Positions 1 to 64,000 of a stretch of 64,000 nucleotides of DNA are shown in pieces (position 1 is the stretch's first letter; each line of letters starts with the position of its first letter). The stretch covers positions 2,410,001-2,474,000 of the forward strand of contig CP053031.1 of the NCBI GenBank assembly GCA_021496505.1, given 5' to 3'. This stretch comes from Thermoleophilia bacterium SCSIO 60948 (lineage in GTDB: Bacteria; Actinomycetota; Thermoleophilia; Solirubrobacterales; 70-9). The position numbers and the translations under genes were made by a program. Under the pieces are notes generated by a model that was not told the origin of the DNA, did not search any database, and saw only the letters and a program-made list of their open reading frames with translations.

Positions 1-186
1 GTGGCGAGCAACCCGCCGAGCGCCGGGCTCGAGGCCGCGGCGACTGTCCATGGCTACACGGTCGCCTTCTGGGTCGGGGCGGGCATGTTCCTGCTCGCGG
101 CGACCGCGGTCTTCGTCCTGATCAAGCCGACCCGCGCGCAGATCGAGGCGATCGAGACCGGCGAGGCCGAGCCCGTCCCGGCCTAG
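1..186 (+). CDS. C-terminal end of a drug-exporter (DHA2-type MFS) protein, truncated by window start
   Basis: The last 61 codons of a membrane protein. A hydrophobic stretch (residues about 19-43 of the visible part, GYTVAFWVGAGMFLLAATAV) is followed by a charged cytoplasmic tail with alternating E/I/A residues. This is how 14-TM DHA2 (EmrB/QacA) exporters end: last transmembrane helix, then a short polar tail. The gene starts outside the window, so the reading frame is certain only as a continuation; the GTG at position 1 is not claimed as the real start. A second exporter of the same kind lies 670 bp downstream. The family assignment rests on one helix and is therefore modest. Confidence 0.55.
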   Translation: MASNPPSAGLEAAATVHGYTVAFWVGAGMFLLAATAVFVLIKPTRAQIEAIETGEAEPVPA

Positions 187-236
187 CGCAGGGCGCCGAC
201 CGAACGGCGCCCTCGCATCCGCACCCGCATCCGCAC

Positions 237-289
237 CGAACGACCTGCAGATAGCGATGCATAGTGAGTCGAAATCTGCAGGTCGTTCG
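237..289. repeat. 16-bp perfect inverted repeat (hairpin)
   Basis: Left arm 237-252 (CGAACGACCTGCAGAT) and right arm 274-289 are exact reverse complements, separated by 21 nt. It begins 50 bp after the exporter stop codon and ends 67 bp before the MarR start. It could end transcription of the upstream gene, but no T-run follows either arm. The unusual arm length suggests a bound or processed element rather than a plain terminator. Confidence 0.55.
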
Positions 290-312
290 CCGTCGCGCTT
301 CTCCGTGACCCA

Positions 313-368
313 CAACACATGCATGGTGCATGCATTGTTGGGTACATTTGCTTGCAATGAGCAAGCAA
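313..368 (+). promoter_or_regulatory. Two palindromes over the MarR start: probable autoregulatory operators
   Basis: The distal site (313-340) has CAACA/TGTTG outer arms around two ATGCAT copies, an almost symmetric palindrome. The proximal site (348-368) is a perfect 8-bp inverted repeat, TTGCTTGC and GCAAGCAA, around AATGA. It therefore contains the start codon at 357. MarR regulators typically bind such 16-21-bp palindromes in their own promoter; occupation here would block both transcription and translation of the MarR-exporter operon. Confidence 0.55.
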
Positions 369-860
369 TTTCGATCCGAAGCTGGAGTCACGCCGCTCCT
401 CAACGAGATCCGTGGGATCGGCGCGATCCTGCGTGAGCTGCAGCGCCGCGCCTCGCTCCCTCGCGTCGCCGGCGGCTGGGGAGTGCTCGCCCAACTCGAT
501 CGCTCCGGGCCCTCTCGCGTATCGGCGCTCGCGCGCGAGCTCCACGTCGACGCCTCGGTCGCGAGCCGCCAGCTCGCGGGCCTCGAGGAGGCCGGCTACG
601 TCGAGCGCGAGCGCGACCCCGAGGACGGACGTGCCTGGCTCTATGACCTGACCGGCGAGGGCACCGCCGGGCTCGCCCGCGTGCGCTCGACGCTCTCGGC
701 GGAGCTCGACGCCGCGGTAGAGGACTGGGACGCCGAGGACGTCGAGGTCCTGGTCACCGGACTCGCGCGGCTCAACCGCGACTACCGCCGCGTGATCGGC
801 ATCGGCGCCGACGACGCCGCGACCGACGCCGGCGAGACCACCGAGGAGGTGCCCGCGTGA
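357..860 (+). CDS. MarR-family transcriptional regulator
   Basis: A 167-aa winged-helix repressor of the kind that senses phenolic or drug-like ligands and controls a neighbouring exporter. The core reads GVLAQLDRSGPSRVSALA (helix-turn-helix) followed by VASRQLAGLEEAGYVERERD, the recognition helix and the start of the wing with the DxR motif (DPEDGRAW), all typical of MarR. I chose ATG 357 rather than the in-frame ATG 330, because 330 lies inside the distal palindrome and 357 gives a normal MarR N-terminus. Its stop overlaps the exporter start in a GTGA, so the two are one translationally coupled unit. The MarR fold is clear; the ligand is unknown. Confidence 0.88.
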   Translation: MSKQFRSEAGVTPLLNEIRGIGAILRELQRRASLPRVAGGWGVLAQLDRSGPSRVSALARELHVDASVASRQLAGLEEAGYVERERDPEDGRAWLYDLTGEGTAGLARVRSTLSAELDAAVEDWDAEDVEVLVTGLARLNRDYRRVIGIGADDAATDAGETTEEVPA

Positions 861-2524
861 GCGCGACCGCAGAGACGCGCTCCGAGCACGGTCCCGACCT
901 CTCCCCCGCGGCCGAGTCGAAGATGACCCACCGCGAGATCCTCGAGGCCCTCTCCGGTCTGCTGCTCGGCCTGCTCGTCGCGATCCTCTCCTCGACGATC
1001 GTCACCACCGCGCTGCCCCAGATCGTCCCCGACCTCGGCGGCAGCCAGACCTCCTTCACCTGGATCGTCACCGCGACCCTGCTCGCGATGACCGTCTCCG
1101 TGCCGATCTGGGGCAAGCTCGCGGATCTGACCGACCGCAAGGCGCTCGTCCAGACGGCGCTCGTCATCTACACGGTCGGCTCGATCCTCGCCGGCCTCTC
1201 GCAGTCGGTCGGCTGGCTGATCGGCGCTCGCCTGATCCAGGGCATCGGCGTCGGCGGCCTGATGAGCCTGACGCAGGTGATCCTCTCCGACCTCGTCTCG
1301 CCCCGCGAGCGCGGCCGCTACATGGGCTACCTCGGCGCGACGATGGCGATCGGGACCGTCTGCGGCCCGCTGCTCGGCGGCGTCATCACGGACTCCGCGC
1401 TCGGCTGGCGCGGCTGCTTCTTCGTCGGCCTGCCGATCGCGCTCGCCGCGCTCCTCGTCCTCCAGACGCGCCTCCACCTCCCCGCCCAGGCCAAGCGCCG
1501 CGTCCACATCGACGTCCCCGGCGCACTGCTGCTGTCGGCCGGTGTCTCGCTGCTGCTGATCTGGGTCTCGTTCGCGGGTGACTCGTTCGACTGGGCCTCG
1601 TGGCAGACGGCGGTGATGGTCCCGGGCAGCCTGCTGCTCGTCGCCGCAGCCGTCTTCGCCGAGCGCCGAGCCCCTGAACCGCTCGTCCCGCTCGAGATGT
1701 TCGCCAACCGCACGATCGTCCTCGCCGTGATCGCGAGCGGCGCGGTCGGCGTGGCGCTGTTCGGAACCTCGGTCTTCCTCAGCCAGTACATGCAGCTCTC
1801 GCGCGGCTACAGCCCGACCGCGTCCGGCCTGCTGACGATGCCGATGGCGATCGGGATCCTCGTTTCCTCGACGCTGATCGGACGGCGGATCTCGCGGACC
1901 GGCAACTACAAGCCGTGGATGATCACCGGGACGGTGATGTTGGCCGTGGGCCTCGCGCTGATGGGCACGCTCGACGAGACGACGAACCTGTTCGAGCTCG
2001 GCGGCTTCATGGCGATCATCGGCCTCGGCGTCGGGATGACGATGCAGAACCTCGTGCTCGTCGTCCAGAACACCGTGCCGCGGAACCGCACCGGAGCCGC
2101 GAGCTCGCTCGTCGCGTTCACCAGGACGCTGTTCGGCACGCTCGGCGTTGCCGGGCTCGGGGCGGCGCTCGCGGCGAAGGTCTCGACGTCGATCACAAGC
2201 GGTCTCGCCGAGGCCGGGATCAACGCGCCGGCCGGCGGCTCGGGATCGGTCCCCCAGCTCGACACCCTCCCGGACCCGGTCCGCCAGATCGTCGAGCACG
2301 CCTACGGCGTAGGCACCGCCGGGATCTTCCTGATCGCAGCCCCGCTCGCGCTGATCGCGATCCTCGCGGTGTCCCTCCTACCGCGCGTCGAGCTCGGCAC
2401 GAAGAGCGGGATCGACGAGCTGCGTGAGAAGGAGCGGGCCGAGTTGATGGCGGAGCCAACCATGCCGCCCACGAGCGCCCCGGCCGACCATCACGTTCGG
2501 CCCGTCGCAGCCGCCCCGCGTTAG
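857..2524 (+). CDS. DHA2-family (EmrB/QacA-like) MFS multidrug exporter
   Basis: A 555-aa inner-membrane proton-driven exporter with about 14 hydrophobic segments, the expected size for DHA2. Visible signatures: an N-terminal helix with ATIVTTALPQIVPDLGG-like spacing, motif A-like WGKLADLTDRKALVQ between TM2 and TM3, RLIQGIGVGGLMSLTQ, and motif C-like MGYLGATMAIGTVCGPLLGG in TM5. The GTG start at 857 overlaps the MarR stop (GTGA), so it is co-translated with its probable repressor. The C-terminal 50 residues are polar and proline-rich, hence a cytoplasmic tail. Substrate cannot be told; context suggests a toxic or drug-like compound. Confidence 0.9.
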   Translation: MSATAETRSEHGPDLSPAAESKMTHREILEALSGLLLGLLVAILSSTIVTTALPQIVPDLGGSQTSFTWIVTATLLAMTVSVPIWGKLADLTDRKALVQTALVIYTVGSILAGLSQSVGWLIGARLIQGIGVGGLMSLTQVILSDLVSPRERGRYMGYLGATMAIGTVCGPLLGGVITDSALGWRGCFFVGLPIALAALLVLQTRLHLPAQAKRRVHIDVPGALLLSAGVSLLLIWVSFAGDSFDWASWQTAVMVPGSLLLVAAAVFAERRAPEPLVPLEMFANRTIVLAVIASGAVGVALFGTSVFLSQYMQLSRGYSPTASGLLTMPMAIGILVSSTLIGRRISRTGNYKPWMITGTVMLAVGLALMGTLDETTNLFELGGFMAIIGLGVGMTMQNLVLVVQNTVPRNRTGAASSLVAFTRTLFGTLGVAGLGAALAAKVSTSITSGLAEAGINAPAGGSGSVPQLDTLPDPVRQIVEHAYGVGTAGIFLIAAPLALIAILAVSLLPRVELGTKSGIDELREKERAELMAEPTMPPTSAPADHHVRPVAAAPR

Positions 2525-2540
2525 AGCTGCGCCCGGGCGC

Positions 2541-2918
2541 CTAGCGCGCGATCGCGCCCGTCTGGGCGCGCAGGCAGACGGTCGTCGCCGTGGCCTTGCG
2601 GTCGACGACCGCGTAGTACTTGCCGACCGGGAGGACCGGACCGGCCATGATCTCGTAGCGGCCCTTCGAGTCGGTCTGATCGCTGCCGAGCTCGAAGCGC
2701 TCACCGCCTTCCGGCTTGACGTAGACGGTCACCTTCCGGCCCCGCTCGCATCGCAGGACCTTCGAGCCGACCTTGCCCGTGAACGCGCCCGCCTCGGACG
2801 AGTAGCTGATGTCGATCGACGTGCCGAACTTCTTCTTCGTCGCGCCAATGGCGGACGGGACGAGCAGGATCGCGGCGATCGCGACGACGGCGAGAGAGGC
2901 GAGAAGGCGCTTGGTCAT
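2541..2918 (-). CDS. S2C family copy 1: small secreted two-cysteine protein
   Basis: This 125-aa protein is a good reference for the family. A Sec signal peptide (residues 1-25, ending SAIGA) is followed by a single beta-rich domain. Residue runs conserved in the other copies are TSIDI (strand), FTGKVGSK, then Cys57 in RCERGRKVTVY, TDSKGRYEI, and KYYAVVDRK leading to Cys115. The two Cys could form a disulfide outside the cell. The layout resembles transthyretin-like or carboxypeptidase-regulatory beta-sandwiches, but that is inferred from pattern only. No catalytic motif is visible. It sits 16 bp from the stop of the convergent exporter gene. Confidence 0.8.
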   Translation of the reverse strand: MTKRLLASLAVVAIAAILLVPSAIGATKKKFGTSIDISYSSEAGAFTGKVGSKVLRCERGRKVTVYVKPEGGERFELGSDQTDSKGRYEIMAGPVLPVGKYYAVVDRKATATTVCLRAQTGAIAR

Positions 2919-3029
2919 GCGAGCAGAATACGCCCCCGTTCAACCGCCGCGACCCATCAAGGCGCCACCGGCCGCGACCGCTGAATCGCCCGCGTCCCGA
3001 TGACAGCGCCGCCCGTGCGGCGCCGCCGC

Positions 3030-3206
3030 TCAGTCGCGTCGCCAGTCGCGCACGCTTCGCGGCTGGGCCGCGAGGCGCTGTGCGAGCTCGGTGATGAACT
3101 GCTCGGAGAGCCGGTTCTCCTCGGCTCGGCGCGCTCGCCTCGCCTCGATCCCGTCGTCCTCGGAGCGCTCGCCGAGCCCTGCCGTGTCGTTCTCTGCTGC
3201 CCCCAT
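3030..3206 (-). CDS. Possible small acidic/helical protein (58 aa), unrecognised
   Basis: The ATG at 3206 opens a 58-codon frame rich in charged residues, ending AEENRLSEQFITELAQRLAAQ-type sequence that would form an amphipathic helix. It is the only protein-like content in the 364-bp space between S2C copies 1 and 2. There is no clear Shine-Dalgarno sequence, and high G+C makes chance frames common, so it may not be real. No function is proposed. Confidence 0.35.
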   Translation of the reverse strand: MGAAENDTAGLGERSEDDGIEARRARRAEENRLSEQFITELAQRLAAQPRSVRDWRRD

Positions 3207-3282
3207 GCCACACGGTTCGACCGGCCGGGCGCGCCGCTTTAGCGACCGGACGAATGGGCGATGGGGCGAGAACCCCGCGGGC

Positions 3283-3696
3283 TCAGCGCTCTCCCGCGGG
3301 CGAGATCGACGGCGACCGATCGCCGCCACAGACCGCCCCTCGCACACGCTTGCGCTCGACCTTCGCGTAGTAGCTGTCGAGGATGATCAGATCTCCGAGG
3401 CTGATCGCGTAGCGCCCGCGGCGGTTCGCCCGGCCGCTCGCGACCATGATGTCGTCATCGGGCTGCGTCGTCTCGTTCTCGCGGAAGATCAGGACCCGTC
3501 GGCCTCGCTCGCAGCGTCCGATCCGGGACTCGACCCGCCCCTTGACGACGAACTCCATCGTCGACTGGTCGAACCGAGCGGTGACGGTCGAGGGCGCTCG
3601 GTCGCGGCCTCCGTCGCCGAAGGCGCTGGAAGTCGAGAGCGCCGCAGCCGCCACCACGCACACCGCGAGCTTCAGAAGGCTCCGTCTCATAACCAC
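3283..3696 (-). CDS. S2C family copy 2
   Basis: 137 aa. The signal peptide ends near SSAFG (about residue 27), then STVTARF, VKGRVES, Cys62 in RCERGRRVLIF, NRRGRYAISL, SYYAKVERK and Cys123. The RCERGRR core is almost identical to copies 1 and 13. A longer loop (ENETTQPDDDIM) sits between the first Cys and the TD-G-Y step. Start is ATG 3696 or the ATG two codons later. It lies 72 bp upstream of the xseB stop region, on the same strand but with space for its own terminator or promoter. Confidence 0.78.
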   Translation of the reverse strand: MVMRRSLLKLAVCVVAAAALSTSSAFGDGGRDRAPSTVTARFDQSTMEFVVKGRVESRIGRCERGRRVLIFRENETTQPDDDIMVASGRANRRGRYAISLGDLIILDSYYAKVERKRVRGAVCGGDRSPSISPAGER

Positions 3697-3768
3697 CCCG
3701 ATCGGTTTCGCCCCTCGGGTGAACCTAGGGTCGGCGCGGCGCCGCGGTCAAGCGATCGCCGCCTGGGG

Positions 3769-4026
3769 CTAGCCCTGGTCGAGCTCGCCGACCAGCTCGT
3801 CGAGTCGCAGCTCGCGAAGCTCGCCCGAGACGGCGTCGAGCTCGGACTTGCAGAAACCGATCAGCCCCTTCGCCTCGCGGCAGAGCTCGAGCGTCTCGCG
3901 AAGCTCGGCCTCGCCCGAGTCGAGCCGGGCGATGATCAGCTCGAGCCGCGCCACCGCGGACTCGTAGCTCGGCGCGGCTTCCGCCTCGCCCGGCTGCGGC
4001 GCGTCCGGTTGCGGCGGGTCGGTCAC
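3769..4026 (-). CDS. xseB: Exodeoxyribonuclease VII small subunit
   Basis: An 85-aa helical protein, the normal length of XseB. The diagnostic run is SYESAVARLELIIARLDSGE (residues 20-39), followed by ELRETLELCREAKGLIGFC, which matches the family pattern of a coiled helical hairpin. XseB binds XseA to form the ATP-independent nuclease that degrades single-stranded DNA into oligonucleotides. GTG at 4026 overlaps the xseA stop by 4 nt (GTGA), guaranteeing coupled synthesis. An acidic, proline-rich 18-residue N-terminal extension precedes the conserved part. One Cys pair (49, 59) lies in the helices; its role is unknown. Confidence 0.93.
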   Translation of the reverse strand: MTDPPQPDAPQPGEAEAAPSYESAVARLELIIARLDSGEAELRETLELCREAKGLIGFCKSELDAVSGELRELRLDELVGELDQG

Positions 4027-5396
4027 GACTCCTCCGTCTCGTCGGCTCGCACGCCCACAGCATCGTCGGCGAAGCGGACGTCGAAGCGTCCGGCCCGGCG
4101 CGCCGCCGCAGCGCTGGTCACCGGCTCGCCCTGCGCGGACTCGACGCGCGCGTAGCCGCGCTCGAGCGTGCGCTGCGGATCGTGGGCCCTGACCGCCTGC
4201 TCGAGCCCTCGAAGCCGTGCCCGCTCGACCGTCGCGCCGGCCGCCTGCGTGCCCTTGCGAGATACGACGAGCGCGTGGGTCGCGGCGAGCGACCCGCGCC
4301 GGATGACGCCACGGCCCGCGGAGGCGCGGACCTCGCGCAGCAGCTGGTGCAGCCGCGAGCGCTCGGCGCGGAGCGTTCGCTGAGGCGCTCCCGCGAGCTC
4401 GCCGAGCCGGCGGCCGCGGGTCAGGATCGCGTGCCGCCCGGCGCGGGCCGCGAGTCGGGCGTCGCGGGCGACCCGGGTGCGCTCGGCGGCGACGTCGAGC
4501 GGGACGAGCGCCTCGGCGGCGTGCGTCGGGGTCGAGCACGAGACCGCGGCCACGTCGTCGATCAGCGTCCGGTCGGACTCGTGGCCGACCGCGGCGACCA
4601 CGGGCAGTCGCAGCAGAGCGACCGTCCGGCAGAGCGACTCGTCGCAGAACGCCCACAGGTCGGCGAGACTGCCGCCGCCGCGACAGACGACCGCGACCTC
4701 GACGTCGGAGGCGGCGAGCCCGCGAAGCGCCGAGCCGATCGCGCGCGAGGCTCGGCGGTCCTGCACCGGGGCATCGGCCCAGACGATCGTCCCGCGCCAG
4801 CCACGGCGCTCGAGTCCGGCGAGCAGGTCGGCGCAGGCCGCCGAGTTGCGCGCCGTGACGACGCCGATCCGCTTCGGCAGGCGCGGGCGCCCGAGCAGCT
4901 TCTGGGGCTCGAACAGTCCCTCGGACTCGAGCGTGCGACGCAACCGGGCGAGCTGAGCGAGCAGGTCGCCCTCGCCGGCGAGCCGCATGTGGGTCGCGCG
5001 AAAGGAGAAGCTCGGCGAGGCGTGCGGGCCGCCGGGGTAGAAGTCGGGGCCGCCTCCGACGACGACCTTGACCCCCTCGCCGAGCGCCGCCGGGTCGAGG
5101 TCGAGCTTGTCGAGGTCGGAGTTCCAGATCGAGCACGGAACCGCGCCCATCGTGTCGCGAAGCTCGAAGTAGGCGTTGGCGCGAGCGCGCTTGAACCCCG
5201 TCAGCTCGCCGATCAGCAGGATCCGCGGGCGCTGGCGCAGGAAGTCGCGAAAGCCCATCGACCAGCGACCGACCGGGTACGGGCCCGGCAGGTCCGGATC
5301 GGGCGAGAGCTCGGGGTCGGCCTCCTCGGCGCCGGCGCCGCCGGTCGGCGCGAAGCCGACCTCCTCGGGACCGAACAGCGGTGAGTCTCCGGACAC
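4023..5396 (-). CDS. xseA: Exodeoxyribonuclease VII large subunit
   Basis: 457 aa. The N-terminal OB-fold reads RILLIGELTGFKRARANAYFELRD and binds DNA. The catalytic part has the family strings RIGVVTARNSAACADLL, VVCRGGGSLADLWAFCDE and PVVAAVGHESDRTLIDDVA, whose GGGS, D-W and GHE-D residues mark the nuclease centre. A basic coiled region and the C-terminal RGYARVES segment follow, as in other XseA proteins. The GTG start at 5396 gives a normal length; the frame stays open further upstream, but that part reads like shadow sequence. A 40-residue acidic N-terminal tail precedes the OB-fold. Works with the overlapping xseB in mismatch and recombination repair. Confidence 0.93.
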   Translation of the reverse strand: MSGDSPLFGPEEVGFAPTGGAGAEEADPELSPDPDLPGPYPVGRWSMGFRDFLRQRPRILLIGELTGFKRARANAYFELRDTMGAVPCSIWNSDLDKLDLDPAALGEGVKVVVGGGPDFYPGGPHASPSFSFRATHMRLAGEGDLLAQLARLRRTLESEGLFEPQKLLGRPRLPKRIGVVTARNSAACADLLAGLERRGWRGTIVWADAPVQDRRASRAIGSALRGLAASDVEVAVVCRGGGSLADLWAFCDESLCRTVALLRLPVVAAVGHESDRTLIDDVAAVSCSTPTHAAEALVPLDVAAERTRVARDARLAARAGRHAILTRGRRLGELAGAPQRTLRAERSRLHQLLREVRASAGRGVIRRGSLAATHALVVSRKGTQAAGATVERARLRGLEQAVRAHDPQRTLERGYARVESAQGEPVTSAAAARRAGRFDVRFADDAVGVRADETEES

Positions 5397-5439
5397 GCTC
5401 TGATTGTGGCGCGGCGCGCGGTCGCCGCGGCGCGATCGG

Positions 5440-5826
5440 TTACTCGACCGCCAGGCGCTCCGACTTCGCGCGGGCGCAGGTGTAGCTCCTGCGCTCGCGG
5501 CGATCGACCCGGAGGAAGTAGCGCCGGTTCGGCTTCGGCATGACGCCCGGGAAGGAGACGTTCGGGTCCTCCCTGCTCGTCTTGTCGGTGGCGAGCCGCT
5601 TCGTCTCGCCGGAGCGGATCTCATAGAGGCCGACGCGGCGCCGGACCTCGCACTTGGGCTTGGCCGCCTTGACCGTTCCTTCGAAGGCACCCTCGTAGCG
5701 GATCTCGACCTCGGTTCTGATCGGGTCGGCGGCGCTCGCGAGCGGTGCCACGACCATCGCCGCCACGGCCAGCGAGATCGCGACGAGCACGCCCGGCGCG
5801 AGCCTTCCTGCCAACCGACCCCTCAT
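5440..5826 (-). CDS. S2C family copy 3
   Basis: 128 aa. The signal peptide ends PLASA (about residue 32). The mature part is TEVEIRYEGAFEGTVKA, then Cys in KPKCEVRRRVGLYEI, a modified turn (TSREDPNVSF replaces the usual TD-x-G-x-Y), RRYFLRVDRR and a final Cys in SYTCARAKSE. Loss of the T-D-x-x-G-x-Y motif is the oddity of this copy. It lies between xseA and the desaturase, 43 bp from the xseA start, on the same strand. Confidence 0.78.
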   Translation of the reverse strand: MRGRLAGRLAPGVLVAISLAVAAMVVAPLASAADPIRTEVEIRYEGAFEGTVKAAKPKCEVRRRVGLYEIRSGETKRLATDKTSREDPNVSFPGVMPKPNRRYFLRVDRRERRSYTCARAKSERLAVE

Positions 5827-5872
5827 CCTTCCCTCCAGCGTCCGTCTCGGTACCAGCCGAGTGAACCTACAC

Positions 5873-5905
5873 CCGCTCGCGGGGGTGCCGCCCGCCGGCG
5901 AGCGG
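5873..5905 (-). terminator. Hairpin after the desaturase gene
   Basis: Arms CCGCTCGC (5873-5880) and GCGAGCGG (5898-5905) pair perfectly across 17 nt. It lies 27 bp beyond the desaturase stop (minus strand) and before S2C copy 3. No T-tract follows, which is common for terminators in high-GC actinobacteria. Confidence 0.35.
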
Positions 5906-5931
5906 ACGCTGCTCGCGAACGCCGGCGCGGG

Positions 5932-6960
5932 TCAGGCCGTGACGCTGGCGGGCCGGGCGGCCTGCTTCTGAGCGAGCTCGCGCCAGGTGATCAGGCGACC
6001 GGCGTCCTCGTCGTAGAGCTTGAGGCGAAGTGCCTTGAGCCCGTCCCAGAGACTCAAGACCGGGACCGAGTCGAAGATCTCGAGCTCGTCGTGGCAGGCC
6101 TGGAGCTTGTAGTTCGGGACCCGCGCGCTCAGGTGATGGACGTGATGTAGGCCGATGTTGCCGGTGAAGAACTGGAGCGGCTGAGGGAGCTTGAGATAGG
6201 ACGAGCCCTCGAGCGCGGCGGCGGCGTAGCTCCACTTCTCGCCCGACTCCCAGTAGACGTCCTCGAACTGGTGCTGGACGTAGAACAGCCAGATCCCAGC
6301 GCCGCCGGCGAGGAAGACGAGCGGCGCCTGGACCAGCAGGACGTCGAGCGGTCCGAGCCAGAAGCAGAGGCCGGCGAGGATCGCGACGATCGCGAGGTCG
6401 TTCAGCAGGACGCTGTTTCGCATCCGCGGGCGCATTCGCGGGTTCGTGAACCGCGGCGTGATCGCCATCGCGAAGAACGGGCCGAGCCCGTACATCACGA
6501 GCGGGTTGCGAAACAGCCGGTAGGCGAGCTGCTTCTTCGTCGGCGCCTGGAGGTACTCGCGCACGGTCATCGTCTCGACGTCGCCATGCCCGCGGCGGTC
6601 GAGGTCACCGGCGCTCGAGTGATGGACCGCGTGGGAGTGGCGCCACTCGGTGAACGGCTGCAGGACCATCACACCGAGGACGCGGCCGACCCAGACGTTG
6701 GCCCGCTTCGAGCGGAAGAACGAGCCATGGGCGCAGTCGTGGAACACGATGAAGGTCCGGACCGCGAAACCGGCCGTCGGGAACGCGAGCAGCGCCGTCA
6801 GCCAGTAGCCGATATCGAGCGACAGGTACATCGCGACCCAGCCGAGGAGATACGGCACGACCGAGGTCGCGAGGTCGAGCATGCTGCGGCCGAAGTCCGG
6901 CGTCGTGTAAGGCGCGAGCGCCTCGCGCCACGCGGGATCGATGTGTCCTGTTGAAGACAT
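5932..6960 (-). CDS. Membrane fatty acid desaturase
   Basis: A 342-aa integral-membrane di-iron enzyme that introduces a double bond into acyl chains using O2 and an electron donor. All three histidine boxes are present: HDCAH (74-78), HAVHH (110-114) and HHVHH near residue 279. They are separated by hydrophobic segments as the family requires. The third box followed by LSARVPNYKL is typical of bacterial acyl-lipid delta-12/omega desaturases. ATG 6960 is followed by a soluble N-terminus of about 30 residues. It is flanked by an S2C gene and the helicase without overlap, so probably monocistronic. A role in membrane-fluidity adaptation is inferred; regiospecificity cannot be read. Confidence 0.92.
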   Translation of the reverse strand: MSSTGHIDPAWREALAPYTTPDFGRSMLDLATSVVPYLLGWVAMYLSLDIGYWLTALLAFPTAGFAVRTFIVFHDCAHGSFFRSKRANVWVGRVLGVMVLQPFTEWRHSHAVHHSSAGDLDRRGHGDVETMTVREYLQAPTKKQLAYRLFRNPLVMYGLGPFFAMAITPRFTNPRMRPRMRNSVLLNDLAIVAILAGLCFWLGPLDVLLVQAPLVFLAGGAGIWLFYVQHQFEDVYWESGEKWSYAAAALEGSSYLKLPQPLQFFTGNIGLHHVHHLSARVPNYKLQACHDELEIFDSVPVLSLWDGLKALRLKLYDEDAGRLITWRELAQKQAARPASVTA

Positions 6961-7068
6961 CCTGTTCCCCTAGTCCCCCTTCGCGGTGCCCGGAACCGTG
7001 TTGCGCGGACCGATCACCTTAGACAGCCTCGCGCCGGCCCGGGTCGTTCGAGATCGAAGCGTTCGCCG

Positions 7069-8301
7069 CTAGCGGCGGCTGCCCGACCGGTTCCGGCGCC
7101 GGTTGCGGTTGCGATTGCGATTGCCGCCGCCGCGGTTGCGGGATGCCCCGTTCTGCGCATGCGGACGACCGCCGCGCTCAGCCATCGGGAATCCCGCCGC
7201 GGTGAACTCCTGCTCGAGCGAGAGCTCGCGAACGATCTCCTCGACGTCTGCCGACTCGAGCTCGGAGACGAACGTGACGCCGATCCCGCTGCGACCGGCG
7301 CGAGCGGTGCGCCCGACGCGGTGGACGTAGGCCTGGTGATCGCCGGGCGGATCGAAGTTGATGACCCGCTTGATGTCGCGGACGTCGATCCCACGCGCGG
7401 CGACGTCGGTCGCGACGAGCGCGTCGACCTTCCCGGCCTCGAAGGAGTTCAGCGCGCGCTGGCGCTGGTTCTGCGACTTGTCGCCATGCATCGCGGCGAC
7501 CTTGAGGCCGCGCTTGTCGAGTCGCTTGGCGAGCCGGTCGGCACCGCGCTTCGTGCGCACGAAGACGAGCGTGCGCTCGCCTCGCTCGGCCTCGATCTCG
7601 GCGACGACCGCGTCGAGCTTCTCCTCGTGGGTGACGCCGACGAAGCGGTGCTCGACCTTGCCGATGTCCTCGGGCTCGGGCATGTGCTCGTGGCGGCGCG
7701 GCTCGTATGTGTAGGCCTTGGCGGCCTTGCCGGCCTCGCCGTCGAGCGTCGCCGAGAAGAACATCGTCTGGCGGTCGTCGGGGATCTGGCGGACGATCCG
7801 GTCGACGTCGGGGCGGAAGCCCATGTCGAGCATCCGGTCGGCCTCATCGAGGACGAGGAACTCGACCGCGCGCAGGTCGAACGCGCGGCGCTGGAGCTGG
7901 TCGATCAGGCGACCGGGGGTGGCGACGATCATGTGCGCGCGACGGGCGCGCTTGGCCTGTTCCTCGAGGCCGACACCGCCGTAGACGGCGGCGACACGGA
8001 GGCCGAGCGCCGCGGCGAGCGGGCGCGACTCCTCGACGATCTGGACGGCGAGCTCGCGAGTCGGGCAGAGGACGAGCGCCGACGGGGTGCCCTGGTCCGG
8101 ATCGATCCGGTCGATGACCGGGACGGCGAAGGCGAGCGTCTTGCCCGACCCCGTCGGGGCCTTGGCGAGGACGTCGTGGTCCTCGAGCAGGTCGCCGATG
8201 ACGAGCGACTGGATCGCGAACGGTTCGGTGATCCCGCGCTTGCTCAGGGCGGAAACGAGCTCGGGCGATACGCCGAGCTCGGCGAAGGTGCGTGAAGGCA
8301 T
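7069..8301 (-). CDS. DEAD-box ATP-dependent RNA helicase
   Basis: 410 aa with every helicase motif in order: F-A-I-Q (Q motif), APTGSGKT (I), PTRELAVQ (Ia), TPGRLID (Ib), DEAD (II), FFSATLDG (III), then ATDVAARGID (V) and HRVGRTARAGRSG (VI). The C-terminal 35 residues are an R/N/G-rich basic tail that would add nonspecific RNA binding, as in RhlE/CsdA-type proteins. I chose ATG 8301 because AAGGAG lies 9 nt upstream; the open frame continues further but reads like non-coding sequence. Likely role: unwinding structured RNA in ribosome assembly or cold adaptation. No partner gene is adjacent. Confidence 0.94.
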   Translation of the reverse strand: MPSRTFAELGVSPELVSALSKRGITEPFAIQSLVIGDLLEDHDVLAKAPTGSGKTLAFAVPVIDRIDPDQGTPSALVLCPTRELAVQIVEESRPLAAALGLRVAAVYGGVGLEEQAKRARRAHMIVATPGRLIDQLQRRAFDLRAVEFLVLDEADRMLDMGFRPDVDRIVRQIPDDRQTMFFSATLDGEAGKAAKAYTYEPRRHEHMPEPEDIGKVEHRFVGVTHEEKLDAVVAEIEAERGERTLVFVRTKRGADRLAKRLDKRGLKVAAMHGDKSQNQRQRALNSFEAGKVDALVATDVAARGIDVRDIKRVINFDPPGDHQAYVHRVGRTARAGRSGIGVTFVSELESADVEEIVRELSLEQEFTAAGFPMAERGGRPHAQNGASRNRGGGNRNRNRNRRRNRSGSRR

Positions 8302-8509
8302 GCGGTTTTGACTCCTTGGCGCGGCAAGTGGTGCCGCTTTACGTTGGGGAGACCTCGCTGAGACGGACCCAATCGCAGCCTCCGCGCCCGGCTTGAAAAG
8401 GGGCTGCGGACGGCTCACAAGAAGACGTACCTGCGAACTCTCGCGGCGAAATCGGTTCCGCCGACGCGGCGAACCCTAGCGGGTGCAGGAGAAACGCCGC
8501 GCCACCCTG

Positions 8510-9325
8510 TCACCCGAAGCGTCGTTCATAGATCGCGAAGCGCCAATCGGTCGTGTAGCCGAGCCGCGCATAGACCGGCTCGCCAGCCCCCGACGCCTGG
8601 AGCGAGGACGTGGCGCAACCACGCTCGCGCGCGGCCCGCAGCCCCCGAGCCATGACGGCGCTCGCGAGGCCGCGCCGCCCGTGTGCGGGGTCGGTGGCGA
8701 CGAAGACGACGGCGGAGTCGAGCGCACCCGAGATCGGGTCGGCGACATCGATGAAGCCGGCGGTTGCGACCGCCTCTCCCCCGCTTCGCGCCTCGTAGAG
8801 GTGAAGCCCGGCCGATGCCGGAGGTTCGGCGAGCGCCGGCGCCATGGAGTCCTTGCCGGAGTAGCCGTAGGCGAGGTCGTTGAGACGACCGAGAGCTGCC
8901 GGAGATCCATCGTCGGCGAGCTCGTAACCGGCGGGTGCGCGCGGCTCCGGGGGCACCCGCTCGAGTGCGACCCGCATCGCGATCGGCGAGCCGTCGGGGA
9001 CGATCCCGCGCTCCGCGAGCGCCCGTTCGTCGACGGCGCCATCGGCGTCGGGGTCCGGGTCGGCCCTCGGTGGCAGCCACGCGCACCAGGCCTCGACACC
9101 GGTGGCGCTGTAGCGCGAGTCGAGCTCGTCGGCTACGGCGAGAAGCGAGTCCGCGTCCCGTGCGAGGACGGAGTTCGCGATCCCGCGCCTTGACGCGGCC
9201 GGGCACACGGCCCCGACGACATCATCGATCTGGACCTCTTCCGCGCCGGGCGAGGCGGTCGCGAGCAGCTCGATACATGAGCGGACAGAGCGCAGATGCA
9301 GCTCGAGCTGGTTGGGCGCCGCCAT
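8510..9325 (-). CDS. GNAT-family N-acetyltransferase
   Basis: 271 aa. The C-terminal half holds a GNAT core: VVFVATDPAHGRRGLASAVMARGLRAARERGC is the acetyl-CoA-binding motif A (R-x-x-G-x-A) with its preceding beta strand, and GEPVYARLGYTTDWRF is the terminal motif B region ending at LGY. The N-terminal half (residues 1-130) is not an obvious acetyltransferase domain and may be a degenerate second copy, as in tandem GNATs. Start ATG 9325 avoids a proline/serine-rich shadow extension. Acceptor substrate unknown. Confidence 0.82.
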   Translation of the reverse strand: MAAPNQLELHLRSVRSCIELLATASPGAEEVQIDDVVGAVCPAASRRGIANSVLARDADSLLAVADELDSRYSATGVEAWCAWLPPRADPDPDADGAVDERALAERGIVPDGSPIAMRVALERVPPEPRAPAGYELADDGSPAALGRLNDLAYGYSGKDSMAPALAEPPASAGLHLYEARSGGEAVATAGFIDVADPISGALDSAVVFVATDPAHGRRGLASAVMARGLRAARERGCATSSLQASGAGEPVYARLGYTTDWRFAIYERRFG

Positions 9326-9359
9326 CAGACTCCAACCTAGAGCCGCCCAGAAACGCGAA

Positions 9360-9390
9360 GGCCCGGACCCGCGCGTCGCGGACCCGGGCC
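9360..9390 (-). terminator. Strong 31-nt symmetric hairpin after S2C copy 4
   Basis: Read on the minus strand: GGCCCGG, GT, CCGCG, a 3-nt loop, CGCGG, GT, CCGGGCC. It is a 7-bp plus 5-bp stem with one symmetric 2-nt bulge, starting 20 bp after the copy 4 stop codon, and is followed by TTCGCGTTT. This is the best terminator candidate in the window. Confidence 0.6.
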
Positions 9391-9410
9391 GAACGACTAG
9401 ATCAGGGCTA

Positions 9411-9848
9411 TTACCACTGCATCGGAAGCGGGTTGTACTCAACCGGCTTCGACACGGCGCTCTTGCAGATGAACTTGTTGCCGCGCTTGCCACGAACCTC
9501 GCGCTTGACGCGCACCTTGTAGGTCGTCAGCACATCGGGCAGGCCGGCGAGCTTGACCTTGTAGTCGCCGTTCTCGTTCGTGCGATCGGTCCCGACCGTG
9601 GTCGGCGTGCCGTTGCCGCCGTCGGGCAACCCGCCCTGCTTCTCGGTGACGGTCACCTGACGGAAGCGCTTGCAGCGCTTGGTCGACTTGACGGTGCCGG
9701 TGAACTGCTGGCTCACGACGTCGAACTCGACGCTGACGCGAGCGCTGTCACGCGGAGTCTTCTTCTTCGCCGTCGCCGGGCTCGCCGCGGCGACGAGACC
9801 CGCGATCAGCACGGTCATTCCTACCGCCGCAAGGATTCGTTTGAGCAT
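9411..9848 (-). CDS. S2C family copy 4 (MLKR subgroup)
   Basis: 145 aa. The signal peptide ends SPATA (about 27), then a lysine-rich start KKKTPRDSARVSVEF, FTGTVKS, Cys in KRCKRFRQVTVTE, a glycine-rich insert (GGLPDGGNGT), VGTDRTNENGDYKV, YKVRVKREVRG and Cys in KFICKSAVS. The glycine insert, the DRTNE-GDY string and the MLKR N-terminus are shared only with copy 6, so these two are the closest pair. A GAGGGGAG Shine-Dalgarno lies just upstream of ATG 9848, and the strong hairpin downstream suggests a separate transcript. Confidence 0.8.
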   Translation of the reverse strand: MLKRILAAVGMTVLIAGLVAAASPATAKKKTPRDSARVSVEFDVVSQQFTGTVKSTKRCKRFRQVTVTEKQGGLPDGGNGTPTTVGTDRTNENGDYKVKLAGLPDVLTTYKVRVKREVRGKRGNKFICKSAVSKPVEYNPLPMQW

Positions 9849-10033
9849 CTGGCTCCCCTCTCGATGGAGTGTCCCCCGCTAGGCGGTGGGACCTGGTTGA
9901 GCGCTCCGATGCCCGGGCGGCGGTCGTTCAACCCTTGCGTCAAACGTATGGCCAGGCACCGCGACTTCCCCGCAAGCGGCGGCTTTCGAGCCGCGTGCGC
10001 GCCCGACGCGCGTCGCCCGGGACCGACCCGGGA

Positions 10034-10453
10034 CTAGAAACCGACGCGGAAGCGCTTCGAAACGGCCTTGTCGCAGCTCGCGCCGCTGCCGTTGCCGCCG
10101 GGCCGGGCGATCGCGTAGTAGTCGGCGCCGCCGAGCACGGGGTTCGGCTGGATCCGGTAGCGACCCTTGTCGTTCGTCTTGCCCTTGCCGACGCGACGGT
10201 CACGACCGATCGAGTTGTTGTAGATCACGATCGTCCGCGAGCGGGTGCAGCGCTTCGACGCGTCGACGTGGCCGCGAAAGTCGAACTCTGAGCCGTCGAA
10301 GCGGATCGTCACCCGCGAGGGCTTCTCGCCCCGAGCCGCATCGGCCGGAGCGCTCGCCGCGAACAGTCCGACGAGCATCGCGACCGCGAGCAGGCCGGCT
10401 CGAAGTGCTCGGCGCGGGTCGTACGAACGTCCAGTTTCGACGGTGAAGCGCAT
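10034..10453 (-). CDS. S2C family copy 5
   Basis: 139 aa from ATG 10453; an in-frame ATG at 10495 would add an unlikely basic leader. The signal peptide ends APADA. The mature part reads SRVTIRFDGSEFDFRGHVDASKRCTRSRTIVIY, then TNDKGRYRIQ, DYYAIARPGG and a second Cys in ASCDKAVSKRFRVGF. It keeps all family landmarks. Short hairpins at 9979-9994 and 10016-10032, immediately after its stop, could terminate it. Confidence 0.78.
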   Translation of the reverse strand: MRFTVETGRSYDPRRALRAGLLAVAMLVGLFAASAPADAARGEKPSRVTIRFDGSEFDFRGHVDASKRCTRSRTIVIYNNSIGRDRRVGKGKTNDKGRYRIQPNPVLGGADYYAIARPGGNGSGASCDKAVSKRFRVGF

Positions 10454-10540
10454 AACGGTTGATAAGCGTAAAGGGTTCGCGACAGGCCGTCGCACGGTGC
10501 GTCAGCCCTGCAATTCGGCATGCCGGGCCGCGAACTCCGC

Positions 10541-10822
10541 TCAGTCCCGACCGCTCGCACGCCGCGCGTTCGCCTCGATCGCATCGTGCACGTATCGCGC
10601 CAGTCCCGCCGCGAGCTGCTCGTGCGTGCGCTCGAACCGCGGGTCGGCGACGTACATCTCGCCGAGCCGCCGATGCATCTCGTGCGAGCACGCGTAGAAC
10701 CAGCGGTCGATCAGCAGACGCGCCGCCTCGGCCGCGTCCATCGCGCGCTCGGAGTCCGGCGACTCGCCGGCCTCGAGCGCGGCGACGAGCTCGGCGTTGA
10801 CCGCGTCCTGCTCGGCCTTCAT
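10541..10822 (-). CDS. TipAS-like ligand-binding half of a MerR regulator, cut off by an amber codon
   Basis: 93 aa matching the end of TipA proteins: AVNAELVAALEAGESPDSERAMDAAE, then LIDRWFYACSHEMHRRLGEMYVADPRFERTHEQLAAGLA, the small globin-like helical domain that traps thiopeptide-type drugs. It is in the same frame as the MerR part upstream, separated only by TAG and the codons for E and R. In TipA homologues the site just after the KxD motif is commonly W, encoded TGG, so one G-to-A change would give this TAG. The TAG also creates an AGGAG 3 nt before ATG 10822, so the domain might be translated alone. TipAS alone is also made from an internal start in Streptomyces. Confidence 0.72.
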   Translation of the reverse strand: MKAEQDAVNAELVAALEAGESPDSERAMDAAEAARLLIDRWFYACSHEMHRRLGEMYVADPRFERTHEQLAAGLARYVHDAIEANARRASGRD

Positions 10823-10828
10823 CCGCTC

Positions 10829-11320
10829 CTAGTCCGACTTCGAGTAGGTCGAGGCTCGGCGCTGGGACTCGCGATAAGCGTCGGTCTCGCCCCAGCGCTC
10901 CTCGGCCTCGGCCGCGTGCTCGGCCGGGTCGTCGGTGCCGAACACCTCGAAGCGCTCCTCGGGGGTGAGCTTGATTCCCATCTCTTCTGCCTCCAACGTC
11001 AGTCGGACCGCGTCTCGCATCCGCTCGAGCCGCCCGATCCGCTCGCCGAGCAGCGCCTCCTGGCGGCGCAGATGCGCCACCGAGTCGATGCCCGGATCGT
11101 CGAGCAGCCCGGCGATCGCCTCGAGCGAGAAGCCGAGCTCGGCGTAGGAGCGGATCCGGTGCAGGCGCTCGAGCTCAGCCTCGCCGTAGCGGCGATACCC
11201 GCCCTCGCTGCGATCGGGAGCGCTCAGCAGTCCGATCCGGTCGTAGTGGTGCAGCGTCCTCACGCTGACGCCGGCCAGCCGTGCGACCTCGCCCACCGTG
11301 TATGTCGCGGTCGTCTCCAT
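10829..11320 (-). CDS. MerR-family regulator, N-terminal half of a TipA-like protein
   Basis: 163 aa. The MerR DNA-binding domain YTVGEVARLAGVSVRTLHHYDRIGLLSAPDRSEGGYRRY (residues 6-45) is textbook, followed by the dimerising coiled coil and the TipA linker ERFEVFGTDDPAEHAAEAEERWGETDAYRESQRR. The frame ends at TAG 10831-10829, right after YSKSD, where TipA proteins run on into the drug-binding domain found in the same frame downstream. Either the protein is now truncated, or the TAG is a sequence error, or the two halves are made separately. MerR/TipA activators switch on multidrug resistance genes and themselves. Confidence 0.85.
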   Translation of the reverse strand: METTATYTVGEVARLAGVSVRTLHHYDRIGLLSAPDRSEGGYRRYGEAELERLHRIRSYAELGFSLEAIAGLLDDPGIDSVAHLRRQEALLGERIGRLERMRDAVRLTLEAEEMGIKLTPEERFEVFGTDDPAEHAAEAEERWGETDAYRESQRRASTYSKSD

Positions 11321-11358
11321 GAACGACCACGACGCTACGCCCTGACGTTACGTGAGGG

Positions 11359-11811
11359 TCAAAGGCGAGTGGCGGAATCTCCCGCGAGGGCTCCGGCGAG
11401 GCCCTCCGCGCACTCGCCGAGGAAGCCGCGCAGTCCACGGACCAAGAGCGGTCCGCTCCCCGGGAGCTTCGGCTCGAAGCCGGCGCTCCAGACGATCAGC
11501 GTGCCGCCTTCGACGTCGCTCAGCTCGACCGCGGCTCGGTAGTCGCGAACCGGCAGACCCGACAACGAGCGATAGGCGAAGCGCTCGCCGTCGACGAGCT
11601 CGGTGATCTCGTCGCGACCGACGACGCGGCCGCGCGTGTTGCGGCGAATCGCGCCGACGCCGTCGGGCGGCGGGTCGCCCTCGCGCTCCAGCTCGACGCT
11701 CTCGATCGGCGACCACGCCGGCCAGCTCGACGAGTCGACGAGCAGTCCGTAGAGCGCTCCGCGCGGAGCCGTCGAGCGTGCCTCGACCCGGATCTCACGC
11801 CGCTTCGCCAT
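11359..11811 (-). CDS. SRPBCC (START-like) ligand-binding protein
   Basis: 150 aa. IRVEARSTAPRGALYGLLVDSSSWPAWSPIESVEL is the classic opening of polyketide-cyclase/dehydrase-type SRPBCC domains, with the conserved W-x-x-W. It is followed by GVGAIRRNTRGR, ERFAYRSLSG and GGTLIVWSAGFEPKLPGSG strands and the long C-terminal helix. These domains form a deep hydrophobic pocket. ATG 11811 is chosen because sequence upstream is shadow. It ends 39 bp from the start of the divergently useful MerR gene on the same strand, so it could be transcribed into tipA. Ligand unknown. Confidence 0.83.
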   Translation of the reverse strand: MAKRREIRVEARSTAPRGALYGLLVDSSSWPAWSPIESVELEREGDPPPDGVGAIRRNTRGRVVGRDEITELVDGERFAYRSLSGLPVRDYRAAVELSDVEGGTLIVWSAGFEPKLPGSGPLLVRGLRGFLGECAEGLAGALAGDSATRL

Positions 11812-11875
11812 GGCGACAGCTTGCCAAGCCTCGGTGCCGGGTGCCGCGTGGCGCGCCGACGACTTCCGGGCCGGA

Positions 11876-11918
11876 GCCGGGCGGCCCCGGAGTGGCCCGG
11901 GACCGCCCGCCGCCCGGC
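11876..11918 (-). terminator. GC-rich hairpin between S2C copy 6 and the SRPBCC gene
   Basis: Arms GCCGGGCGG (11876-11884) and CCGCCCGGC (11910-11918) are exact complements, with further GC pairing possible inside the 25-nt loop. It begins 4 bp after the copy 6 stop on the minus strand. There is no T-tract. Confidence 0.4.
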
Positions 11919-11921
11919 GCA

Positions 11922-12368
11922 CTACTGGGTCGGGATGTCGACCCTCATCACCGGCGAGAGATCGGCCTCGCAGATGTACTTGTTGCGGATGTCCTTGAGC
12001 GCCCGAGCGCGATACGTGCCGGTGAACGGAGGCGACGCGCCCGTGCGGACGATGTAGTCGCCGAACTCGTTCGTGCGGTCGACGCCGACGGTCGAGCCCT
12101 GGATCCCCCCGCCGCCGGGGATGACGCCGCCCTTGCTCGGGATGCGGCCGTCACGGACCTTGATGACGACGAAGCGTGCCTTCTGGCACTGGCGAACCTC
12201 GGAGGTCACCGAGCCCACGTACTCGCCGCGGTTGAAGTCGTATTCGACCGTGACCTCGGTCTCGAAGCGCGGCTTCTTGCCGCCCGGCACCGCCGAGGCA
12301 GGACCCGCGGCGGTTGCGACCACGACCGCGAGCGCCGCGACCAAGGCCAGTGTTCCTCGTTTGAGCAT
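11922..12368 (-). CDS. S2C family copy 6 (MLKR subgroup)
   Basis: 148 aa, starting MLKRGTLAL; the signal peptide ends GPASA. The mature part is FETEVTVEYDFNRGEYVGSV, Cys in RQCQKARFVVIKV, a glycine-rich loop (GGVIPGGGG), VGVDRTNEFGDYIV, YRARALKDIRNKYIC and LSPVMRVDIP. It is the sister of copy 4. The C-x3-R motif has become C-Q-K-A-R, keeping R at the same distance. ATG 12368 is preceded by a GGGGGAAAA ribosome-binding sequence; a much longer upstream extension is open in frame but overlaps copy 7 sequence and is rejected. Confidence 0.8.
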   Translation of the reverse strand: MLKRGTLALVAALAVVVATAAGPASAVPGGKKPRFETEVTVEYDFNRGEYVGSVTSEVRQCQKARFVVIKVRDGRIPSKGGVIPGGGGIQGSTVGVDRTNEFGDYIVRTGASPPFTGTYRARALKDIRNKYICEADLSPVMRVDIPTQ

Positions 12369-12453
12369 TTTTCCCCCAGACGGGCGCGCGAGGCGCGCCC
12401 TCGCATGTGACCTACGCAGTCTGCCGCAGACAGGCAGACCGTTCCTCCGTAGA

Positions 12454-12482
12454 GAGCCGCCGATCGTTTCGACCGGCGGCTC
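12454..12482 (-). terminator. Hairpin after S2C copy 7
   Basis: Arms GAGCCGCCG (12454-12462) and CGGCGGCTC (12474-12482) pair over an 11-nt loop, 17 bp beyond the copy 7 stop. Another 7-bp inverted repeat (12419-12425/12433-12439) lies between this and copy 6 and could belong to the copy 6 promoter. Confidence 0.45.
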
Positions 12483-12499
12483 CCCCGAGACCGCGCGCC

Positions 12500-12856
12500 C
12501 TAGAAGACCCGGCGGCTCTTGCCCTTCTTGCAGGTGATGTCGGGCTTCGTCAGCTGCGGCGCCTCGACGAACGCCTTGCCGCCCTCGGGATCGAACATGA
12601 CCTGGCCGAAGGAGTACTTGCCCTTCGTGTTCGTCTTCGTCTTCTCCTGGACGACGCCGCCCTGGACGAGCTCGACACGGCGCCGGCGCTCGCACTTGGG
12701 ATCGCTCTTCAGCCGGCCCTTGAGGCCGGAGTCGACGATCTTCGCCGTGACCTCGGTGGCCGCGCTCCGGTTACCGGCGTCGGCGACCGACGTCAGGCCG
12801 AGCGAGGCGACGGTCGCGAGGAGCAGGACCGTGAACGTGCGTGTGCGGTTGTTCAT
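12500..12856 (-). CDS. S2C family copy 7 (short form)
   Basis: 118 aa, among the shortest copies. The signal peptide ends SVADA; the rest is TEVTAKIVDSGLKGRLKS, Cys in PKCERRRRVELV, NTKGKYSFGQV, AFVEAPQLTKP and Cys in DITCKKGKSRRVF. The aromatic before the G-x-V step is replaced by L (LKG). ATG 12856 follows the signal-peptide logic; the longer open frame upstream covers copy 8 in another frame and is not coding. Confidence 0.76.
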   Translation of the reverse strand: MNNRTRTFTVLLLATVASLGLTSVADAGNRSAATEVTAKIVDSGLKGRLKSDPKCERRRRVELVQGGVVQEKTKTNTKGKYSFGQVMFDPEGGKAFVEAPQLTKPDITCKKGKSRRVF

Positions 12857-12945
12857 CGGCCGATCATTGCGCGCCGCAGCCCTCCCCGGGGCCGCGGACT
12901 TTGCCCGCGGCGACCGAGGAAATAGGGCGGGCAGCGCGCCGCCGG

Positions 12946-13332
12946 CTAGCCGATCTCGCCCACGGGGGTGATCCGCGGCGAGTTGTCGCCCTTGCAGATC
13001 ACGCGCTTCGTGCGCTTCTGGAAGGTCACGGCCTCGTACTGAGCGCCCGGAACTGGCCAGATCGGATCGAAGATGTAGTTGCCGCCCTGCTTCGACCTGG
13101 TCTGGTCGATCTTCTCGGCGCTGCCGTTGATGACCTCGTAGAGAAGGATCGTGCGGTCGCGGCGACACGGGGCGACGCTCTTGACCTTGCCGCCGATGTT
13201 CGACGGCGGTGCGTATTCGAGGACCAGGGTCGTCTGCTTCCTCGGCTTCGACTTCGCCTGCGTCGCCGGCACGCCGGCCAGCAGCGCCGCCAGGCAGATC
13301 GCAACCGCTGCGAGAAGGGCTCTACGGATCAC
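12946..13332 (-). CDS. S2C family copy 8
   Basis: 128 aa. The signal peptide ends VPATQA. Then TTLVLEYAPPSNIGGKVKS, Cys in APCRRDRTILLYEV, a variant turn (RSKQGGNYIFDPIWPVPG), QYEAVTFQKR and Cys in RVICKGDNSPRITPVG. The C-terminal CKGDNSPRI string resembles copies 2 and 12 (CxGDxSPSI, CRKGESGPI). An upstream AGGACGC-like purine stretch could serve as ribosome-binding site. Confidence 0.78.
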   Translation of the reverse strand: MIRRALLAAVAICLAALLAGVPATQAKSKPRKQTTLVLEYAPPSNIGGKVKSVAPCRRDRTILLYEVINGSAEKIDQTRSKQGGNYIFDPIWPVPGAQYEAVTFQKRTKRVICKGDNSPRITPVGEIG

Positions 13333-13487
13333 TGTGTGCGTCCTCCGATGTCGGATTCGGGTCTCGTGCCGCTCGGGCGAGCGGCGGGTCGCGGAGTGTT
13401 CCCGATCACCTGCGAGCGCGAGCCGATGGACTCGAGATGCGCCGGCCGTTTCGCGGCTCGTCGCTGGAAATTTCGTGCCGGCGCGGG

Positions 13488-13513
13488 CGCCGGGGCGCGG
13501 ATTCGCCCCGGCG
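13488..13513 (-). terminator. Perfect 10-bp stem hairpin after S2C copy 9
   Basis: CGCCGGGGCG (13488-13497) and CGCCCCGGCG (13504-13513) pair fully around a 6-nt loop, 17 bp beyond the copy 9 stop codon. No T-run is present. A smaller 6-bp hairpin lies at 13369-13384, near the copy 8 promoter. Confidence 0.5.
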
Positions 13514-13530
13514 CGGCAGCCTCCTCGACG

Positions 13531-13878
13531 TCAGCTCGTGACGGTCTTCGACTTCGCCTCGGCGCAGCGCCTCGTGCCCTTCGCGACCGCGTAGTACTTC
13601 GAGCCGGCGGTCGTCACCGTCTGGATCTCGTACTTGCCCATGTGGTCCGTACGCGTGCGCGCGCTGCGGCGGTCCTTGCCCGGGCGCTTCTCGAACAGGA
13701 TCACCCGGCGGCGCTTCTCGCACGAGCCGCGCTCGGAGAGAACCTCGCCCTTGAAGGTCAGGTTCGAGCTCTTGAACTTGAGCGTGATGTCGCTATCGGC
13801 CTGGGCGCCGTGCGCGGCCGGCGCGGCGACGGCGAGCGCCGCGAGGCTCGCGGCGACGATTGAGCTGAGTCGTTTCAC
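13531..13878 (-). CDS. S2C family copy 9
   Basis: 115 aa from GTG 13878, chosen because GGAGG stands 4 nt upstream and the first residues (VKRLSSIVAASLAALAVAAPAAHG) form a signal peptide. The mature part: SDITLKFKSSNLTFKGEVLS, Cys in GSCEKRRRVILFEK, TDHMGKYEIQ, KYYAVAKG and Cys in RRCAEAKSKTVTS. It is the most compact complete copy and useful as a minimal family model. Divergent from the SDR gene, with about 156 bp between starts. Confidence 0.8.
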   Translation of the reverse strand: MKRLSSIVAASLAALAVAAPAAHGAQADSDITLKFKSSNLTFKGEVLSERGSCEKRRRVILFEKRPGKDRRSARTRTDHMGKYEIQTVTTAGSKYYAVAKGTRRCAEAKSKTVTS

Positions 13879-14034
13879 TGGACCTCCGTCCGTGGTTTTG
13901 GAGCGCGGCAATCTGACGCGATCCGCGCCGGACGTCCAGCCCGAAGCGCTCCCTTGCGATACCGATTGCACGCAACCGTCCTCGCCCGCGCGGTCTCCGC
14001 GGCGGATGTCGCGCAAGGACGTAGGGTGGGCGAC

Positions 14035-14880
14035 ATGTTCGATCCCTCTCCGATCCTGATCACCGGCTGCTCGACCGGCATCGGCCGGGCCTGCGCCGAG
14101 CACCTCGCGCACTCGGGTCACAAGGTCTACGCGACCGCACGCAACGCGGACTCGATCGCCGACCTGGCGAGCTCGGGCTGCGAGACGCGCGCTCTCGACG
14201 TGACCGACGAGACGTCGATGCAGGCGGTCGTGGACGAGATCGTCGAGCGCGAAGGCCGGATCGGCGCGCTCGTCAACAACGCCGGCTACTCGCAGTCGGG
14301 CGCCGTCGAGACGCTCGACGTCGATGCCCTGCGCGCACAGTTCGAGACCAACGTCTTCGGCCTCGTCCGGCTGACCCAGCTCGTCCTGCCGTCGATGCGC
14401 GCCGCATACGCGGGGCGGATCGTGAACATGAGCTCGATGGGCGCCAACTTCGTCTTCCCCGGCGGCGGCGCCTACCACGCGTCGAAGTACGCGGTCGAGG
14501 CGCTGTCGGACGCGCTTCGCTTCGAGGTCGCCGGATTCGGCGTCAAGGTCGCGCTGATCCAGCCCGGCGCGATCAAGACCGAGTTCGACAAGCGTGTCGT
14601 CGACTCGCTCGCCAACCACCGCCCCGACTCCGACTACGACGGGTTCAATCGCATCGTCGGCAAGGTGACGCAGGAGGCCTACGAGAAGGGGCCGCTGAAG
14701 TGGCTCGGCGGCGGGCCTGAGACGGTCGCGACCGTGGTCGAGAAGGCGCTGACCGACGATCGCCCGAAGATCCGCTACCTCGTGACGCCGTCGGCCTACG
14801 TGCTGACGCTCAACCGCAAGCTGCTCGGCGCGCGCGGCTGGGACCTGTTCGCCCGGACGCAGTTCCCTCGCCCGGGCTGA
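14035..14880 (+). CDS. Short-chain dehydrogenase/reductase (classical SDR)
   Basis: 281-aa NAD(P)-dependent oxidoreductase. The nucleotide-binding motif TGCSTGIG (10-17) follows a beta strand, NNAG and the catalytic S-x12-Y-x3-K are present (NMSSMGANFVF, then YHASK), and PG-x-IKT closes the cofactor loop. The variant TGCSTGIG and the phrase GAYHASKYAVEALSDALR are typical of the SDR5C1-like/retinol-dehydrogenase-type subgroup with loose substrate range. ATG 14035 is preceded by AGGGTGGG. It is convergent with S2C copy 10 (19-bp gap). Substrate unknown. Confidence 0.92.
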   Translation: MFDPSPILITGCSTGIGRACAEHLAHSGHKVYATARNADSIADLASSGCETRALDVTDETSMQAVVDEIVEREGRIGALVNNAGYSQSGAVETLDVDALRAQFETNVFGLVRLTQLVLPSMRAAYAGRIVNMSSMGANFVFPGGGAYHASKYAVEALSDALRFEVAGFGVKVALIQPGAIKTEFDKRVVDSLANHRPDSDYDGFNRIVGKVTQEAYEKGPLKWLGGGPETVATVVEKALTDDRPKIRYLVTPSAYVLTLNRKLLGARGWDLFARTQFPRPG

Positions 14881-14899
14881 CGCTGGGCGAGCCGCCGGC

Positions 14900-15283
14900 T
14901 CAGCGGTTGAACGTCAGCCGCCGCGAGGTGCCGGGCAGGCAGACGACTCCGCCCGAGCGCTTGCGATTCGCGCGCGTCCAGTACCGGGTGTCGGGCTCGA
15001 GCATCGACGGCTCGAACTCGTAGCTGCCGTCGGCCTTGCTGAAGGTCCGATCCCTGATGCCGGCATCCCCGCCTCCGTCGGCCTTCGCGTACAGGAACAC
15101 CGCGCGGCGACCCCTGCACTTGCGCGTGCTCTTCACCTTGCCCTCGAACGAGCTCCTCGCCATGTCATAGCCGATCGTCACGGCCGTCTCGCGCTGCGGA
15201 GCGCGGCCGGCATGAGCGGCGGCGACGGTGCACCCGAGCAGGATCAGCACGGTCACGAGCACCGTCCGTAGCGTTGGTCTCAT
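14900..15283 (-). CDS. S2C family copy 10
   Basis: 127 aa. The signal peptide (MRPTLRTVLVTVLILLGC...) ends VAAAHA; a Cys at about 18 inside the hydrophobic core could form a weak lipobox, but the consensus is poor. Then TAVTIGYDMARSSFEGKVKS, Cys in RKCRGRRAVFLYAK, FSKADGSYEFEP, RYWTRANRKR and Cys in GVVCLPGTSRRL. First of three S2C genes in a row (copies 10-12) with gaps of 20-46 bp, the densest part of the array. Confidence 0.8.
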   Translation of the reverse strand: MRPTLRTVLVTVLILLGCTVAAAHAGRAPQRETAVTIGYDMARSSFEGKVKSTRKCRGRRAVFLYAKADGGGDAGIRDRTFSKADGSYEFEPSMLEPDTRYWTRANRKRSGGVVCLPGTSRRLTFNR

Positions 15284-15303
15284 CGCTTCCCCGATCCGCG
15301 TCC

Positions 15304-15678
15304 CTAGTTCAACCTGACCGGCACCTTGCCCGCCTTGCAGAAGACATTGCGGCGCGCTCGCGGCTCAGCCCTCATCGTGTATTCCGCATTGATCTCGAAC
15401 AGCATCGGATCGAAGGCGTAGGCGCCGGAGCGCTTCGTCCTGGTCCTCGCGACGATCTCGCGACCGGTCAGCTCCGAATCCTTGATCAGCGCGATCTTGC
15501 GCCCGCCCTCGCAGGCACGCACGCTCTTGACCTCGCCCTCGAGGCGTGTGTTCTCGAACCCGGCCGTGACCTTGGTGTCCGCGCGCGGCTTCGCCACGGC
15601 GCCCGTTGCGCCCAGCGCCGTGATGCCGAGCGCCGCCACCAACGCGGTGCAGGCCGCCCCGATCCTTCGTCGTCTCAT
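15304..15678 (-). CDS. S2C family copy 11
   Basis: 124 aa. The signal peptide ends GAVA. TKVTAGFENTRLEGEVKS, Cys in RACEGGRKIALIKDS, TKRSGAYAFDPMLFE, EYTMRAEPRARR and Cys in VFCKAGKVPVRLN. The YAFDPMLFEINAEY stretch matches the corresponding part of copies 8 (YIFDPIW) and 10 (YEFEPSML), so 8, 10 and 11 form a subgroup with an F-[DE]-P after the conserved Tyr. Confidence 0.8.
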   Translation of the reverse strand: MRRRRIGAACTALVAALGITALGATGAVAKPRADTKVTAGFENTRLEGEVKSVRACEGGRKIALIKDSELTGREIVARTRTKRSGAYAFDPMLFEINAEYTMRAEPRARRNVFCKAGKVPVRLN

Positions 15679-15724
15679 ATCGACCTCCCGTTTCGATCGC
15701 GGGTACGTGTGGAGTGGGCGAACA

Positions 15725-16093
15725 TCAGCGGATCGGCGAGCCCTGGATCGGACCCGACTCGCCCTTCCTGCAGACCAACCGCCGCGTCACCTTGCGCGGC
15801 GCGACGACGCGGTACTCGGTCAACGGCGACGCGAACGAGCTGAACATGAAATCGCCGGCCGCATTGGTCTTGGTGGTGTCGATCTTCGGCCCCTCGGCGC
15901 CGTTCTCGAACAACTTCACCGTTCGCCTCGCCCGGCATGTCTGGACGCCCTTGACCCTGCCCTCGACGAACGGGAAGTTGACGGCGGCCTCGACCGTGGT
16001 CGGCTTCTTCGGCTTCGGGCGAGCTTCCGCCGGCAACGCGACGGCCAGGACCGCGAACAGGGCGAGAAGCCCGGTGAGCAAGAGACGTGACAT
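15725..16093 (-). CDS. S2C family copy 12
   Basis: 122 aa from ATG 16093 (in-frame ATG 16165 would add a non-signal leader). The signal peptide ends LPAEA. TTVEAAVNFPFVEGRVKG, Cys in QTCRARRTVKLFEN, TNAAGDFMFSS (Tyr replaced by Phe), EYRVVAPRK and Cys in LVCRKGESGPIQG. GGGGGGAACG just before the start is a good ribosome-binding sequence. Confidence 0.8.
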   Translation of the reverse strand: MSRLLLTGLLALFAVLAVALPAEARPKPKKPTTVEAAVNFPFVEGRVKGVQTCRARRTVKLFENGAEGPKIDTTKTNAAGDFMFSSFASPLTEYRVVAPRKVTRRLVCRKGESGPIQGSPIR

Positions 16094-16178
16094 TCGTTCC
16101 CCCCGGAACCGTCGTTGGCGTACGCGTTCGGGCGACCCGGGCGCGACGTTCGGCTTATAGCGCACCCGGCGACCGCCC

Positions 16179-16667
16179 TCAGTCCAGCGTCACGGTGACC
16201 GGCTCGGACCTGCCGCCGCCGCAGGTCAGATCGCCCTTCTTCTTCGGCAACACCTTCGCGACGTACCTTCCGGGCGGAGTCACGTTCGCGACGATCTCGT
16301 AGCGGCCCTTGCGGTTCGTCGTGTCCTCGCCGTAGGGCTCGGCGCCGCCGCCCCCCTCGGGCCGGTAGGCCAGCTCGACGCGGCGGCCGCGCTCGCAGCG
16401 GGCGACCTTCGAGCTGACACGACCGTGGAAGGTCCAGGGGTTGAGCCGCTTCATCACGCCGGCGTCGAGCTTCAGCGTGATCTTCGAGGCGACAGACTTC
16501 TGCGAGCCCGCCGCGGCGGTCACGGGGCCGACTCCCACGGCCAGCGCCAGCAGTGCGGCGGCTGCGAACACCACGAGGCCCGATAGGAACGAGTCTGCTC
16601 CGCCGTCGGGAGTCTTAGACCCCGTCTGATCTCGATCCCCGCACTCGGTCTGGATCGGTTGCATCAT
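16179..16667 (-). CDS. S2C family copy 13, translationally coupled to a 416-aa exported protein
   Basis: 162 aa. Unlike the other copies it has a 25-residue polar N-terminal leader before the hydrophobic segment (SFLSGLVVFAAAALLALAVGV), so it may keep a membrane anchor or start internally. The domain is SKITLKLDAGVMKRLNPWTFHGRVSS, Cys in ARCERGRRVELAY, TTNRKGRYEIVAN, RYVAKVLPKK and Cys in LTCGGGRSEP. ATG 16667 overlaps the stop of the upstream gene as ATGA. The other S2C genes have no such coupling, which makes this pair a clue to function. Confidence 0.78.
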   Translation of the reverse strand: MMQPIQTECGDRDQTGSKTPDGGADSFLSGLVVFAAAALLALAVGVGPVTAAAGSQKSVASKITLKLDAGVMKRLNPWTFHGRVSSKVARCERGRRVELAYRPEGGGGAEPYGEDTTNRKGRYEIVANVTPPGRYVAKVLPKKKGDLTCGGGRSEPVTVTLD

Positions 16668-17914
16668 CCCGCCGAGCTCGCCAGCCCGGCGAACTGACAC
16701 GGTTTGGGGTCCTCGACATCGCCGCTCATCGACCAGTTCATCGCCAGGACGCGACCATCCGGCCGCGAGTACATGAGCTGACCGGTGAGCGTTCCTTCGG
16801 GCAGCGCGAACAGCGACCGCGGTTTGCGCTGGGGGTCGAAATCGGTCGGTCCGAAGGTCCCCTGGTTGTCGTCGCTGAAGCCGTTCAGCTTCAGCAGCGA
16901 GTTCTTGACGGCGGTCTTGGCGAGGATCGCCAGCCGAGCGTCGCCGCCGTCGTCGCGGCAGGTGGCGTAGAGCTCGAGGCCGCCGGAATCGAAGATCTTC
17001 TTGCGTCCGGGGCCGGTGCGGGCGGCGTAGAACGCGCGGCTCGGACCCTTGTTGATCGAGCGCCCGTAGGCCTCGATGAGGCAGCCGTTCGTCGGGTTAC
17101 CGATGTGCCCGCGCCACGCCGTAACGGTGCCGTCGGGCCGCGACAGGACCTGGTCCATGATCGCGTCCTCGGAATCGACGTTGGCGGCCGCGCCGGTGAT
17201 CGGCGAGAACACGCTGCCGTACCACTCGTCATCGATCGGGTCGAGGAAGTTCGCACCGAGCATCCCCGGCGCCGTCGGCTGCCCCGGCGGCGCGATCCGC
17301 GGGATGACGACCGCGGCCTGGTTGCAGAACAGCTCCCAGTCGCCGTCTCCGACCTCGAACTCGCGGGTCCCGCCGTCGCCGGCCCCGAGCTCGATCTGCT
17401 GCGCCTCGGGCACACTGCGAACGAGCCCGGACCAGCTGCAGTCACGGCCGAAGCCGTTCTTCGCCTGCAGGCTGTCGATCGTCAGCATCTGGCCCGAATC
17501 GGCCATGTAGAAGATCTCGCCCATCATCAGCTGGGTGGCGTTGATGCCGACGGTCCCGGAGTTGCTCTCCGTGAAGCGCCGACTGACCGTTCCGGCGGCG
17601 GTGTCGAGCCGTGAGAACCACATCCGGCCCTGTTCGTCGGTGACCGAGATGTAGAGGTAGGTGCCGTAGGGGTTCTCACACGACGCCTCGAGCTTGAGCC
17701 CGTAGCGGTTGTAGACCGTCGTCGTCCCGGTGGAGGCACCGCCGGGACCGAGGTCGCGCTTGTAGACGATCGCCTTGAGAGGCTTTGGCTGCTGTCCGGC
17801 GGCGGCTTCGGCCGGCGCCACGAAGGCGAGGGCGAGTAGCGCCGCCGCGGCGGCGAGGGCCGGCAGGCGTAGCGCTCCGAAGACGGTCTCGAGGGTCCGG
17901 GTGCGTCCGATCAC
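16664..17914 (-). CDS. Exported protein with three related modules, unrecognised
   Basis: 416 aa with a signal peptide ending APAEA (about 37). Three stretches share a plan: a G-[LD]-[EKW]-L-x-[AF]-x-C strand, a 50-60-residue middle, a [YV]-[SM]-x-[DP]-[SD]-G-x-[ML]-x strand, and a closing C-x-[WFL] segment near a G. They run roughly 60-170 (GLKLEASC to CSWSGLV), 190-290 (GDWELFCN to GCLIEAYG) and 305-412 (GLELYATC to PCQFAGLA). Each carries two Cys, probably one disulfide per module. No enzyme motif is visible. It overlaps S2C copy 13 by 4 nt and is therefore its likely partner at the cell surface. Confidence 0.7.
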   Translation of the reverse strand: MIGRTRTLETVFGALRLPALAAAAALLALAFVAPAEAAAGQQPKPLKAIVYKRDLGPGGASTGTTTVYNRYGLKLEASCENPYGTYLYISVTDEQGRMWFSRLDTAAGTVSRRFTESNSGTVGINATQLMMGEIFYMADSGQMLTIDSLQAKNGFGRDCSWSGLVRSVPEAQQIELGAGDGGTREFEVGDGDWELFCNQAAVVIPRIAPPGQPTAPGMLGANFLDPIDDEWYGSVFSPITGAAANVDSEDAIMDQVLSRPDGTVTAWRGHIGNPTNGCLIEAYGRSINKGPSRAFYAARTGPGRKKIFDSGGLELYATCRDDGGDARLAILAKTAVKNSLLKLNGFSDDNQGTFGPTDFDPQRKPRSLFALPEGTLTGQLMYSRPDGRVLAMNWSMSGDVEDPKPCQFAGLASSAG

Positions 17915-18010
17915 GCGCTGATCCTCGCTGCTCGCGCGGAGACTTTCACCCCCTGACTTTCAGCTGGGCGACCGAGGGTTTTTGGGACGCGTGAGCGCGG
18001 TGCACCGCGC

Positions 18011-18391
18011 TCAGTTGAAGAACCCGAAGAATCGCGACGTCGCCGACCTGCAGACGAAGCGCCGCTTCTCCACCGCCGGCGCCAGAACCTGGTAAATGGC
18101 CTGGGTGCCGAAGTCGCGCTCAAAGCTGAACCGGCCATCAGCCAGCGTCGTCGTCCGCTCGACCGCGCGCGAGGGCCCCTCGAACGGCTGGCGAAGGAGC
18201 ACGACCGGCCGCCGGAAATCACATGGGCCGGCGCCCTGGACGAAACCGTCGACCTCGCTCGGCGTGATCGTCTCGATCTCGACCATCGAGATGTGCTTCG
18301 GCTTCGTGGCGCCCTGGGCAGGGGCGATCGCGAGCAGGGTCGCGAGGACGGTCGCGACGAGGACGTAGAGGACTCTCGTAGAGGTCTGCAT
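18011..18391 (-). CDS. S2C family copy 14
   Basis: 126 aa from ATG 18391. The signal peptide ends APAQG. HISMVEIETITPSEVDGFVQG, Cys in GPCDFRRPVVLLRQ, TLADGRFSFERDFG (Tyr replaced by Phe), IYQVLAPAVEKR and Cys in FVCRSATSRFFGFFN. It is the most divergent copy: the aromatic-x-G-x-V step reads VDGFV and the C-terminus ends in an unusual FFGFFN. It closes the array. Confidence 0.74.
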   Translation of the reverse strand: MQTSTRVLYVLVATVLATLLAIAPAQGATKPKHISMVEIETITPSEVDGFVQGAGPCDFRRPVVLLRQPFEGPSRAVERTTTLADGRFSFERDFGTQAIYQVLAPAVEKRRFVCRSATSRFFGFFN

Positions 18392-18515
18392 ATCGCCACC
18401 ATCGCCCAAGCGCGGCGGCCTCGCAACCGAGGGGATTTCGCGCCGTGACCGGTGGAAAAGGCGGGCTTGATCGGCGCCCAGGCGGCATTAGGGTCGTAGC
18501 AGGAGGTTCCGTCTC

Positions 18516-19070
18516 ATGACATCGACACCGCATGACCGCACAGGCACAGACGACGCCGACGCCGACACCACCTCGACCCCGTCGCCGGGCGAGCTGGCCC
18601 GCGCGACGTTCAAGACGCTGTTCGAGGACCGCGACCCCGAAGCCGCGCGGCGCTTTTGGGACGAGGACTCGGTCGACCACTTCCTCGCCCAGGGCTTCTC
18701 GGCGCGCGGGCCGGACGAGCTCGCCGCGTTCTTCCACGAGCTGCTCGCGGCGATGCCCGACCTGCGCATGGAGATCCTCGAGCTGACTGAGACGAGCAGC
18801 GAATCGATCGTCCAATGGCGGATGACGGGGACGTTCGATGGCGGGCCGTTCATCGGCATCGAGCCGACCGGCAAGCGGATCGAGATGCGCGGTTGCGATT
18901 GCTTCCGGTGGACCGATCGCGGCACGATCGACACGAACACGGTCTACAGCGACGGCGCCGAGTTCGCGCGCCAGATCGGGATGCTCCCCGCCCGCGACTC
19001 GGCGGCGGACCGAGCGATGCTGAAGGCGTTCAACGCCGGCCAGGGGCTGCGCCGGCGACTCGGTCGCTGA
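18516..19070 (+). CDS. SnoaL-like (NTF2-fold) protein
   Basis: 184 aa. From residue 30 the sequence follows the SnoaL/ester-cyclase plan: a helix FKTLFEDRDPEAARRFWDEDSVDHF, then GPDELAAFFHELLAAMPDLRMEILELTE, SIVQWRMTGTFDGGPFIGIEPTGKRIEM and CFRWTDRGTIDTNTVYSD. The cone-shaped fold binds a small hydrophobic molecule; members are cyclases, isomerases or plain binding proteins. The first 25 residues are acidic/threonine-rich and disordered. AGGAGG lies 9 nt before ATG 18516. Monocistronic; convergent with the HxlR gene. Substrate unknown. Confidence 0.82.
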   Translation: MTSTPHDRTGTDDADADTTSTPSPGELARATFKTLFEDRDPEAARRFWDEDSVDHFLAQGFSARGPDELAAFFHELLAAMPDLRMEILELTETSSESIVQWRMTGTFDGGPFIGIEPTGKRIEMRGCDCFRWTDRGTIDTNTVYSDGAEFARQIGMLPARDSAADRAMLKAFNAGQGLRRRLGR

Positions 19071-19100
19071 CGAGCGCCGCGCCCCCGCCCGCACCCCCAA

Positions 19101-19589
19101 TCAGGTCGCGCGGCGCCGGTCCCTGACCGCGAGCTCGATCTCGCCGTAGTCCACGGGGTGACCGTGCGAGCAGCGCAGCTCGGCGTGGACGTCCGCGCCG
19201 CAGTTCGAGTGACGTAGGCGCACTCGTCCGCCGTCGTTCTCCCAGCGATCGCCCCACTGCATCAGCGCAACGAGCGCCGGCAGCAGGTCACGGCCCTTGT
19301 CGGTCAGCCGGTAGCGCTCGCGGGTGCGCTGGCCGGGCTCCTTGTAGGGCTCCTTGGCGAGCAGGCCCGAGTCGACGAGCTCGCGGAGCCGGGCCGAGGT
19401 CGCGGCCGGGCTCGCGTCGGTCCGCTCGACGAAGTCGTCGAAGCGGCTCGTCCCGTAGAAGGCCTCGCGCAGCAGCAGGAAGGCGCTGCGGGCGCTGATC
19501 ACGTCGAGCGCCTTGGCGAGCGAGCAGTGGCGCGCGTCCCAGCCCGAGCGCGGGTCGAGGACCCCGGTCATCTCGATCGTTTCGCTCAT
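19101..19589 (-). CDS. HxlR-family transcriptional regulator
   Basis: 162 aa. CSLAKALDVISARSAFLLLREAFYGTSRFDDFVERTDASPAATSARLRELVDSGLLAKEPY is the HxlR winged helix: the Cys at the start of the domain, the R-x-F-x-[DE]-[FL] turn, the recognition helix and L-x-x-[LA]-x-x-x-G-[LI]-[LI]. The C-terminal 40 residues have three further Cys (NCGADVHAELRCSHGH), an unusual addition that might sense metal or thiol state. Divergent from the exporter gene across 61 bp containing a 21-bp palindrome, so it probably represses that exporter. Confidence 0.88.
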   Translation of the reverse strand: MSETIEMTGVLDPRSGWDARHCSLAKALDVISARSAFLLLREAFYGTSRFDDFVERTDASPAATSARLRELVDSGLLAKEPYKEPGQRTRERYRLTDKGRDLLPALVALMQWGDRWENDGGRVRLRHSNCGADVHAELRCSHGHPVDYGEIELAVRDRRRAT

Positions 19590-19596
19590 CGCGCCA

Positions 19597-19617
19597 GCGT
19601 ACCGACCCTGGGTACGC
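19597..19617. promoter_or_regulatory. Probable HxlR operator between regulator and exporter
   Basis: Perfect 7-bp arms GCGTACC and GGTACGC around 7 nt. HxlR proteins commonly bind palindromes with GTAC half-sites, which fits both arms. It lies 8 bp from the regulator start and 34 bp from the exporter start, able to control both directions. Confidence 0.55.
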
Positions 19618-19650
19618 AAGTCCAAAGTCAGCCTGCTACGTTGCCTGACT

Positions 19651-21072
19651 ATGAAAACGCGAAGCCAGCTACGCCGCGCAGACGCCTCCCCCGGCGTCGT
19701 CCTCGCGATCGTCTGCGCCGGGGTCGTCCTGGCGAGCCTCGACCTGTTCATCGTCAACGTCGCGATCCCCGACATGGCGCGCGACTTCGGCGGCGCGAGC
19801 CTCGCCGACATGTCGTGGGTGCTGAACGCCTACGCGATCGTCTACGCGGCGCTGCTCCTGCTGCTCGGGCGGATGGCCGAGAGCCACCGTCGCGACCTCG
19901 GCTTCCTGCTCGGCGTCGCGATCTTCACCGCGGCATCGGCTGCCTGCGCGCTCGCCTCCTCACTCGAGGCGCTCGTCGGCTTCCGGATCGTCCAGGCCGC
20001 GGGCGCGGCGCTGCTCACCCCCACCTCGCTCAGCCTGATCCTCGCGACAAGCGCGCCGGAGAAGCGCGCCGGCGCGGTTCGCGCCTGGGCCGCGGTCGGC
20101 GGCGCCGCGGCGGCGCTCGGCCCCGTCGCCGGCGGCCTGCTCGTCGGGCTCTCCTGGCACTGGGTCTTCATCGTCAACGTCCCGGTCGGGCTCGCCGCGC
20201 TCGCGATCGGCTGGCGGCGGCTGCCGCGCGTCCCCGGCCACCCCGTGCCGCGGCCCGATGCGTTCGGCGCCGCGCTCGCGACGGCCGGGGTCGGCGCGCT
20301 GACACTCGGGCTCGTCAAGGGCCCGGACTGGGGCTGGGGCGACACGTCGACGGTCGTCGCGCTCGGCACCGCGGTGGTCGCACTCGGTGCGTTCCTCGCC
20401 CACACGATGCGCCACCGCAACCCGCTCATCGACCTGGCGCTGTTTCGTTCGCGGCCGTTCTCGGCCGGCAGCACGGCGATGCTGCTGTTCTCGACCGCGT
20501 TCGGCGGCCTCCTGCTCTCGGCCATCCTGTGGATGCAGGGCGCCTGGGGCTACCCCGCGCTCGAGAGCGGGCTCGCGCTCGCGCCGGGGCCTTTGATGGT
20601 GCCGTTCTTCGGCCTGTTGGTCGCAGGGCGGCTGATCGAGCGCTTCGGCGCCGGGCTCGTCGCCGCGCTCGGCTCGACGCTGTTCGCGGCCGGCCTCGCA
20701 TGGCTCGCGCTCGCGATCGGGACCCAGCCGGACTACGCCGGGTCGATGCTCGGCGGACTGCTGCTGACCGGCGTCGGCGTCGGACTGACGCTGCCGACGC
20801 TGATGGCGACCGCGACCGGCTCGCTGCCGCCGGCGTCGTTCGCGACCGGGTCGGCGGTCGTCAACACCCTGCGCCAGGTCGGCCTCGCCGTCGGCGTGGC
20901 GGTGCTCGTCGCGATCCTCGGCGCGAGCCCCGACCTCGACTCCTTCCACAGCGCCTGGTGGGTGTTCGCCGCGATCTCGCTCGGCGCGGCGACGATCGGG
21001 CTCGGGCTGAGACGCGGTCAGGCGCCGGCCGCGGCGACGCCCACCACCGCGAGCGCGGAGGTCGGGTCGTGA
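19651..21072 (+). CDS. DHA2-family MFS exporter
   Basis: 473 aa with about 14 hydrophobic segments. ASLDLFIVNVAIPDMARDFGG (TM1, D-x-x-I-V-N-V-A-x-P) is the hallmark of DHA2, followed by LLLGRMAESHRRDLGFL (motif A), RIVQAAGAALLTPTSLSLI and GGAAAALGPVAGGLLVGLSWHWVFIVNVPVGL (motif C and TM6). ATG 19651 begins right at TM1, after the operator region. It overlaps the thioesterase gene by GTGA. Likely a drug or fatty-acid-type exporter controlled by the HxlR protein. Confidence 0.9.
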   Translation: MKTRSQLRRADASPGVVLAIVCAGVVLASLDLFIVNVAIPDMARDFGGASLADMSWVLNAYAIVYAALLLLLGRMAESHRRDLGFLLGVAIFTAASAACALASSLEALVGFRIVQAAGAALLTPTSLSLILATSAPEKRAGAVRAWAAVGGAAAALGPVAGGLLVGLSWHWVFIVNVPVGLAALAIGWRRLPRVPGHPVPRPDAFGAALATAGVGALTLGLVKGPDWGWGDTSTVVALGTAVVALGAFLAHTMRHRNPLIDLALFRSRPFSAGSTAMLLFSTAFGGLLLSAILWMQGAWGYPALESGLALAPGPLMVPFFGLLVAGRLIERFGAGLVAALGSTLFAAGLAWLALAIGTQPDYAGSMLGGLLLTGVGVGLTLPTLMATATGSLPPASFATGSAVVNTLRQVGLAVGVAVLVAILGASPDLDSFHSAWWVFAAISLGAATIGLGLRRGQAPAAATPTTASAEVGS

Positions 21073-21512
21073 GCCAGCTGCCGACGAGCCTCGAGGCGAT
21101 GCGGGCGATCAAGGACGGAACCGTTCCACCGCCCCCGATCGCGACGCTGATCGGCCTCGAGCTCGACCGCGTCGACCCCGGCGAGGTCGTCTTCGCGATC
21201 GAGCCCCGCGCCGACCTCGGCAACGGCATGGGGATGCTCCACGGCGGCCTGATCGCGACGGTCATGGACTTCGCATGCTCGGTCGCGGTCGCGACCGAGC
21301 TCCCACCCGGCAACTTGATGACGACGATCGAGCTCAAGATCTCCTACCTGCGCCCGGCGCCGGTCGACGGCGGCCGGATCGAGGCGACCGGTCGGGCGTT
21401 GCGGGTAGGCCGCGGGGTCGGGTTCGCCGATGCGCTGGCGCGGGATGAGAGCGGTGAGCTCGTGGCGCAGGCGACTTCGTCGCTGGCGATCAGGCCGGCT
21501 CGAGACGCCTGA
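21069..21512 (+). CDS. PaaI-type hotdog thioesterase
   Basis: 147 aa from GTG 21069, which overlaps the exporter stop. The hotdog core reads GNGMGMLHGGLIATVMDFACSVAVATELP (HGG start of the central helix, D/E on the helix), then TTIELKISYLRPAPVDGGRIEATGRALRVGRGVGFADALARDESGELVAQATSSL, the usual five-strand pattern. These enzymes hydrolyse aryl- or acyl-CoA thioesters in the cytoplasm. Coupling to an exporter suggests detoxification of a CoA-linked aromatic or fatty acid followed by efflux, an inference from order only. Confidence 0.87.
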   Translation: MSQLPTSLEAMRAIKDGTVPPPPIATLIGLELDRVDPGEVVFAIEPRADLGNGMGMLHGGLIATVMDFACSVAVATELPPGNLMTTIELKISYLRPAPVDGGRIEATGRALRVGRGVGFADALARDESGELVAQATSSLAIRPARDA

Positions 21513-21568
21513 CGCCCCCGCTCTTCGGACTGCGTCAGATCGCGACCCCGCGCGACGACTCATGAAGC

Positions 21569-22279
21569 GTGGGAGCTGACCAGAGACGACGCCGGCGCAG
21601 GCCGCGCCTCTTTCTCAACCGGATCACCGGGCTCGACACGCTGGTAGCGCTGGAGTACGGGCGCGTCGACGACGGCCAGCCCGAGGAGCGCTGGCGCGAG
21701 GTCGGCGACCAGGTGGCCTACCTCTACGACGGAGACGCCGACCCGAAGGCGCGCTCGCGTTGCCTCGGTTTCAAGGTCCGCGAGTTCAGCGAAATCGATC
21801 CGCTCGAGAGGGGGAACGCGCGACTCTTCCGTGGCGCGCGCTTCGACGTCCCGGTCCTCGGGATCGACAACGCCACCGCCGGGGAGATCATCCTCGCGGC
21901 AGGCCCGCACTTCGGCGCCACCGGCTCGATCAACCGCTACTTCTTCGACGCCGCCGTCGAGCTCGAGGGCGTGGAGGCGCTGAACATGTGGCGCGCCTGC
22001 CTCGAGTCCGGTGACTCGATGGCGCACTTCGCGCTCGGGTACACGCACCTCGATCTCGGCAACACGCACGCCGCCTACCGCCACCTCCGCCACTACCGCG
22101 AGCTCGCGCCGGCCGCGGCGTGGAACCACTGCTGGTTCGGTCGCGCGGCCGAGGCGATCGGCGAGCTCGGTGAAGCCCGCGAGGCCTACGAGATCGCGCT
22201 CGAGCTCGAAGAGGAGGACGGCGAGACGAACGCCGAGGAGCTTCTCGAGGCGCTCGAGGCGCGACTCGGACGTCGGTAG
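21569..22279 (+). CDS. TPR-repeat protein, unrecognised N-terminal half
   Basis: 236 aa from GTG 21569. Residues 130-225 are helix-turn-helix repeats of TPR type: ALNMWRACLESGDSMAHFALGYTHLDLGNTHAAYRHLRHYRELAPAAAWNHCWFGRAAEAIGELGEAREAYEIALEL, with the A/G/A positions of TPR. The N-terminal 110 residues contain an arginine tract (MGADQRRRRRRPR) and no known domain. No partner gene is adjacent in the same unit. Probably a protein-protein interaction adaptor. Confidence 0.68.
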   Translation: MGADQRRRRRRPRLFLNRITGLDTLVALEYGRVDDGQPEERWREVGDQVAYLYDGDADPKARSRCLGFKVREFSEIDPLERGNARLFRGARFDVPVLGIDNATAGEIILAAGPHFGATGSINRYFFDAAVELEGVEALNMWRACLESGDSMAHFALGYTHLDLGNTHAAYRHLRHYRELAPAAAWNHCWFGRAAEAIGELGEAREAYEIALELEEEDGETNAEELLEALEARLGRR

Positions 22280-22339
22280 CCGCAAGCCCTGTGCTCGGGT
22301 CCGGCGCCGAGTGATCGAAGATCACTTAGCATCCGGCGG

Positions 22340-24139
22340 GTGAGGTCTGGGGGCCCTATCGCGCGACGGGTCCTGGCAGTGACCTCGGCCGCAGCATTCG
22401 TCTTCGCCACGAGCGCCGCAGCAAGCGATCCGGCCGCAGAGGTCCGCGGCCCCGCCGCGCCGGAAGCCCCGGTGATCACGAGCTCCGACCCGTCGGGTCC
22501 GTCGACGGACCCGAGCGTCCGTCTGTTCGGCCAGGCGCCGGCGAACACGCGCGTCGAGATCTACACGCAAGCTGGATGCGCCGGTGAGGTCGAAGGGTTC
22601 GGCCGGGCGAGGCGGTTCGCCGAGGAGGGCATCTCGGTCAATGCCTACGACTACGGGGTGAACACATACTCGGCTCGCGCAGTGAGTGACGAGGGGGTCG
22701 CGTCGGCGTGCTCCTCGGCGTTCACCTACGAGCGTCTGCCGAGCGCCCCGAGCATCTACCGGTCGGACCCCGACTCGCCATCGACCAACCCGGCGCCGCG
22801 ACTCTTCGGCCACGCGTCGTTCGGGTCCACGGTCGAGCTGTTCGCGGCCGACGACTGCTCCGGCGAGCCGGTCGGTGAAGGCACCGCCCCTGAGTTCGAG
22901 AACGCGGGGATCCAGGTCGATCCCATCTCTGCTTCGACCTCGTTCACGGCGCGTATCGAGCTGGACGGAGTCCGCTCCGGTTGCAGCGACCCGTTCGCCT
23001 ACGACCTCGCGCCGTCCCAGGTGCCGACCCCGACGTTCAGCCGAACCGATCCCGCTTCACCGGGCCAGTCGTTGCGGCCGCGCCTCTACGGGACGGCGGC
23101 ACCGGGATCGACGGTGAGGATCTACTCGGAGTTGGGTTGCGCCTCCGGCCCCGACTGGGCGATAGCCGAGGTGAGCGCCGAGGAGTTCGAGTCCACGGGT
23201 GTCGAGGTCAACGTCGACCCCGGGTCGACCCGCAACTTCACAGCCGACGCAACGATCGCGGGGCTCGAGCGATCGGCTTGCAGCGAGCCGATCAGCTACG
23301 AGCACGACCCACCTGTGCCGGCCGCGCCGACGATCACCAGCTCCTCACCCTCCGATCCGTCGCCCGACGACTTCATCGCGCTCTTCGGCGAGACAGAGGA
23401 GGGCACCGAGGTTGAGCTGTTCGCAGGTGGCGGATGCGCTGGCGATGCGCTCTACACGTCGTCGGCCGCCGACTCCGATGGCCTCTTCTCGGGTCACGTG
23501 GAGGCGCCCGTCGTCGGAGAGAACCCGTACTCGGCTCGCGCGGTCAACGCCGACGACGAGGAGTCCCCGTGCTCGGAGACCTACACGCACGTCCGCGTCC
23601 CACCTCACGCTCCGCCGGTCTTCGATCGGACGATTCCCGATAGCCCCAACCGCGCGCGGTCCGCACGGTTCTTCGGCACGGCTCCAGAGGGCACCACCGT
23701 CGAGCTCCATGACGACGCCGCGTGCACCGGACTCCCGATCGCCACGGCGCCGGCGGAGACGTTCGAGACCGAGGGCATCCCGCTGCGCGTCGCCCCGAAC
23801 AGCAACGTCGAGCTCTGGGCGCGGGCCGTCTCGCCGAACAACGAGAGCGCCTGCTCGCCGGACTCGATCATCTACCGCAACGACCGCCTTCCGCCTTCGG
23901 TCCGGATCTTCTCCGCGCCACGCGAGGTCGAGCGAGGTGAGCGGGTGACGATCCGCTTCGGATCGTCCAGCGCCACGCGGTTCCTGTGCCGGATCGGCGA
24001 TGGCGAGGCGCGTCCGTGCTCGAGTCCGGTCACGTTCCGGGCGAGCCCGTCGCGCGACCGGCTCCAGATCCGCGCGGTGGACGCGGCCGGGAACATCGGG
24101 CGACCGGCGGTCGTGCGGTTCAAGGTCGTCGGGCGGTAG
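22340..24139 (+). CDS. Secreted protein with five Ig-like repeats
   Basis: 599 aa. The signal peptide (RRVLAVTSAAAFVFATSAAA) is followed by five repeats of about 90 residues starting near 40, 130, 220, 320 and 415. Each opens P-x-[AP]-P-x-[IF]-x-x-[ST]-x-P-x-[SG]-P, continues LFG-x-[AT]-x-x-[GN]-[ST]-x-V-[EI]-[LI]-[YF] and a Cys (x-C-[AST]-G), and ends with a second Cys in [AS]-C-S-x-x-[FIY]-x-Y. One disulfide per repeat is likely. A different C-terminal domain (510-599) has DAAGNIG, typical of bacterial Ig/HYR folds. No sorting motif or anchor is seen, so it is probably free or loosely bound outside the cell. GTG start at 22340. Confidence 0.8.
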   Translation: MRSGGPIARRVLAVTSAAAFVFATSAAASDPAAEVRGPAAPEAPVITSSDPSGPSTDPSVRLFGQAPANTRVEIYTQAGCAGEVEGFGRARRFAEEGISVNAYDYGVNTYSARAVSDEGVASACSSAFTYERLPSAPSIYRSDPDSPSTNPAPRLFGHASFGSTVELFAADDCSGEPVGEGTAPEFENAGIQVDPISASTSFTARIELDGVRSGCSDPFAYDLAPSQVPTPTFSRTDPASPGQSLRPRLYGTAAPGSTVRIYSELGCASGPDWAIAEVSAEEFESTGVEVNVDPGSTRNFTADATIAGLERSACSEPISYEHDPPVPAAPTITSSSPSDPSPDDFIALFGETEEGTEVELFAGGGCAGDALYTSSAADSDGLFSGHVEAPVVGENPYSARAVNADDEESPCSETYTHVRVPPHAPPVFDRTIPDSPNRARSARFFGTAPEGTTVELHDDAACTGLPIATAPAETFETEGIPLRVAPNSNVELWARAVSPNNESACSPDSIIYRNDRLPPSVRIFSAPREVERGERVTIRFGSSSATRFLCRIGDGEARPCSSPVTFRASPSRDRLQIRAVDAAGNIGRPAVVRFKVVGR

Positions 24140-24171
24140 CCGACTCCCACTCAGGGCCGCCCCCCCCCACC

Positions 24172-24789
24172 TCAGCCGATCTTTACCCAGTCGCCGCAAC
24201 CCTCGGTCGAGAAGTAGGGCGAGTCGATCGTCAGCGTCTGGTTCTTGCCGAACCCGCCGTTGGCGATGATGTCGCCGAACTTGCCGCTCGGGGCGCTCAG
24301 CTTCTCCCAGTAGCAGCCGGGTCCGCCCGGCGCGCGGTAGGTGCCGGCCTCGAAGTCGCGGCCGAGCTCCCACACCCCCGACGGGATGGTCGTCGACTCG
24401 AGCGTCTGCTCGGCCTCGGTCAGCTCGGCGGCTCGGGCGTCGAGGTCCGCCGAGCGCTGGTCGAGCTGGGCGTTGACCCGGTCCTCTCGCGCGGCGAGGT
24501 CCTCCTCGGCCTCGCGCTGCTCGTCCGCGAACGCCTCGCGGTCATCGGAGAGAGCCTCCTCGGCCTCCTTGCGCGCGGTCTCGACGTCACGCTCGAGAAG
24601 CGCGACCTCCTTGCTGAGTGAGCCGCGATCGTCCTCGAGCTCCTCGACCTGGTCTTGCGAAGCCGCGAGCTCGTCACCTCGGTCCGTGAGCTGAGGAGCG
24701 AGGATGAGCGCGACCGCGGCTGCGCCGGCTAGGAGTCCGAGCAGCCCGACGACCCAGGACTTGCCGAGTAGGCGCTTGACGGAGCTCAT
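24172..24789 (-). CDS. Membrane-anchored coiled-coil protein with conserved actinobacterial C-terminal domain
   Basis: 205 aa. One transmembrane segment (12-33, VVGLLGLLAGAAAVALILAP) is followed by a long coiled coil (about 38-130, heptads of L/E/A with many D/E/R) and a C-terminal domain with GTYRAPGGPGCYWEKLS, DIIANGGFGKNQTLTI and FSTEGCGDW. This last domain recurs at the ends of many actinobacterial envelope proteins; its two Cys probably pair. Its function is not known to me. ATG 24789 overlaps the stop of the zinc-ribbon gene (ATGA), and three genes form one operon. Confidence 0.75.
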   Translation of the reverse strand: MSSVKRLLGKSWVVGLLGLLAGAAAVALILAPQLTDRGDELAASQDQVEELEDDRGSLSKEVALLERDVETARKEAEEALSDDREAFADEQREAEEDLAAREDRVNAQLDQRSADLDARAAELTEAEQTLESTTIPSGVWELGRDFEAGTYRAPGGPGCYWEKLSAPSGKFGDIIANGGFGKNQTLTIDSPYFSTEGCGDWVKIG

Positions 24790-25148
24790 CGGTCCGCTCC
24801 CGCGCTCGCGCTTGGCACGGCCCCTCGGGCAGCCGCGGCGAGATCGAACCCGCAGGACTCGCAGGTCGTTCGACCCTTCTTCACGAGCTCGCCGCACGCC
24901 GGACAGTCGCGACCCTTCGGCCGTGTCATGAACCAGATCAGTGCGAAGAAGAGGAAGCCGACGAAGCCGATGAAAAGGACGAGCGCGACGCCGATGCCCG
25001 TCCCTGCATCACACGCGTCGCGCTGGAGCTGGTTGACGGCATCGGCTCGGCAGTCCTGGTTCGCGTCACCGCCGCCGGCGACGGCCCAGGCCAGGATCAG
25101 CCCGCACCAGAGGATCAGGACCCACGTCATCTTCCTCAGGCCGAGCAT
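24786..25148 (-). CDS. Small membrane protein with C-terminal zinc ribbon
   Basis: 120 aa. Two hydrophobic segments (about 7-24 and 50-73) enclose a short loop with two Cys (DCRAD, ACDAG). The cytoplasmic tail carries CPACGELVKKGRTTCESCG, a four-Cys zinc ribbon, then a disordered alanine-rich end. Start ATG 25148 shares its A with the upstream stop (TGATG), so it is translated by reinitiation after the PASTA lipoprotein. The ribbon may bind a partner rather than nucleic acid. Confidence 0.75.
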   Translation of the reverse strand: MLGLRKMTWVLILWCGLILAWAVAGGGDANQDCRADAVNQLQRDACDAGTGIGVALVLFIGFVGFLFFALIWFMTRPKGRDCPACGELVKKGRTTCESCGFDLAAAARGAVPSASAGADR

Positions 25149-25627
25149 CAGCAACCCTCCTTCTCGGCCAGGATCGGAACGATCGTCCCTTGCGGCGGGT
25201 CCTGCTCGCAGATCGTGTAGTTGCTCGGCACGAGGATCCCGAACGCCGCGTCGTTGTTCGAGACGTTGGCCTTGAAGCCCGCAGCGCTGAGGGCCTTCTT
25301 CGCCGCCGGCAGCGTCAGACCGACGACGTCGGGCGGCGAGCCTCCGGACGAGGCCTCGGGCGCGGGCTCAGGCTCGGGCGCAGGCTCCGGCTCGGGGTCG
25401 GGCGCCGGCTCCGGGGCGCTCGTCTCCTCGCGGAGCTCGCGCTCCTGCTGATCGACCTTCCGCTGCAGGTCGGCGACCTTGTCCTGGGCCTCCTGCGCCG
25501 CTTCTGCCGCGCGGTCCGCGGCGCGCTCTGCCTGCTGCGAGCCGTCAGACGACCCACCCTCGTCGCCGCACCCGGCGCCGACCAGAACGGTCAGCGCGAC
25601 CCCGACGACCGCGATCTTCCTCTGCAT
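25148..25627 (-). CDS. PASTA-domain lipoprotein
   Basis: 159 aa. LTVLVGAGC is a lipobox with the lipidated Cys at 20. Then a Gly/Ser linker, a coiled-coil segment (about 35-75), an E/P-rich spacer (residues 80-100, PEPAPDPEPEP type) and one PASTA domain (PPDVVGLTLPAAKKALSAAGFKANV, ending DPPQGTIVP). PASTA domains bind peptidoglycan fragments and usually sit on PknB-type kinases or PBPs; a lone one on a lipoprotein is unusual. First gene of the three-gene envelope operon. Confidence 0.82.
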   Translation of the reverse strand: MQRKIAVVGVALTVLVGAGCGDEGGSSDGSQQAERAADRAAEAAQEAQDKVADLQRKVDQQERELREETSAPEPAPDPEPEPAPEPEPAPEASSGGSPPDVVGLTLPAAKKALSAAGFKANVSNNDAAFGILVPSNYTICEQDPPQGTIVPILAEKEGC

Positions 25628-25821
25628 CTCTTCCTCGTCCTCCGTGTAGTGACGTGCCGAGCGGGACCGGGGTCGCCGTGCGGCGCTCTGTTCGCCGCTG
25701 AGTCGGGGGGCGACGGCGGGATCTGACATCGCTCACGCCCGAGGAGAACGACGGGTGACGAAACGCCGAGGAGTCGGTACTGCGCTCGCGAGCGGTTGGG
25801 CGGCGAGGAGACCGATGCCGC

Positions 25822-26820
25822 TCAGGCGGCGAGCCGCGCGGCGAGGTCCTCGATCACGTCACGCAACTCGAGCTCCGCGAGCCAGCGTTCGGGGATCTCC
25901 TCCGCTCCATAATGGGTCCCGACGATGGTTCCGGTGATCGCGCCCGTGCTGTCGCTGTCGCCCGAGTGGTTGACGGCGAGGCGAAGAGCCGACTCGAGAT
26001 CGGGCGCGACCATCGCGCAGTAGACGGCGATCGCGAGTGCCTCCTCGGCCACCCAGCCCCCTCCGAGCGACTCGACCTTCTCGGGCGCGGGGTCGCCATC
26101 GGCCACCAGCGACACGGCCGCCTCGAGGGCCGCAGCGGTCTCAATGCCGGCCTCGCCCTCCCCGACCTGCGAGCGGGCGTACTCGACGCCTTCCACGAGA
26201 TCCGCACCTCCTCGAAGCGCCGCGATCAGTGCCGCGAGGGCGCCGGCCGCGACCTGCCCCGTGGGGTGACCGTGGGTGATCGCTGCCAGATCCGAACCGA
26301 CCCTGAATGCCTCCGGGTACCAGACCCGCAACCCGACGGGCGCCGTTCGCATCACCCCGCCGCAGCCCTTGCTGTCGTTGTCGGCGAACTTCGGCCGCCC
26401 GCGGCGCCGCGCTCCGAGCGCGCTCAGACAGGTGTTCCCGGGCGCGCGCCGCGACCAGAGCTCGAGGTTGCTGAGTAGTCCGTCCGTTCCCGGCCGGGGA
26501 CCGGTACCGGTCTGCGATACGTACCAGCGGTCGTAGGCACTGCCGACCATCGATGCGAACCTCACCTGACGATCGGGTCCCATCTCGCTGTGATCGAGCA
26601 GGCCCTCGGCGGTGAACAGGGTCATCTGCGTGTCGTCGGTGATCGCTCCGAGACGTCCGTAGGCCGGCTCGAGTTCGGTCAGCCCGTCGGGACCGAAGCG
26701 CTCTCGGATCTGCTCGATCGTCATGAACTCGATCGGGGCCCCGAGCGCATCGCCCACCGCCCCGGCCATTAGGCAGCCGCGATAGGTGTCGAGGTGTTCG
26801 TCGGCGGGGTCGGGAGTCAT
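25822..26820 (-). CDS. ADP-ribosylglycohydrolase (DraG/ARH fold)
   Basis: 332 aa. GCLMAGAVGDALGAPIEF (first Mg-site helix with GDA-x-G), ITDDTQMTLF (T-D-D-T) and NHSGDSDSTGAITGTIVG (S-G-D-[ST]-D-S) are the three di-metal-binding motifs of ARH hydrolases. They remove ADP-ribose from proteins or nucleic acids. ATG 26820 is used; an in-frame GTG two codons upstream is possible. Divergent from the VWA gene with 82 bp between starts. Closeness to the putative RNA-repair cluster is noted, since end-repair by ADP-ribosylation needs such an enzyme, but the link is speculative. Confidence 0.9.
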   Translation of the reverse strand: MTPDPADEHLDTYRGCLMAGAVGDALGAPIEFMTIEQIRERFGPDGLTELEPAYGRLGAITDDTQMTLFTAEGLLDHSEMGPDRQVRFASMVGSAYDRWYVSQTGTGPRPGTDGLLSNLELWSRRAPGNTCLSALGARRRGRPKFADNDSKGCGGVMRTAPVGLRVWYPEAFRVGSDLAAITHGHPTGQVAAGALAALIAALRGGADLVEGVEYARSQVGEGEAGIETAAALEAAVSLVADGDPAPEKVESLGGGWVAEEALAIAVYCAMVAPDLESALRLAVNHSGDSDSTGAITGTIVGTHYGAEEIPERWLAELELRDVIEDLAARLAA

Positions 26821-26865
26821 CGTCACGGGCTAGGTCGGCAAGGACGCCACGGAACTGACGACCCA

Positions 26866-26876
26866 CTGTCAGAAAC
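26866..26876 (+). promoter_or_regulatory. 11-bp element shared with 33725-33735, upstream of the VWA gene
   Basis: CTGTCAGAAAC, ending 26 nt before ATG 26903. The same 11-mer stands 27 nt before the zinc-ribbon gene at 33763. Equal spacing to two start codons in the same block suggests a shared promoter or operator motif. Confidence 0.35.
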
Positions 26877-26902
26877 GCGCCCTACATCGCGACCTACCTC
26901 GC

Positions 26903-28171
26903 ATGAAGATCACGCCCCGCCTGAACTTTGACCTCGTTGCGGTCGAAGCCGAAGACACCGTCCACCTGATGCTCGAGCTCGACGCGCCGGTCGCCGAGGC
27001 CGATCGCGAGCGCCCGAACGCGAATCTCGAGGTCGTCCTCGACCGCAGCGGATCGATGGGAGGCGGGCGCCTTGTCTCCGCGCTTCAGGCTACGCACAGC
27101 CTGCTCGGCCGACTGCGGCCGACCGACAACTTCGGGCTCGTGGTCTTCGACGACGACGTCGGCATTCCGGTGGCGGCGGGGCCGGTCGGCGACGCCGTCG
27201 CCCAGCGCCAGGTCCTTCACCAGATCGGCACTGGCGGCACCACCGACCTCGGCGCCGGCCTGATGCGCGGGATCCAGGAGTGCCACCGAGTCGCCGCCGA
27301 TGGCCAGGCGACGCTCGTTCTGCTCTCCGACGGTCACGCCAACCGCGGCGTCGTCGACCACGACCAACTCGCGCAGTTCGCGCGCGGTGCCTACGCCCAC
27401 GGCACGTCGAGCTCGACGATCGGAATCGGCCACGGCTACGACGAGGACCTGCTCGCCGCGATCGCCCGCGGCGGCTCAGGCAACACGCACTTCGCGCTGA
27501 CGGGCGACGACGCCGGCGCCGCGCTGGCGTCCGAGGTCGATGGCCTACTCGCCCAGACCGTTCAGGCAGCGAGCCTGACGGTGAAGCCCGCCGGCTCGGT
27601 CGATGCGGTCCGCCTCTACAACGACCTGCCGACCGCGACGATCGAGGGCGGCTTCATGGCCGAGCTCGGCAATCTGAACTCGGCCGAGCAGCGCAGGATC
27701 GTGCTCGAGATCGATGTCCCGGCGATGGCCGGGCTCGGACTCGCGACCGTGTGCGAGCTCGAGCTGCGCTGGGTCGACGTCGACTCGATGACCTCGAAGG
27801 TCAAGAAGTTCCCGATCCAGGTGAACGTCGTGCCCGGCGACGAGGCCGCGGCCCGACCCGAGGACCTCGAGGTCACGACCGAACTCGCCTTCCAGCGCGC
27901 CCAGCGCGAGAAGCGCGAGGCGACCGACAAGCTACGGCGCGGCGAGCACACGGAGGCCGTCCGCGACTTCCGTGCGTCCGCTCGCAAGCTCCGCGACATC
28001 GACGTCGCCGAGGCGCCGGCGGCGCTCCGCGAGGAGATCGCTCGCGAGGCCAACGTCCTCGAGGACCTCGCTGCGCAGTCCGACACGCACGACGAGCTCG
28101 ACCGGATGATCGCTGCCAAGCAGGCGCGGATGGACGAGCACATGAAGTCGCGGAAGCGCGGGCGTGGCTGA
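26903..28171 (+). CDS. von Willebrand factor A (VWA) domain protein
   Basis: 422 aa, cytosolic (no signal peptide). The VWA domain starts with NLEVVLDRSGSMGGG, giving the metal site D-x-S-x-S (47-51), then GTGGTTDLGAGL (MIDAS threonine) and LLSDGHAN (MIDAS aspartate). A beta-sandwich-like middle and a C-terminal helical region (REKREATDKLRRGEHTEAVRDFRASARKLRD) follow, as in bacterial YfbK/DUF3520-type VWA proteins. Such proteins often act as adaptors with AAA+ ATPases or in TerY-type stress modules. Overlaps the next gene by 8 nt. Confidence 0.88.
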   Translation: MKITPRLNFDLVAVEAEDTVHLMLELDAPVAEADRERPNANLEVVLDRSGSMGGGRLVSALQATHSLLGRLRPTDNFGLVVFDDDVGIPVAAGPVGDAVAQRQVLHQIGTGGTTDLGAGLMRGIQECHRVAADGQATLVLLSDGHANRGVVDHDQLAQFARGAYAHGTSSSTIGIGHGYDEDLLAAIARGGSGNTHFALTGDDAGAALASEVDGLLAQTVQAASLTVKPAGSVDAVRLYNDLPTATIEGGFMAELGNLNSAEQRRIVLEIDVPAMAGLGLATVCELELRWVDVDSMTSKVKKFPIQVNVVPGDEAAARPEDLEVTTELAFQRAQREKREATDKLRRGEHTEAVRDFRASARKLRDIDVAEAPAALREEIAREANVLEDLAAQSDTHDELDRMIAAKQARMDEHMKSRKRGRG

Positions 28172-28844
28172 GAGCGGCGACCAAAAGCGCAGCCTCCAGG
28201 TCGACACGCTCGCCGCCGAGCTCGTGGGTCTGGCGGTCCTCCACCGTGAGGAATGGACGCCGGGATGCGCGATCGAAGCCGAGGGGCGCGTCCCGGCGGC
28301 CGCCCGTGTCTGCTCGGTCGCCGCCGAGCTCGCGATGGCGGCATCGCACGTCATCGAACTCACGCGGCAGCTCGAGCGGGTAGACCACGTGCCCGGGGAG
28401 CCGGCCGGCGAGGCCTGGACCCGGACGTCGCTCGCCTTCGCGCGCGTGGCCGCGGCCGCGGTTTGCGCCTACTGCGAGCTCGAGGCCACGGCGATCGCCG
28501 AGCATCCGAACCGGCTCCGGCGGCGTCTGCATCTGGTCGGCGAGCTCGACGAGCTCTGCTGGTCGATCACCGAGACGGGATACGAGCCGCCCGGCGGGCC
28601 GACGCCTGGGCCCGATGCTGAGCTCGGCGCCTGGCTTCCGGCCGCGACGGCTCGGATGCATGATGCGGCCGGCGGCGCCGCGCGTCACGCCGGCCTCGAC
28701 CCGCTCGGCGTCGTTGACGTCACCGCGATCGTGACCCCGCGAGGCGAGGGCCGGCCCGACGCCTACGACGACATCTGCCCGGCGCTGTTCGAGACCGCGG
28801 CGGTGTGTGCGCTGGCGGCGGAGTGGTTTCAGCGGCGTGCCTGA
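28164..28844 (+). CDS. Helical protein of unknown function coupled to the VWA gene
   Basis: 226 aa from GTG 28164. The sequence is alanine-rich and helical, with clusters of conserved-looking residues (CAYCELEATAIAEHPNRLRRRLHLVGELDELCWSITETGYEPP). I recognise no domain. The 8-nt overlap with the VWA stop implies co-production, so it may be its partner. Confidence 0.6.
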   Translation: MAESGDQKRSLQVDTLAAELVGLAVLHREEWTPGCAIEAEGRVPAAARVCSVAAELAMAASHVIELTRQLERVDHVPGEPAGEAWTRTSLAFARVAAAAVCAYCELEATAIAEHPNRLRRRLHLVGELDELCWSITETGYEPPGGPTPGPDAELGAWLPAATARMHDAAGGAARHAGLDPLGVVDVTAIVTPRGEGRPDAYDDICPALFETAAVCALAAEWFQRRA

Positions 28845-28968
28845 GCCCGCGGGCGGTCAGGGCCACTTCGGACCTACGAATCGTGACTGCCGCGACGCGA
28901 CTGCGGCCTCAGTCAGGTTCCGGCGTTCCCGCCCGACCTAATCGAGGGCGCCGCAACCAGGACGGAAG

Positions 28969-29511
28969 GTGCACATCGAACTCGATTTCACCAAGGTGGC
29001 CGGCCCGCGATACACGCGGCGGCTTCACATCGGGTGGCGGACACTGACGCACGAGTACTTCGATCCTCGCTTCGATCGCTGGGTGATCGACCCGAGCTTC
29101 GTGCGCAGGGACGCCGACAGCCGACCGCCGGCCGGAAGGCACGTCCGGCGCGAAACCGTCGAGCGAGCGATCGGCCCCGGCAGGGCGGAGGAGCCCGGCG
29201 AGACAGTTGGTGTGTTCCCCATCGATCCGCTCCACGCTGACGACGAACGCGCTCTCCGGCTTGTCGAGATGATCCGTGAGACCCAGGAGCTCGCCCGCAG
29301 CAAGATCGAGGAGAGCATCGCCGACACCGCCATCGGCGGAATGGGAGACGCCATCGACTACGGCATCGACATGGGTCATCAGGGCGACGCGGCCTACAAG
29401 ACGCTCGGAGCCCCTTGGAATGAGCTGCGGACCAAGCAGCTTCACCAGATGCAGTGGAACGAGGAAAACGAGCGCCGAAACGAAGCTCGACAGCAGCGCT
29501 TCAGTCGATGA
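28969..29511 (+). CDS. Unrecognised protein heading the accessory cluster
   Basis: 180 aa from GTG 28969. An N-terminal beta-type segment (MHIELDFTKVAGPRYTRRLHIGW, YFDPRFDRWVIDPSF) is followed by a helical, charged second half (LVEMIRETQELARSKIEESIADT, NELRTKQLHQMQWNEENERRN). No known motif. It ends before a 7-bp hairpin at 29524-29547. Confidence 0.55.
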   Translation: MHIELDFTKVAGPRYTRRLHIGWRTLTHEYFDPRFDRWVIDPSFVRRDADSRPPAGRHVRRETVERAIGPGRAEEPGETVGVFPIDPLHADDERALRLVEMIRETQELARSKIEESIADTAIGGMGDAIDYGIDMGHQGDAAYKTLGAPWNELRTKQLHQMQWNEENERRNEARQQRFSR

Positions 29512-29523
29512 GGCGCCCGCCTG

Positions 29524-29547
29524 GGACACGTCCCTGAGGTCGTGTCC
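29524..29547 (+). terminator. Hairpin after the 180-aa orphan gene
   Basis: GGACACG and CGTGTCC pair around a 10-nt loop 12 bp after the stop. A second small inverted repeat (GTCAGG/CCTGAC, 29575-29594) follows and may belong to the next promoter. Confidence 0.35.
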
Positions 29548-29703
29548 TGACCCGCCTCGAACGATCGCGCGTATGTCAGGCATCGGAACCTGACTGCGAC
29601 AATCCATCGACACATCAAGAGCGGCCGAGGGACCGGGTCCTGTGACGCCGCCGCAACCACCCGAGAGGGAACGGTGCGACAGCCCGGATCGATGGAGGTC
29701 CAG

Positions 29704-30021
29704 ATGAACGAGAATCCTGAGCGGGAGTCGCGGGGGCCCTTCTCTCTGCCGCCCGGGCTCAGCTACTGCGAGCGGTGCGGCACAGTGCGCGGCCACGGGT
29801 TCGCATGGGGTCCGGACGACGAGCTCGTCAGCCTGCGCTCGACGTGCTGGTGCGAGGGACCGCGGTGCGCGCGTTGCGGTCGCGTCAGATCCAGGCGTCC
29901 GATCTCCGACTACTACGACCCGCCGAGCGCGCGCTGGATCCATGTGCCGCACTTCGTCGGGTTCATGCGCGTGTGCCGCGCGTGTCAGGACAAGGAAGTG
30001 GAGAGCGACGAGACGGCATGA
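29704..30021 (+). CDS. Small zinc-binding protein
   Basis: 105 aa. YCERCG, then WCEGPRCARCG, then CRAC give seven Cys in C-x2-C pairs, enough for one or two zinc ribbons. ATG 29704 is chosen because GGAGG lies 5 nt upstream; a GTG at 29674 with a weaker purine stretch is the alternative. Overlaps the cREC gene in an ATGA. Such ribbons often bind RNA or DNA. Confidence 0.65.
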   Translation: MNENPERESRGPFSLPPGLSYCERCGTVRGHGFAWGPDDELVSLRSTCWCEGPRCARCGRVRSRRPISDYYDPPSARWIHVPHFVGFMRVCRACQDKEVESDETA

Positions 30022-30416
30022 CCGGGGAAATGGAAGAGATCAGGCTGTGGCTCGACGACGACCTCGTCGACCGTGCCGCGCCCGACGGCTGGACCCATGT
30101 GACGACCGCTGCCGAGGCGATCGCGTGGCTCGACACGGGACGTGTCGTCGAGCTCTCGCTGGACCATGATCTCGGGGGCGACCAGGAGTTCGGAACCGGT
30201 GGCCACGTCGTCGATTGGCTATGCGAGCGGTCGTTCAACGATCGCCCGCTCTGGCCGCGAGACGGCATCCGGATTCACAGCGCGAACCCCTACGGCCGCG
30301 AGTCGATGGGGCTCGCGATCGAGCGCTACGCGGCGCGGCACTTCCGCGTCGTCCGCGAGATCGGCGCGAACGGTCAGCCGCACTTCCGCTTCGAGCCGCG
30401 CGAGGGACCGAACTGA
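30018..30416 (+). CDS. Cyclic-phosphate-processing receiver-like (cREC) domain protein
   Basis: 132 aa. RLWLDDDLVDRAAPDGWTHVTTAAEAIAWL, ELSLDHDLGGD, GGHVVDWLCER and IRIHSANPYGRESM reproduce the motifs of the cREC family: receiver-like acidic residues D-D-D and D-H-D-L plus the HSANP loop. Comparative studies of RNA-repair genes predict that it processes cyclic phosphates on nucleic acid ends. ATG 30018 overlaps the zinc-protein stop; its stop overlaps the HAD gene. Family recognition is fairly firm; activity is predicted, not proven. Confidence 0.78.
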   Translation: MTGEMEEIRLWLDDDLVDRAAPDGWTHVTTAAEAIAWLDTGRVVELSLDHDLGGDQEFGTGGHVVDWLCERSFNDRPLWPRDGIRIHSANPYGRESMGLAIERYAARHFRVVREIGANGQPHFRFEPREGPN

Positions 30417-30901
30417 GCCGGCCACTTCTCCTTCTCGACGTCGACGGCACGCTCGTTCCGATCGGCCGCATGCGCGGGGTCGAGATGACGGAGCCGGGAC
30501 TCGCCGTCGACCACATATATGTGCGCTGGCGAGCGGACCTGCCGGCCTGGCTAGCCGAGCTTCGCGAACGCTTCGACCTCGTCTGGGCAACCAGCTGGGA
30601 AGACGAGGCGAACGAAGTCCTGGCGCCGCTCCTCGGACTGCCACCGCTTCCGGTCGTCCATTTCCGCGACGAGCCAGGGCCCGGTGAGGACCCGAAGCTG
30701 AGTGCGATCTCGCGGTTCGTGCGCGACCGCGCGTTCGCGTGGGTCGACGACACGATCGGACACGACGCATTCGCGTGGGCCGACGCGCGGGCCGTGCCGA
30801 CGCTGATGCTCGAGGTCAGGGCCGACCGTGCGATTGATCGGGACGACGTCGAGGAGCTGCTCGGGTTCGCCGACTCACTCTCCGAGGACGCCGGTGACTA
30901 G
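30413..30901 (+). CDS. HAD phosphatase of the RNA-repair (Swiss Army Knife) type, CTG start
   Basis: 162 aa. LLLLDVDGTLVP is HAD motif I (D-x-D), DLVWATSWEDEANEVLAP and FAWVDDTIG give the later motifs with the acidic pair. This short HAD with WATSWE-x-x-AN is the kind found in RNA end-repair fusion proteins. No ATG/GTG/TTG fits the N-terminus: the frame starts at CTG 30413, in a CTGA overlap with the cREC stop and 5 nt after GAGGGA. Probably removes terminal phosphates in concert with cREC. Confidence 0.76.
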   Translation: MSRPLLLLDVDGTLVPIGRMRGVEMTEPGLAVDHIYVRWRADLPAWLAELRERFDLVWATSWEDEANEVLAPLLGLPPLPVVHFRDEPGPGEDPKLSAISRFVRDRAFAWVDDTIGHDAFAWADARAVPTLMLEVRADRAIDRDDVEELLGFADSLSEDAGD

Positions 30902-31307
30902 GCACATCGTCGCGATCTCGCGCGCCGGCCGCGCGTACCTGAGGGAGCTCGCGAGCTACGAGAGCGGCGCGATCGGAACGCGGCCGATCATCACCGAGTT
31001 CGCACGCCTCGACGCGGCCTGTCCGTCGTCTCACGTCAGAAAGCGCGCCACCACCCCGACCCGGTTCGGGATGGAAGCAACGACCTATGTCCTGCGCACC
31101 GCGTCCGGGCCGATCGAACTGATCTGCGGCGAGGGCGACTGCCCGCCCGGCGCACCCGTGATCGTCGGCGCCGAGTCTGGTTTCTCCTGCCTACGAATCG
31201 ACGTGCTCGAGCATCCAGATAGGCCCTGGGAGACGCGAGAGCCTGCTCCATCTCGCCGACGCGATGCGCTCGTCCCTCGAGGGCCAGTGGCTGGCGTTCG
31301 CCGATGA
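30894..31307 (+). CDS. Unrecognised protein; may be the front half of a frameshifted gene
   Basis: 137 aa from GTG 30894 (overlaps the HAD stop by 8 nt). The first 115 residues are protein-like (IVAISRAGRAYLRELASYES, TTYVLRTASGPIELICGEGDCPPGAPVIVGAESGFSCLRIDVLEHPDRPW), then the frame turns into basic low-complexity sequence. Removing one G of the GGG at 31228-31230 would join it to the next frame as PWRRESLLHLADAM, which reads naturally. Confidence 0.5.
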   Translation: MTRHIVAISRAGRAYLRELASYESGAIGTRPIITEFARLDAACPSSHVRKRATTPTRFGMEATTYVLRTASGPIELICGEGDCPPGAPVIVGAESGFSCLRIDVLEHPDRPWETREPAPSRRRDALVPRGPVAGVRR

Positions 31308-31791
31308 TCCCAGCGGCGCCTCCGTCGCCATGGTCCAGACCGATCGCGGCGCCTTCTACGAGGCGCACCACCCGAACGCCCGCGGGCCCGTCTGGCGCGA
31401 CTTCTACTTCCGCGCCGCGAGCGTCGCGTTCGACCGAATCACCGCGCGCACGAACGCCACCGACGTCCGCCTCCTCCACCCCACCGGCTACGGCTGGCCG
31501 CCGCAGCTGACCGAGTCCTTCTTCGACGGCCTTGCCCGCCGCGCCGACGCCGGCGGGCTCGGGGTCGAGCGAGTCTGGATTCAGACCGGCGACTGCGGAC
31601 TCCGCGACACGAGCGTTCTGGCCGACGCGGTCGACGCTTTGAATCGAGAACTCGACGAGCACACCGGTCCGCGCCCGATCCGCGACGCGTCAGTCGCCAG
31701 GCTCGCCGCGACCGAGGCGTTCGGCATCGACCGGATCGACGATGTTGAGCTGCTCAAGGTGAACGTGACGGATTGGTCGGTCGCGGGGTGA
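31264..31791 (+). CDS. Unrecognised protein; may be the back half of a frameshifted gene
   Basis: 175 aa from ATG 31264, but the frame is protein-like from about 31228 (RRESLLHLADAM), with no start codon there, and it overlaps the previous gene by 44 nt against the 4-nt norm. Clear segments: LEGQWLAFADDPSGASVAMVQTDRG, VWRDFYFRAASVAFDRITART, YGWPPQLTESFFDGLARRADAGG. If fused to the preceding frame the product is about 298 aa. Overlaps the AAA gene start (GTGA). Confidence 0.55.
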   Translation: MRSSLEGQWLAFADDPSGASVAMVQTDRGAFYEAHHPNARGPVWRDFYFRAASVAFDRITARTNATDVRLLHPTGYGWPPQLTESFFDGLARRADAGGLGVERVWIQTGDCGLRDTSVLADAVDALNRELDEHTGPRPIRDASVARLAATEAFGIDRIDDVELLKVNVTDWSVAG

Positions 31792-32876
31792 CGGGAGCGG
31801 AATCCGAGCGGAGGCTCCCGCTCGTCGTCGACCTCAAGATCTCCGGCTTCGCCGCCATGAAGGGCGAGTTCTTCGCACGGGCGACCGATTCGGGACTCGG
31901 CCACATCCGCGAGGAAGACTGGAAGTCGAAGGGCGAGCAGCTCGGCGAGCTTGGCTCCGTGCCGGTGTTGAGCTTTCGCGACGGCGAAAACACGGACTCT
32001 GCGCTCATATCCGTGGGGGACAACCTGGCGCTCGTCACCCGGCACAACCAGAGCCATATCGAGGCCTACGTCGCGGGACCGACGCCTGCCGCCTGCGACC
32101 TCGAGGTCGAGCGCCTGCGCGCGCTCCTGCCCGAGCCCGTAGTCGAGCCGGCAGGCGAGACCGTCGAGGTCTCGGTCTGGAGCGAGATCGAGCAGATCGG
32201 GCAGCGCCGCCGCGATCGTGAGATCCCGGTCCGCCAATGGGGAGAGGTATCGGCGAACTACGTCGGGTCGGCGCGGACGGAGCTCGACCGGCTGATGGCG
32301 CTCACCCCCGAGAACGTCGGCCCGGGCCGCGTCATCGTCTGGCACGGCGATCCAGGCACCGGGAAGACGCACGCGCTGCGAGCGCTGGCCCATAGCTGGA
32401 AGGCCTGGTGCGACACGCACGTGGTGCTCGATCCCGAGACGCTGCTTCGCAAAGCCGACTACCTGCACCGGATCGCGAGCTGCCGCCCGAGCGATCAGCC
32501 CGAGCGCTTCAACCTGATCGCGCTCGAGGACGCCGGCGAGCTCCTGAGCGCCGACGCTCGCGAGCGGATCGGCCAGGGTCTCTCGCGATTTCTGAACTTC
32601 AGCGACGGGATCGCGGGCGAGAGCCTCCGCGCGATGCTCCTCGTTACGACCAACGAACCCCTGAAGAGACTCCACCCGGCCATCACCCGACCCGGCAGGG
32701 CGGCCAGTCAGGTCGAGTTCGAAGCGTTCGACGTCGCGGCCGCCAACCGCTGGCTCGAAGAGCACGGCTCGCGGGCGCGCACCTCAACCCCCAAGACCGT
32801 GGCCGAGCTCTACGCGCTGCTCGAAGGGCAGACGGCTCAGGTCCCTGAGCGCCGCGCGATCGGGTTCGCGGCATGA
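31788..32876 (+). CDS. DUF5925-type AAA+ ATPase, copy A
   Basis: 362 aa from GTG 31788 (GTGA overlap). Residues 1-150 are the DUF5925-like front domain; the AAA core has Walker A GDPGTGKT (187-194), Walker B LIALEDAGELL, sensor 1 LLVTTNEP and an RPGRAASQVEF arginine region. The LEDAGELLSADARERIGQGLSRFLNF block is characteristic of this actinobacterial family, whose role is unknown. Copy B lies 1.8 kb downstream in the same gene series. The ATPase probably remodels a partner encoded in this cluster. Confidence 0.87.
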   Translation: MTGAESERRLPLVVDLKISGFAAMKGEFFARATDSGLGHIREEDWKSKGEQLGELGSVPVLSFRDGENTDSALISVGDNLALVTRHNQSHIEAYVAGPTPAACDLEVERLRALLPEPVVEPAGETVEVSVWSEIEQIGQRRRDREIPVRQWGEVSANYVGSARTELDRLMALTPENVGPGRVIVWHGDPGTGKTHALRALAHSWKAWCDTHVVLDPETLLRKADYLHRIASCRPSDQPERFNLIALEDAGELLSADARERIGQGLSRFLNFSDGIAGESLRAMLLVTTNEPLKRLHPAITRPGRAASQVEFEAFDVAAANRWLEEHGSRARTSTPKTVAELYALLEGQTAQVPERRAIGFAA

Positions 32877-32929
32877 GGCAGGCTCGGGACCGCGAGCCGC
32901 TCGCCGTCGGTCAGGACTGGGGGACACTG

Positions 32930-33721
32930 ATGGACTTCGAAGCCGCCGTCGAGATCGCCGCGCGCGCCCACCGCGGGCAGGTCGACAAGGAGGGCGTCGT
33001 CTACCTTCTGCACCCGCTCCGCGTCGCGAGCGCGGTGAGCGCGGCAGCGCGAAACGTCGCGGTGCTCCACGACGTCGTCGAAGACACGGACGTCACGTTG
33101 TCGGACCTCGCGTCGGCCGGTCTGTCTGAGCCCCAGCTCACCGCGGTTGAGCTCGTAACCCGGCGCCCCGAGGACACCTATGCCGAGTTCATCGAGCGCA
33201 TCGCGGACGCCGACGGCACGGCCGGCGAGATCGCCCGCGAGGTCAAGCTCGCCGACATCAACGACAACCTAGGGCGGATGCCCACGCTCGCCAGCTCCGA
33301 GTGGTCCGCGCTTCGCGAGCGCTACCGCATGGCGCTCCGTCGACTCGGCGCCGATCCCTTCCCGGGCCCGCTCGGCTTCGAGGAAGCCGAGAAGTTCGTC
33401 GCGACAGCGCCGTGGCGACACGTCAAGGACGCGCCCGCGGGCCCGGCGAACAAGCCGCCGGACCCCCACGAGTACATGATCCGGGGGTGGCGTGAGATCG
33501 ATGAGAGCGAGTTCGACGCGTTCGTCGCCCTGATCCGGCGCGAGGGCTACAAGGGCCGCTACTCCCCTCCCTACGACCCCGACCGGGTGATGGTCAACGA
33601 CTACCTCGACCTCGAAGTCGACGGCCAGCGTTGGAGCTTCTGGTTCATCCGCCCGAACATGCTGAACCGCCATCGGTCTGAATTGAGCCAGCACGAGAGG
33701 ATCGAAGATTCGCCGCGCTGA
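32930..33721 (+). CDS. HD-domain hydrolase (SpoT/MESH1-like) with an extra C-terminal domain
   Basis: 263 aa from ATG 32930, which has GGGGGA 5 nt upstream; ATG 32873 (ATGA overlap with copy A) is the alternative and adds 19 residues. ARAHRGQVDKEGVVYLLHPLRVA, VAVLHDVVEDTD and VKLADINDN give the metal-binding H...HD...D set of (p)ppGpp-hydrolase-type HD domains. The last 90 residues (DPHEYMIRGWREIDESEFDAFVALIRREGYKGRY to WSFWFIRPN) are an unknown domain. Likely hydrolyses a nucleotide alarmone or second messenger. Confidence 0.8.
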   Translation: MDFEAAVEIAARAHRGQVDKEGVVYLLHPLRVASAVSAAARNVAVLHDVVEDTDVTLSDLASAGLSEPQLTAVELVTRRPEDTYAEFIERIADADGTAGEIAREVKLADINDNLGRMPTLASSEWSALRERYRMALRRLGADPFPGPLGFEEAEKFVATAPWRHVKDAPAGPANKPPDPHEYMIRGWREIDESEFDAFVALIRREGYKGRYSPPYDPDRVMVNDYLDLEVDGQRWSFWFIRPNMLNRHRSELSQHERIEDSPR

Positions 33722-33724
33722 CGG

Positions 33725-33735
33725 CTGTCAGAAAC
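33725..33735 (+). promoter_or_regulatory. Second copy of the 11-bp element
   Basis: CTGTCAGAAAC, ending 27 nt before ATG 33763 and just after the HD gene stop. It is identical to 26866-26876 and marks a likely internal promoter for the last three genes of the cluster. Confidence 0.35.
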
Positions 33736-33762
33736 ACCGCGGCTGCCACGACTCCCCAACGG

Positions 33763-34362
33763 ATGGCCAAGACGATCAGCTACTACGCCTTCGACCGCAG
33801 CGCTCCGCTCGAGTGCCCTTGCGGCTGGACCGGCAGCGCCGAGGGCAACGTCGAGTACCACACAGAGCTGATGGACGTGCGCTGTCCCGAGTGCGATCGG
33901 ATGCTCGCGATCATCGGTTTCCCGACCCTCGCCCAGACGGAGGCCGCCGCGAAGGCCGGGTCGAACGCGGCGATGCGCGACATGCCGACCGTGGAGGCGA
34001 TCCGCGGCCGCCTGCGACTTGCTCGCAAGCGCAAGCTCGTGCGCCCCTCGCAGCTCCCAGCGCTGCGGCGCAAGCGCGAGGTTCGAGTCACGTGGGACTT
34101 CGTCGAACGGTTCGGTAACGAGTGGACGGTCCTCCGCTGCGGCCGCCGGACGCTCTGGCGCGAGATCGCGTTCTTCGAGGGGATCGACCGCTTCGAAAAG
34201 GTCTTCGAGATCCTTCGCGAGCGCTACGGCGAACGGCTCGTCGAGGTTCGCCCGACACCGGCCAGCGAGCTCTACCTCTACGGCGACCGGACTTCGGCGC
34301 CGGACATCGTCGAGCGCCTGAATCGTTCGCTCGGCGCGACGGAAGAGGAGCCTGAGCGATGA
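33763..34362 (+). CDS. Zinc-ribbon protein, unrecognised
   Basis: 199 aa. An N-terminal ribbon (CPCGWTGSAEG, then RCPECDRM) gives two C-x-C/C-x2-C knuckles. Next a basic linker (RGRLRLARKRKLVRP) and a C-terminal alpha/beta region (WDFVERFGNEWTVLRCGRRTLWREIAFFEGIDRFEKVFEILRERYGERL). The combination suggests nucleic-acid contact. ATGA overlap with the following small gene. Confidence 0.65.
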   Translation: MAKTISYYAFDRSAPLECPCGWTGSAEGNVEYHTELMDVRCPECDRMLAIIGFPTLAQTEAAAKAGSNAAMRDMPTVEAIRGRLRLARKRKLVRPSQLPALRRKREVRVTWDFVERFGNEWTVLRCGRRTLWREIAFFEGIDRFEKVFEILRERYGERLVEVRPTPASELYLYGDRTSAPDIVERLNRSLGATEEEPER

Positions 34363-34667
34363 GCGAGGAAGGCAACCGCGAAGCGGCCGACGCCGAGCGC
34401 GAGACCGACACGCCCAGGCGACCCAAGGCAGGGGACCTGCCGCCGCCCGCTCGCGCCGTCGACGACGCAGACACGTTGATCGGGATGGGATTCGTCGGCG
34501 GGAGCGGCGAGCTCCACGCCGCCGGCCAGACCTTCACGCGCGACCAGCTCAAGGAGACGCACGAGCGGATTTTCGGCGAAGCCCGCCGCATCCGCCGGAT
34601 TGAGATGGGAATCGATCCCGAGCCGTCGTCAAATCAGCCCACCGAGGAGGGCCGGGGCGATGAGTGA
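34359..34667 (+). CDS. Small charged protein between zinc-ribbon and AAA genes
   Basis: 102 aa from ATG 34359 (ATGA overlap). The first 40 residues are disordered and acidic; DADTLIGMGFVGGSGELHAAGQTFTRDQLKETHERIFGEARRIRRIEMGID looks like a folded segment ending in a helix. No known domain. Position suggests an adaptor or cap for AAA copy B. Confidence 0.55.
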   Translation: MSEEGNREAADAERETDTPRRPKAGDLPPPARAVDDADTLIGMGFVGGSGELHAAGQTFTRDQLKETHERIFGEARRIRRIEMGIDPEPSSNQPTEEGRGDE

Positions 34668-35859
34668 GTCTGAGGGCCGGCCGACGCCCAACGAGGACGA
34701 GTCCGAACACGCGGACGACGAGGAGATCGACTGGGACGGAGGGTCGCGTCCCCGCCGTCGGGCGCGGCGCACCTTCGGTCGGGTCCGGGCGACCCTCCAC
34801 ACCACCGTCCCGGTCGGTACCGAGAGCCCGGCCACCGAAGTCTTCCTCGGGCTGCGTCTTGATCGCGGCTTCAGTCACACGCGAGCTGCGACGTGGCGTA
34901 CGGACGCCGAGCGGCTCAAGCAGATCCGCGGGCACGTCATCTACTCCGAGCACGAGCTGCGAAGCGAGCTGATCATGGTCGAGCGAGACGACTCGCTGCT
35001 GCTTGTCGCTCTCTCGGAGGGGACGGTCGCCGCCCGAGTCGCGGCCGCCGACCCGAAGGCCGCTGCTCTGGGCCTGGCGCGCGTCCGCGCTCGCGTCCCC
35101 CAGGCGCCGCCGGCGACGCCCGATGACCGTCTCCGCGTTCGAGTCTGCTGGCGCGAGCCCTATGGCGAGGGCGGCACGAGCAGACGGGTCGAGGTCGAGC
35201 CGTGGGAGGTGATCGCGCGAAACTACGCCGCCGGGACGCGCGCGGGCGTCCAGCGCCTGATCGACGCCGACGCGGCGACTTTCGAGGAGCAGGGACGGAT
35301 CATCGTGTGGCACGGCAGCCCGGGGACCGGAAAGACCCACGCGATCCGCGCGCTCGCCCACCACTGGCGCGAGTGGTGCGACCTCGTGACGGTCGTCGAC
35401 CCCGAAGCCCTCTTCACCGACTCCGACTACCTCTTCGAGGTCGCGACCTCGTCGGGCACTTGCGGCGGGGACGATCGTCACAAGCTGCTCGTGCTCGAGG
35501 ACACCGGCGAGCTGCTGAGCGCCGATGCCAAGGAGCGCACCGGCCAGGGGCTCTCACGGTTGCTCAATCTCTGCGACGGAATCGCCGGCCAGGGCATCCG
35601 GGTGATCGTCCTGATCACGACCAACGAGCCCGTCGAGCGGATGCACTCCGCGGTGATGCGGCCGGGTCGCTGCGCGGCGCAGGTGCGCTTCGACGCGCTC
35701 TCGGTCGCTGAGGCGAACGCCTGGCTGGACGACCTCGGAAGCGAAGACCCGGTCGATTCGCCGATGACCCTCGCCGAGCTCTACGCCGGGTTGCGCGAGC
35801 CCGTCCAGACCGAGGCCTCGAAGGATCGCGCCGAAAGGCGCATCGGGTTCGCGGCCTAG
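34660..35859 (+). CDS. DUF5925-type AAA+ ATPase, copy B
   Basis: 399 aa from ATG 34660 (8-nt overlap; GGAGGG upstream). Walker A GSPGTGKT (219-226), Walker B LLVLEDTGELL, sensor 1 VLITTNEP, RPGRCAAQVRF. Nearly every AAA motif matches copy A, but the N-terminal 45 residues are a disordered acidic/basic extension absent there. Both copies end RRAIGFAA or RRIGFAA, a shared C-terminal tag. Two paralogues within one cluster suggest a hetero-oligomer. Its TAG stop overlaps the stop of the convergent orphan gene. Confidence 0.87.
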   Translation: MSESEGRPTPNEDESEHADDEEIDWDGGSRPRRRARRTFGRVRATLHTTVPVGTESPATEVFLGLRLDRGFSHTRAATWRTDAERLKQIRGHVIYSEHELRSELIMVERDDSLLLVALSEGTVAARVAAADPKAAALGLARVRARVPQAPPATPDDRLRVRVCWREPYGEGGTSRRVEVEPWEVIARNYAAGTRAGVQRLIDADAATFEEQGRIIVWHGSPGTGKTHAIRALAHHWREWCDLVTVVDPEALFTDSDYLFEVATSSGTCGGDDRHKLLVLEDTGELLSADAKERTGQGLSRLLNLCDGIAGQGIRVIVLITTNEPVERMHSAVMRPGRCAAQVRFDALSVAEANAWLDDLGSEDPVDSPMTLAELYAGLREPVQTEASKDRAERRIGFAA

Positions 35860-37259
35860 TCGCCGCTCGGACCGGGCCCCGGGTTCAGCTCCCCCCGGTC
35901 ATCCCTTCCCCATCGTCGGGCATGCCAGTCGATCAAGTCGAGGGCCTCGAGGACGCCCGCCCGATCCAACCTCCCGAGCGCGCCGTCGAGGCCGTGGAAC
36001 TCGCCGCTCAGAACGATCCAGAGCGTCGAGTCGAGCAACTCGAAGGGGTTCGCGAAGCGCGAGAACTGCCGATCGGAGACGATTGCCTCGAGCAGGTCGA
36101 GATCGTCGGCGAGCGCCGGCCGGCCGGACCTCGCGACGAACTCGCGCCCGGCGTCCCAGTCGATCTCGCGGTAGCGGATGAAGCTGAGACGGTCGGGCGC
36201 CTCGCCGACCTCGTAATCCGCTGACCGCGGATGGGCCTCCACCGGCGGCGCCTCCCCCGCATATGCACGAAGCGGCTGCATCCCGAAGAAGTCGCTGATC
36301 GCGAACACGAGTTCGGCGAGGAACCTCCCGATGACCTCCCTCCAGCAACCCCGCTCCGTGGAGACGCCGGAGGGCGCGACCCAGGCGGGGAGCGTCATGC
36401 CCTCGAGCGTCTGGCCAAGAATCGACGGCCACGGACGGAGGCTGTCCATCGCTGCGTCCAACTGCGGACGCGTGGCGGTGACCGGAATTCGCCCTAGGCC
36501 GCCTGAGATCAGCCGAAGCTGGTGCCTGCGAACGCCGTCATCGCCTTCGGCATCGAGCCGGTCGGGGCTCACCCGGCTGAGCGCAAAGCTCAGTTCGATC
36601 GCGTCAAGAAGCAGATCGAACAGACTCAAACCGAGCTTCTGAGCGCTCTTGTGGTGGGCCCAAGAGTCGAGCAGCGTCCCCTCCCACCGCTCGGCCCACG
36701 CGGCCGGATCATCTCCCGTGAAGACCGGCTGGCGGAACCCGACGATGTGGTCGGCGAACGAATAGACCTCAGCCGCGCGGATCAGCCGTCGCTCGCTCGC
36801 GTCGTGACGCGAGAGATTCTGAACAAGCGGTCGCGACGTCTCGAAGCCTTCGAAGCCCGCGGCCTCTGCCAGTCCGCTCTCGGCGAAGACCTGGAACTCC
36901 CAGACCAGGTCCTTATGCGGCGTGAAGGCATCGGTGCTCACGCAGATACAAGTCGTCCCAGCAACGGACTCGAGGCGAAGGACGCCGTCGTTCTGGCCCT
37001 CGACCGCACCGCGCACGACCTCGGCCGCCTCTCGGAGCAACGCCCGCCCACCGCGGAGTAGTTCGAAGGACGCCGCCGCATCGGTGTCGAGCCACGCGTC
37101 GGCGTCTGAGAGGCCGGCCCCATCGCGCCAGTCGTCGATCGGGAAGAACTCGTCGCGGCGGTCGACGAGGGTCGCGAGCTCAAGCGACGCGATCTCGCTC
37201 GCGACCGCGCTCCAGTCGGGCTTCCGGCCCGCCCGCATCGAGAGCGACCCGGCAACCAT
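35856..37259 (-). CDS. Large orphan protein, unrecognised
   Basis: 467 aa from ATG 37259; other in-frame starts exist at 37325 (GTG or ATG) and 37238. It is soluble, with helical blocks (SAVASEIASLELATLVDRRDEFFP, KLGLSLFDLLLDAIELSFALSR, FLAELVFAISDFFG) and tryptophan-rich loops (WAERWEGTLLDSWAHH). No catalytic motif seen. It is convergent with AAA copy B, and the two TAG stops share the bases CTAG. Its start faces the NERD-helicase start about 100 bp away. Confidence 0.6.
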   Translation of the reverse strand: MVAGSLSMRAGRKPDWSAVASEIASLELATLVDRRDEFFPIDDWRDGAGLSDADAWLDTDAAASFELLRGGRALLREAAEVVRGAVEGQNDGVLRLESVAGTTCICVSTDAFTPHKDLVWEFQVFAESGLAEAAGFEGFETSRPLVQNLSRHDASERRLIRAAEVYSFADHIVGFRQPVFTGDDPAAWAERWEGTLLDSWAHHKSAQKLGLSLFDLLLDAIELSFALSRVSPDRLDAEGDDGVRRHQLRLISGGLGRIPVTATRPQLDAAMDSLRPWPSILGQTLEGMTLPAWVAPSGVSTERGCWREVIGRFLAELVFAISDFFGMQPLRAYAGEAPPVEAHPRSADYEVGEAPDRLSFIRYREIDWDAGREFVARSGRPALADDLDLLEAIVSDRQFSRFANPFELLDSTLWIVLSGEFHGLDGALGRLDRAGVLEALDLIDWHARRWGRDDRGELNPGPGPSGD

Positions 37260-37359
37260 GTCTACGCCCACGCCCGCACCTGCCGATAGGTCGCGCGCGG
37301 ACGCCCCGATCTGACGCACGCGCAACGCCCGAGCAGTTAGAAATCTCTGCGTGGCGCAG

Positions 37360-38986
37360 ATGTACCCGCGGAACCTGCCCCGAGGACTTCGAGCCGGCCT
37401 CCGAGCGCAAGGTCTTCCTCGCTCTCGAGTCGGGCCTCGACGACGACTGGCACGTCTTCCACTCCGCGTCGTGGGTCGCCCGCGACCACGCCGAAGGAGC
37501 CAAGGACGGGGAGATTGACTTCGTTCTCGCCCACGCCGACGAGGGGATCCTGTGCCTGGAGGTCAAGGGGCACGGGATCGAGTGCATCCGCGGGCAGTGG
37601 TACCGGACCTACAGGGGCGACCGCCAGAAGATCGAGGACCCGTTCACGCAGGCGCTCGATCACAAGCACGACCTGCGCCGAAAGCTCGAATCGATCGACA
37701 AGAGGCGCTGGAAGGGCGCCTTCATCGTCCACGCGCTCGCCTTCCCGCTGGTAACGATCCACCAGCTCGCGCTCGCCCCTGACGCGCCGCGCGAGATCCT
37801 GACCGACCGCCACGACCTCGGAGAGCCGGCCGGGGCGATCGAACGCGTCCTCGCCTACCACGAGGGCTCCCGCGACAAGCGCCACACGCCAGGTGCAGAT
37901 GGGATCGCGGCGTTGATCGACGTCCTCGCCCCCGAGGTGCGGATCGAGGTCCCGATGGCGGCCGAGTTCGTCGACGAGGAAGCGGCGCTGATCACGCTGA
38001 CGTTCCAGCAGTCGGACCTTCTGGCGAGCTTCGGGCGTGCCAGGCGGATGGTCGTTACGGGATGCGCGGGCTCGGGCAAGACGATGCTCGCGGTCGAGCA
38101 GGCGAAGCGCTCGGCGGCGAAGGGCGCAGACGTCGCGTTCGTCTGCTTCAACAAGGCGCTTCGCGACCACCTCAAGCGCACCGAGGGCGACTCGGGGATC
38201 GCGTTCCACACCTTCCACGGCCTCTGCACCCACCTCGCGCATCGAGCCAAGCTCGACGTCCCGCGCTATCCGGACGGCGAGATCCCGCAGAGCTATTGGT
38301 CCGAGGAGCTCCCCGACCTCCTGCTCGAGGCGACCGAGGAGCTCGGCGGGCAGTTCGACGCGATCTACGTCGACGAGGCCCAGGACCTCCACAACGACTG
38401 GCTCGACTCCCTCGAGACCACGCTCCGCGACCCGGCCAAGGACCAGTTCTGGCTGTTCATGGACGACAACCAGCGCGTCTACGAGCAGCGCCTAGACGTG
38501 CCCGACGATTTCGTCCCCTACGACCTCACCACGAACTGCCGCAACACCCAGGCGATCCACCGCGAGGTCGTCAAGAAGTACGAGGGCGAGGTGACGCCAC
38601 GCTCAATCGGGCCCGAAGGTCGCGAGCTCGAGTTCTACGCGGTCGCCGACCAGCCCGAGTGCGTCGCGTCGGTCGTCCGGCGGCTGATCGAGGAGGACGA
38701 GGTGCTTCCTCAGGACATCGTCGTCCTCAGCTCCCACGGCAAGGCCAAATCAAGCACCCACGCCAGGGGCCTCGACGGCCGTCTCGGCTACGTCGACAAG
38801 TACACGCCGACCGGGCCATGCGTGAGGTTCTCGTCGATCCGCGCGTTCAAGGGGCTCGAGGCGCCGGTGGTGGTGATGTGCGAGCTTGAGGACACGGACG
38901 AGGCATCACGGGATCAGCAGATCTACGTGGCGATGTCGCGGGCGCAGAATCACTGTGTGGTTGTAGTTCCAGGTCCCGGACGGTAG
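37360..38986 (+). CDS. NERD-domain superfamily-1 helicase with an apparent 1-nt frameshift near its start
   Basis: The helicase part has TGCAGSGKT (Walker A), AIYVDEAQDLH (Walker B), FKGLEAPVVVM and YVAMSRAQNH (motif VI). Before it stands a NERD nuclease-related domain (SERKVFLALESGLDDDWHVFHSASWV, GEIDFVLAH, ILCLEVKGH). The conserved frame has no ATG, GTG or TTG before 37913, yet the NERD domain begins near 37395. ATG 37360 starts MYPRNLP in another frame; deleting one C from CCCC at 37378-37381 gives MYPRNLPEDFEPASERKVF, as expected for the family. So this is a frameshifted pseudogene or a sequencing error. Intact length would be about 541 aa. Confidence 0.75.
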
Positions 38987-39041
38987 AGCCTCACAGTGTT
39001 CGCGTGGAGGGACGGGTCCTGCCCCGGCACAGGCTATGAGG

Positions 39042-40139
39042 TCAAACACCCAGCTTCAGGTTCTCAGCATCCCAATTCAAGAGGCCAACGTGGACGACTG
39101 CCGCCATCCGATCGAGTAACCACTCCGCGATCTTCTCTTCTATCGAGCCCTCGCCTGGCGCATCCCTAAGAGTGACCGCCTCAGAGAAATAGCGGCCACT
39201 CCGCACCTTATGTGCTCTGAACCCGTCATCGGTGAGAAGCGCATGCATCGCGCGCTGACCCGCGAACGGCGGGCTGATGGGCATCGGATGCCACCTGATT
39301 TCGACCTTCGGCGTTGGACCCGAGCTCTCCGACACCGTGACGGTGAAGAACACATCGCCGTTCGTGCCGCCGCTGACTAAGGCAGCGGCCCCTCTGCGCC
39401 GTTTGCTGACGGTGATTACGAAGCCTCGAATGAGCTTGCGTAGGTCGGCGGACATTCGGCGCGAACCGAGGCGCTGGACAGCCTCACTGGTCGCCACTTC
39501 TGCGAGCTGAAGATCTCGCTCGGTAGTACGTGTCGGGGGCCGCGGATCGAAATCACCGTCCGTGTCCATGACCCGGAGCAACGATTGCCATTCGAACTCG
39601 ACGGCCGGCCGCACGGGTAAGCGCGAGAGCCCATCTCGAATCGACCCCCAACTGACCTCGCCGAGCCATCGGCTGCTTTCCGCGACGGTCGATCGAACTG
39701 GTCCCGGGCTTCGCACAATCGCAATCACGTAGTGCCCGGACTCGAGATATCGCTGGAGCTGATCCTTTCCATACGGGGCGTCGAGCTTCAGCTCGCACAC
39801 CAGGCGCATGCCGCCACCCGAAAAGAACAGGTCCGCACGCCCCAAGTCAGCAGACTGGCGGCGGACACGTCCGCGACCTCGCCGCCCCAGCACATACTCC
39901 GCATTGCAGGCGATGTCCGGTGGGAGGCGGACCGACCGAGCGTGCCTCCCGATCGATTCATCAGATGCCGCGGCCGAAAGTACGAGCTGCAGAAAGGACC
40001 GGCAGGCACGCCCGTCTTCTGAGAGGACGGCCGCCAACACTCGAGTGAGCTGAAACTCATCGCCGGCGACTCGCAGGGAACGGATTACTGGTGGCACCCC
40101 AGACCGCTGGCCTTCCGAGTCGCTCGCAGCTTCGGCCAT
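39042..40139 (-). CDS. Probable PD-(D/E)XK-fold nuclease-like protein
   Basis: 365 aa from ATG 40139 (GTG 40163 also possible). The region RADLFFSGGGMRLVCELKLDAPYGKDQLQRYLESGHYVIAIVRSPG fits a PD-(D/E)XK core: D, then E-x-K on the next strand, then Q in a helix. The remaining two thirds are unknown. It sits with the NERD helicase and recBCD, so a defence or repair nuclease is plausible but not shown. Confidence 0.58.
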   Translation of the reverse strand: MAEAASDSEGQRSGVPPVIRSLRVAGDEFQLTRVLAAVLSEDGRACRSFLQLVLSAAASDESIGRHARSVRLPPDIACNAEYVLGRRGRGRVRRQSADLGRADLFFSGGGMRLVCELKLDAPYGKDQLQRYLESGHYVIAIVRSPGPVRSTVAESSRWLGEVSWGSIRDGLSRLPVRPAVEFEWQSLLRVMDTDGDFDPRPPTRTTERDLQLAEVATSEAVQRLGSRRMSADLRKLIRGFVITVSKRRRGAAALVSGGTNGDVFFTVTVSESSGPTPKVEIRWHPMPISPPFAGQRAMHALLTDDGFRAHKVRSGRYFSEAVTLRDAPGEGSIEEKIAEWLLDRMAAVVHVGLLNWDAENLKLGV

Positions 40140-40200
40140 TGGCAGAGGATACGCTCGCGGCACATGAGAAGGGCGGGCCGACTAGTACTTGGCGCCCATT

Positions 40201-40959
40201 TCATCCCAATGACGTAGTTACCGTCATCTTGCCAACCATCAATGTGCCCGCGGGAACCGCGTCTACCCCAAACGTGTGGACGGGCTCAGACAGCCAGCCA
40301 GCCTCCGCGTCCCGGACGCGCATCCCTCGCCGTTCGCAGAACGCGATGACGTCCCGTTCGTTAGCCCTTACGCGATCTGGGTCAACCCGATCAGACTCAA
40401 GCACCTGCACAAGAAACACTGCGACTCCGCCCTCACCGGCCTCGACCATCGCGCCCGCGCAGCCGCTGAAGAGCTGGTAGCGAAGGTCGCCTAGCTCCTC
40501 CCGCCACTCGCCCGGCCCGAAGATCGCCTCCGCAAGTCGGTCGAAGCGATCCGGCGCCTTCGTCCTCTCGGTGCGCTTCAACGCCTTCGCGATGTGCTCG
40601 GAGACCGGGTCCCCGAAGGTCTCGTCGGCCTTGCCCTCGATCCCAACCGTCACGGCACCGGCGTCGGCGTCGCCGACCAACAACAGGTCGTGGTTTCGCC
40701 CCTCACCGGAGAACGGAAGCTTGGTCTCAGCCTCAGCGAGGGCTTCGCGCGAGACGAACCCGCGAGTTTCGGGGAACTCGCCGAGGAAGCGTTCGGTGAG
40801 TTCGCGTCCATCACGCTCGATCCAGAGCCGAGCGAGCTCCTTTGCGCTCCGTCCATCGGCCCACTGGTAGTCGTGCTTGGGCCCTCCGAAGCGCTCCCAC
40901 TCACTCAGGTCTCCGATGACCTTGCCCTGCTCGCCCCGGATCTCGAAACCAGTGCTCAT
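40201..40959 (-). CDS. Probable PD-(D/E)XK-like protein of unknown function
   Basis: 252 aa. RNHDLLLVGDADAGAVTVGIEGKADETFGDP has the D...E-x-K arrangement of the endonuclease-like fold and resembles uncharacterised proteins found beside defence genes. N-terminal WERFGGPKHDYQWADGRSAKELARLW and C-terminal YQLFSGCAGAMVEAGEGGVAVFLVQVL frame it. Divergent from recC. ATG 40959 (AGGAGGC-like purines nearby). Confidence 0.6.
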   Translation of the reverse strand: MSTGFEIRGEQGKVIGDLSEWERFGGPKHDYQWADGRSAKELARLWIERDGRELTERFLGEFPETRGFVSREALAEAETKLPFSGEGRNHDLLLVGDADAGAVTVGIEGKADETFGDPVSEHIAKALKRTERTKAPDRFDRLAEAIFGPGEWREELGDLRYQLFSGCAGAMVEAGEGGVAVFLVQVLESDRVDPDRVRANERDVIAFCERRGMRVRDAEAGWLSEPVHTFGVDAVPAGTLMVGKMTVTTSLG

Positions 40960-41142
40960 CTGACCTCCCGGTCGGTACTGAACCCTTCGATCTGACGATC
41001 GAACCGGGCGATCATGCCTCCTGCACCGTGCCCTCTGCGTCGGTACGTCAGGAACCGGCTCCCGGCTTCGACCTCCCTCCTACCCTGACCGCTGGGACCG
41101 GAGAGTTGAATCTGATCGCTTCCAAAATGCGCCGCGCGGATC

Positions 41143-44100
41143 GTGCTCCACGTCCATAGGTCCGAGCGCGCAGACGCCCTCGTCGACGGGCTTGCCGAAC
41201 TCCTCTCGGATCCGCCCGAGGATCCGTTCGCGACCGAGGTGGTCGCCGTACCTACCCGCGGTATGGAGCGCTGGCTGACGCAGCGACTCTCCGCGCGGCT
41301 CGGGACCTCGGACGAATCTGGCCGCCGCGATGGGGTCTGCGCCAACGTCGACTTTCCGTTCCCGCAACGGCTCGTCGAATCAGCCATCGTCTCGGCGCTC
41401 GGCGAAGACCCCGACCGGGATCGGTGGCTACCCGAGCGCGCAGCCTGGCCGCTCGTGGACGTCATCAACGAATCCATGGACGAGGCCTGGTTCGAGCCCG
41501 TGGCACGACACCTACGTCGCGACGACGGCGCCGACTCGGGGCGTCGGTTCCGGCTCGCTCGCCATCTCGCCGATCTCTTCGACCGCTATGGACGCCACCG
41601 GCCCGAGATCATCGCGGCCTGGGCACGCGGCGAGGAGGCCGAAACGGGCCACCCGGCCGAGTCCTGGCAGGAAAGCCTCTGGCGACGCCTTGCCGACCGC
41701 CTTGGCGGCACCGACCCGGTCAGCCGACTCGAGGCGGCGACGCGAGCGATCGAGTCGAGCGCGGACGCGGTCGACCTCCCGGAGCGGATCTCGTTCTTCG
41801 GCATGACCCGCGTCAGCGGGCTCCGCCTGGGTGTGCTGGAGGCGATCGCGGCTCATCGCGACGTCAACCTGTTCCTTCTGCACCCCTCCCCCGCCCTATG
41901 GGGGCGCGTGGCCGATGGCCCGATGCCGAGCGAGGTCGTCCGCAGCACAGACTCAACCCGCGCTCTCACTAGTAACCGGCTGCTGGCCTCGTGGGGTCAG
42001 GACGCGCGGGAGATGCAGCTGAGCCTCGGAGCGGTCGAGAGCTTCGAGGACCGCCACCTCGCCGCTGAGTACGGCGCAACCTCGATGCTGGAGCGAATCC
42101 AGGCCGGCGTGCGCACGGATGCACCCCTGTCTCGCAACGACTCGGACGGACCCCCGCGAGAACCGCTCGACCCGGCCGACACGAGTCTTCGAATCCACGC
42201 TTGCCACGGGCCCGCCCGCCAGGTCGAGGTCCTTCGTGAGGCGATCCTTCATGAGCTCGAGCGGGACCCGACGCTCGAGCCGCGCGACGTCATCGTGATG
42301 TGCCCGGACATCGAGACGTTCGCACCACTGATCCACGCGACGTTCGGTGCGGGCGACGTCTTCGAGGACCCGGACCTGAGCGACGTCGCGACCGGCGACA
42401 AGCCGGTCGACCTCAAGGTCAGGCTCGCCGACCGTGCCCTCCGACAGACCAACCCGATCCTCGGAGTCGCAGCCCGGCTGATCGAACTCGGCACCGAGCG
42501 CGTCACCGCCTCCCAGGTCCTGGAGCTCGCAGACGAGGAACCCGTCCGCTCGCGATTCGGGTTCGACGACGAGGCGCTCGAGCGGATTCAGTCATGGATC
42601 AGCGACGCCGGCATCCGCTGGGGCCTCGACGCTCGGCATCGCGCTCCGTTCAAGCTCGACTCGCTCGAGAGCGGGACCTGGAAGGCGGGGCTCGACAGGA
42701 TCTTGCTCGGCGTCGCGATGACCGAGGACGAGTTGCCGCTCGTCGGGGGAGTGCTTCCGCTCGACGACGTCGAGAGCGGCGCGATCGACCTGGCAGGCCG
42801 CCTCGCCGAGATGGTCGATCGGCTCGAGAGCGGGTTGACCGGCCTCGCGGAGCCGAAGCCGATCGCTGCCTGGACCGAGCACCTGTGGCACTTCGTCGCT
42901 TCGATGACGAGGACGCGGCGCCGGGATGCGTGGCAGTCGACCGAGTTCGAGCGCCTGCTCGAGGATCTCGTCGAGGAGTCGGCGCAGGACGGCATGCCGA
43001 GTCAGATCGCGATCAGCTTCGGCGAGCTCAAGGGCCTCATCGCCGACCGCTTGGAGGGCCGGCCGACCCGAGCCAACTTCCGCACCGGGCATCTGACGAT
43101 CTGCACGCTCCAGCCGATGCGCTCGGTCCCGCACCGGATCGTCTGCCTGCTCGGCTTCGACGATGGGGTGTTCCCTCGCAAGAGCCAGCGCGACGGCGAC
43201 GACCTCCTGCTCGCAGATCCGCGGATCGGCGACCCCGACGGTCGGCTCGAAGACCGCCAGATGCTGCTCGACGCAATGATGGCCGCCGAGGAGACGTTGA
43301 TCGTCACCTATTCCGGGCGCGACGAGCGGACCAACCTCATTCGCCCGCCCTGCGTGCCGGTCGGCGAGCTCCTCGACGCGGTCGACGCGACCGCGTCGGT
43401 AGAGGACGGCCGCGCGCGAGACATGGTCCTCGTCGAGCACCCGCTCCAGCCATTCGACCCGCGCAACTTCGAGAACGGACGGATTCGGCCCGACACGTCG
43501 TGGAGCTTCGACCGCTTCTTACTCGACGGCGCCGCGCAGCTTTCGGCGGGTACCGATGTCGAGGACCGGCCCTTCCTGGATCGGCCGCTCAGCCCGGTCG
43601 AGTCGAGGACGATCGAGCTCGACGACCTCGTGCGCTTCGTTCAAGAACCCGTTCGCCAGTTCCTGAGAGGGCGGCTCGGAATCAATCTGCGCAGCTACGG
43701 AAACGAGGTCGAGGACCGTCTGCCGATCGATCTCGACGGTCTCGGTCGCTGGGGCATCGGCGAGAAGATGCTGGAAGGACTCCTCTCCGGTGCCAGCCCT
43801 CGCGCCGTCTGCCTCGCGGAGATCGCACGCGGCGGCCTACCGCCGCAGCAGCTCGGCAAGGCGATTCATGACGGAGCGTTCACGATCGCGGAGCGGATCT
43901 ACGAGGCGGTTTCGGAAGCCGATCCGAGCCCACCCACCTCGACCGAGGCGCGAGTGGAGCTGGCGGACGGACGCACGGTTGCCGGCACCGTCACCGGCAT
44001 CCGCGGCAAGGTCGTGACAGCGGCGAGCTACTCGAGCCTGAAGCCGAAGAACCGGATCGGCGCCTGGGTCAGGCTATTGGCGTTGCTCGCCACCGACCCC

Positions 44101-44565
44101 GATCGCGACCTGACGGCGCTCACGGCTGGGAAGTCTGGAAACGGTGCATCCGCCGCGGTCATCTCATCGCTCGGCGACGACCCCGAGACGCGGCGTGAGA
44201 CTGCGCTCAGCCACCTCGAGGCGATCGTCGCGATCTACGACCGCGGCCTGACCGAACCGCTGCCGATCTACTGCTCCACCTCTGCCGCGTACGCGGTCGG
44301 CGTCTACTCCGGCGAGGCCAAAAAGGCCTACGCCGCCGCCCGCAAGGCGTGGACCTCGGGCTACAACTCTTTCGGCGAAGACGACGACGCCGAGCACGAG
44401 TTCGTGCTCGGCGGAAGGGTCGGCTTCGACGATCTTCTCGGACCGCCCGACGCCGGCGACGTGAACGACCGGCCGGGCTCAGACGAGGAAACCCGGTTCG
44501 GCCTCTACGCGGTCCGGCTCTGGGACGGGCTGCTCGCCCGCGAACAGGTCAAGGCGCTGATTTGA
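41143..44565 (+). CDS. recC: RecBCD enzyme, gamma subunit
   Basis: 1140 aa, normal RecC length, from GTG 41143. The inactive helicase-like subunit that recognises Chi and holds the complex. Signatures: LHVHRSERADALVDGLAELL (opening), VPTRGMERWLTQRL, ESLWRRLADRL, FFGMTRVSGLRLGVLEAIAAHRDVNLFLLHPS and FDDGVFPRKSQRDGDDLLLADPRIGD, all RecC landmarks. It overlaps recB in a TTGA. With recB and recD it repairs double-strand breaks and degrades phage DNA. Confidence 0.94.
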   Translation: MLHVHRSERADALVDGLAELLSDPPEDPFATEVVAVPTRGMERWLTQRLSARLGTSDESGRRDGVCANVDFPFPQRLVESAIVSALGEDPDRDRWLPERAAWPLVDVINESMDEAWFEPVARHLRRDDGADSGRRFRLARHLADLFDRYGRHRPEIIAAWARGEEAETGHPAESWQESLWRRLADRLGGTDPVSRLEAATRAIESSADAVDLPERISFFGMTRVSGLRLGVLEAIAAHRDVNLFLLHPSPALWGRVADGPMPSEVVRSTDSTRALTSNRLLASWGQDAREMQLSLGAVESFEDRHLAAEYGATSMLERIQAGVRTDAPLSRNDSDGPPREPLDPADTSLRIHACHGPARQVEVLREAILHELERDPTLEPRDVIVMCPDIETFAPLIHATFGAGDVFEDPDLSDVATGDKPVDLKVRLADRALRQTNPILGVAARLIELGTERVTASQVLELADEEPVRSRFGFDDEALERIQSWISDAGIRWGLDARHRAPFKLDSLESGTWKAGLDRILLGVAMTEDELPLVGGVLPLDDVESGAIDLAGRLAEMVDRLESGLTGLAEPKPIAAWTEHLWHFVASMTRTRRRDAWQSTEFERLLEDLVEESAQDGMPSQIAISFGELKGLIADRLEGRPTRANFRTGHLTICTLQPMRSVPHRIVCLLGFDDGVFPRKSQRDGDDLLLADPRIGDPDGRLEDRQMLLDAMMAAEETLIVTYSGRDERTNLIRPPCVPVGELLDAVDATASVEDGRARDMVLVEHPLQPFDPRNFENGRIRPDTSWSFDRFLLDGAAQLSAGTDVEDRPFLDRPLSPVESRTIELDDLVRFVQEPVRQFLRGRLGINLRSYGNEVEDRLPIDLDGLGRWGIGEKMLEGLLSGASPRAVCLAEIARGGLPPQQLGKAIHDGAFTIAERIYEAVSEADPSPPTSTEARVELADGRTVAGTVTGIRGKVVTAASYSSLKPKNRIGAWVRLLALLATDPDRDLTALTAGKSGNGASAAVISSLGDDPETRRETALSHLEAIVAIYDRGLTEPLPIYCSTSAAYAVGVYSGEAKKAYAAARKAWTSGYNSFGEDDDAEHEFVLGGRVGFDDLLGPPDAGDVNDRPGSDEETRFGLYAVRLWDGLLAREQVKALI

Positions 44566-47500
44566 GCTCGCCGGAGACCAACATCACCGACCGATTTGAC
44601 GTCGTCGGCCCCCTGCCCGAGGGGGTGACGCTGCTCGAGGCGAGCGCTGGGACCGGAAAGACGTACGCGATCGCGGCACTCGCGGCGCGCTACGTCGCCG
44701 ATGGCGTGCCGATCGAGAAGCTCCTCCTGGTCACCTTTGGGCGAATGGCGACGGGCGAGCTGCGCGAGCGCGTCCGCGACCGCCTCGTCTCCGTCGAAGC
44801 GGCGCTCGCTGGCCACCTCGCGGGCGCACCCGAACCGCCCACCGACGAGATCGCGACGCTGCTGACCGACGGTGATGAGGACACCGTCCAGAGGCGCCGA
44901 GATCGGCTGGCCGACGCGATCTCGAACTTCGACGCGGCGACGATCGCCACCATTCACGCCTTCTGCCAAGAAATGCTCGCAGGCCTCGGGGCTGACTCGG
45001 AAGTCGAAGACGAGACCGAGTTCACCGAGGACATGGCGGAGATGGTCGAGGAGGTGATCGACGACCTCTACGTACGGCGCTTCGCCGGCGAGGAGGAACC
45101 GCGGATGAAGCGGGCGCAGGCCGCCGAGATCGCAAGGATCGCGATCGGGAACCCGGACACCGTCCTCGCCGAGCCCGACGACGCCGACCCCGACGGCTTG
45201 CCGTCGATGCGCCGCCGGCTCGCCAAGGCCGCGCGGACGGAGCTCGACCGTCGAAAGCGGATCGCAGGGCTGATGACCTACGACGACCTGCTCGGCCGCC
45301 TCCACGCCGCCCTGGAGGGTGAAGCTGGAGACGCGGTCGCGCAGCGGCTGGCCCAGCGCTACTCGGTCGTCCTCGTCGATGAGTTCCAGGACACCGACCC
45401 GATCCAGTGGGGAATCTTTCGTCGCGCCTTCGGTGAGACCGGCACCACCCTCGTACTAATCGGCGATCCGAAGCAGGCGATCTACGCGTTCCGTGGCGCC
45501 GACGTCTACGCCTACCTCGAGGCCGCGCGTCACTCGGCTCGTCGCGCGACGCTTCGCACCAACTGGCGGAGCGACCAGGGTCTACTCGACGCCTACGACG
45601 CCCTGTTTCGCAGCGCCCGCCTCGGCCACGACGAGATCGTCTATCGCGATGTCCGCGCGGCCCCGCCGAATCAGGAGAGCGGGCTTATTGGTGCGCCCGA
45701 CGCGACCCCGCTTCGGGTCCGGCTCGTCTCACGCGACGACCCCGATCTCGTTCGCACGCAGTCGGGACTGATCCAGACCGAGGCAGCTCGCGAGCACATA
45801 GCCGCCGATCTCGCCGGCGAAGTCGTGGACCTTCTGAGCTCCGGCGCGGAGGTCGTGACGAAGCGAGCTGACGACGGAACCCCGACGAAGACCGAGGGCG
45901 TCAGGCCGGGCCACCTCGCCGTACTCGTCCCGACCAACCGCATCGCGGGCCAGGTCCGAGAGGCGCTCGACGATGTCGGCGTCAAGGCCGTGATCAACGG
46001 CTCCGGGAGCGTCTTTGGCACCGAACCCGCGCAGGAGTGGCTGCGTTTGTTGAAGGCGATCGAGCGACCCTCTTCAGGTTCGCGTGCGCACGGCGCAGCG
46101 CTGACCTCGTTTCTGGGCTGGTCGGTCGAGGAGGTAGCAGAGGCCGAGGACGCCGACTGGGGCGCCGTCCATCGTCGCCTCCATGCGTGGGGGCGGATCC
46201 TTCGCGACAAGGGAGTCGCCTCGCTGCTCGAGGCGATGACGATCGGCGAGTCGATCCCGGAGCGGATCCTCGCCGACACCGACGGCGAGCGCCGGTTCAC
46301 CGACCTACGTCACATCGGTCAGCTCCTGCACGAGGCCGCGTCCGCCGAGCGCCTCGGCGTGACCGGACTCGTCGCGTGGCTGCACGCGCGTATCGAGGAG
46401 GCGCCGCGGGAAGCGGACGAAGAGCGAAGCCGCAGGCTCGAGTCCGACGAGGAGGCGGTCCAGGTGCTGACGATCCACCGCAGCAAGGGCCTCGAGTTCC
46501 CCGTCGTCTACGCGCCATTCCTCTGGCACACCAGCCGCGTTCCGAAGACCAACGAGCCGATCGCGTTCCACGACCCGGCCGCCGGCGACGAGCGGCGACT
46601 CGACGTCTGCCTCGCCGGCGCTAGCTTCAAGGAGCATCACCGTCAAGCGGTCGTCGAGGATCGAGGCGAGCACCTGCGGCTGGCCTACGTCGCGCTGACG
46701 CGGGCCCGCCACCAGGCGGTCATCTGGTGGGTGGCAGCCCACAACACCCAGCACTCACCACTCGAACGCCTCCTGTTCGCGCGCGACGCCAACGGCCGGA
46801 TCGAGCCGGACGGCCCGAAGACGCCGAGCGACGCGGAGGTCCGATACGCCTTCGACGCGATCGCCGAGGCCGCGCCCGGCCGGATCGCCGTGGAAGAGTC
46901 GGACCCACTCGCGGGGTCCTGGAGCGCCGAGCGAGAGACGCCGGGCGCACTCGAAGCCGCAACTTTCGACCGTGACCTGGACCCGATCTGGCGTCGGACC
47001 TCCTACAGCGACATCGCCTCTGGCGCGTATGAGCTCAGGGTCGCGTCCGAGCCGGAGGTGCCCGCGCTCGACGACGAGCCCGTGGGCACCGACGGCGCGC
47101 CGGCCGGCGAGGCCGCGCCGACCGACCCCGCCCTCGCCACCCGCTCGCTCATGGCCGGTCTTCCGACCGGCGTCAGGTTCGGCACCTTCGTCCATGAGAC
47201 GTTCGAGCGCATCGACTTCGCCGCCCCAGACCTCCGAGCCGAAGTCGAGACGCGAGTCGCCGAGCGGCTTGAGCGATCCGAGTTGGAGGTCGGTGACCCA
47301 GCCGCCCTGACGAGCGCACTCGAAGCGGTCATCACGACACCCCTCGGCCCGGAGCTGGGCGACCGCGCTCTGCGCGATTTCGGCAGAGCCGACCGTCTCG
47401 ACGAGTTGCATTTCGAGCTCCCCCTCGCGGGCGGCGACGACCCGACGGGCAAGCTCCAAATCACGGCGATCGCCGACGTTCTTCGCGAGCACCTGCCGAC

Positions 47501-47969
47501 CGACGATCCGCTCGCGAGCTACGCCGAAGCGCTCGACGAACCCGGCCTCCGGCGCGCTGTCCGCGGCTACCTGACCGGCAGCCTCGACCTCGTGCTCCGA
47601 ACGCAAGACGATGGCGAGCGACCTCGCTTCGCCATCTTCGACTACAAGACCAACTGGCTCGCGGCGCCGGGCGAGGAGCTCGCGGCGTGGCACCACCGCC
47701 CCAACGCGCTCCGCCGCGAGATGAGCCGCGGCCAGTACGGGCTCCAGGCGATCCTTTACCTGGCGACGCTCCACCGCTACCTCCGCTGGCGACTGTCCGA
47801 CTACGACCCTGAGACCGACCTTGCGGGCGTCTATTACTTGTTCGTCCGCGGGATGTCGGGTCCCGAGACCCCGATGATCGGCGACCACCGTTGCGGCGTG
47901 TTTGGCTGGCGCCCGCCAGGTACTGCAGTCGAGGCGCTTAGCGATGTCATGGACGGAGTCGCGGCATGA
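44562..47969 (+). CDS. recB: RecBCD enzyme, beta subunit (helicase-nuclease)
   Basis: 1135 aa from TTG 44562 (overlaps recC). Helicase: EASAGTGKTYAIAALAARY (Walker A), VLVDEFQDTDPIQW (Walker B), VLTIHRSKGLEFPVVYAPFLW and LRLAYVALTRARH. C-terminal nuclease: GTFVHETFERIDF and FAIFDYKTNWL (D-x-K of the RecB nuclease), then GQYGLQAILYLATLHRYL (Q-x3-Y). Both activities look intact. RecB moves 3' to 5'. The length is normal; a longer open frame upstream is shadow of recC. Confidence 0.95.
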   Translation: MSSPETNITDRFDVVGPLPEGVTLLEASAGTGKTYAIAALAARYVADGVPIEKLLLVTFGRMATGELRERVRDRLVSVEAALAGHLAGAPEPPTDEIATLLTDGDEDTVQRRRDRLADAISNFDAATIATIHAFCQEMLAGLGADSEVEDETEFTEDMAEMVEEVIDDLYVRRFAGEEEPRMKRAQAAEIARIAIGNPDTVLAEPDDADPDGLPSMRRRLAKAARTELDRRKRIAGLMTYDDLLGRLHAALEGEAGDAVAQRLAQRYSVVLVDEFQDTDPIQWGIFRRAFGETGTTLVLIGDPKQAIYAFRGADVYAYLEAARHSARRATLRTNWRSDQGLLDAYDALFRSARLGHDEIVYRDVRAAPPNQESGLIGAPDATPLRVRLVSRDDPDLVRTQSGLIQTEAAREHIAADLAGEVVDLLSSGAEVVTKRADDGTPTKTEGVRPGHLAVLVPTNRIAGQVREALDDVGVKAVINGSGSVFGTEPAQEWLRLLKAIERPSSGSRAHGAALTSFLGWSVEEVAEAEDADWGAVHRRLHAWGRILRDKGVASLLEAMTIGESIPERILADTDGERRFTDLRHIGQLLHEAASAERLGVTGLVAWLHARIEEAPREADEERSRRLESDEEAVQVLTIHRSKGLEFPVVYAPFLWHTSRVPKTNEPIAFHDPAAGDERRLDVCLAGASFKEHHRQAVVEDRGEHLRLAYVALTRARHQAVIWWVAAHNTQHSPLERLLFARDANGRIEPDGPKTPSDAEVRYAFDAIAEAAPGRIAVEESDPLAGSWSAERETPGALEAATFDRDLDPIWRRTSYSDIASGAYELRVASEPEVPALDDEPVGTDGAPAGEAAPTDPALATRSLMAGLPTGVRFGTFVHETFERIDFAAPDLRAEVETRVAERLERSELEVGDPAALTSALEAVITTPLGPELGDRALRDFGRADRLDELHFELPLAGGDDPTGKLQITAIADVLREHLPTDDPLASYAEALDEPGLRRAVRGYLTGSLDLVLRTQDDGERPRFAIFDYKTNWLAAPGEELAAWHHRPNALRREMSRGQYGLQAILYLATLHRYLRWRLSDYDPETDLAGVYYLFVRGMSGPETPMIGDHRCGVFGWRPPGTAVEALSDVMDGVAA

Positions 47970-49915
47970 CCGACACCTCGGACGAGGCGCTCGCACCCGA
48001 TGCCGAAATCACCCCAATCGATCGATTCGACGGGCGCCGCGCCGCAAGCGCGCCCGGCCTGCTGGCCGAGTTCAGCGCTGCGGGCGTCATCTCGGCGGCC
48101 GATGTCCATGCAGCCCAGCGCCTCGCGGTGTTCTGCTCCGAGGAGGATGAGAGAGCGATCCTCGCGGCAGCCTTGGCGGTTCGAGCGCCGCGCGTCGCGC
48201 AGGTGTTCATCGACCTGGCCTCGATCCGCGAGACGATTGTCGTGGAGCAGGCGGAGGACGATTCGCTCGAAGCCCTCCCATGGCCTGAGCCGACGGCCTG
48301 GGTCCAGGCGACACGCGCATCGTCGATGGTCGCCGTCGACGAAGAGCAAGCACGCTTGCCTTTGCGCCTCGAGGGGACCCATCTCTACCTAGATCGCTAC
48401 TGGCGCGAGGAGTGCCAGGTGGCCAAAGACCTTCTCGCACTGGGTCGCGAAGCAAACGTCGATGCCTCCGCAATCACAGAGGATCTCCATCGCCTCTTTC
48501 CTGGCGAGACGACGGGCCGCCAAGCGATGGCCGCCGCGACGGCCTACCTGCGCCACCTCACCGTCATCGCGGGCGGTCCCGGGACCGGCAAGACCACAAC
48601 AGTCGCCCGAATCCTTGCCCTGCTCCTGGGCCGAACCGAGCAAGACGGCGAACGCACCCCGATGGTCGGTCTAGCAGCGCCAACCGGCAAGGCAGCTGCA
48701 CGGCTGACAGAAGCGATCCACGAGGAAGCCGAACGCCTCGACGTCACCGATTCAGTCCGAGCTCACCTTGTCGACCTCGAAGCGATGACGCTCCACCGCC
48801 TTTTTGGCTGGAAGGCGGGTAGCCACAGCCGTTTCCGCCACGACCGAACCCAGCGCCTTCCCCACGACATCGTGATCGTCGACGAGGCGTCTATGGTCTC
48901 CCTGCCGCAGATGGCTCGCCTTATGGAGGCGGTGCGACCTGACGCACGACTCGTGCTGGTCGGTGACCCAGACCAGCTCGCGTCGGTCGAAGCGGGCGCG
49001 GTACTAGGCGACATCGTTGGCAGCGCCACGCCAGAAGGGCTAGTCATCGGAGAGCGCGCGAGCCGGCGGCTCCCTGAGACGGTCGGCAAGGACCCTCCGC
49101 CTAGTTCTGATCACAACAACCCGGTCGCCGACGGCGTCGTGGTGCTAAAGGAGAGCCACCGCTTCGGCTCCGCGATTGGCGACTTTGCCGAGGCTATCCG
49201 CCGAGGGGATCCCGATCATGTCGTGGACCTTCTCGCTCAGCCCTCCGAGGAGATCGCTTGGACCGACGTCGATTGTCAAGCTGGCGCGGACGGAGACTTG
49301 GGTCCGATCCGCGACGCCATCATGCCCTCGAGCCGGCGAATGGTTGAGTCGGCGCTCGCCGGGGATGCCGCGGCTGCATTAGATGCGTTGACTGAAGCCA
49401 AGCTTCTCTGCGCACATCGTGAGGGTCCGTACGGTGCCGCCGCCTGGGGCCGGCGGCTTGAGTCATGGGTCGCGGAGGTGGTCCCGGGCTTCACGCCGCG
49501 CGGGGACCGCTACATCGGTCGCCCTCTCCTGATTACTAACAACGACTACGAGCTTGGGCTATTCAACGGCGACCTAGGGATCATCGTCGCCGGGGCCGAC
49601 GGACCTCTCGCGTGTTTTGTCAAGTCAGGCTCCGGCGGCGAAGCTGTGGCGTTGCTGCCCGAGCGCCTTGGCCGCCACGAGACTGTCTACGCGATGACCA
49701 TCCACAAAGCGCAGGGCTCGCAGTTTGAATCCGTAGCCGTAATAGTCCCGCCGGCGACCTCTCCGTCAACGTCACGTCAGCTGCTCTACACCAGCGTTAC
49801 GCGTGCACGCTCCGCGGTCAGTGTGGTAGGAACCGCGGATGCAATTCGGTCAGCGGTGATGCGTCCGATCGATCGTGCTTCGGGACTGGGGCCGCGACTC
49901 CGGCGAAGCTTCTAG
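47966..49915 (+). CDS. recD: RecBCD enzyme, alpha subunit (5'-3' helicase)
   Basis: 649 aa from ATG 47966 (ATGA overlap with recB). VIAGGPGTGKTTTVARILALLLG (Walker A), DIVIVDEASMVSLPQMARLM (Walker B), LVGDPDQLASVEAGAVLGDI, LKESHRFGSAIGDFAEAI, AMTIHKAQGSQFESVAV and LLYTSVTRARSAVSVVG cover the motifs of a complete RecD. The second half shows more A/T and more varied third codon positions than recC and recB, so the base-composition change begins here, before the defence operon. Confidence 0.94.
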   Translation: MTDTSDEALAPDAEITPIDRFDGRRAASAPGLLAEFSAAGVISAADVHAAQRLAVFCSEEDERAILAAALAVRAPRVAQVFIDLASIRETIVVEQAEDDSLEALPWPEPTAWVQATRASSMVAVDEEQARLPLRLEGTHLYLDRYWREECQVAKDLLALGREANVDASAITEDLHRLFPGETTGRQAMAAATAYLRHLTVIAGGPGTGKTTTVARILALLLGRTEQDGERTPMVGLAAPTGKAAARLTEAIHEEAERLDVTDSVRAHLVDLEAMTLHRLFGWKAGSHSRFRHDRTQRLPHDIVIVDEASMVSLPQMARLMEAVRPDARLVLVGDPDQLASVEAGAVLGDIVGSATPEGLVIGERASRRLPETVGKDPPPSSDHNNPVADGVVVLKESHRFGSAIGDFAEAIRRGDPDHVVDLLAQPSEEIAWTDVDCQAGADGDLGPIRDAIMPSSRRMVESALAGDAAAALDALTEAKLLCAHREGPYGAAAWGRRLESWVAEVVPGFTPRGDRYIGRPLLITNNDYELGLFNGDLGIIVAGADGPLACFVKSGSGGEAVALLPERLGRHETVYAMTIHKAQGSQFESVAVIVPPATSPSTSRQLLYTSVTRARSAVSVVGTADAIRSAVMRPIDRASGLGPRLRRSF

Positions 49916-49975
49916 TTCATGCCACGGCAACCGCCCCCAACCCAGGTCCTTGGAGTCGGCTTTCGCACAGCGTGC

Positions 49976-49998
49976 ATTCATGCGAGCGCTCCGTGAAT
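49976..49998 (+). terminator. Imperfect palindrome downstream of recD
   Basis: ATTCA and TGAAT flank a central perfect GAGCGCTC, with one base missing on one side. It lies 60 bp after the recD stop and before the convergent defence operon. A terminator is possible; a bound site cannot be excluded. Confidence 0.3.
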
Positions 49999-50050
49999 CC
50001 GCGGGCTAACTCCCCGCGAGATTCGACGGCCGAGCCCGCAACTTACGCCG

Positions 50051-50078
50051 TGAGCCGGTTCTCGCCTGCGCAGGCTCA
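50051..50078 (-). terminator. Hairpin region at the end of the defence operon
   Basis: TGAGCC (50051-50056) pairs with GGCTCA (50073-50078), and an alternative perfect palindrome GCCTGCGCAGGC (50064-50075) overlaps it. It lies 11 bp after the stop of the last gene of the minus-strand operon. Confidence 0.4.
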
Positions 50079-50088
50079 AGGGCCGCAG

Positions 50089-51960
50089 TCAGAGATCATC
50101 CAAAGCAACGTCTGCGAGCAATCGCGGAAGCGACGTCTTGTCGGTTAGAACCTCCCTAACCGCGCGTTGCCAGCCATCGCGGCCGACGAGCTCGACGTGC
50201 GCGGCCGCATTCCGCAGCGCTGACAGTCTCGTCATCTTCTTTCCGATCGCTTGAAGCTGGCTGATCGAGAGACCGTTGGCGTCAGCCCACTGACGGGACA
50301 AAGTTGACACCTCGTCACTTGGGTTCTTTATTCGGCGAAGTACACGAGCAATATGCCCGAATGTCCGGGGGGCCGGCATAACCTCCGGGTGATCCTGCGC
50401 AAACGGCGCGGTGATCTCTGAGTCGGCAAGACGTTCGCATGCGGCAAGGAGGGCGAGCACTGGTCCCGACCAATCGACCGCTGATTCGTCGAACGATTCG
50501 CCCAGTGCCCAGCCGGTTACCAACATGGCTTGCGACGGCAGATCGAATCGCACCCAGATATCTCCGAGGATTTCGGATAGACGCTCTTCAGCTTGCGCTC
50601 TGTGCGCCGTATCGAGCAGCTTTGCCGCTTCCACCTGCAAGAGGTCGAGTCGCACCGCGGCACGAGCGGATACCTGGGTCTCAGTCGCGTTGCTCGCGCC
50701 GCCGCCCTGACCGACACCAGGCTTCCATGTCAACCACTGGCCGATCGCCGAGCACAGATGCGAATCAAAGGCCGAATCCTCGCCGGAGAAGATGACCACG
50801 ACGACCTTGCCTTTGTCCGGGCCGTCGTACGCGCGACTCTCGGTCGATGGTCCGGGGAACGCCAGGATCGCGTGGAACCCACCCCCAGATGCCGTGGTAG
50901 CGAAGTTTTCTGCGTATCCCAGCATCTTGTATACCTCCTCCGACCGGCGCGCGTCGGGCGCCCATCGAAACTTGGCGTCAACAAGAAGTGGCGGACGGCC
51001 TTCTCTCGTCAACACCAGGTCCGGGATCCCGCGCAAGGCCTGTTTCGACTCGCGCGCTGTCCACCTTCCTATGCCAATCGGCTGCTGCCTTTGAAACCAC
51101 ACACTAATCTTTTCGCCGACGGATTCATGCACCAGGACAGGGGATCCGGGCGGAACGGCGTGAAGCGGAACGGGATCTTCCCCAGGTTCGAATCCTGCCA
51201 TCGTCAGAGCATCACTTGCTCTTCCAAGAAGCCACACCTCGAACAAGCTGTGCCAGAATGCCTCTGAGCCAGGAAGGGCCATAAGGCGCTTACGGACCTC
51301 CGGTTCGTGCCCGACGCTTAGTGGATCGACTAGCTCTTGCGCGATCGCGCAAACCTTGGCGTACAGAACGTCATTGCCGGTCTGGCGGCGCCGTACCCTT
51401 GTTTGAGCTTCTTTCGTGAGTCGCTGAAGCCCTGACCTTGCCTGCACGGCCCCCCACGAGGGTTGGCGCGCCGCTGTGAATGTCCAGGCCCTGAGTCGTC
51501 GGACAAGCAAGGCTTCGCCGCTAGGAAGCGTGAAAGGAGAGGATCTAAGGCGCTTCGCGAGCTGCACGAGGACGAGTCTCAGCAGTGCGTTCTCCGGTGT
51601 ATCGGGCTGGTCACGAAGGACTAAGACCGGATAGCGGCGCTGTGTATCGCGGTTGCCCAGGATGCGTGTTTGCACGTAGCGAGGTACGTCGAGCCGTCCG
51701 CGGATTGCGCCGATCGATTCGGTGCGATGGCTGACGAAGACATGCGAAGCTCTCCGCTCAAGCTGCTGTACTACGGGTTGAAGTGCCAGAGCGCACGCCA
51801 TAGCGTGCCGAACCACCGCCTCCACGCCTGGCTCGTCGAAATCACCATGAGCGCGCACCTCCCTGGCGACGAGTTCTGTTCTCTGGGCGGATTGACGGGT
51901 GATAAGGCGTGGGAGTGCCTCCCGCAACACGCTCTCACGAACTTCAGTCTCAGATGCCAT
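50089..51960 (-). CDS. DUF2357/McrC-like PD-(D/E)XK nuclease subunit
   Basis: 623 aa from ATG 51960, inside an 11-nt overlap with the AAA gene. ALRGIPDLVLTREGRPPLLVDAKFRW is a PD-(D/E)XK core (PD, then D-x-K) around residues 320-345. The N-terminal 200 residues (RGRLDVPRYVQTRILGN, TPENALLRLVLVQL) match the DUF2357/McrC plan: a DNA-binding domain, then the nuclease. The C-terminal 150 residues (IGQWLTWK on) are an added helical domain. Paired with the McrB-like ATPase it should form a type-IV-like restriction complex. Confidence 0.82.
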   Translation of the reverse strand: MASETEVRESVLREALPRLITRQSAQRTELVAREVRAHGDFDEPGVEAVVRHAMACALALQPVVQQLERRASHVFVSHRTESIGAIRGRLDVPRYVQTRILGNRDTQRRYPVLVLRDQPDTPENALLRLVLVQLAKRLRSSPFTLPSGEALLVRRLRAWTFTAARQPSWGAVQARSGLQRLTKEAQTRVRRRQTGNDVLYAKVCAIAQELVDPLSVGHEPEVRKRLMALPGSEAFWHSLFEVWLLGRASDALTMAGFEPGEDPVPLHAVPPGSPVLVHESVGEKISVWFQRQQPIGIGRWTARESKQALRGIPDLVLTREGRPPLLVDAKFRWAPDARRSEEVYKMLGYAENFATTASGGGFHAILAFPGPSTESRAYDGPDKGKVVVVIFSGEDSAFDSHLCSAIGQWLTWKPGVGQGGGASNATETQVSARAAVRLDLLQVEAAKLLDTAHRAQAEERLSEILGDIWVRFDLPSQAMLVTGWALGESFDESAVDWSGPVLALLAACERLADSEITAPFAQDHPEVMPAPRTFGHIARVLRRIKNPSDEVSTLSRQWADANGLSISQLQAIGKKMTRLSALRNAAAHVELVGRDGWQRAVREVLTDKTSLPRLLADVALDDL

Positions 51961-53158
51961 GGAGGCCGACTGCGGCGGTTCGCCGCAGAGCCCGCGCGAA
52001 CGCTCCGTCGAACGGCGGCGTGAGGGCATCCGCGAACGCTTCAAGCTGGTCGGGCTCGAGCACGTCAGCTTCTAATAGGGGAGCGACCCGCAAGGCGGCG
52101 CTTGAGTCCAGCGCAAAGTCGAGCTCTTCGTCCGTTCTATCGTTTACAACGGCGTCGATTAAGAAGGTCTCGATGAGATCTATCATTGTTGCCGTACCCA
52201 CTGGTAGGTAAGGAGCCGACTTGGTGGTTTCGCCGCCCGAACGAAGGCGATGCACGATCTGAAATAGCTCTATCAGGCTCCCTTCGGTGGCGTGCAAGAC
52301 CTCATCGAGTTCATCCTCATGCCCACTCAGACGGCTTTTTGCCAGGCCGAGAGCCTTCTTAAGAACCAGGGTGAACTCTTGAATCGCTAGAGGCGAACTC
52401 GAGTCCGCCGTTCGGCTCCACTCGGCGTCTGCCGGCGGAGGTCCGGGGACGTCGAGCGTCACGAAGCTGAAGCGGCGGCGCAATGCCTGACTCAAATTGT
52501 GTACGAACTGGCGGTCTACGCTGTTGATGGTCGCGATAATGCGGAATCGTCGCGGAACTACTAGCTCGATCCCCGGTCGGTAGGTAAGGCCGACGCCAAC
52601 CAAATCATCAGATCCGAGCGCTGTAAACAGCTCACCAAACGCCCTGTCGAAGTGAGATCGGTTCAGCTCATCTACGACGAGCCACACTGCTTGTTCGGTA
52701 GCGTCATCGTCGGCATCCTCGCGCTTTATCATCTGGCCTGCGCACTCGAGGATTGCTCTCGTCACGTGACCATCGACCGGCACGACGACTTCATTTCCAT
52801 TTTCATCAGCTCGAAGTTCCTGCCGACCGATGACGTCGTACGTCGTCCAATCTTCATGAGCTGTTGAGATCGCTAGCTTGGCTTGAAAGGCACCAGCCAA
52901 CCGTTTGGCGAGCTCGGTCTTTCCAGTTCCCGGCGGGCCCTGCAGGACAACGTGACCGGCCACGAGTGCGCTGACTGCCTGCTCAACAACACGCGGATCT
53001 AGAACGAGATCCTCCGTAGCGTCCATCGCCAGTTGCGACAGATCGTTCGGAAGGATCAGTTCATCGGCCGCGATTTCTGCGACCCGACTTGGGTCTGAAG
53101 AGAAGTCGCTCGGGGGCACCCCTCCAGCTTGCGCCATATCCGTCGACTCAGTCGCCAT
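51950..53158 (-). CDS. McrB/MoxR-like AAA+ ATPase
   Basis: 402 aa from ATG 53158 (overlap of 11 nt with the upstream gene). Walker A GPPGTGKTEL (74-83), Walker B VWLVVDELNRS, and ATINSVDRQFVHNLSQALRRRF, which resembles the MN-x-x-DRS and arginine-finger region of McrB. McrB uses GTP; the variant here leaves ATP or GTP open. The N-terminal 60 residues are acidic and not a known modified-base reader, unlike classic McrB. Motor for the DUF2357 nuclease. Confidence 0.84.
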   Translation of the reverse strand: MATESTDMAQAGGVPPSDFSSDPSRVAEIAADELILPNDLSQLAMDATEDLVLDPRVVEQAVSALVAGHVVLQGPPGTGKTELAKRLAGAFQAKLAISTAHEDWTTYDVIGRQELRADENGNEVVVPVDGHVTRAILECAGQMIKREDADDDATEQAVWLVVDELNRSHFDRAFGELFTALGSDDLVGVGLTYRPGIELVVPRRFRIIATINSVDRQFVHNLSQALRRRFSFVTLDVPGPPPADAEWSRTADSSSPLAIQEFTLVLKKALGLAKSRLSGHEDELDEVLHATEGSLIELFQIVHRLRSGGETTKSAPYLPVGTATMIDLIETFLIDAVVNDRTDEELDFALDSSAALRVAPLLEADVLEPDQLEAFADALTPPFDGAFARALRRTAAVGLHGI

Positions 53159-54284
53159 ACCGCTCCTTAAACTCTGCACGCACGATGTCAGGTCTACGAA
53201 TTAGTCGTGCGGGCCGTATCTTCAACTCGACGCCTCCTGCCTTCAAGACTTTGTCTTGGACCAAGAAGGTGTGAGTCTCCACGCTGCGGAGGATTACGCG
53301 CTCGCCCTTGGCTACGCGGCACAGCAGTGTCGTCGGACCTTCCACCGCGCCTTCGGAAACGTTCATGTCGTACTCGTCAATTAACCAGGCGTCGTCAGGC
53401 CCTAGGGAAACCTTGACAGGCCCGCTCGCCCCGGACAGGGGCTGATCCTCGACGGCCGCTCCCAGGATCGCAAAGCGCTCCTCTAAATCCGTGCCCGAGA
53501 ACGCAACTGGAAGACGCTCTGCGAACGGGGTCTCTAGCGAGCACGCACCGCCCGAGCCCATAGCGAGCTCGATACTTTCTCGGGGCCAGTTCGGCCGGAC
53601 GCTCTCCCGCCGCGCTTTCCCGCCTTGGTTGACGTAATGATCGTCTCTCGACCTCTCAACGAGTAGATTCCCCAGTCCGACGTGCAGCATCGCCATATTG
53701 AGGCGGTTGTAGAGATCCCCCTTATGATGTCCACCCGGCCCCGGGACCTTCTCCAGCGGCAAATCGCCTGACCTCATGGCTCGTATCTGGTCTAGCGCGC
53801 CCGGAAGAGCTTCTCGGGATTCGACTACGCACAGAACTCTCCCGAGCTCTTCCCAGTGGATCATCCCATCCAAATCCAGCAATGAGGCCATGAGCGCCCA
53901 GTAGACCGGCAAGTCTGATTCGCGGTGGGCGCTTCTTCTCCAGGTGCCCCGGGGGCCTCCTAGAGGACAACGGAGGAGGAGGTTGAGACCGATCCAAGCG
54001 ACGCGCCTCTCGTCCTGTGCGTTGACCGCCTCGATGTACTGGGACCCCCCCGGTGTCACCTCAATTCGCTCGTCTGGCCGAACCCAGAGCAGCCCGAAAG
54101 ACTCAAGAGCTGCCTTTAGCGTCTCGACCATCGTCGACTTCGAGTTGTCCTTCGGCGTCATCGACGCCTTCGCATCGGCGTACTTCTCAAATTGAACGAA
54201 CGTCTCAAGCCGATTCCAGGTGCGTTCTCCATCGGCTAGCGGATTGGGGTAGCTGATGCTCTGAATGCCCCAAGGTGTCGCCAC
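53148..54284 (-). CDS. Defence-operon protein, unrecognised
   Basis: 378 aa. The N-terminal half looks like a winged-helix arrangement (RTWNRLETFVQFEKYADAK, VETLKAALESFGLLWVRPDERIEVTPGGSQYIEAV), followed by helical and beta segments (DLYNRLNMAMLHVGLGNLLVER, DDAWLIDEYDMN). It may be the DNA or damage sensor of the system. It lies 9 bp from the upstream methyltransferase stop and overlaps the AAA gene by 11 nt. Confidence 0.65.
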   Translation of the reverse strand: MATPWGIQSISYPNPLADGERTWNRLETFVQFEKYADAKASMTPKDNSKSTMVETLKAALESFGLLWVRPDERIEVTPGGSQYIEAVNAQDERRVAWIGLNLLLRCPLGGPRGTWRRSAHRESDLPVYWALMASLLDLDGMIHWEELGRVLCVVESREALPGALDQIRAMRSGDLPLEKVPGPGGHHKGDLYNRLNMAMLHVGLGNLLVERSRDDHYVNQGGKARRESVRPNWPRESIELAMGSGGACSLETPFAERLPVAFSGTDLEERFAILGAAVEDQPLSGASGPVKVSLGPDDAWLIDEYDMNVSEGAVEGPTTLLCRVAKGERVILRSVETHTFLVQDKVLKAGGVELKIRPARLIRRPDIVRAEFKERYGD

Positions 54285-54293
54285 GATGCAACC

Positions 54294-55643
54294 CTAATTG
54301 GCGACGGCGTCAGGCGGAAGCGTCCAGCCCAGAAGCGGTAGGCGGTCGGGCGACGGGGTCGCATCCATCACACGTCGAAATACGAGCACCCAATCGACCA
54401 GGATGATCCCTCCACGACCCTTGCGCGGGAACTTCATGTAATGTCGCCGAACCCGGTAGCCGAATGCGTGCTCCAACGACAGACCGCGACTCGCTGCCAT
54501 TCGCGTCAAGCAGTCGTGAAGAGGAACCTCTCCATTCCGTGAGCCGCTGTTGCCGACCACCATCACGTAAATACCGTGTCGCTTCAGACAACGCGCAGCC
54601 TCGGCGAGGTGTGTATCTAGGTCCTGGAGGTAAGATACGGTACTCCGCCAGCGGTCGTGCGGGACATGTTCAGCACTGAGTAACCCCGCAACGGACTTCG
54701 GCACGTGAAGTGTCTCGCTCAGCGGGTTCTTGGCTCCCGTCGCTTGCCGACGAAGAAGGTTGAAATCATCCCGACTCTCCGCACCTACCAACGGGCCGAG
54801 CCAGAAGTATTCCGCCATCAGGTTGTACTGGTAGTCGACCGAATCTAGATACGGTGGACTCGTTATCATCAGGTCCACCGAACTACTCTCGATAGGTAGT
54901 TCTCGCGCATCAGCGTGCAGCACTCGCGGCATCTCTGCGCGCGAATTTCGCATATTCTCGAGGCTCGCGAGTCCGGCTATGGCTCGGTCGACCGACTTAC
55001 CAACAATTGCTCGGACCGCGGGCGGATCTTTAGGATTCGTGTGTGACACGTAGGTCTTCATGGATTGGTCATCTGCGTTCGAGACCCTTCGCAGAACCGA
55101 GCTGACTGCCACGTGGAGGAATGCTCTTGTCCGGGCGTTCATCTCGACCGCCTCGATCGCTCTGAACAGCCCGTCGAGTTCGGAGCGGGCGCCCTCCGAG
55201 AACCAGTGTCCGGGGTTATCCACCCCACTCATGGGGACATTGGCGGGGACAGGCACGTGCGGCCATCTGGCGATCACGCGGCTCCAGGCAAGTCGAACAT
55301 CTTCGAGATTTGGAACGTCGGCCTTCGCTCGTGCGATCGCGCAAGCCAGAGGATCGAGGTCGATACCGATCGCTCGCACCGGATATCGAAGGGCCTCTAC
55401 TAAGGTGGTGCCCGATCCCACAAAGGGATCGACGACTAGTGCACCCGGGTGGGAGAACTCGCGAAGCGCCCACCGCGGGATCTGCGGAACGAACTTCGCC
55501 GGGAACCGGTGGAGACCATGCGTGCCGTGTGTCGTTGGCGTGGACAGGCTCATGGCGAGGACCTCGCCAAACGCGATTTCGTCAAGCGAAGGAAGCTCCG
55601 TCACCTCGCGATGAGTGGGCAACGACTTAACTGCAGTCGTCAT
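54294..55643 (-). CDS. DNA methyltransferase 1 (amino-methyltransferase, TSPPY type)
   Basis: 449 aa. VVDPFVGSGTTLVEALRYPVRAIGIDLDP is the S-adenosylmethionine site (motif I, 71-80, then the acidic strand), and MITSPPYLDSVDY is the catalytic motif IV (261-265). S/T-x-P-P-Y methyltransferases modify N6-adenine or N4-cytosine. An early FPAKFVPQIPRW segment is motif X-like. No separate recognition domain is obvious; the 100-200 region is the candidate. 4-nt overlap with the second methyltransferase. Confidence 0.87.
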   Translation of the reverse strand: MTTAVKSLPTHREVTELPSLDEIAFGEVLAMSLSTPTTHGTHGLHRFPAKFVPQIPRWALREFSHPGALVVDPFVGSGTTLVEALRYPVRAIGIDLDPLACAIARAKADVPNLEDVRLAWSRVIARWPHVPVPANVPMSGVDNPGHWFSEGARSELDGLFRAIEAVEMNARTRAFLHVAVSSVLRRVSNADDQSMKTYVSHTNPKDPPAVRAIVGKSVDRAIAGLASLENMRNSRAEMPRVLHADARELPIESSSVDLMITSPPYLDSVDYQYNLMAEYFWLGPLVGAESRDDFNLLRRQATGAKNPLSETLHVPKSVAGLLSAEHVPHDRWRSTVSYLQDLDTHLAEAARCLKRHGIYVMVVGNSGSRNGEVPLHDCLTRMAASRGLSLEHAFGYRVRRHYMKFPRKGRGGIILVDWVLVFRRVMDATPSPDRLPLLGWTLPPDAVAN

Positions 55644-56998
55644 GAAAACGTGACAATGCTCTCACGCATCTGACTTGCCAGCGAGCCTAGCTTGGCGCGC
55701 TGCTGAGGAGCAACGGTGAGGTGTCTCACCCGGTCGATACGGACTCGCTCGAACCCAGCCGCGAGCCCCATGCGGGCTAGGAGGACATCGGTCGGAATAA
55801 TCACGCCAGCGTAGGCTGAGTTACCTACAACTACGTGACATTTACCCCCGGCCGCGAGGACAGCCTGGCTGGCTCCAAGGACCACGTCCATGTCGTCGAA
55901 ATAGCCGCGGAGCAGGTTGCGGACCCCCATTCGCACGCTACTGGATTCGGGCTCCATAAGCTCCAGTAGTCGCTCCAAGTCGGGGCGTGTCGTTGTAGGC
56001 GCGGTCAGCTCGGCCCCAAGGTGAGACCGTAAGGACCGCTTCCGCAAGGCCCTGGCCTCGTCGTACGAGCTGACGAAACCGCCGAACCAAAGCTCGACTT
56101 TCATGGATTCGAAGTAGTCGAAGCGATTGGCATACGGAGGGCTGAAGATGACGGAGCCGAAGTCGCGGTGTGGGGCTAACTCGAGGAGGTCCAGCGCAGA
56201 CCCCTCGCGAATTACCTGCCGCTCCCAGGATCCATGTCGCCAATGAGGCGCGTCTTGGATGATCTCGTCGAGCGCGAGCCGAAAAGCTCTCCGCACATAA
56301 GAAGCCTGATCATCCCCGAATCGCTCGCGCTGCCACACTCCGTCAGGACGAAGGACGTATCCAGCCGATGTCCGCTTTCGGTTCCTGTACTTCAGACCGT
56401 TGCCTTCTTTGAAAAACGAGCCGCAGGGCTCCAAAACCGATATCCACGCGAGCAGCACAGCATCACGCTGCTGTTCGCTCAAAGCGCTTGACTCAATAAG
56501 CCCTCGGATTCGCATTAGCTCATCGAGGATGCGGGGCTCGAATGCTCGGCTGGCAATGCTCAGACCCGGGACCGGCCAGCGTTCCGAGGTTCTCGCATCT
56601 ACACCTGCGGAGAACTCACGCAGCCGTCCTATGTCGTCCCCGCAAAGGGGCCGCAGCTTCACTCGCGCCACGAACGTCGCGAGCGGGTTGAGGTCGATCC
56701 CGACCGCATCCGCACCTCGTTCGGCCGCGCCGACGACGATCGACCCGCAACCGCAAAAGGGATCGATGAAGGGAGGCTCCAGCTCAAGCGCTTCGATCAG
56801 ACCCGGTGAAAACGCTTCGCGGTAGCGAAACCAGCGGTGGATGGGCTTCACGGAAGCGCCGCCCCAATTTACGAGCGGAGCAAGGTCCGTCCGATCGCCC
56901 ATCGGGATCTCCGATTCGAGGAGACGGATCATGCGCCCCTGTTCTTTGAGGGGGGAGGCGCGAGGTGCACGCCGGAACGAGATCGCTGTTGCCGCCAT
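55640..56998 (-). CDS. DNA methyltransferase 2 (amino-methyltransferase, SPPY type)
   Basis: 452 aa. FIDPFCGCGSIVVGAAERGADAVGIDLNP holds motif I (79-86) and VIFSPPYANRFDYFESMKVELW motif IV (285-288). WGGASVKPIHRWFRYREAFSPGLI replaces the usual entry. It shares the overall order of motifs with methyltransferase 1 but differs in most positions, so the two probably recognise different sequences or strands. Its ATG 56998 follows a 340-bp gap, while its stop overlaps the next gene. Confidence 0.86.
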   Translation of the reverse strand: MAATAISFRRAPRASPLKEQGRMIRLLESEIPMGDRTDLAPLVNWGGASVKPIHRWFRYREAFSPGLIEALELEPPFIDPFCGCGSIVVGAAERGADAVGIDLNPLATFVARVKLRPLCGDDIGRLREFSAGVDARTSERWPVPGLSIASRAFEPRILDELMRIRGLIESSALSEQQRDAVLLAWISVLEPCGSFFKEGNGLKYRNRKRTSAGYVLRPDGVWQRERFGDDQASYVRRAFRLALDEIIQDAPHWRHGSWERQVIREGSALDLLELAPHRDFGSVIFSPPYANRFDYFESMKVELWFGGFVSSYDEARALRKRSLRSHLGAELTAPTTTRPDLERLLELMEPESSSVRMGVRNLLRGYFDDMDVVLGASQAVLAAGGKCHVVVGNSAYAGVIIPTDVLLARMGLAAGFERVRIDRVRHLTVAPQQRAKLGSLASQMRESIVTFS

Positions 56999-57121
56999 TC
57001 GTCAACCCTATTGACCGCAGATGACGCAAAGTTTGAGGGCCGCGGTAGACGAGCCGCCAATGGGCACGCCAACCCTCCTTACGAGTCTGCGCCAGTGCTC
57101 AGCGGCCCTCATACCCAAGAT

Positions 57122-57338
57122 CTAAGAACCGGAGGGCCTTGTCGCCGACCTGCAGACGAAGGGGTCCTCAGAGGGCACGACCTTGACCGGGGTCAACCGG
57201 CCGGGGCCGACGGCCGGGAAATCCGCCGGCTGAGCAAACCATGGCGCGTGCCCCGGCGTCCTTATATTGAATCCGGTATTTCCTCCGCTTGAAAACTCGA
57301 ACACATATTTGCGTTTAGCGAACTCGCGCGCGGCTCTC
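57122..57338 (-). other. Gap between defence genes with a possible S2C-like remnant
   Basis: The 340-bp interval 56999-57338 holds no intact gene. A minus-strand frame ending at 57122 reads TPVKVVPSEDPFVCRSATRPSGS, close to the end of S2C copy 14 (FVCRSATS after a V-x-x-P stretch), and before that REFAKRKYVFEFSSGG. The first conserved Cys and a signal peptide are missing, so this is at most a broken copy or a frameshifted tail of the upstream gene. Confidence 0.2.
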
Positions 57339-60300
57339 CTAAACGCCCGCCCTGCGTCGAAGGTCTCCAATGCCCGATAGGTGAACGCGCCCGGATATCT
57401 TGCGATCGAGACGGCGCAGTGGGTCCGAAACGAGGACGTAATCGGGACGACGCGGCACCTCCAGGCCCCAGACGATCGCCAGTAGATATCGCCCCTTCTT
57501 TTTTTCGGCAAGCTCGAACTCACTTGGTTCGAACCTCACTGCCTCCGGCATATCCTTTCCGTGCGCTTTGATCTCCACCCACACGTCCTTGCTGCGATCG
57601 ACAGCATCCGCTCCGGCGTTCTTGTGGTGACGAATGTCTTCAAGCTCCACTCCCCTACGATCGGCGAGAACGGTGGAGATCAAATCGAGTGCGAGGTTCT
57701 CCCTGTCCTCGTCGGTGTACTCACGGTTTCCTGCCCGGGCGGGTCGCGAGGGACTGCTTCCTCTCCTCTGCTTCTTCGGAAGTACGAGCTTCGATCTGCT
57801 TGACAATCGGATTGTTGCGCCTCTTCGATTTCCCTCCAAAAGCAAACCACCGATTTCGCTGAGGTCCAGTTCGTCGATCGTGTGGAGCCTGCGAGGCTTC
57901 TCTTTGATCGGGGCCTGGTGCCGCGGCACACTTTTCCGCCTCGCGCTGCCCCTTCTTCGCGTTCTTCGCTCGAAGTTGTCAAAGCCAAGGAAGTCGGGAG
58001 CATCTTGAGGCGCTTCCGAGGGATCCAAATCGAACTCTGGCCCGGAGTCATCCCGAAACGCTTCGGCCCAAACGAGCGCGAGTGTTGAGAGCTCCGCCTC
58101 GCTCGCATCCGGTCCGCCAACGCGTGCCGCGATTGCTTGCGCAGCACCCTCGCGGCGCCCGAGCTGATCGTCGTCGGCCAAGCACAGCACGTTGGGATCA
58201 TCGAACAGATAGGCGTCAACTGAAACGCGCTCCACTCGCCGGTGTGGGGCTCGAACCCGTAGCGCCCAATCTGGGCTGATGATCAGGGCAGCGTCTGCCA
58301 GCGAGCGCCATGTCTCGGCCGTCACTGCGCCATAAAGGTCGACATGGTGGATCTGCAGGTAGTGGCGAAATCGCGAAAGCGCGTCGAGAAACTCCGCTCT
58401 TCGATCGAGCTCGGCACTGAGTAGCCGCTGGGGGATATCAGCCTCCACGTTCTCTGGGCCCAGCAACACGATGCCGAGTTTCGGCAGCAGGGGATCCAAC
58501 CGCGCGAGAGGCATCGGGGGAGCCCAGACGGGCCACTTCTCCCCAAGCTGCTTAGCCAGGGCGGAGTCCGCGGTAGCGAATACGTCGTCCCGCCGACGCG
58601 TTTGATGCCAGCCTGAGTGGAGCCGCAAAGGAGTTCTCGCGAGCGCTCCTAGGCCTCGTCGAGACTCGGACGCCAGGTCGAGCAGCCGCTCGAACACGCG
58701 GAACTCGGCGGTGCGATCGACGGACTCCTCTTGCGCCAATGCTTGTAGGACGCCAACACACTCGGCCGCCGAGGGCTTGGGTACTCCGATGGCTTCAAGA
58801 AGCCCCGGAGCAGCGCTCGTACATGGCAGGCTCGTGTGGAGCTGGGGACCGCGCCTTACATTCGTTGGGGACAGCCAACTGTCCGCGACCAGTATCAGCC
58901 CGCCCTCTCTGCCCGGGTCGGCTAGCGCACGCCGGATCTGCTCGTCGGACATGTCGCTTTCCGATTCGTACCTGCCCCCGGTTACGAAATCTGAGAGCGC
59001 CGCCAGATATCTGTCGGCCTCCTGCTGTTCTACGAGGCGACCCGCCCGGTTGGCGTCCTTGAGTCCACCTAATTGCGCAAGCACATCCGATGCGCGGGGC
59101 CGACCCCTGATGCCAAGCGCCGCGACAAAGGATAGGTCGGCATGCTCCGGTTCAAGCTCGCCGGAATATCGAGCCCGATTCTCGCCCTCGACGCCGAATG
59201 CCGCCTCAGTAAGAACGGCCAAGTCCCGAGGGCAAGCAGCGTTCAATCCTCGCTCGCGGGTGGTGAACCATGGATAGCTCGCCAACCGCGCGAGCCAAGT
59301 CGCGGTTACCGTGCCCTGCTCGTGGAACGAACCGTAATGCCAGACTGCAGTCGCCTCAGTCCTGTCCGCGTATTGACCCCATCGCTCGTTAATCGCAAGC
59401 ACGAAGGCACGCGCTCTGGCTTGTCGCTGCGCGAGCTTGCGCTCCGAGGCGATGTTGACGGCGATCGCGTAGGCGTCCGGGCTCTCCCAATCGTGTTGCA
59501 GTCCGGTGGCGCGGGGGAACGCCTGCAGCTCCTCTTGGTGCTGAGCGCAGAGCCCGTCCTGTTCGGTGAGTTTGGGCGCGTGAGGATTCTTCGTGGGCTG
59601 TGCGGCTGGCACGAGACGAGGAGCCGTTGCTGCGCCAAGCTCTCTGAGAAAGGCCAGGGCGCCTCGTCCACGTGGACCCGCCAGCAACTCCCGGTAGCTC
59701 GGGTCCACCCACCTTAGATCCTTGGTCTTGCCGGCCGCTCGTGGGAACGGACTGCTATCGATCGCGCTAGGAAGGTAGGCATCGACCGGCTTGACACTCA
59801 CTGGTTGCTTGCGAGAGTTCATGTTGACGTAGCCTTCGATCGCAATATTCCGCCCTACGCCGTGCCCTAGGCTTGTCCGTTCCTCTTGAGACAACTGATC
59901 AAAAGAGTTCTTCAAGCGCTTTAGTACATCTGGACGGCTACGGAGATCGTGCGGTCGTGCCCCCGATGCGCTTGCCAGCGCGCGAATCGTGGCTTCATCG
60001 CTCGCTCTCTGGTGCAGGGCACCGACTTCGGAGAGCCATTGCCGCACCTCCTGCGCCGCTCGACCGGTCGATCTGAGCTGAGGCGCGATCTGTTGTGCAA
60101 GTCCTAAGGACGCTGCGAGTCCGGAATCGGAAACAGTGTGAACAAGCAAAGCTCCTTTCTCGATGACGTCTTCGGGACTTAACCGGCCCCGGCCGTCGGC
60201 CAGCGGAACGCACCTAAGCTGGGTGAGCTGTTCTCCGGCACGGAGGGTCAGGCACGCCGCGACGAAATCGACGAGCCATCCGCCGCCCCTTGAACCGATC

Positions 60301-61835
60301 TCCTCGTCAGACCAGTCGAAGACCCCACGAGCCTCTGTGAAATCCAGCGGCTCGGCACGACAGGCCGGATCGCTGAGGACATCTCGCCAACGGCCGCCAT
60401 CGCGCGCGCTCTTCGGGACGGTTCGAGCGTCGTCGTGGTAAGCCTCGAGCCAAAGTCGCTCAACATCGGCAACCTGAAGAACGCTCTCGAGCTCATCCAC
60501 CTCGTAGACGAGGTCGTCGAGAGGCACCTCCCCACCCGCGAGCCTAAGGGAGCCCCGTTTTGCCAACTCGCGCCACTGCCGCTCGATCATTCGATCAAAC
60601 TGGCTCCGGAGCCATTCCGACCCGCCGCACTCTTCGGTAGATAGCGCGATCGCGCGCCACGCGATCTTAGGACGACTCGAGAGCCGCTCAACCGCGACTG
60701 CGACAGCTAGCTCTCCTATTGCGTCGACCAGCCAGCTATTCCGCTTGTGAGCGAGTAGATCGGTTCGGTCTGTGCTCAGCTTGAAGTGCTTCGAGCCAAC
60801 CGAGAACGGCAAGGAGCTGGGCTCCTCGAGGGGCAGGCCGACGTAGACCCGACTAGGTAACGCTCGTCCCGGAACAGCAAGGCGTACGTCCAAAGTCTCG
60901 CCAAGCCGATCCCCCGCGTCAGCAAGAGCCTGCGGCCGTCGAAACCTCGCGACGTACCTCGTCCAGCGCCGGTTGCTCCCGGGTTCAGTTACGGTTGCTT
61001 CCCGGATATCAAGCGCCCGTGCCACGGTCAAAGACGAAGGCCTATCGGGACCCCTCCGTAGCCGGCAGGACCTGATCAGCTTCTTACGTCGTCCAAGCTC
61101 CGTAAGTGAGACTGATGAGACGTGATCGAGGAAGAGCAGCGACGATGCGTCCCACTTGGCGATCCAGTCCTCGAAGAAGCCAAGGTCGAACTCCTTTTCC
61201 TTTAGCGTCAACACGAAAAGGGTTTCGCGTGCGTCAGCGTCCCAGAAGCCTGCAATCGGACGCGCCGGCGAAGCAGGCTTAATCCGTCCATCTTCGATCG
61301 AGAAACTAGGTAGCGGGCGACAGTGCACCTGTAGCTCACGCCCAAGTTGCTTGAGCGTCTTTAGGCCGACCCCAAACTGGCCAATCTTCTCGGCGTCATG
61401 CCTGGAGCCTGAAATTAGGGGAAGCGACATCTTTAGAACGTCGCGAAGCTCGACGGGTCGCCCATCATGAGCGACGAGTAGTTCGCCCGAACCGCTTCGA
61501 CCTTTCCGAAACCCGAAGCGAACGGTGGATGCCTGCTGATCCTCGGCGTTCTGCACGACCTCCTGAAGACCTCGCGTAGCGACGCTGTGTATCGACTCGG
61601 CGAGGCGCTCGGCACCGGCAACCATCTCGTCAAAGAGATGGAACTTCCCCATCTCCGCTAGGAGCTTGATCGCCTCTTGCTCATCGCTCGGGGACAGGCC
61701 GAGGCTCTCGTAGTCCCGTCCTTCGTACATAGCCTTCACTGCTCTAGCGGCGGGCGAGTCGTCTCCACCGACGACGGCTATTTCGAGACGTCTCTTCTCG
61801 TCGTGCAGTGCGGTCTTGGGCAGGGCGTCAGTCAT
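57339..61835 (-). CDS. Giant GHKL-ATPase (sacsin-like) protein with C-terminal DUF3883
   Basis: 1498 aa. The N-terminal GHKL fold: LQEVVQNAEDQQA (N-box E92/N96), VAHDGRPV (D124-G) and IGQFGVGLKTLK (152-159), the Hsp90/sacsin-type ATP pocket with HATPase glycine loop. The middle 1000 residues are helical, unrecognised. The C-terminus has LALDLISTVLADRRGVELEDI, DVWVEIKAHG and RYLLAIVWGL, the DUF3883 (NOV) region with an E-x-K step that may be a degenerate nuclease fold. First gene of the operon. Similar giants occur beside restriction-like genes and may sense invading DNA or proteins. Confidence 0.84.
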   Translation of the reverse strand: MTDALPKTALHDEKRRLEIAVVGGDDSPAARAVKAMYEGRDYESLGLSPSDEQEAIKLLAEMGKFHLFDEMVAGAERLAESIHSVATRGLQEVVQNAEDQQASTVRFGFRKGRSGSGELLVAHDGRPVELRDVLKMSLPLISGSRHDAEKIGQFGVGLKTLKQLGRELQVHCRPLPSFSIEDGRIKPASPARPIAGFWDADARETLFVLTLKEKEFDLGFFEDWIAKWDASSLLFLDHVSSVSLTELGRRKKLIRSCRLRRGPDRPSSLTVARALDIREATVTEPGSNRRWTRYVARFRRPQALADAGDRLGETLDVRLAVPGRALPSRVYVGLPLEEPSSLPFSVGSKHFKLSTDRTDLLAHKRNSWLVDAIGELAVAVAVERLSSRPKIAWRAIALSTEECGGSEWLRSQFDRMIERQWRELAKRGSLRLAGGEVPLDDLVYEVDELESVLQVADVERLWLEAYHDDARTVPKSARDGGRWRDVLSDPACRAEPLDFTEARGVFDWSDEEIGSRGGGWLVDFVAACLTLRAGEQLTQLRCVPLADGRGRLSPEDVIEKGALLVHTVSDSGLAASLGLAQQIAPQLRSTGRAAQEVRQWLSEVGALHQRASDEATIRALASASGARPHDLRSRPDVLKRLKNSFDQLSQEERTSLGHGVGRNIAIEGYVNMNSRKQPVSVKPVDAYLPSAIDSSPFPRAAGKTKDLRWVDPSYRELLAGPRGRGALAFLRELGAATAPRLVPAAQPTKNPHAPKLTEQDGLCAQHQEELQAFPRATGLQHDWESPDAYAIAVNIASERKLAQRQARARAFVLAINERWGQYADRTEATAVWHYGSFHEQGTVTATWLARLASYPWFTTRERGLNAACPRDLAVLTEAAFGVEGENRARYSGELEPEHADLSFVAALGIRGRPRASDVLAQLGGLKDANRAGRLVEQQEADRYLAALSDFVTGGRYESESDMSDEQIRRALADPGREGGLILVADSWLSPTNVRRGPQLHTSLPCTSAAPGLLEAIGVPKPSAAECVGVLQALAQEESVDRTAEFRVFERLLDLASESRRGLGALARTPLRLHSGWHQTRRRDDVFATADSALAKQLGEKWPVWAPPMPLARLDPLLPKLGIVLLGPENVEADIPQRLLSAELDRRAEFLDALSRFRHYLQIHHVDLYGAVTAETWRSLADAALIISPDWALRVRAPHRRVERVSVDAYLFDDPNVLCLADDDQLGRREGAAQAIAARVGGPDASEAELSTLALVWAEAFRDDSGPEFDLDPSEAPQDAPDFLGFDNFERRTRRRGSARRKSVPRHQAPIKEKPRRLHTIDELDLSEIGGLLLEGNRRGATIRLSSRSKLVLPKKQRRGSSPSRPARAGNREYTDEDRENLALDLISTVLADRRGVELEDIRHHKNAGADAVDRSKDVWVEIKAHGKDMPEAVRFEPSEFELAEKKKGRYLLAIVWGLEVPRRPDYVLVSDPLRRLDRKISGRVHLSGIGDLRRRAGV

Positions 61836-61836
61836 G

Positions 61837-61861
61837 CGTCCCTAAGTGTCACTCAGGGACG
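61837..61861 (-). promoter_or_regulatory. 25-bp near-perfect palindrome at the ribosome-binding site of the GHKL gene
   Basis: Arms CGTCCCTAAGTG and CACTCAGGGACG around one T match in 11 of 12 positions, and in RNA the mismatch is a G-U pair. It ends 1 nt before ATG 61835, so the minus-strand AGGGA that would act as Shine-Dalgarno lies inside the stem. Could be an operator or an RNA hairpin hiding the start. Confidence 0.6.
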
Positions 61862-62031
61862 ATTCGCCATGCGTTGGTCCGCGGCATGGTGACAGCGCCG
61901 GCCGCGCGAGTTGACCAGTCCGCGAGAAACGCGTTCATAACAGTGCCGGGAGCCCGCCTCGATACCCAGGGTGCCATGCTTGCCGTTCTAAAAGGGGGCG
62001 GTGAACTGGCTCGACCTCGGAACGCCCTCGG

Positions 62032-62364
62032 CTACCCGGAGCCTCGCCATACTTGGTGACGAAAGCCATCATGATCGACCACGCAAGCTCTGCCGGCGTC
62101 GCTCAAATAGGCGAGGGCCTGGCTGACATAACTCGATGGCGTCGTAGGGTCCAGAAGTCGGGCCCTGCGATCGCGTCTCAGGAGCTCCACAAGCTCGGCG
62201 CGCTGCCAGTCTCGATCTTGATCTAACGCGTTCAAGATGACATCGACCACATACTGTGGCGGCTTTCGGGGCGGGCGATCTGCCTGTTCATGAACCGGCG
62301 CCCGGGCTCCACGCCCCGCGCCCGGCCGCTCGATTGACGGGAGATGCTCGACTACTCGAGCCAT
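62032..62364 (-). CDS. Small probable DNA-binding protein
   Basis: 110 aa from ATG 62364. An N-terminal Arg/Pro-rich segment (about 40 residues) precedes YVVDVILNALDQDRDWQRAELVELLRRDRRARLLDPTTPSSYVSQALAYLSDAGRACVVDHDG, which has the helix-turn-helix plus strand look of a winged-helix domain. It lies 2 bp from the stop of the ThDP enzyme gene and 170 bp upstream of the palindrome, so it is a candidate repressor of the GHKL operon. No family assigned. Confidence 0.55.
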   Translation of the reverse strand: MARVVEHLPSIERPGAGRGARAPVHEQADRPPRKPPQYVVDVILNALDQDRDWQRAELVELLRRDRRARLLDPTTPSSYVSQALAYLSDAGRACVVDHDGFRHQVWRGSG

Positions 62365-62366
62365 CG

Positions 62367-64000
62367 CTACGCCAGCACAGCCTTGCGTGGATACACGACC
62401 CCGGGGTCCGTGAGCACATTCACCAGCGCCGGCTTCCCGCTCGCAAACGCTCGCTCCAATGCGCCCGGCAGCTGAACCGGCTCCCGCACCAACTCCCCAT
62501 GCCCCCCAAGCGCCGTGACCACCTCGTCATATCGCGTCCCCTCCCGCAGCTGCGCCGCAATCGAATACCCGTAGAGGTACTTCATCGGGTGCTCCTCGAG
62601 CGCCCAGACGCCGTTATTGCCCATCACGCAGACGATCGGCAGGCCGAGGCGGACCATCGTGTCGAACTCGAGGCCCGAGAAGCCGAAGGCGCCGTCGCCG
62701 GCGAGCAAGCAGACGGGCTTGTCGGGATGGGCGACCTTGGCGCCGATCGCCTGGCCGGGGCCGGCGCCGAGGCAGCCGTAGGGCCCGGGGTCCATCCAGT
62801 AGCCGGGCTCGTAGGTCTCGATCATCTTGCCGGCGTAGGAGACGAAGTCGCCGCCGTCGCCGATCACGATCGTGTCGCGGGGTAGGAACGCGTTGAGCTC
62901 GGCGTAGACGCGCATCGGGTGGAGCGGCGAGCGGTCGTCGGCGAGCTCCTCGGCTTCGGCCGCGCGCTTCTCTGACTCCTCATCGGTCACTTGCTTGACC
63001 CAGGCGGCGGTGCGGTCGCGCGAGCCGCCGGCCTCGACCGCGCCCTCTCGGATCGCGGCGAGCGTCGCGCGGATGTCGCCGACGAGCTCGACGTCGGGCG
63101 TACGGTTGGCCGTCAGCTCGTTCGGCGCCGAGTCGAGCCAGAGCAGCTTCGCCTCCTCCCCCACCGACCCGCCGAAGCCGAGCCGGAAGTCGAGTGGGAC
63201 GCCGACGACGAGCACGACGTCGGCCCCCTTCAGTCCCTTGCCCCTCGCCCGCGAGAAGCAGAGTTCGTGGTCGGCCGGCAGACAGCCGCGACCCATGCCG
63301 TTCAGGAAGACGGGGATCCCGAGCTGCTCGGCGAGCGCTCGCAGCTCGTCCTCGCCGCGCGACCAGTAAAGGCCGGTGCCGGCCATGATCGCCGGGCGCT
63401 CGGCCTTGGCGAGGAGGGCGGCGGCCTCGTCGGCGTTGGTTGCGGGAATGGCGTCGGGCGGTGACGCTGGCGTCGGGTCGTCGACCTCGGCCGACGAGAA
63501 GACGATGTCCATCGGATAGTCGACGAAGGTCGGGCCGCTCGGCTGCGCCGTCGCGCTGTCGATCGCCTCGAGCGTCGCGTCCTGGATCCGCGCCGGGTCC
63601 TTGACGGTGCCGGCGCTCTTCGTCACCGGCTCGCAGACCGGAACGTGGTCGAACTCCTGGAGCGAGCCCGATCCCCAGCGGCCCTCGGGCGCGCGGCCCC
63701 CGAGGACGACGATCGGCGAGCGGTTGAAGAGCGCCCCGGCCATCGCGGAGATGCCGTTAGTGACGCCAGGACCTGCGGTCAGCGCGGCGATACCCGGCTC
63801 GCGGGTCGCCTTCGCATACCCCTCGGCGGCCCAGACCGCCGCCTGCTCGTGGCGCGTGTCGACGATCTCGATCCGCTCCTCGCGACAGCCGTCGTAGATC
63901 GAGAAGATGTGGCCGCCGGAGAGGGTGAAGAGTTTCGAGACGCCGCGGGCCTTGAGGGCCTTGGCGATGAGCCGACCGCCGTGAGGGGCGCCTGGCTCGA
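62367..64000 (-). CDS. ThDP-dependent acetolactate-synthase-like enzyme, N-terminus cut by window end
   Basis: About 544 visible residues; the frame runs off the window after only the first residues of the fold (RLIAKALKARGVSKLF). RHEQAAVWAAEGYAKAT holds the catalytic Glu that activates thiamine diphosphate, TAGPGVTNG follows, and GDGAFGFSGLEFDTMVRLGLPIVCVMGNN is the ThDP/Mg site (GDG-x24-NN). This is the acetolactate synthase/oxalyl-CoA decarboxylase-type family. Residues for the FAD cofactor cannot be judged. No regulatory subunit is next to it, which argues for a catabolic or decarboxylase role over isoleucine/valine synthesis. Confidence 0.88.
   Translation of the reverse strand, partial: EPGAPHGGRLIAKALKARGVSKLFTLSGGHIFSIYDGCREERIEIVDTRHEQAAVWAAEGYAKATREPGIAALTAGPGVTNGISAMAGALFNRSPIVVLGGRAPEGRWGSGSLQEFDHVPVCEPVTKSAGTVKDPARIQDATLEAIDSATAQPSGPTFVDYPMDIVFSSAEVDDPTPASPPDAIPATNADEAAALLAKAERPAIMAGTGLYWSRGEDELRALAEQLGIPVFLNGMGRGCLPADHELCFSRARGKGLKGADVVLVVGVPLDFRLGFGGSVGEEAKLLWLDSAPNELTANRTPDVELVGDIRATLAAIREGAVEAGGSRDRTAAWVKQVTDEESEKRAAEAEELADDRSPLHPMRVYAELNAFLPRDTIVIGDGGDFVSYAGKMIETYEPGYWMDPGPYGCLGAGPGQAIGAKVAHPDKPVCLLAGDGAFGFSGLEFDTMVRLGLPIVCVMGNNGVWALEEHPMKYLYGYSIAAQLREGTRYDEVVTALGGHGELVREPVQLPGALERAFASGKPALVNVLTDPGVVYPRKAVLA

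Follow-up and report, generated by a model that had tools for sequence, protein, structure and literature searches.

LlaJI, described in 2006, combines two methyltransferases with an McrB-like subunit, R1, and an McrC-like subunit, R2, and restricts unmethylated DNA (PMC1459862). The BsuMI and LlaI systems rely on restriction cassettes of three ORFs, in which a short McrB-like subunit (343/337 aa) lacks the specificity half (PMC1459862). For PcaI, restriction of unmethylated DNA by a methyltransferase acting with AAA and DUF2357 proteins has been demonstrated experimentally (PMC8989522), and a census of McrBC systems found association with methyltransferases to be frequent (PMC11090510). Methyltransferases operating with McrBC-type restriction are thus known from LlaJI, PcaI and BsuMI/LlaI, and the new logic that the first-pass annotation of the present locus had proposed for this combination is not new. 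Here, we analysed a window of 64,000 nucleotides and conclude, with a probability of roughly 0.8, that five of its genes, MT1-MT2-X-AAA-NUC, constitute a mobile restriction-modification (RM) system of the McrBC-motor kind, with the adjoining sixth gene, TmtA, most likely being separate.

All six minus-strand ORFs between positions 50089 and 61835 of the window were found intact and full length, with undamaged motifs, by ORF, profile and motif inspection (Table 1). According to spacings computed from the listed starts, MT1 and MT2 overlap by 4 nt, MT2 is separated from X by 9 nt, and the X/AAA and AAA/NUC pairs each overlap by 11 nt, whereas TmtA lies 340 nt upstream of MT1. Thus, the block of six same-strand genes recognized initially is real and five of its members are tightly packed, but the sixth stands apart. 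Promoter and terminator scans and RNA folding of the 340-nt gap gave no signal above that of shuffled sequences. The G+C content is ~60% inside the block versus ~70% in the flanks, which fits a horizontally acquired island. In a search for the empty site, a thiamine-diphosphate enzyme at 62367 was found to be kept in three relatives, with nothing in common to the left of 62367.

Table 1. Features of the locus, in window coordinates.
Feature	Position	Strand	Length	Description
TmtA	61835-57339	minus	1498 aa	TmtA (Tiamat) family; N-terminal sacsin/GHKL ATPase, C-terminal NOV_C (DUF3883) PD-(D/E)XK-like nuclease (profile matches)
Cassette	50089-56998	minus		MT1-MT2-X-AAA-NUC
MT1	56998-55640	minus	452 aa	Cassette gene 1
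MT2	55643-54294	minus	449 aa	Cassette gene 2
X	54284-53148	minus	378 aa	Cassette gene 3
X, residues 2-283	53436-54281	minus		Type IIS-like (BspD6I/BpuJI/FokI) recognition domain with winged-helix fold (AlphaFold model)
X, residues 285-378	53151-53432	minus		Small beta-rich C-terminal domain (model secondary structure)
AAA	53158 (ATG)-51950	minus	402 aa	
NUC	51960 (ATG)-50089	minus	623 aa	Cassette gene 5
NUC, C-terminal extension	50089-50727	minus	~210 aa	Helical; invariant Rx4H (RNAAAH)

Complete copies of the five-gene cassette, with gene order and strand unchanged, occur at 13 further loci (L003, L006-L009, L014, L015, L019, L021 and L029-L032), a recurrence which argues that the arrangement is more than chance. 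Near-identical viral contigs account for 3 of the 13, one complete cassette is carried on a Cryobacterium (Actinomycetota) plasmid, and others reside in genomes from several phyla; on the prophage-like viral contigs, the cassette is found beside lysozyme- and tail-like ORFs. Every complete cassette includes the methyltransferase pair, and in one further locus (L013) MT2 is followed by none of X, AAA and NUC. Among same-family relatives and 396 genomes of the phylum, the cassette is almost absent; one other MT1-MT2 pair was detected there (G286), with MT1 broken by a stop. A search for operons of the same gene order, as suggested earlier, recovers the five-gene order, but not the six-gene unit.

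The sixth gene product matches the PADLOC TmtA model PDLC03968 over its full length (residues 30-1491 of 1498, 912 bits, E = 1.6e-274), as well as the NCBIfam sacsin domain (2.6e-16) and NOV_C, the latter at 0.0022 and below the NOV_C cut-off. The first-pass annotation had enlisted this sacsin-like gene in a single six-gene system. In one version of such a system, TmtA would use its GHKL ATPase to sense infection or the state of the DNA and would supply NOV_C as a second nuclease effector. The adjacent, same-strand position of TmtA is consistent with such a role, as is the sister cassette L011, where NOV_C is a genuine, fused effector of the RM family and is matched by TmtA models in their C-terminal domain (8.6e-19). 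Nevertheless, TmtA is missing from all 13 other complete cassettes (for 10 of which the available upstream sequence exceeds 4 kb), and its closest homologues keep other neighbours, never the cassette: L065 adjoins OLD/TOPRIM and UvrD genes, L063 lies beside a Cas3-like gene and L072 beside UvrD and PD-(D/E)XK genes. These separate contexts argue against the six genes as one unit and, together with the wide spacing from MT1, make participation of TmtA in the restriction system unlikely. A scan of viral contigs for TmtA returned no match. Most likely, TmtA represents a defence gene of the Tiamat type that works independently and was gathered into the same island.

MT1 and MT2 are DNA amino-methyltransferases, in agreement with the original annotation. 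MT1 carries motif I DPFCGCG and motif IV SPPY, matches PADLOC MTase_II (3.7e-57) and the PHROG 18146 DNA methyltransferase (6.5e-45), and is 52% identical to MT1 of Cryobacterium, and MT2, with the motifs DPFVGSG and SPPY, matches PF01555 N6_N4_Mtase (2.1e-14). Relatives of these SPPY enzymes include N4C/N6A structures. With 26% identity (E = 2e-10), MT1 and MT2 are distant paralogues, and their divergence is as expected if each were to serve one strand of an asymmetric site. A methyltransferase pair is, however, no proof of asymmetry, since BsuMI has a palindromic site, yet two methyltransferases.

X, the predicted reader, forms a conserved family across cassettes and gave no match to profiles of Pfam, PADLOC, NCBIfam or PHROGs, nor in a PDB profile search. 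Earlier it had been considered a winged-helix-like orphan; the winged helix stands, but its identity as a type IIS recognition domain had been missed. The AlphaFold model of X (pLDDT 78.8) aligns with Nt.BspD6I at Z 17.3 over 236 residues (3.7 A), with the BpuJI recognition domain at Z 15.1 and with FokI at Z 8.0, the first unrelated structure following at Z 6.8 and SspB at Z 6.1; a Foldseek match was obtained at 2.5e-5. The likeness is by fold alone, with 11% identity and no sequence match. The chain holds no cleavage domain, its small beta-rich end matching no nuclease profile.

In addition to the fold match, the identity of X is drawn from fusions in sister cassettes. Next to the same methyltransferase pair, HNH is the fusion partner of the X domain in L016 (4.7e-8), L017 and L026, and NOV_C in L011 (1.2e-17), whereas in L025 it is fused to AAA_5, followed by a classic McrC (PF10117, 1.6e-30), the X region itself matching PF09491 RE_AlwI (2.1e-5). 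Because X is joined to such varied effectors beside one methyltransferase pair, it belongs to the restriction side and occupies the position that the DNA-binding domain has within McrB. In the cassette described here, the C-terminal domain of X sits where the sister cassettes carry HNH, NOV_C or AAA, and we propose that it may act as an adaptor to the AAA motor. Collectively, these fusions suggest that McrBC-type restriction can leave the reading of sequence to a detachable type IIS-like subunit and that nucleases and motors have been swapped by evolution behind one methyltransferase-plus-reader set. In an extended version, a plug-and-play platform made of one methyltransferase pair and a single type IIS-like reader would take four or more alternative effectors (HNH, NOV_C, fused McrB with McrC, or a separate McrB-McrC motor), to which, at this locus, the GHKL-gated NOV_C nuclease of TmtA and a NUC tail acting as a HEPN-like RNase would add a layer firing once restriction has been evaded; this version is very unlikely.

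The initial assignment of AAA and NUC as an McrB-like ATPase and an McrC/DUF2357-like nuclease is borne out. The best PDB profile matches of AAA are the McrB proteins of E. coli (2.3e-21) and T. gammatolerans (4.7e-18); it also matches AAA_5 (5.4e-20) and displays the McrB-type NxxD signature (NSVD, 219-222 in the numbering of the GTG-start ORF), the N and D of which are invariant in 13 homologues. NUC is an McrC-like subunit with the PD-(D/E)XK nuclease motif PD...DAK, in which D314, D328 and K330 (ATG numbering) are invariant in 14 homologues. The NUC model reaches no more than a moderate pLDDT of 59.5, and the match to the McrC sequence profile is weak (0.048), while in Foldseek the model retrieves McrC of E. 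coli (7.2e-7) and T. gammatolerans (1.9e-6). McrB and McrC, the closest solved relatives, are cutters of methylated DNA, which would be compatible with a modification-dependent type IV system, where AAA-NUC would cleave methylated DNA of foreign origin and the methyltransferases would form a separate or regulatory module. This is very improbable: AAA lacks a methyl-binding N-terminal domain (Walker A is located at residue ~74 of 402, and no N-terminal domain was matched), X takes the place of that domain as a type IIS-like reader, and the methyltransferase pair travels with X across very different effectors, as in protective RM.

The C-terminal extension of NUC is conserved with L004, L005 and L073, Rx4H reading RNAAAH or RIPAAH across the four loci, and gave no Pfam match. 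HEPN domains are closely tied to R-M systems and use Rx4-6H (PMC3710099), and the extension is a candidate HEPN-like domain; a firm HEPN assignment was rejected for lack of profile support and because the low-confidence model is too poor. Abortive infection, whereby recognition by X-AAA-NUC would mainly trigger RNA attack by this tail and stop the cell, accords with the invariant Rx4H and the HEPN link to R-M systems but is the least probable reading, given that the extension is absent from all other aligned NUC proteins of complete X-containing cassettes (410-453 aa) and that its HEPN nature lacks a profile or confident model.

As a mobile RM system, the cassette would function as follows. 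MT1 and MT2 would place a methyl group on an amino nitrogen, either N4 of cytosine or N6 of adenine, and thereby mark self DNA, probably with one methyltransferase per strand of a short, presumably asymmetric site. X may bind the unmethylated form of the same site through its type IIS-like winged-helix domain, with methylation presumably blocking binding, and would recruit or load a hexameric McrB-like AAA motor. The McrC-like NUC would activate the motor and then cut, implying NTP use, translocation and cleavage, and the putative outcome is phage defence. By analogy, restriction is likely aimed at unmethylated rather than methylated DNA. At the level of predicted function, the first-pass annotation was right to envisage a defence locus with protection by modification and restriction through an AAA-nuclease. 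The cassette offers a concrete route from a methyl-dependent motor nuclease (type IV) to a methyl-blocked one (type II-like), and its natural chimeras are available for studying DNA handover from reader to AAA+ motor.

Among known systems, LlaJI resembles the cassette in having two methyltransferases and McrB-like and McrC-like subunits in one operon, which is plasmid-borne (PMC1459862). Its methyltransferases produce 5mC, unlike the amino-methyltransferases (SPPY, PF01555) of the cassette, and its specificity lies within the unique N-terminal half of R1, whereas here it would fall to a separate X, fused only in the sister L025. By description, BsuMI/LlaI are closest in architecture, with a short McrB-like subunit and two further restriction ORFs as compared to AAA (402 aa), X and NUC. 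The BsuMI methyltransferases are of the 5mC class, and thus of another class than those of the cassette. PcaI differs in its single Dcm-like methyltransferase and in the DNA-binding domain fused to AAA. With McrBC the cassette shares the NxxD AAA+ and the McrC-like nuclease (DUF2357 plus PD-(D/E)XK), but not the N-terminal modified-base-binding domain of McrB, nor the lack of cognate methyltransferases. CoCoNuT was rejected since AAA has NxxD rather than NxD, a CoCoNuT feature (PMC11090510), and MADS since PADLOC returned just weak generic mad2/mad8 methyltransferase/ATPase matches. The likeness to Tiamat covers the neighbouring gene, a full-length TmtA member, not the cassette. Nt.BspD6I, BpuJI and FokI share the recognition-domain fold of X but have it fused to their own nuclease, whereas X stands alone beside an McrBC-like motor. 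SspB-SspC likewise pairs a FokI-like triple winged-helix reader with an AAA+ ATPase, but with phosphorothioate and an ORC/CDC6-type AAA in place of methylation and an McrB-type AAA (PMC10853773). The novel element would be a stand-alone type IIS reader plugged into an McrBC motor, with swappable effectors.

The six-gene block is made up of two units, the five-gene cassette MT1-MT2-X-AAA-NUC and a TmtA (Tiamat) gene, rather than the single defence operon suggested by the first-pass annotation, although its six open reading frames were confirmed in position and retain intact catalytic motifs (6/6). Within the cassette, the genes for two methyltransferases (MT1, MT2), a site-recognition protein (X), a McrB-like ATPase (AAA) and a McrC-like nuclease (NUC) are tightly packed: with the likeliest starts of AAA (ATG 53158) and NUC (ATG 51960), MT1 and MT2 overlap by 4 nt, X begins 9 nt after MT2, and the X/AAA and AAA/NUC overlaps are 11 nt each, whereas 340 nt lie between the end of the TmtA gene and MT1. 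The G+C content of the block is ~60% versus ~70% in its flanks. Across a sample of 40 same-family genomes, RecD of the flanking recC-recB-recD-like operon has weak matches only, none better than E 7e-20, and thus this operon may itself be accessory.

Relatives of the cassette genes came from tblastn against plasmids, a single scan of genome contigs and another of viral contigs. When these loci were searched with profiles, 13 proved to have the complete cassette, in the same order and on a single strand: a Cryobacterium plasmid, a Gammaproteobacterium, Pseudomonadales, Poribacteria, an Acidobacteria MAG, Granulicella, Halomonas, Amylibacter, Gemmatimonadaceae and four viral contigs, three of them near-identical. 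TmtA is absent from all 13 (>4 kb of upstream sequence in 10), and the cassette was never found beside the nearest TmtA homologues, which neighbour a Gabija-like OLD/TOPRIM-UvrD pair, a gene resembling Cas3, or genes for UvrD and PD-(D/E)XK proteins. Among 396 phylum genomes, 41 carry TmtA-family matches and 2 a cassette methyltransferase, indicating that the units vary independently. The TmtA homologue is full-length (PADLOC, 912 bits), with a sacsin-type ATPase domain and a nuclease-like NOV_C/DUF3883 C-terminus (weak Pfam match). Elsewhere, a Gabija-like pair and Tiamat apparently share one operon (L065).

Features of the window and of related loci (L-numbers)
Feature	Location	Strand	Remarks
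Cassette	50089-56998	minus	
NUC C-terminal extension	50089-50727	minus	~210 aa
TmtA homologue	57339-61835	minus	upstream of MT1
recCBD-like operon	41143-49915	opposite to cassette	convergent; flanks block; by ORF reading
Thiamine-diphosphate enzyme gene	other flank		family-conserved; by ORF reading
Sister cassette	L004:6007-13791		Pseudarthrobacter plasmid; HTH regulator, two methyltransferases, MTaX1 protein, AAA, NUC
Recognition domain-NOV_C fusion	L011:8539-9981		type IIS-like domain
MT1 relative, second methyltransferase (~620 aa)	L023:4991-11323		Poseidoniaceae archaeon; ResIII/DEAD helicase (993 aa) adjoins; pair also in L022, L024
MT1-like methyltransferase in longer chain	L018:9827-12577		Woesearchaeota genome; 916 aa
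TmtA-UvrD-OLD/TOPRIM	L065:4258-12487		TmtA overlaps UvrD helicase gene, which overlaps ATPase gene
TmtA-Cas3-like	L063:4785-12021		TmtA directly upstream of helicase/HD nuclease gene

X has no sequence match in the databases searched, and its structural model (pLDDT 78.8) matches the recognition domains of nickase Nt.BspD6I and BpuJI, and FokI, at Z 17.3, 15.1 and 8.0 respectively, against Z 6.8 for the best-scoring unrelated entry. Sister loci that share this MT1-MT2 pair have X fused to various effectors: HNH nucleases (L016, L017, L026), a NOV_C nuclease (L011) or, in L025, the McrB-like AAA, with a classic McrC as the next gene. The X region of L025 also matches the AlwI family of restriction enzymes (2.1e-5). 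In the available sequence, which for L017 extends only ~1 kb, the HNH and NOV_C fusions are not followed by an AAA or NUC gene. These fusions assign X to the restriction machinery, where it takes the position that the DNA-binding domain has in McrB itself. Residues 285-378, a small beta-rich C-terminal domain, lie where effectors are fused, and we therefore propose that they serve as an adaptor to the AAA motor. The NOV_C fusion, whose nuclease domain is of the TmtA C-terminal kind (8.6e-19), is apparently a single-chain restriction enzyme. In the Pseudarthrobacter cassette, the MTaX1 protein (PF20296, 1.3e-13) occupies the X position.

MT1 and MT2 are distantly paralogous SPPY amino-methyltransferases; the ResIII/DEAD helicase of L023 is possibly a further effector type of the MT1 family. 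AAA carries the NxxD signature and no N-terminal DNA-binding domain; a 13-homologue profile best matches McrB of E. coli (2e-21) and Thermococcus (5e-18). The NUC AlphaFold model (pLDDT 59.5) first matches McrC of E. coli (7e-7) and Thermococcus (2e-6), and its PD...DAK active site is conserved. The NUC extension, shared with sister plasmid cassettes L004, L005 and L073 and missing from other complete MT1-MT2-X-AAA-NUC cassettes, contains an invariant Rx4H motif (RNAAAH in the window, RIPAAH in the plasmids), of a type occurring in HEPN RNases (PMC3710099). Since no profile supports HEPN, a HEPN-like RNase tail is a possible lead only.

The most likely mechanism of the cassette (probability ~0.8) is restriction-modification in which MT1 and MT2 would protect both strands of a short, probably asymmetric site, X would bind it when unmethylated, NUC would activate AAA to move DNA, and NUC would cut. 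The families, folds, motifs, synteny and effector swaps are shown by the analysis; the identity of the site, its sensitivity to methylation, the use of nucleotides, DNA cleavage and the role in defence are inferred from them.

The combination of methyltransferases with McrBC-like restriction, initially suggested as a new logic, is already known. LlaJI comprises two methyltransferases and two further subunits, each needed for phage resistance: one is McrB-like and confers specificity, the other has a PD...D/ExK motif (PMC1459862). LlaI and BsuMI, with short McrB-like subunits (337 and 343 aa) and three restriction ORFs (PMC1459862), share the architecture of our cassette. PcaI (methyltransferase, AAA and DUF2357) restricts unmethylated DNA, as tested by experiment (PMC8989522), and methyltransferase association is prevalent in a McrBC census, with a separate study announced (PMC11090510). 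As far as checked, in a comparison with these published systems, the new elements are the amino-methyltransferases, a type IIS-like reader that stands alone, and effectors that can be exchanged. A parallel from phosphorothioate systems is SspB-SspC, a FokI-like reader with an ORC/CDC6 AAA (PMC10853773).
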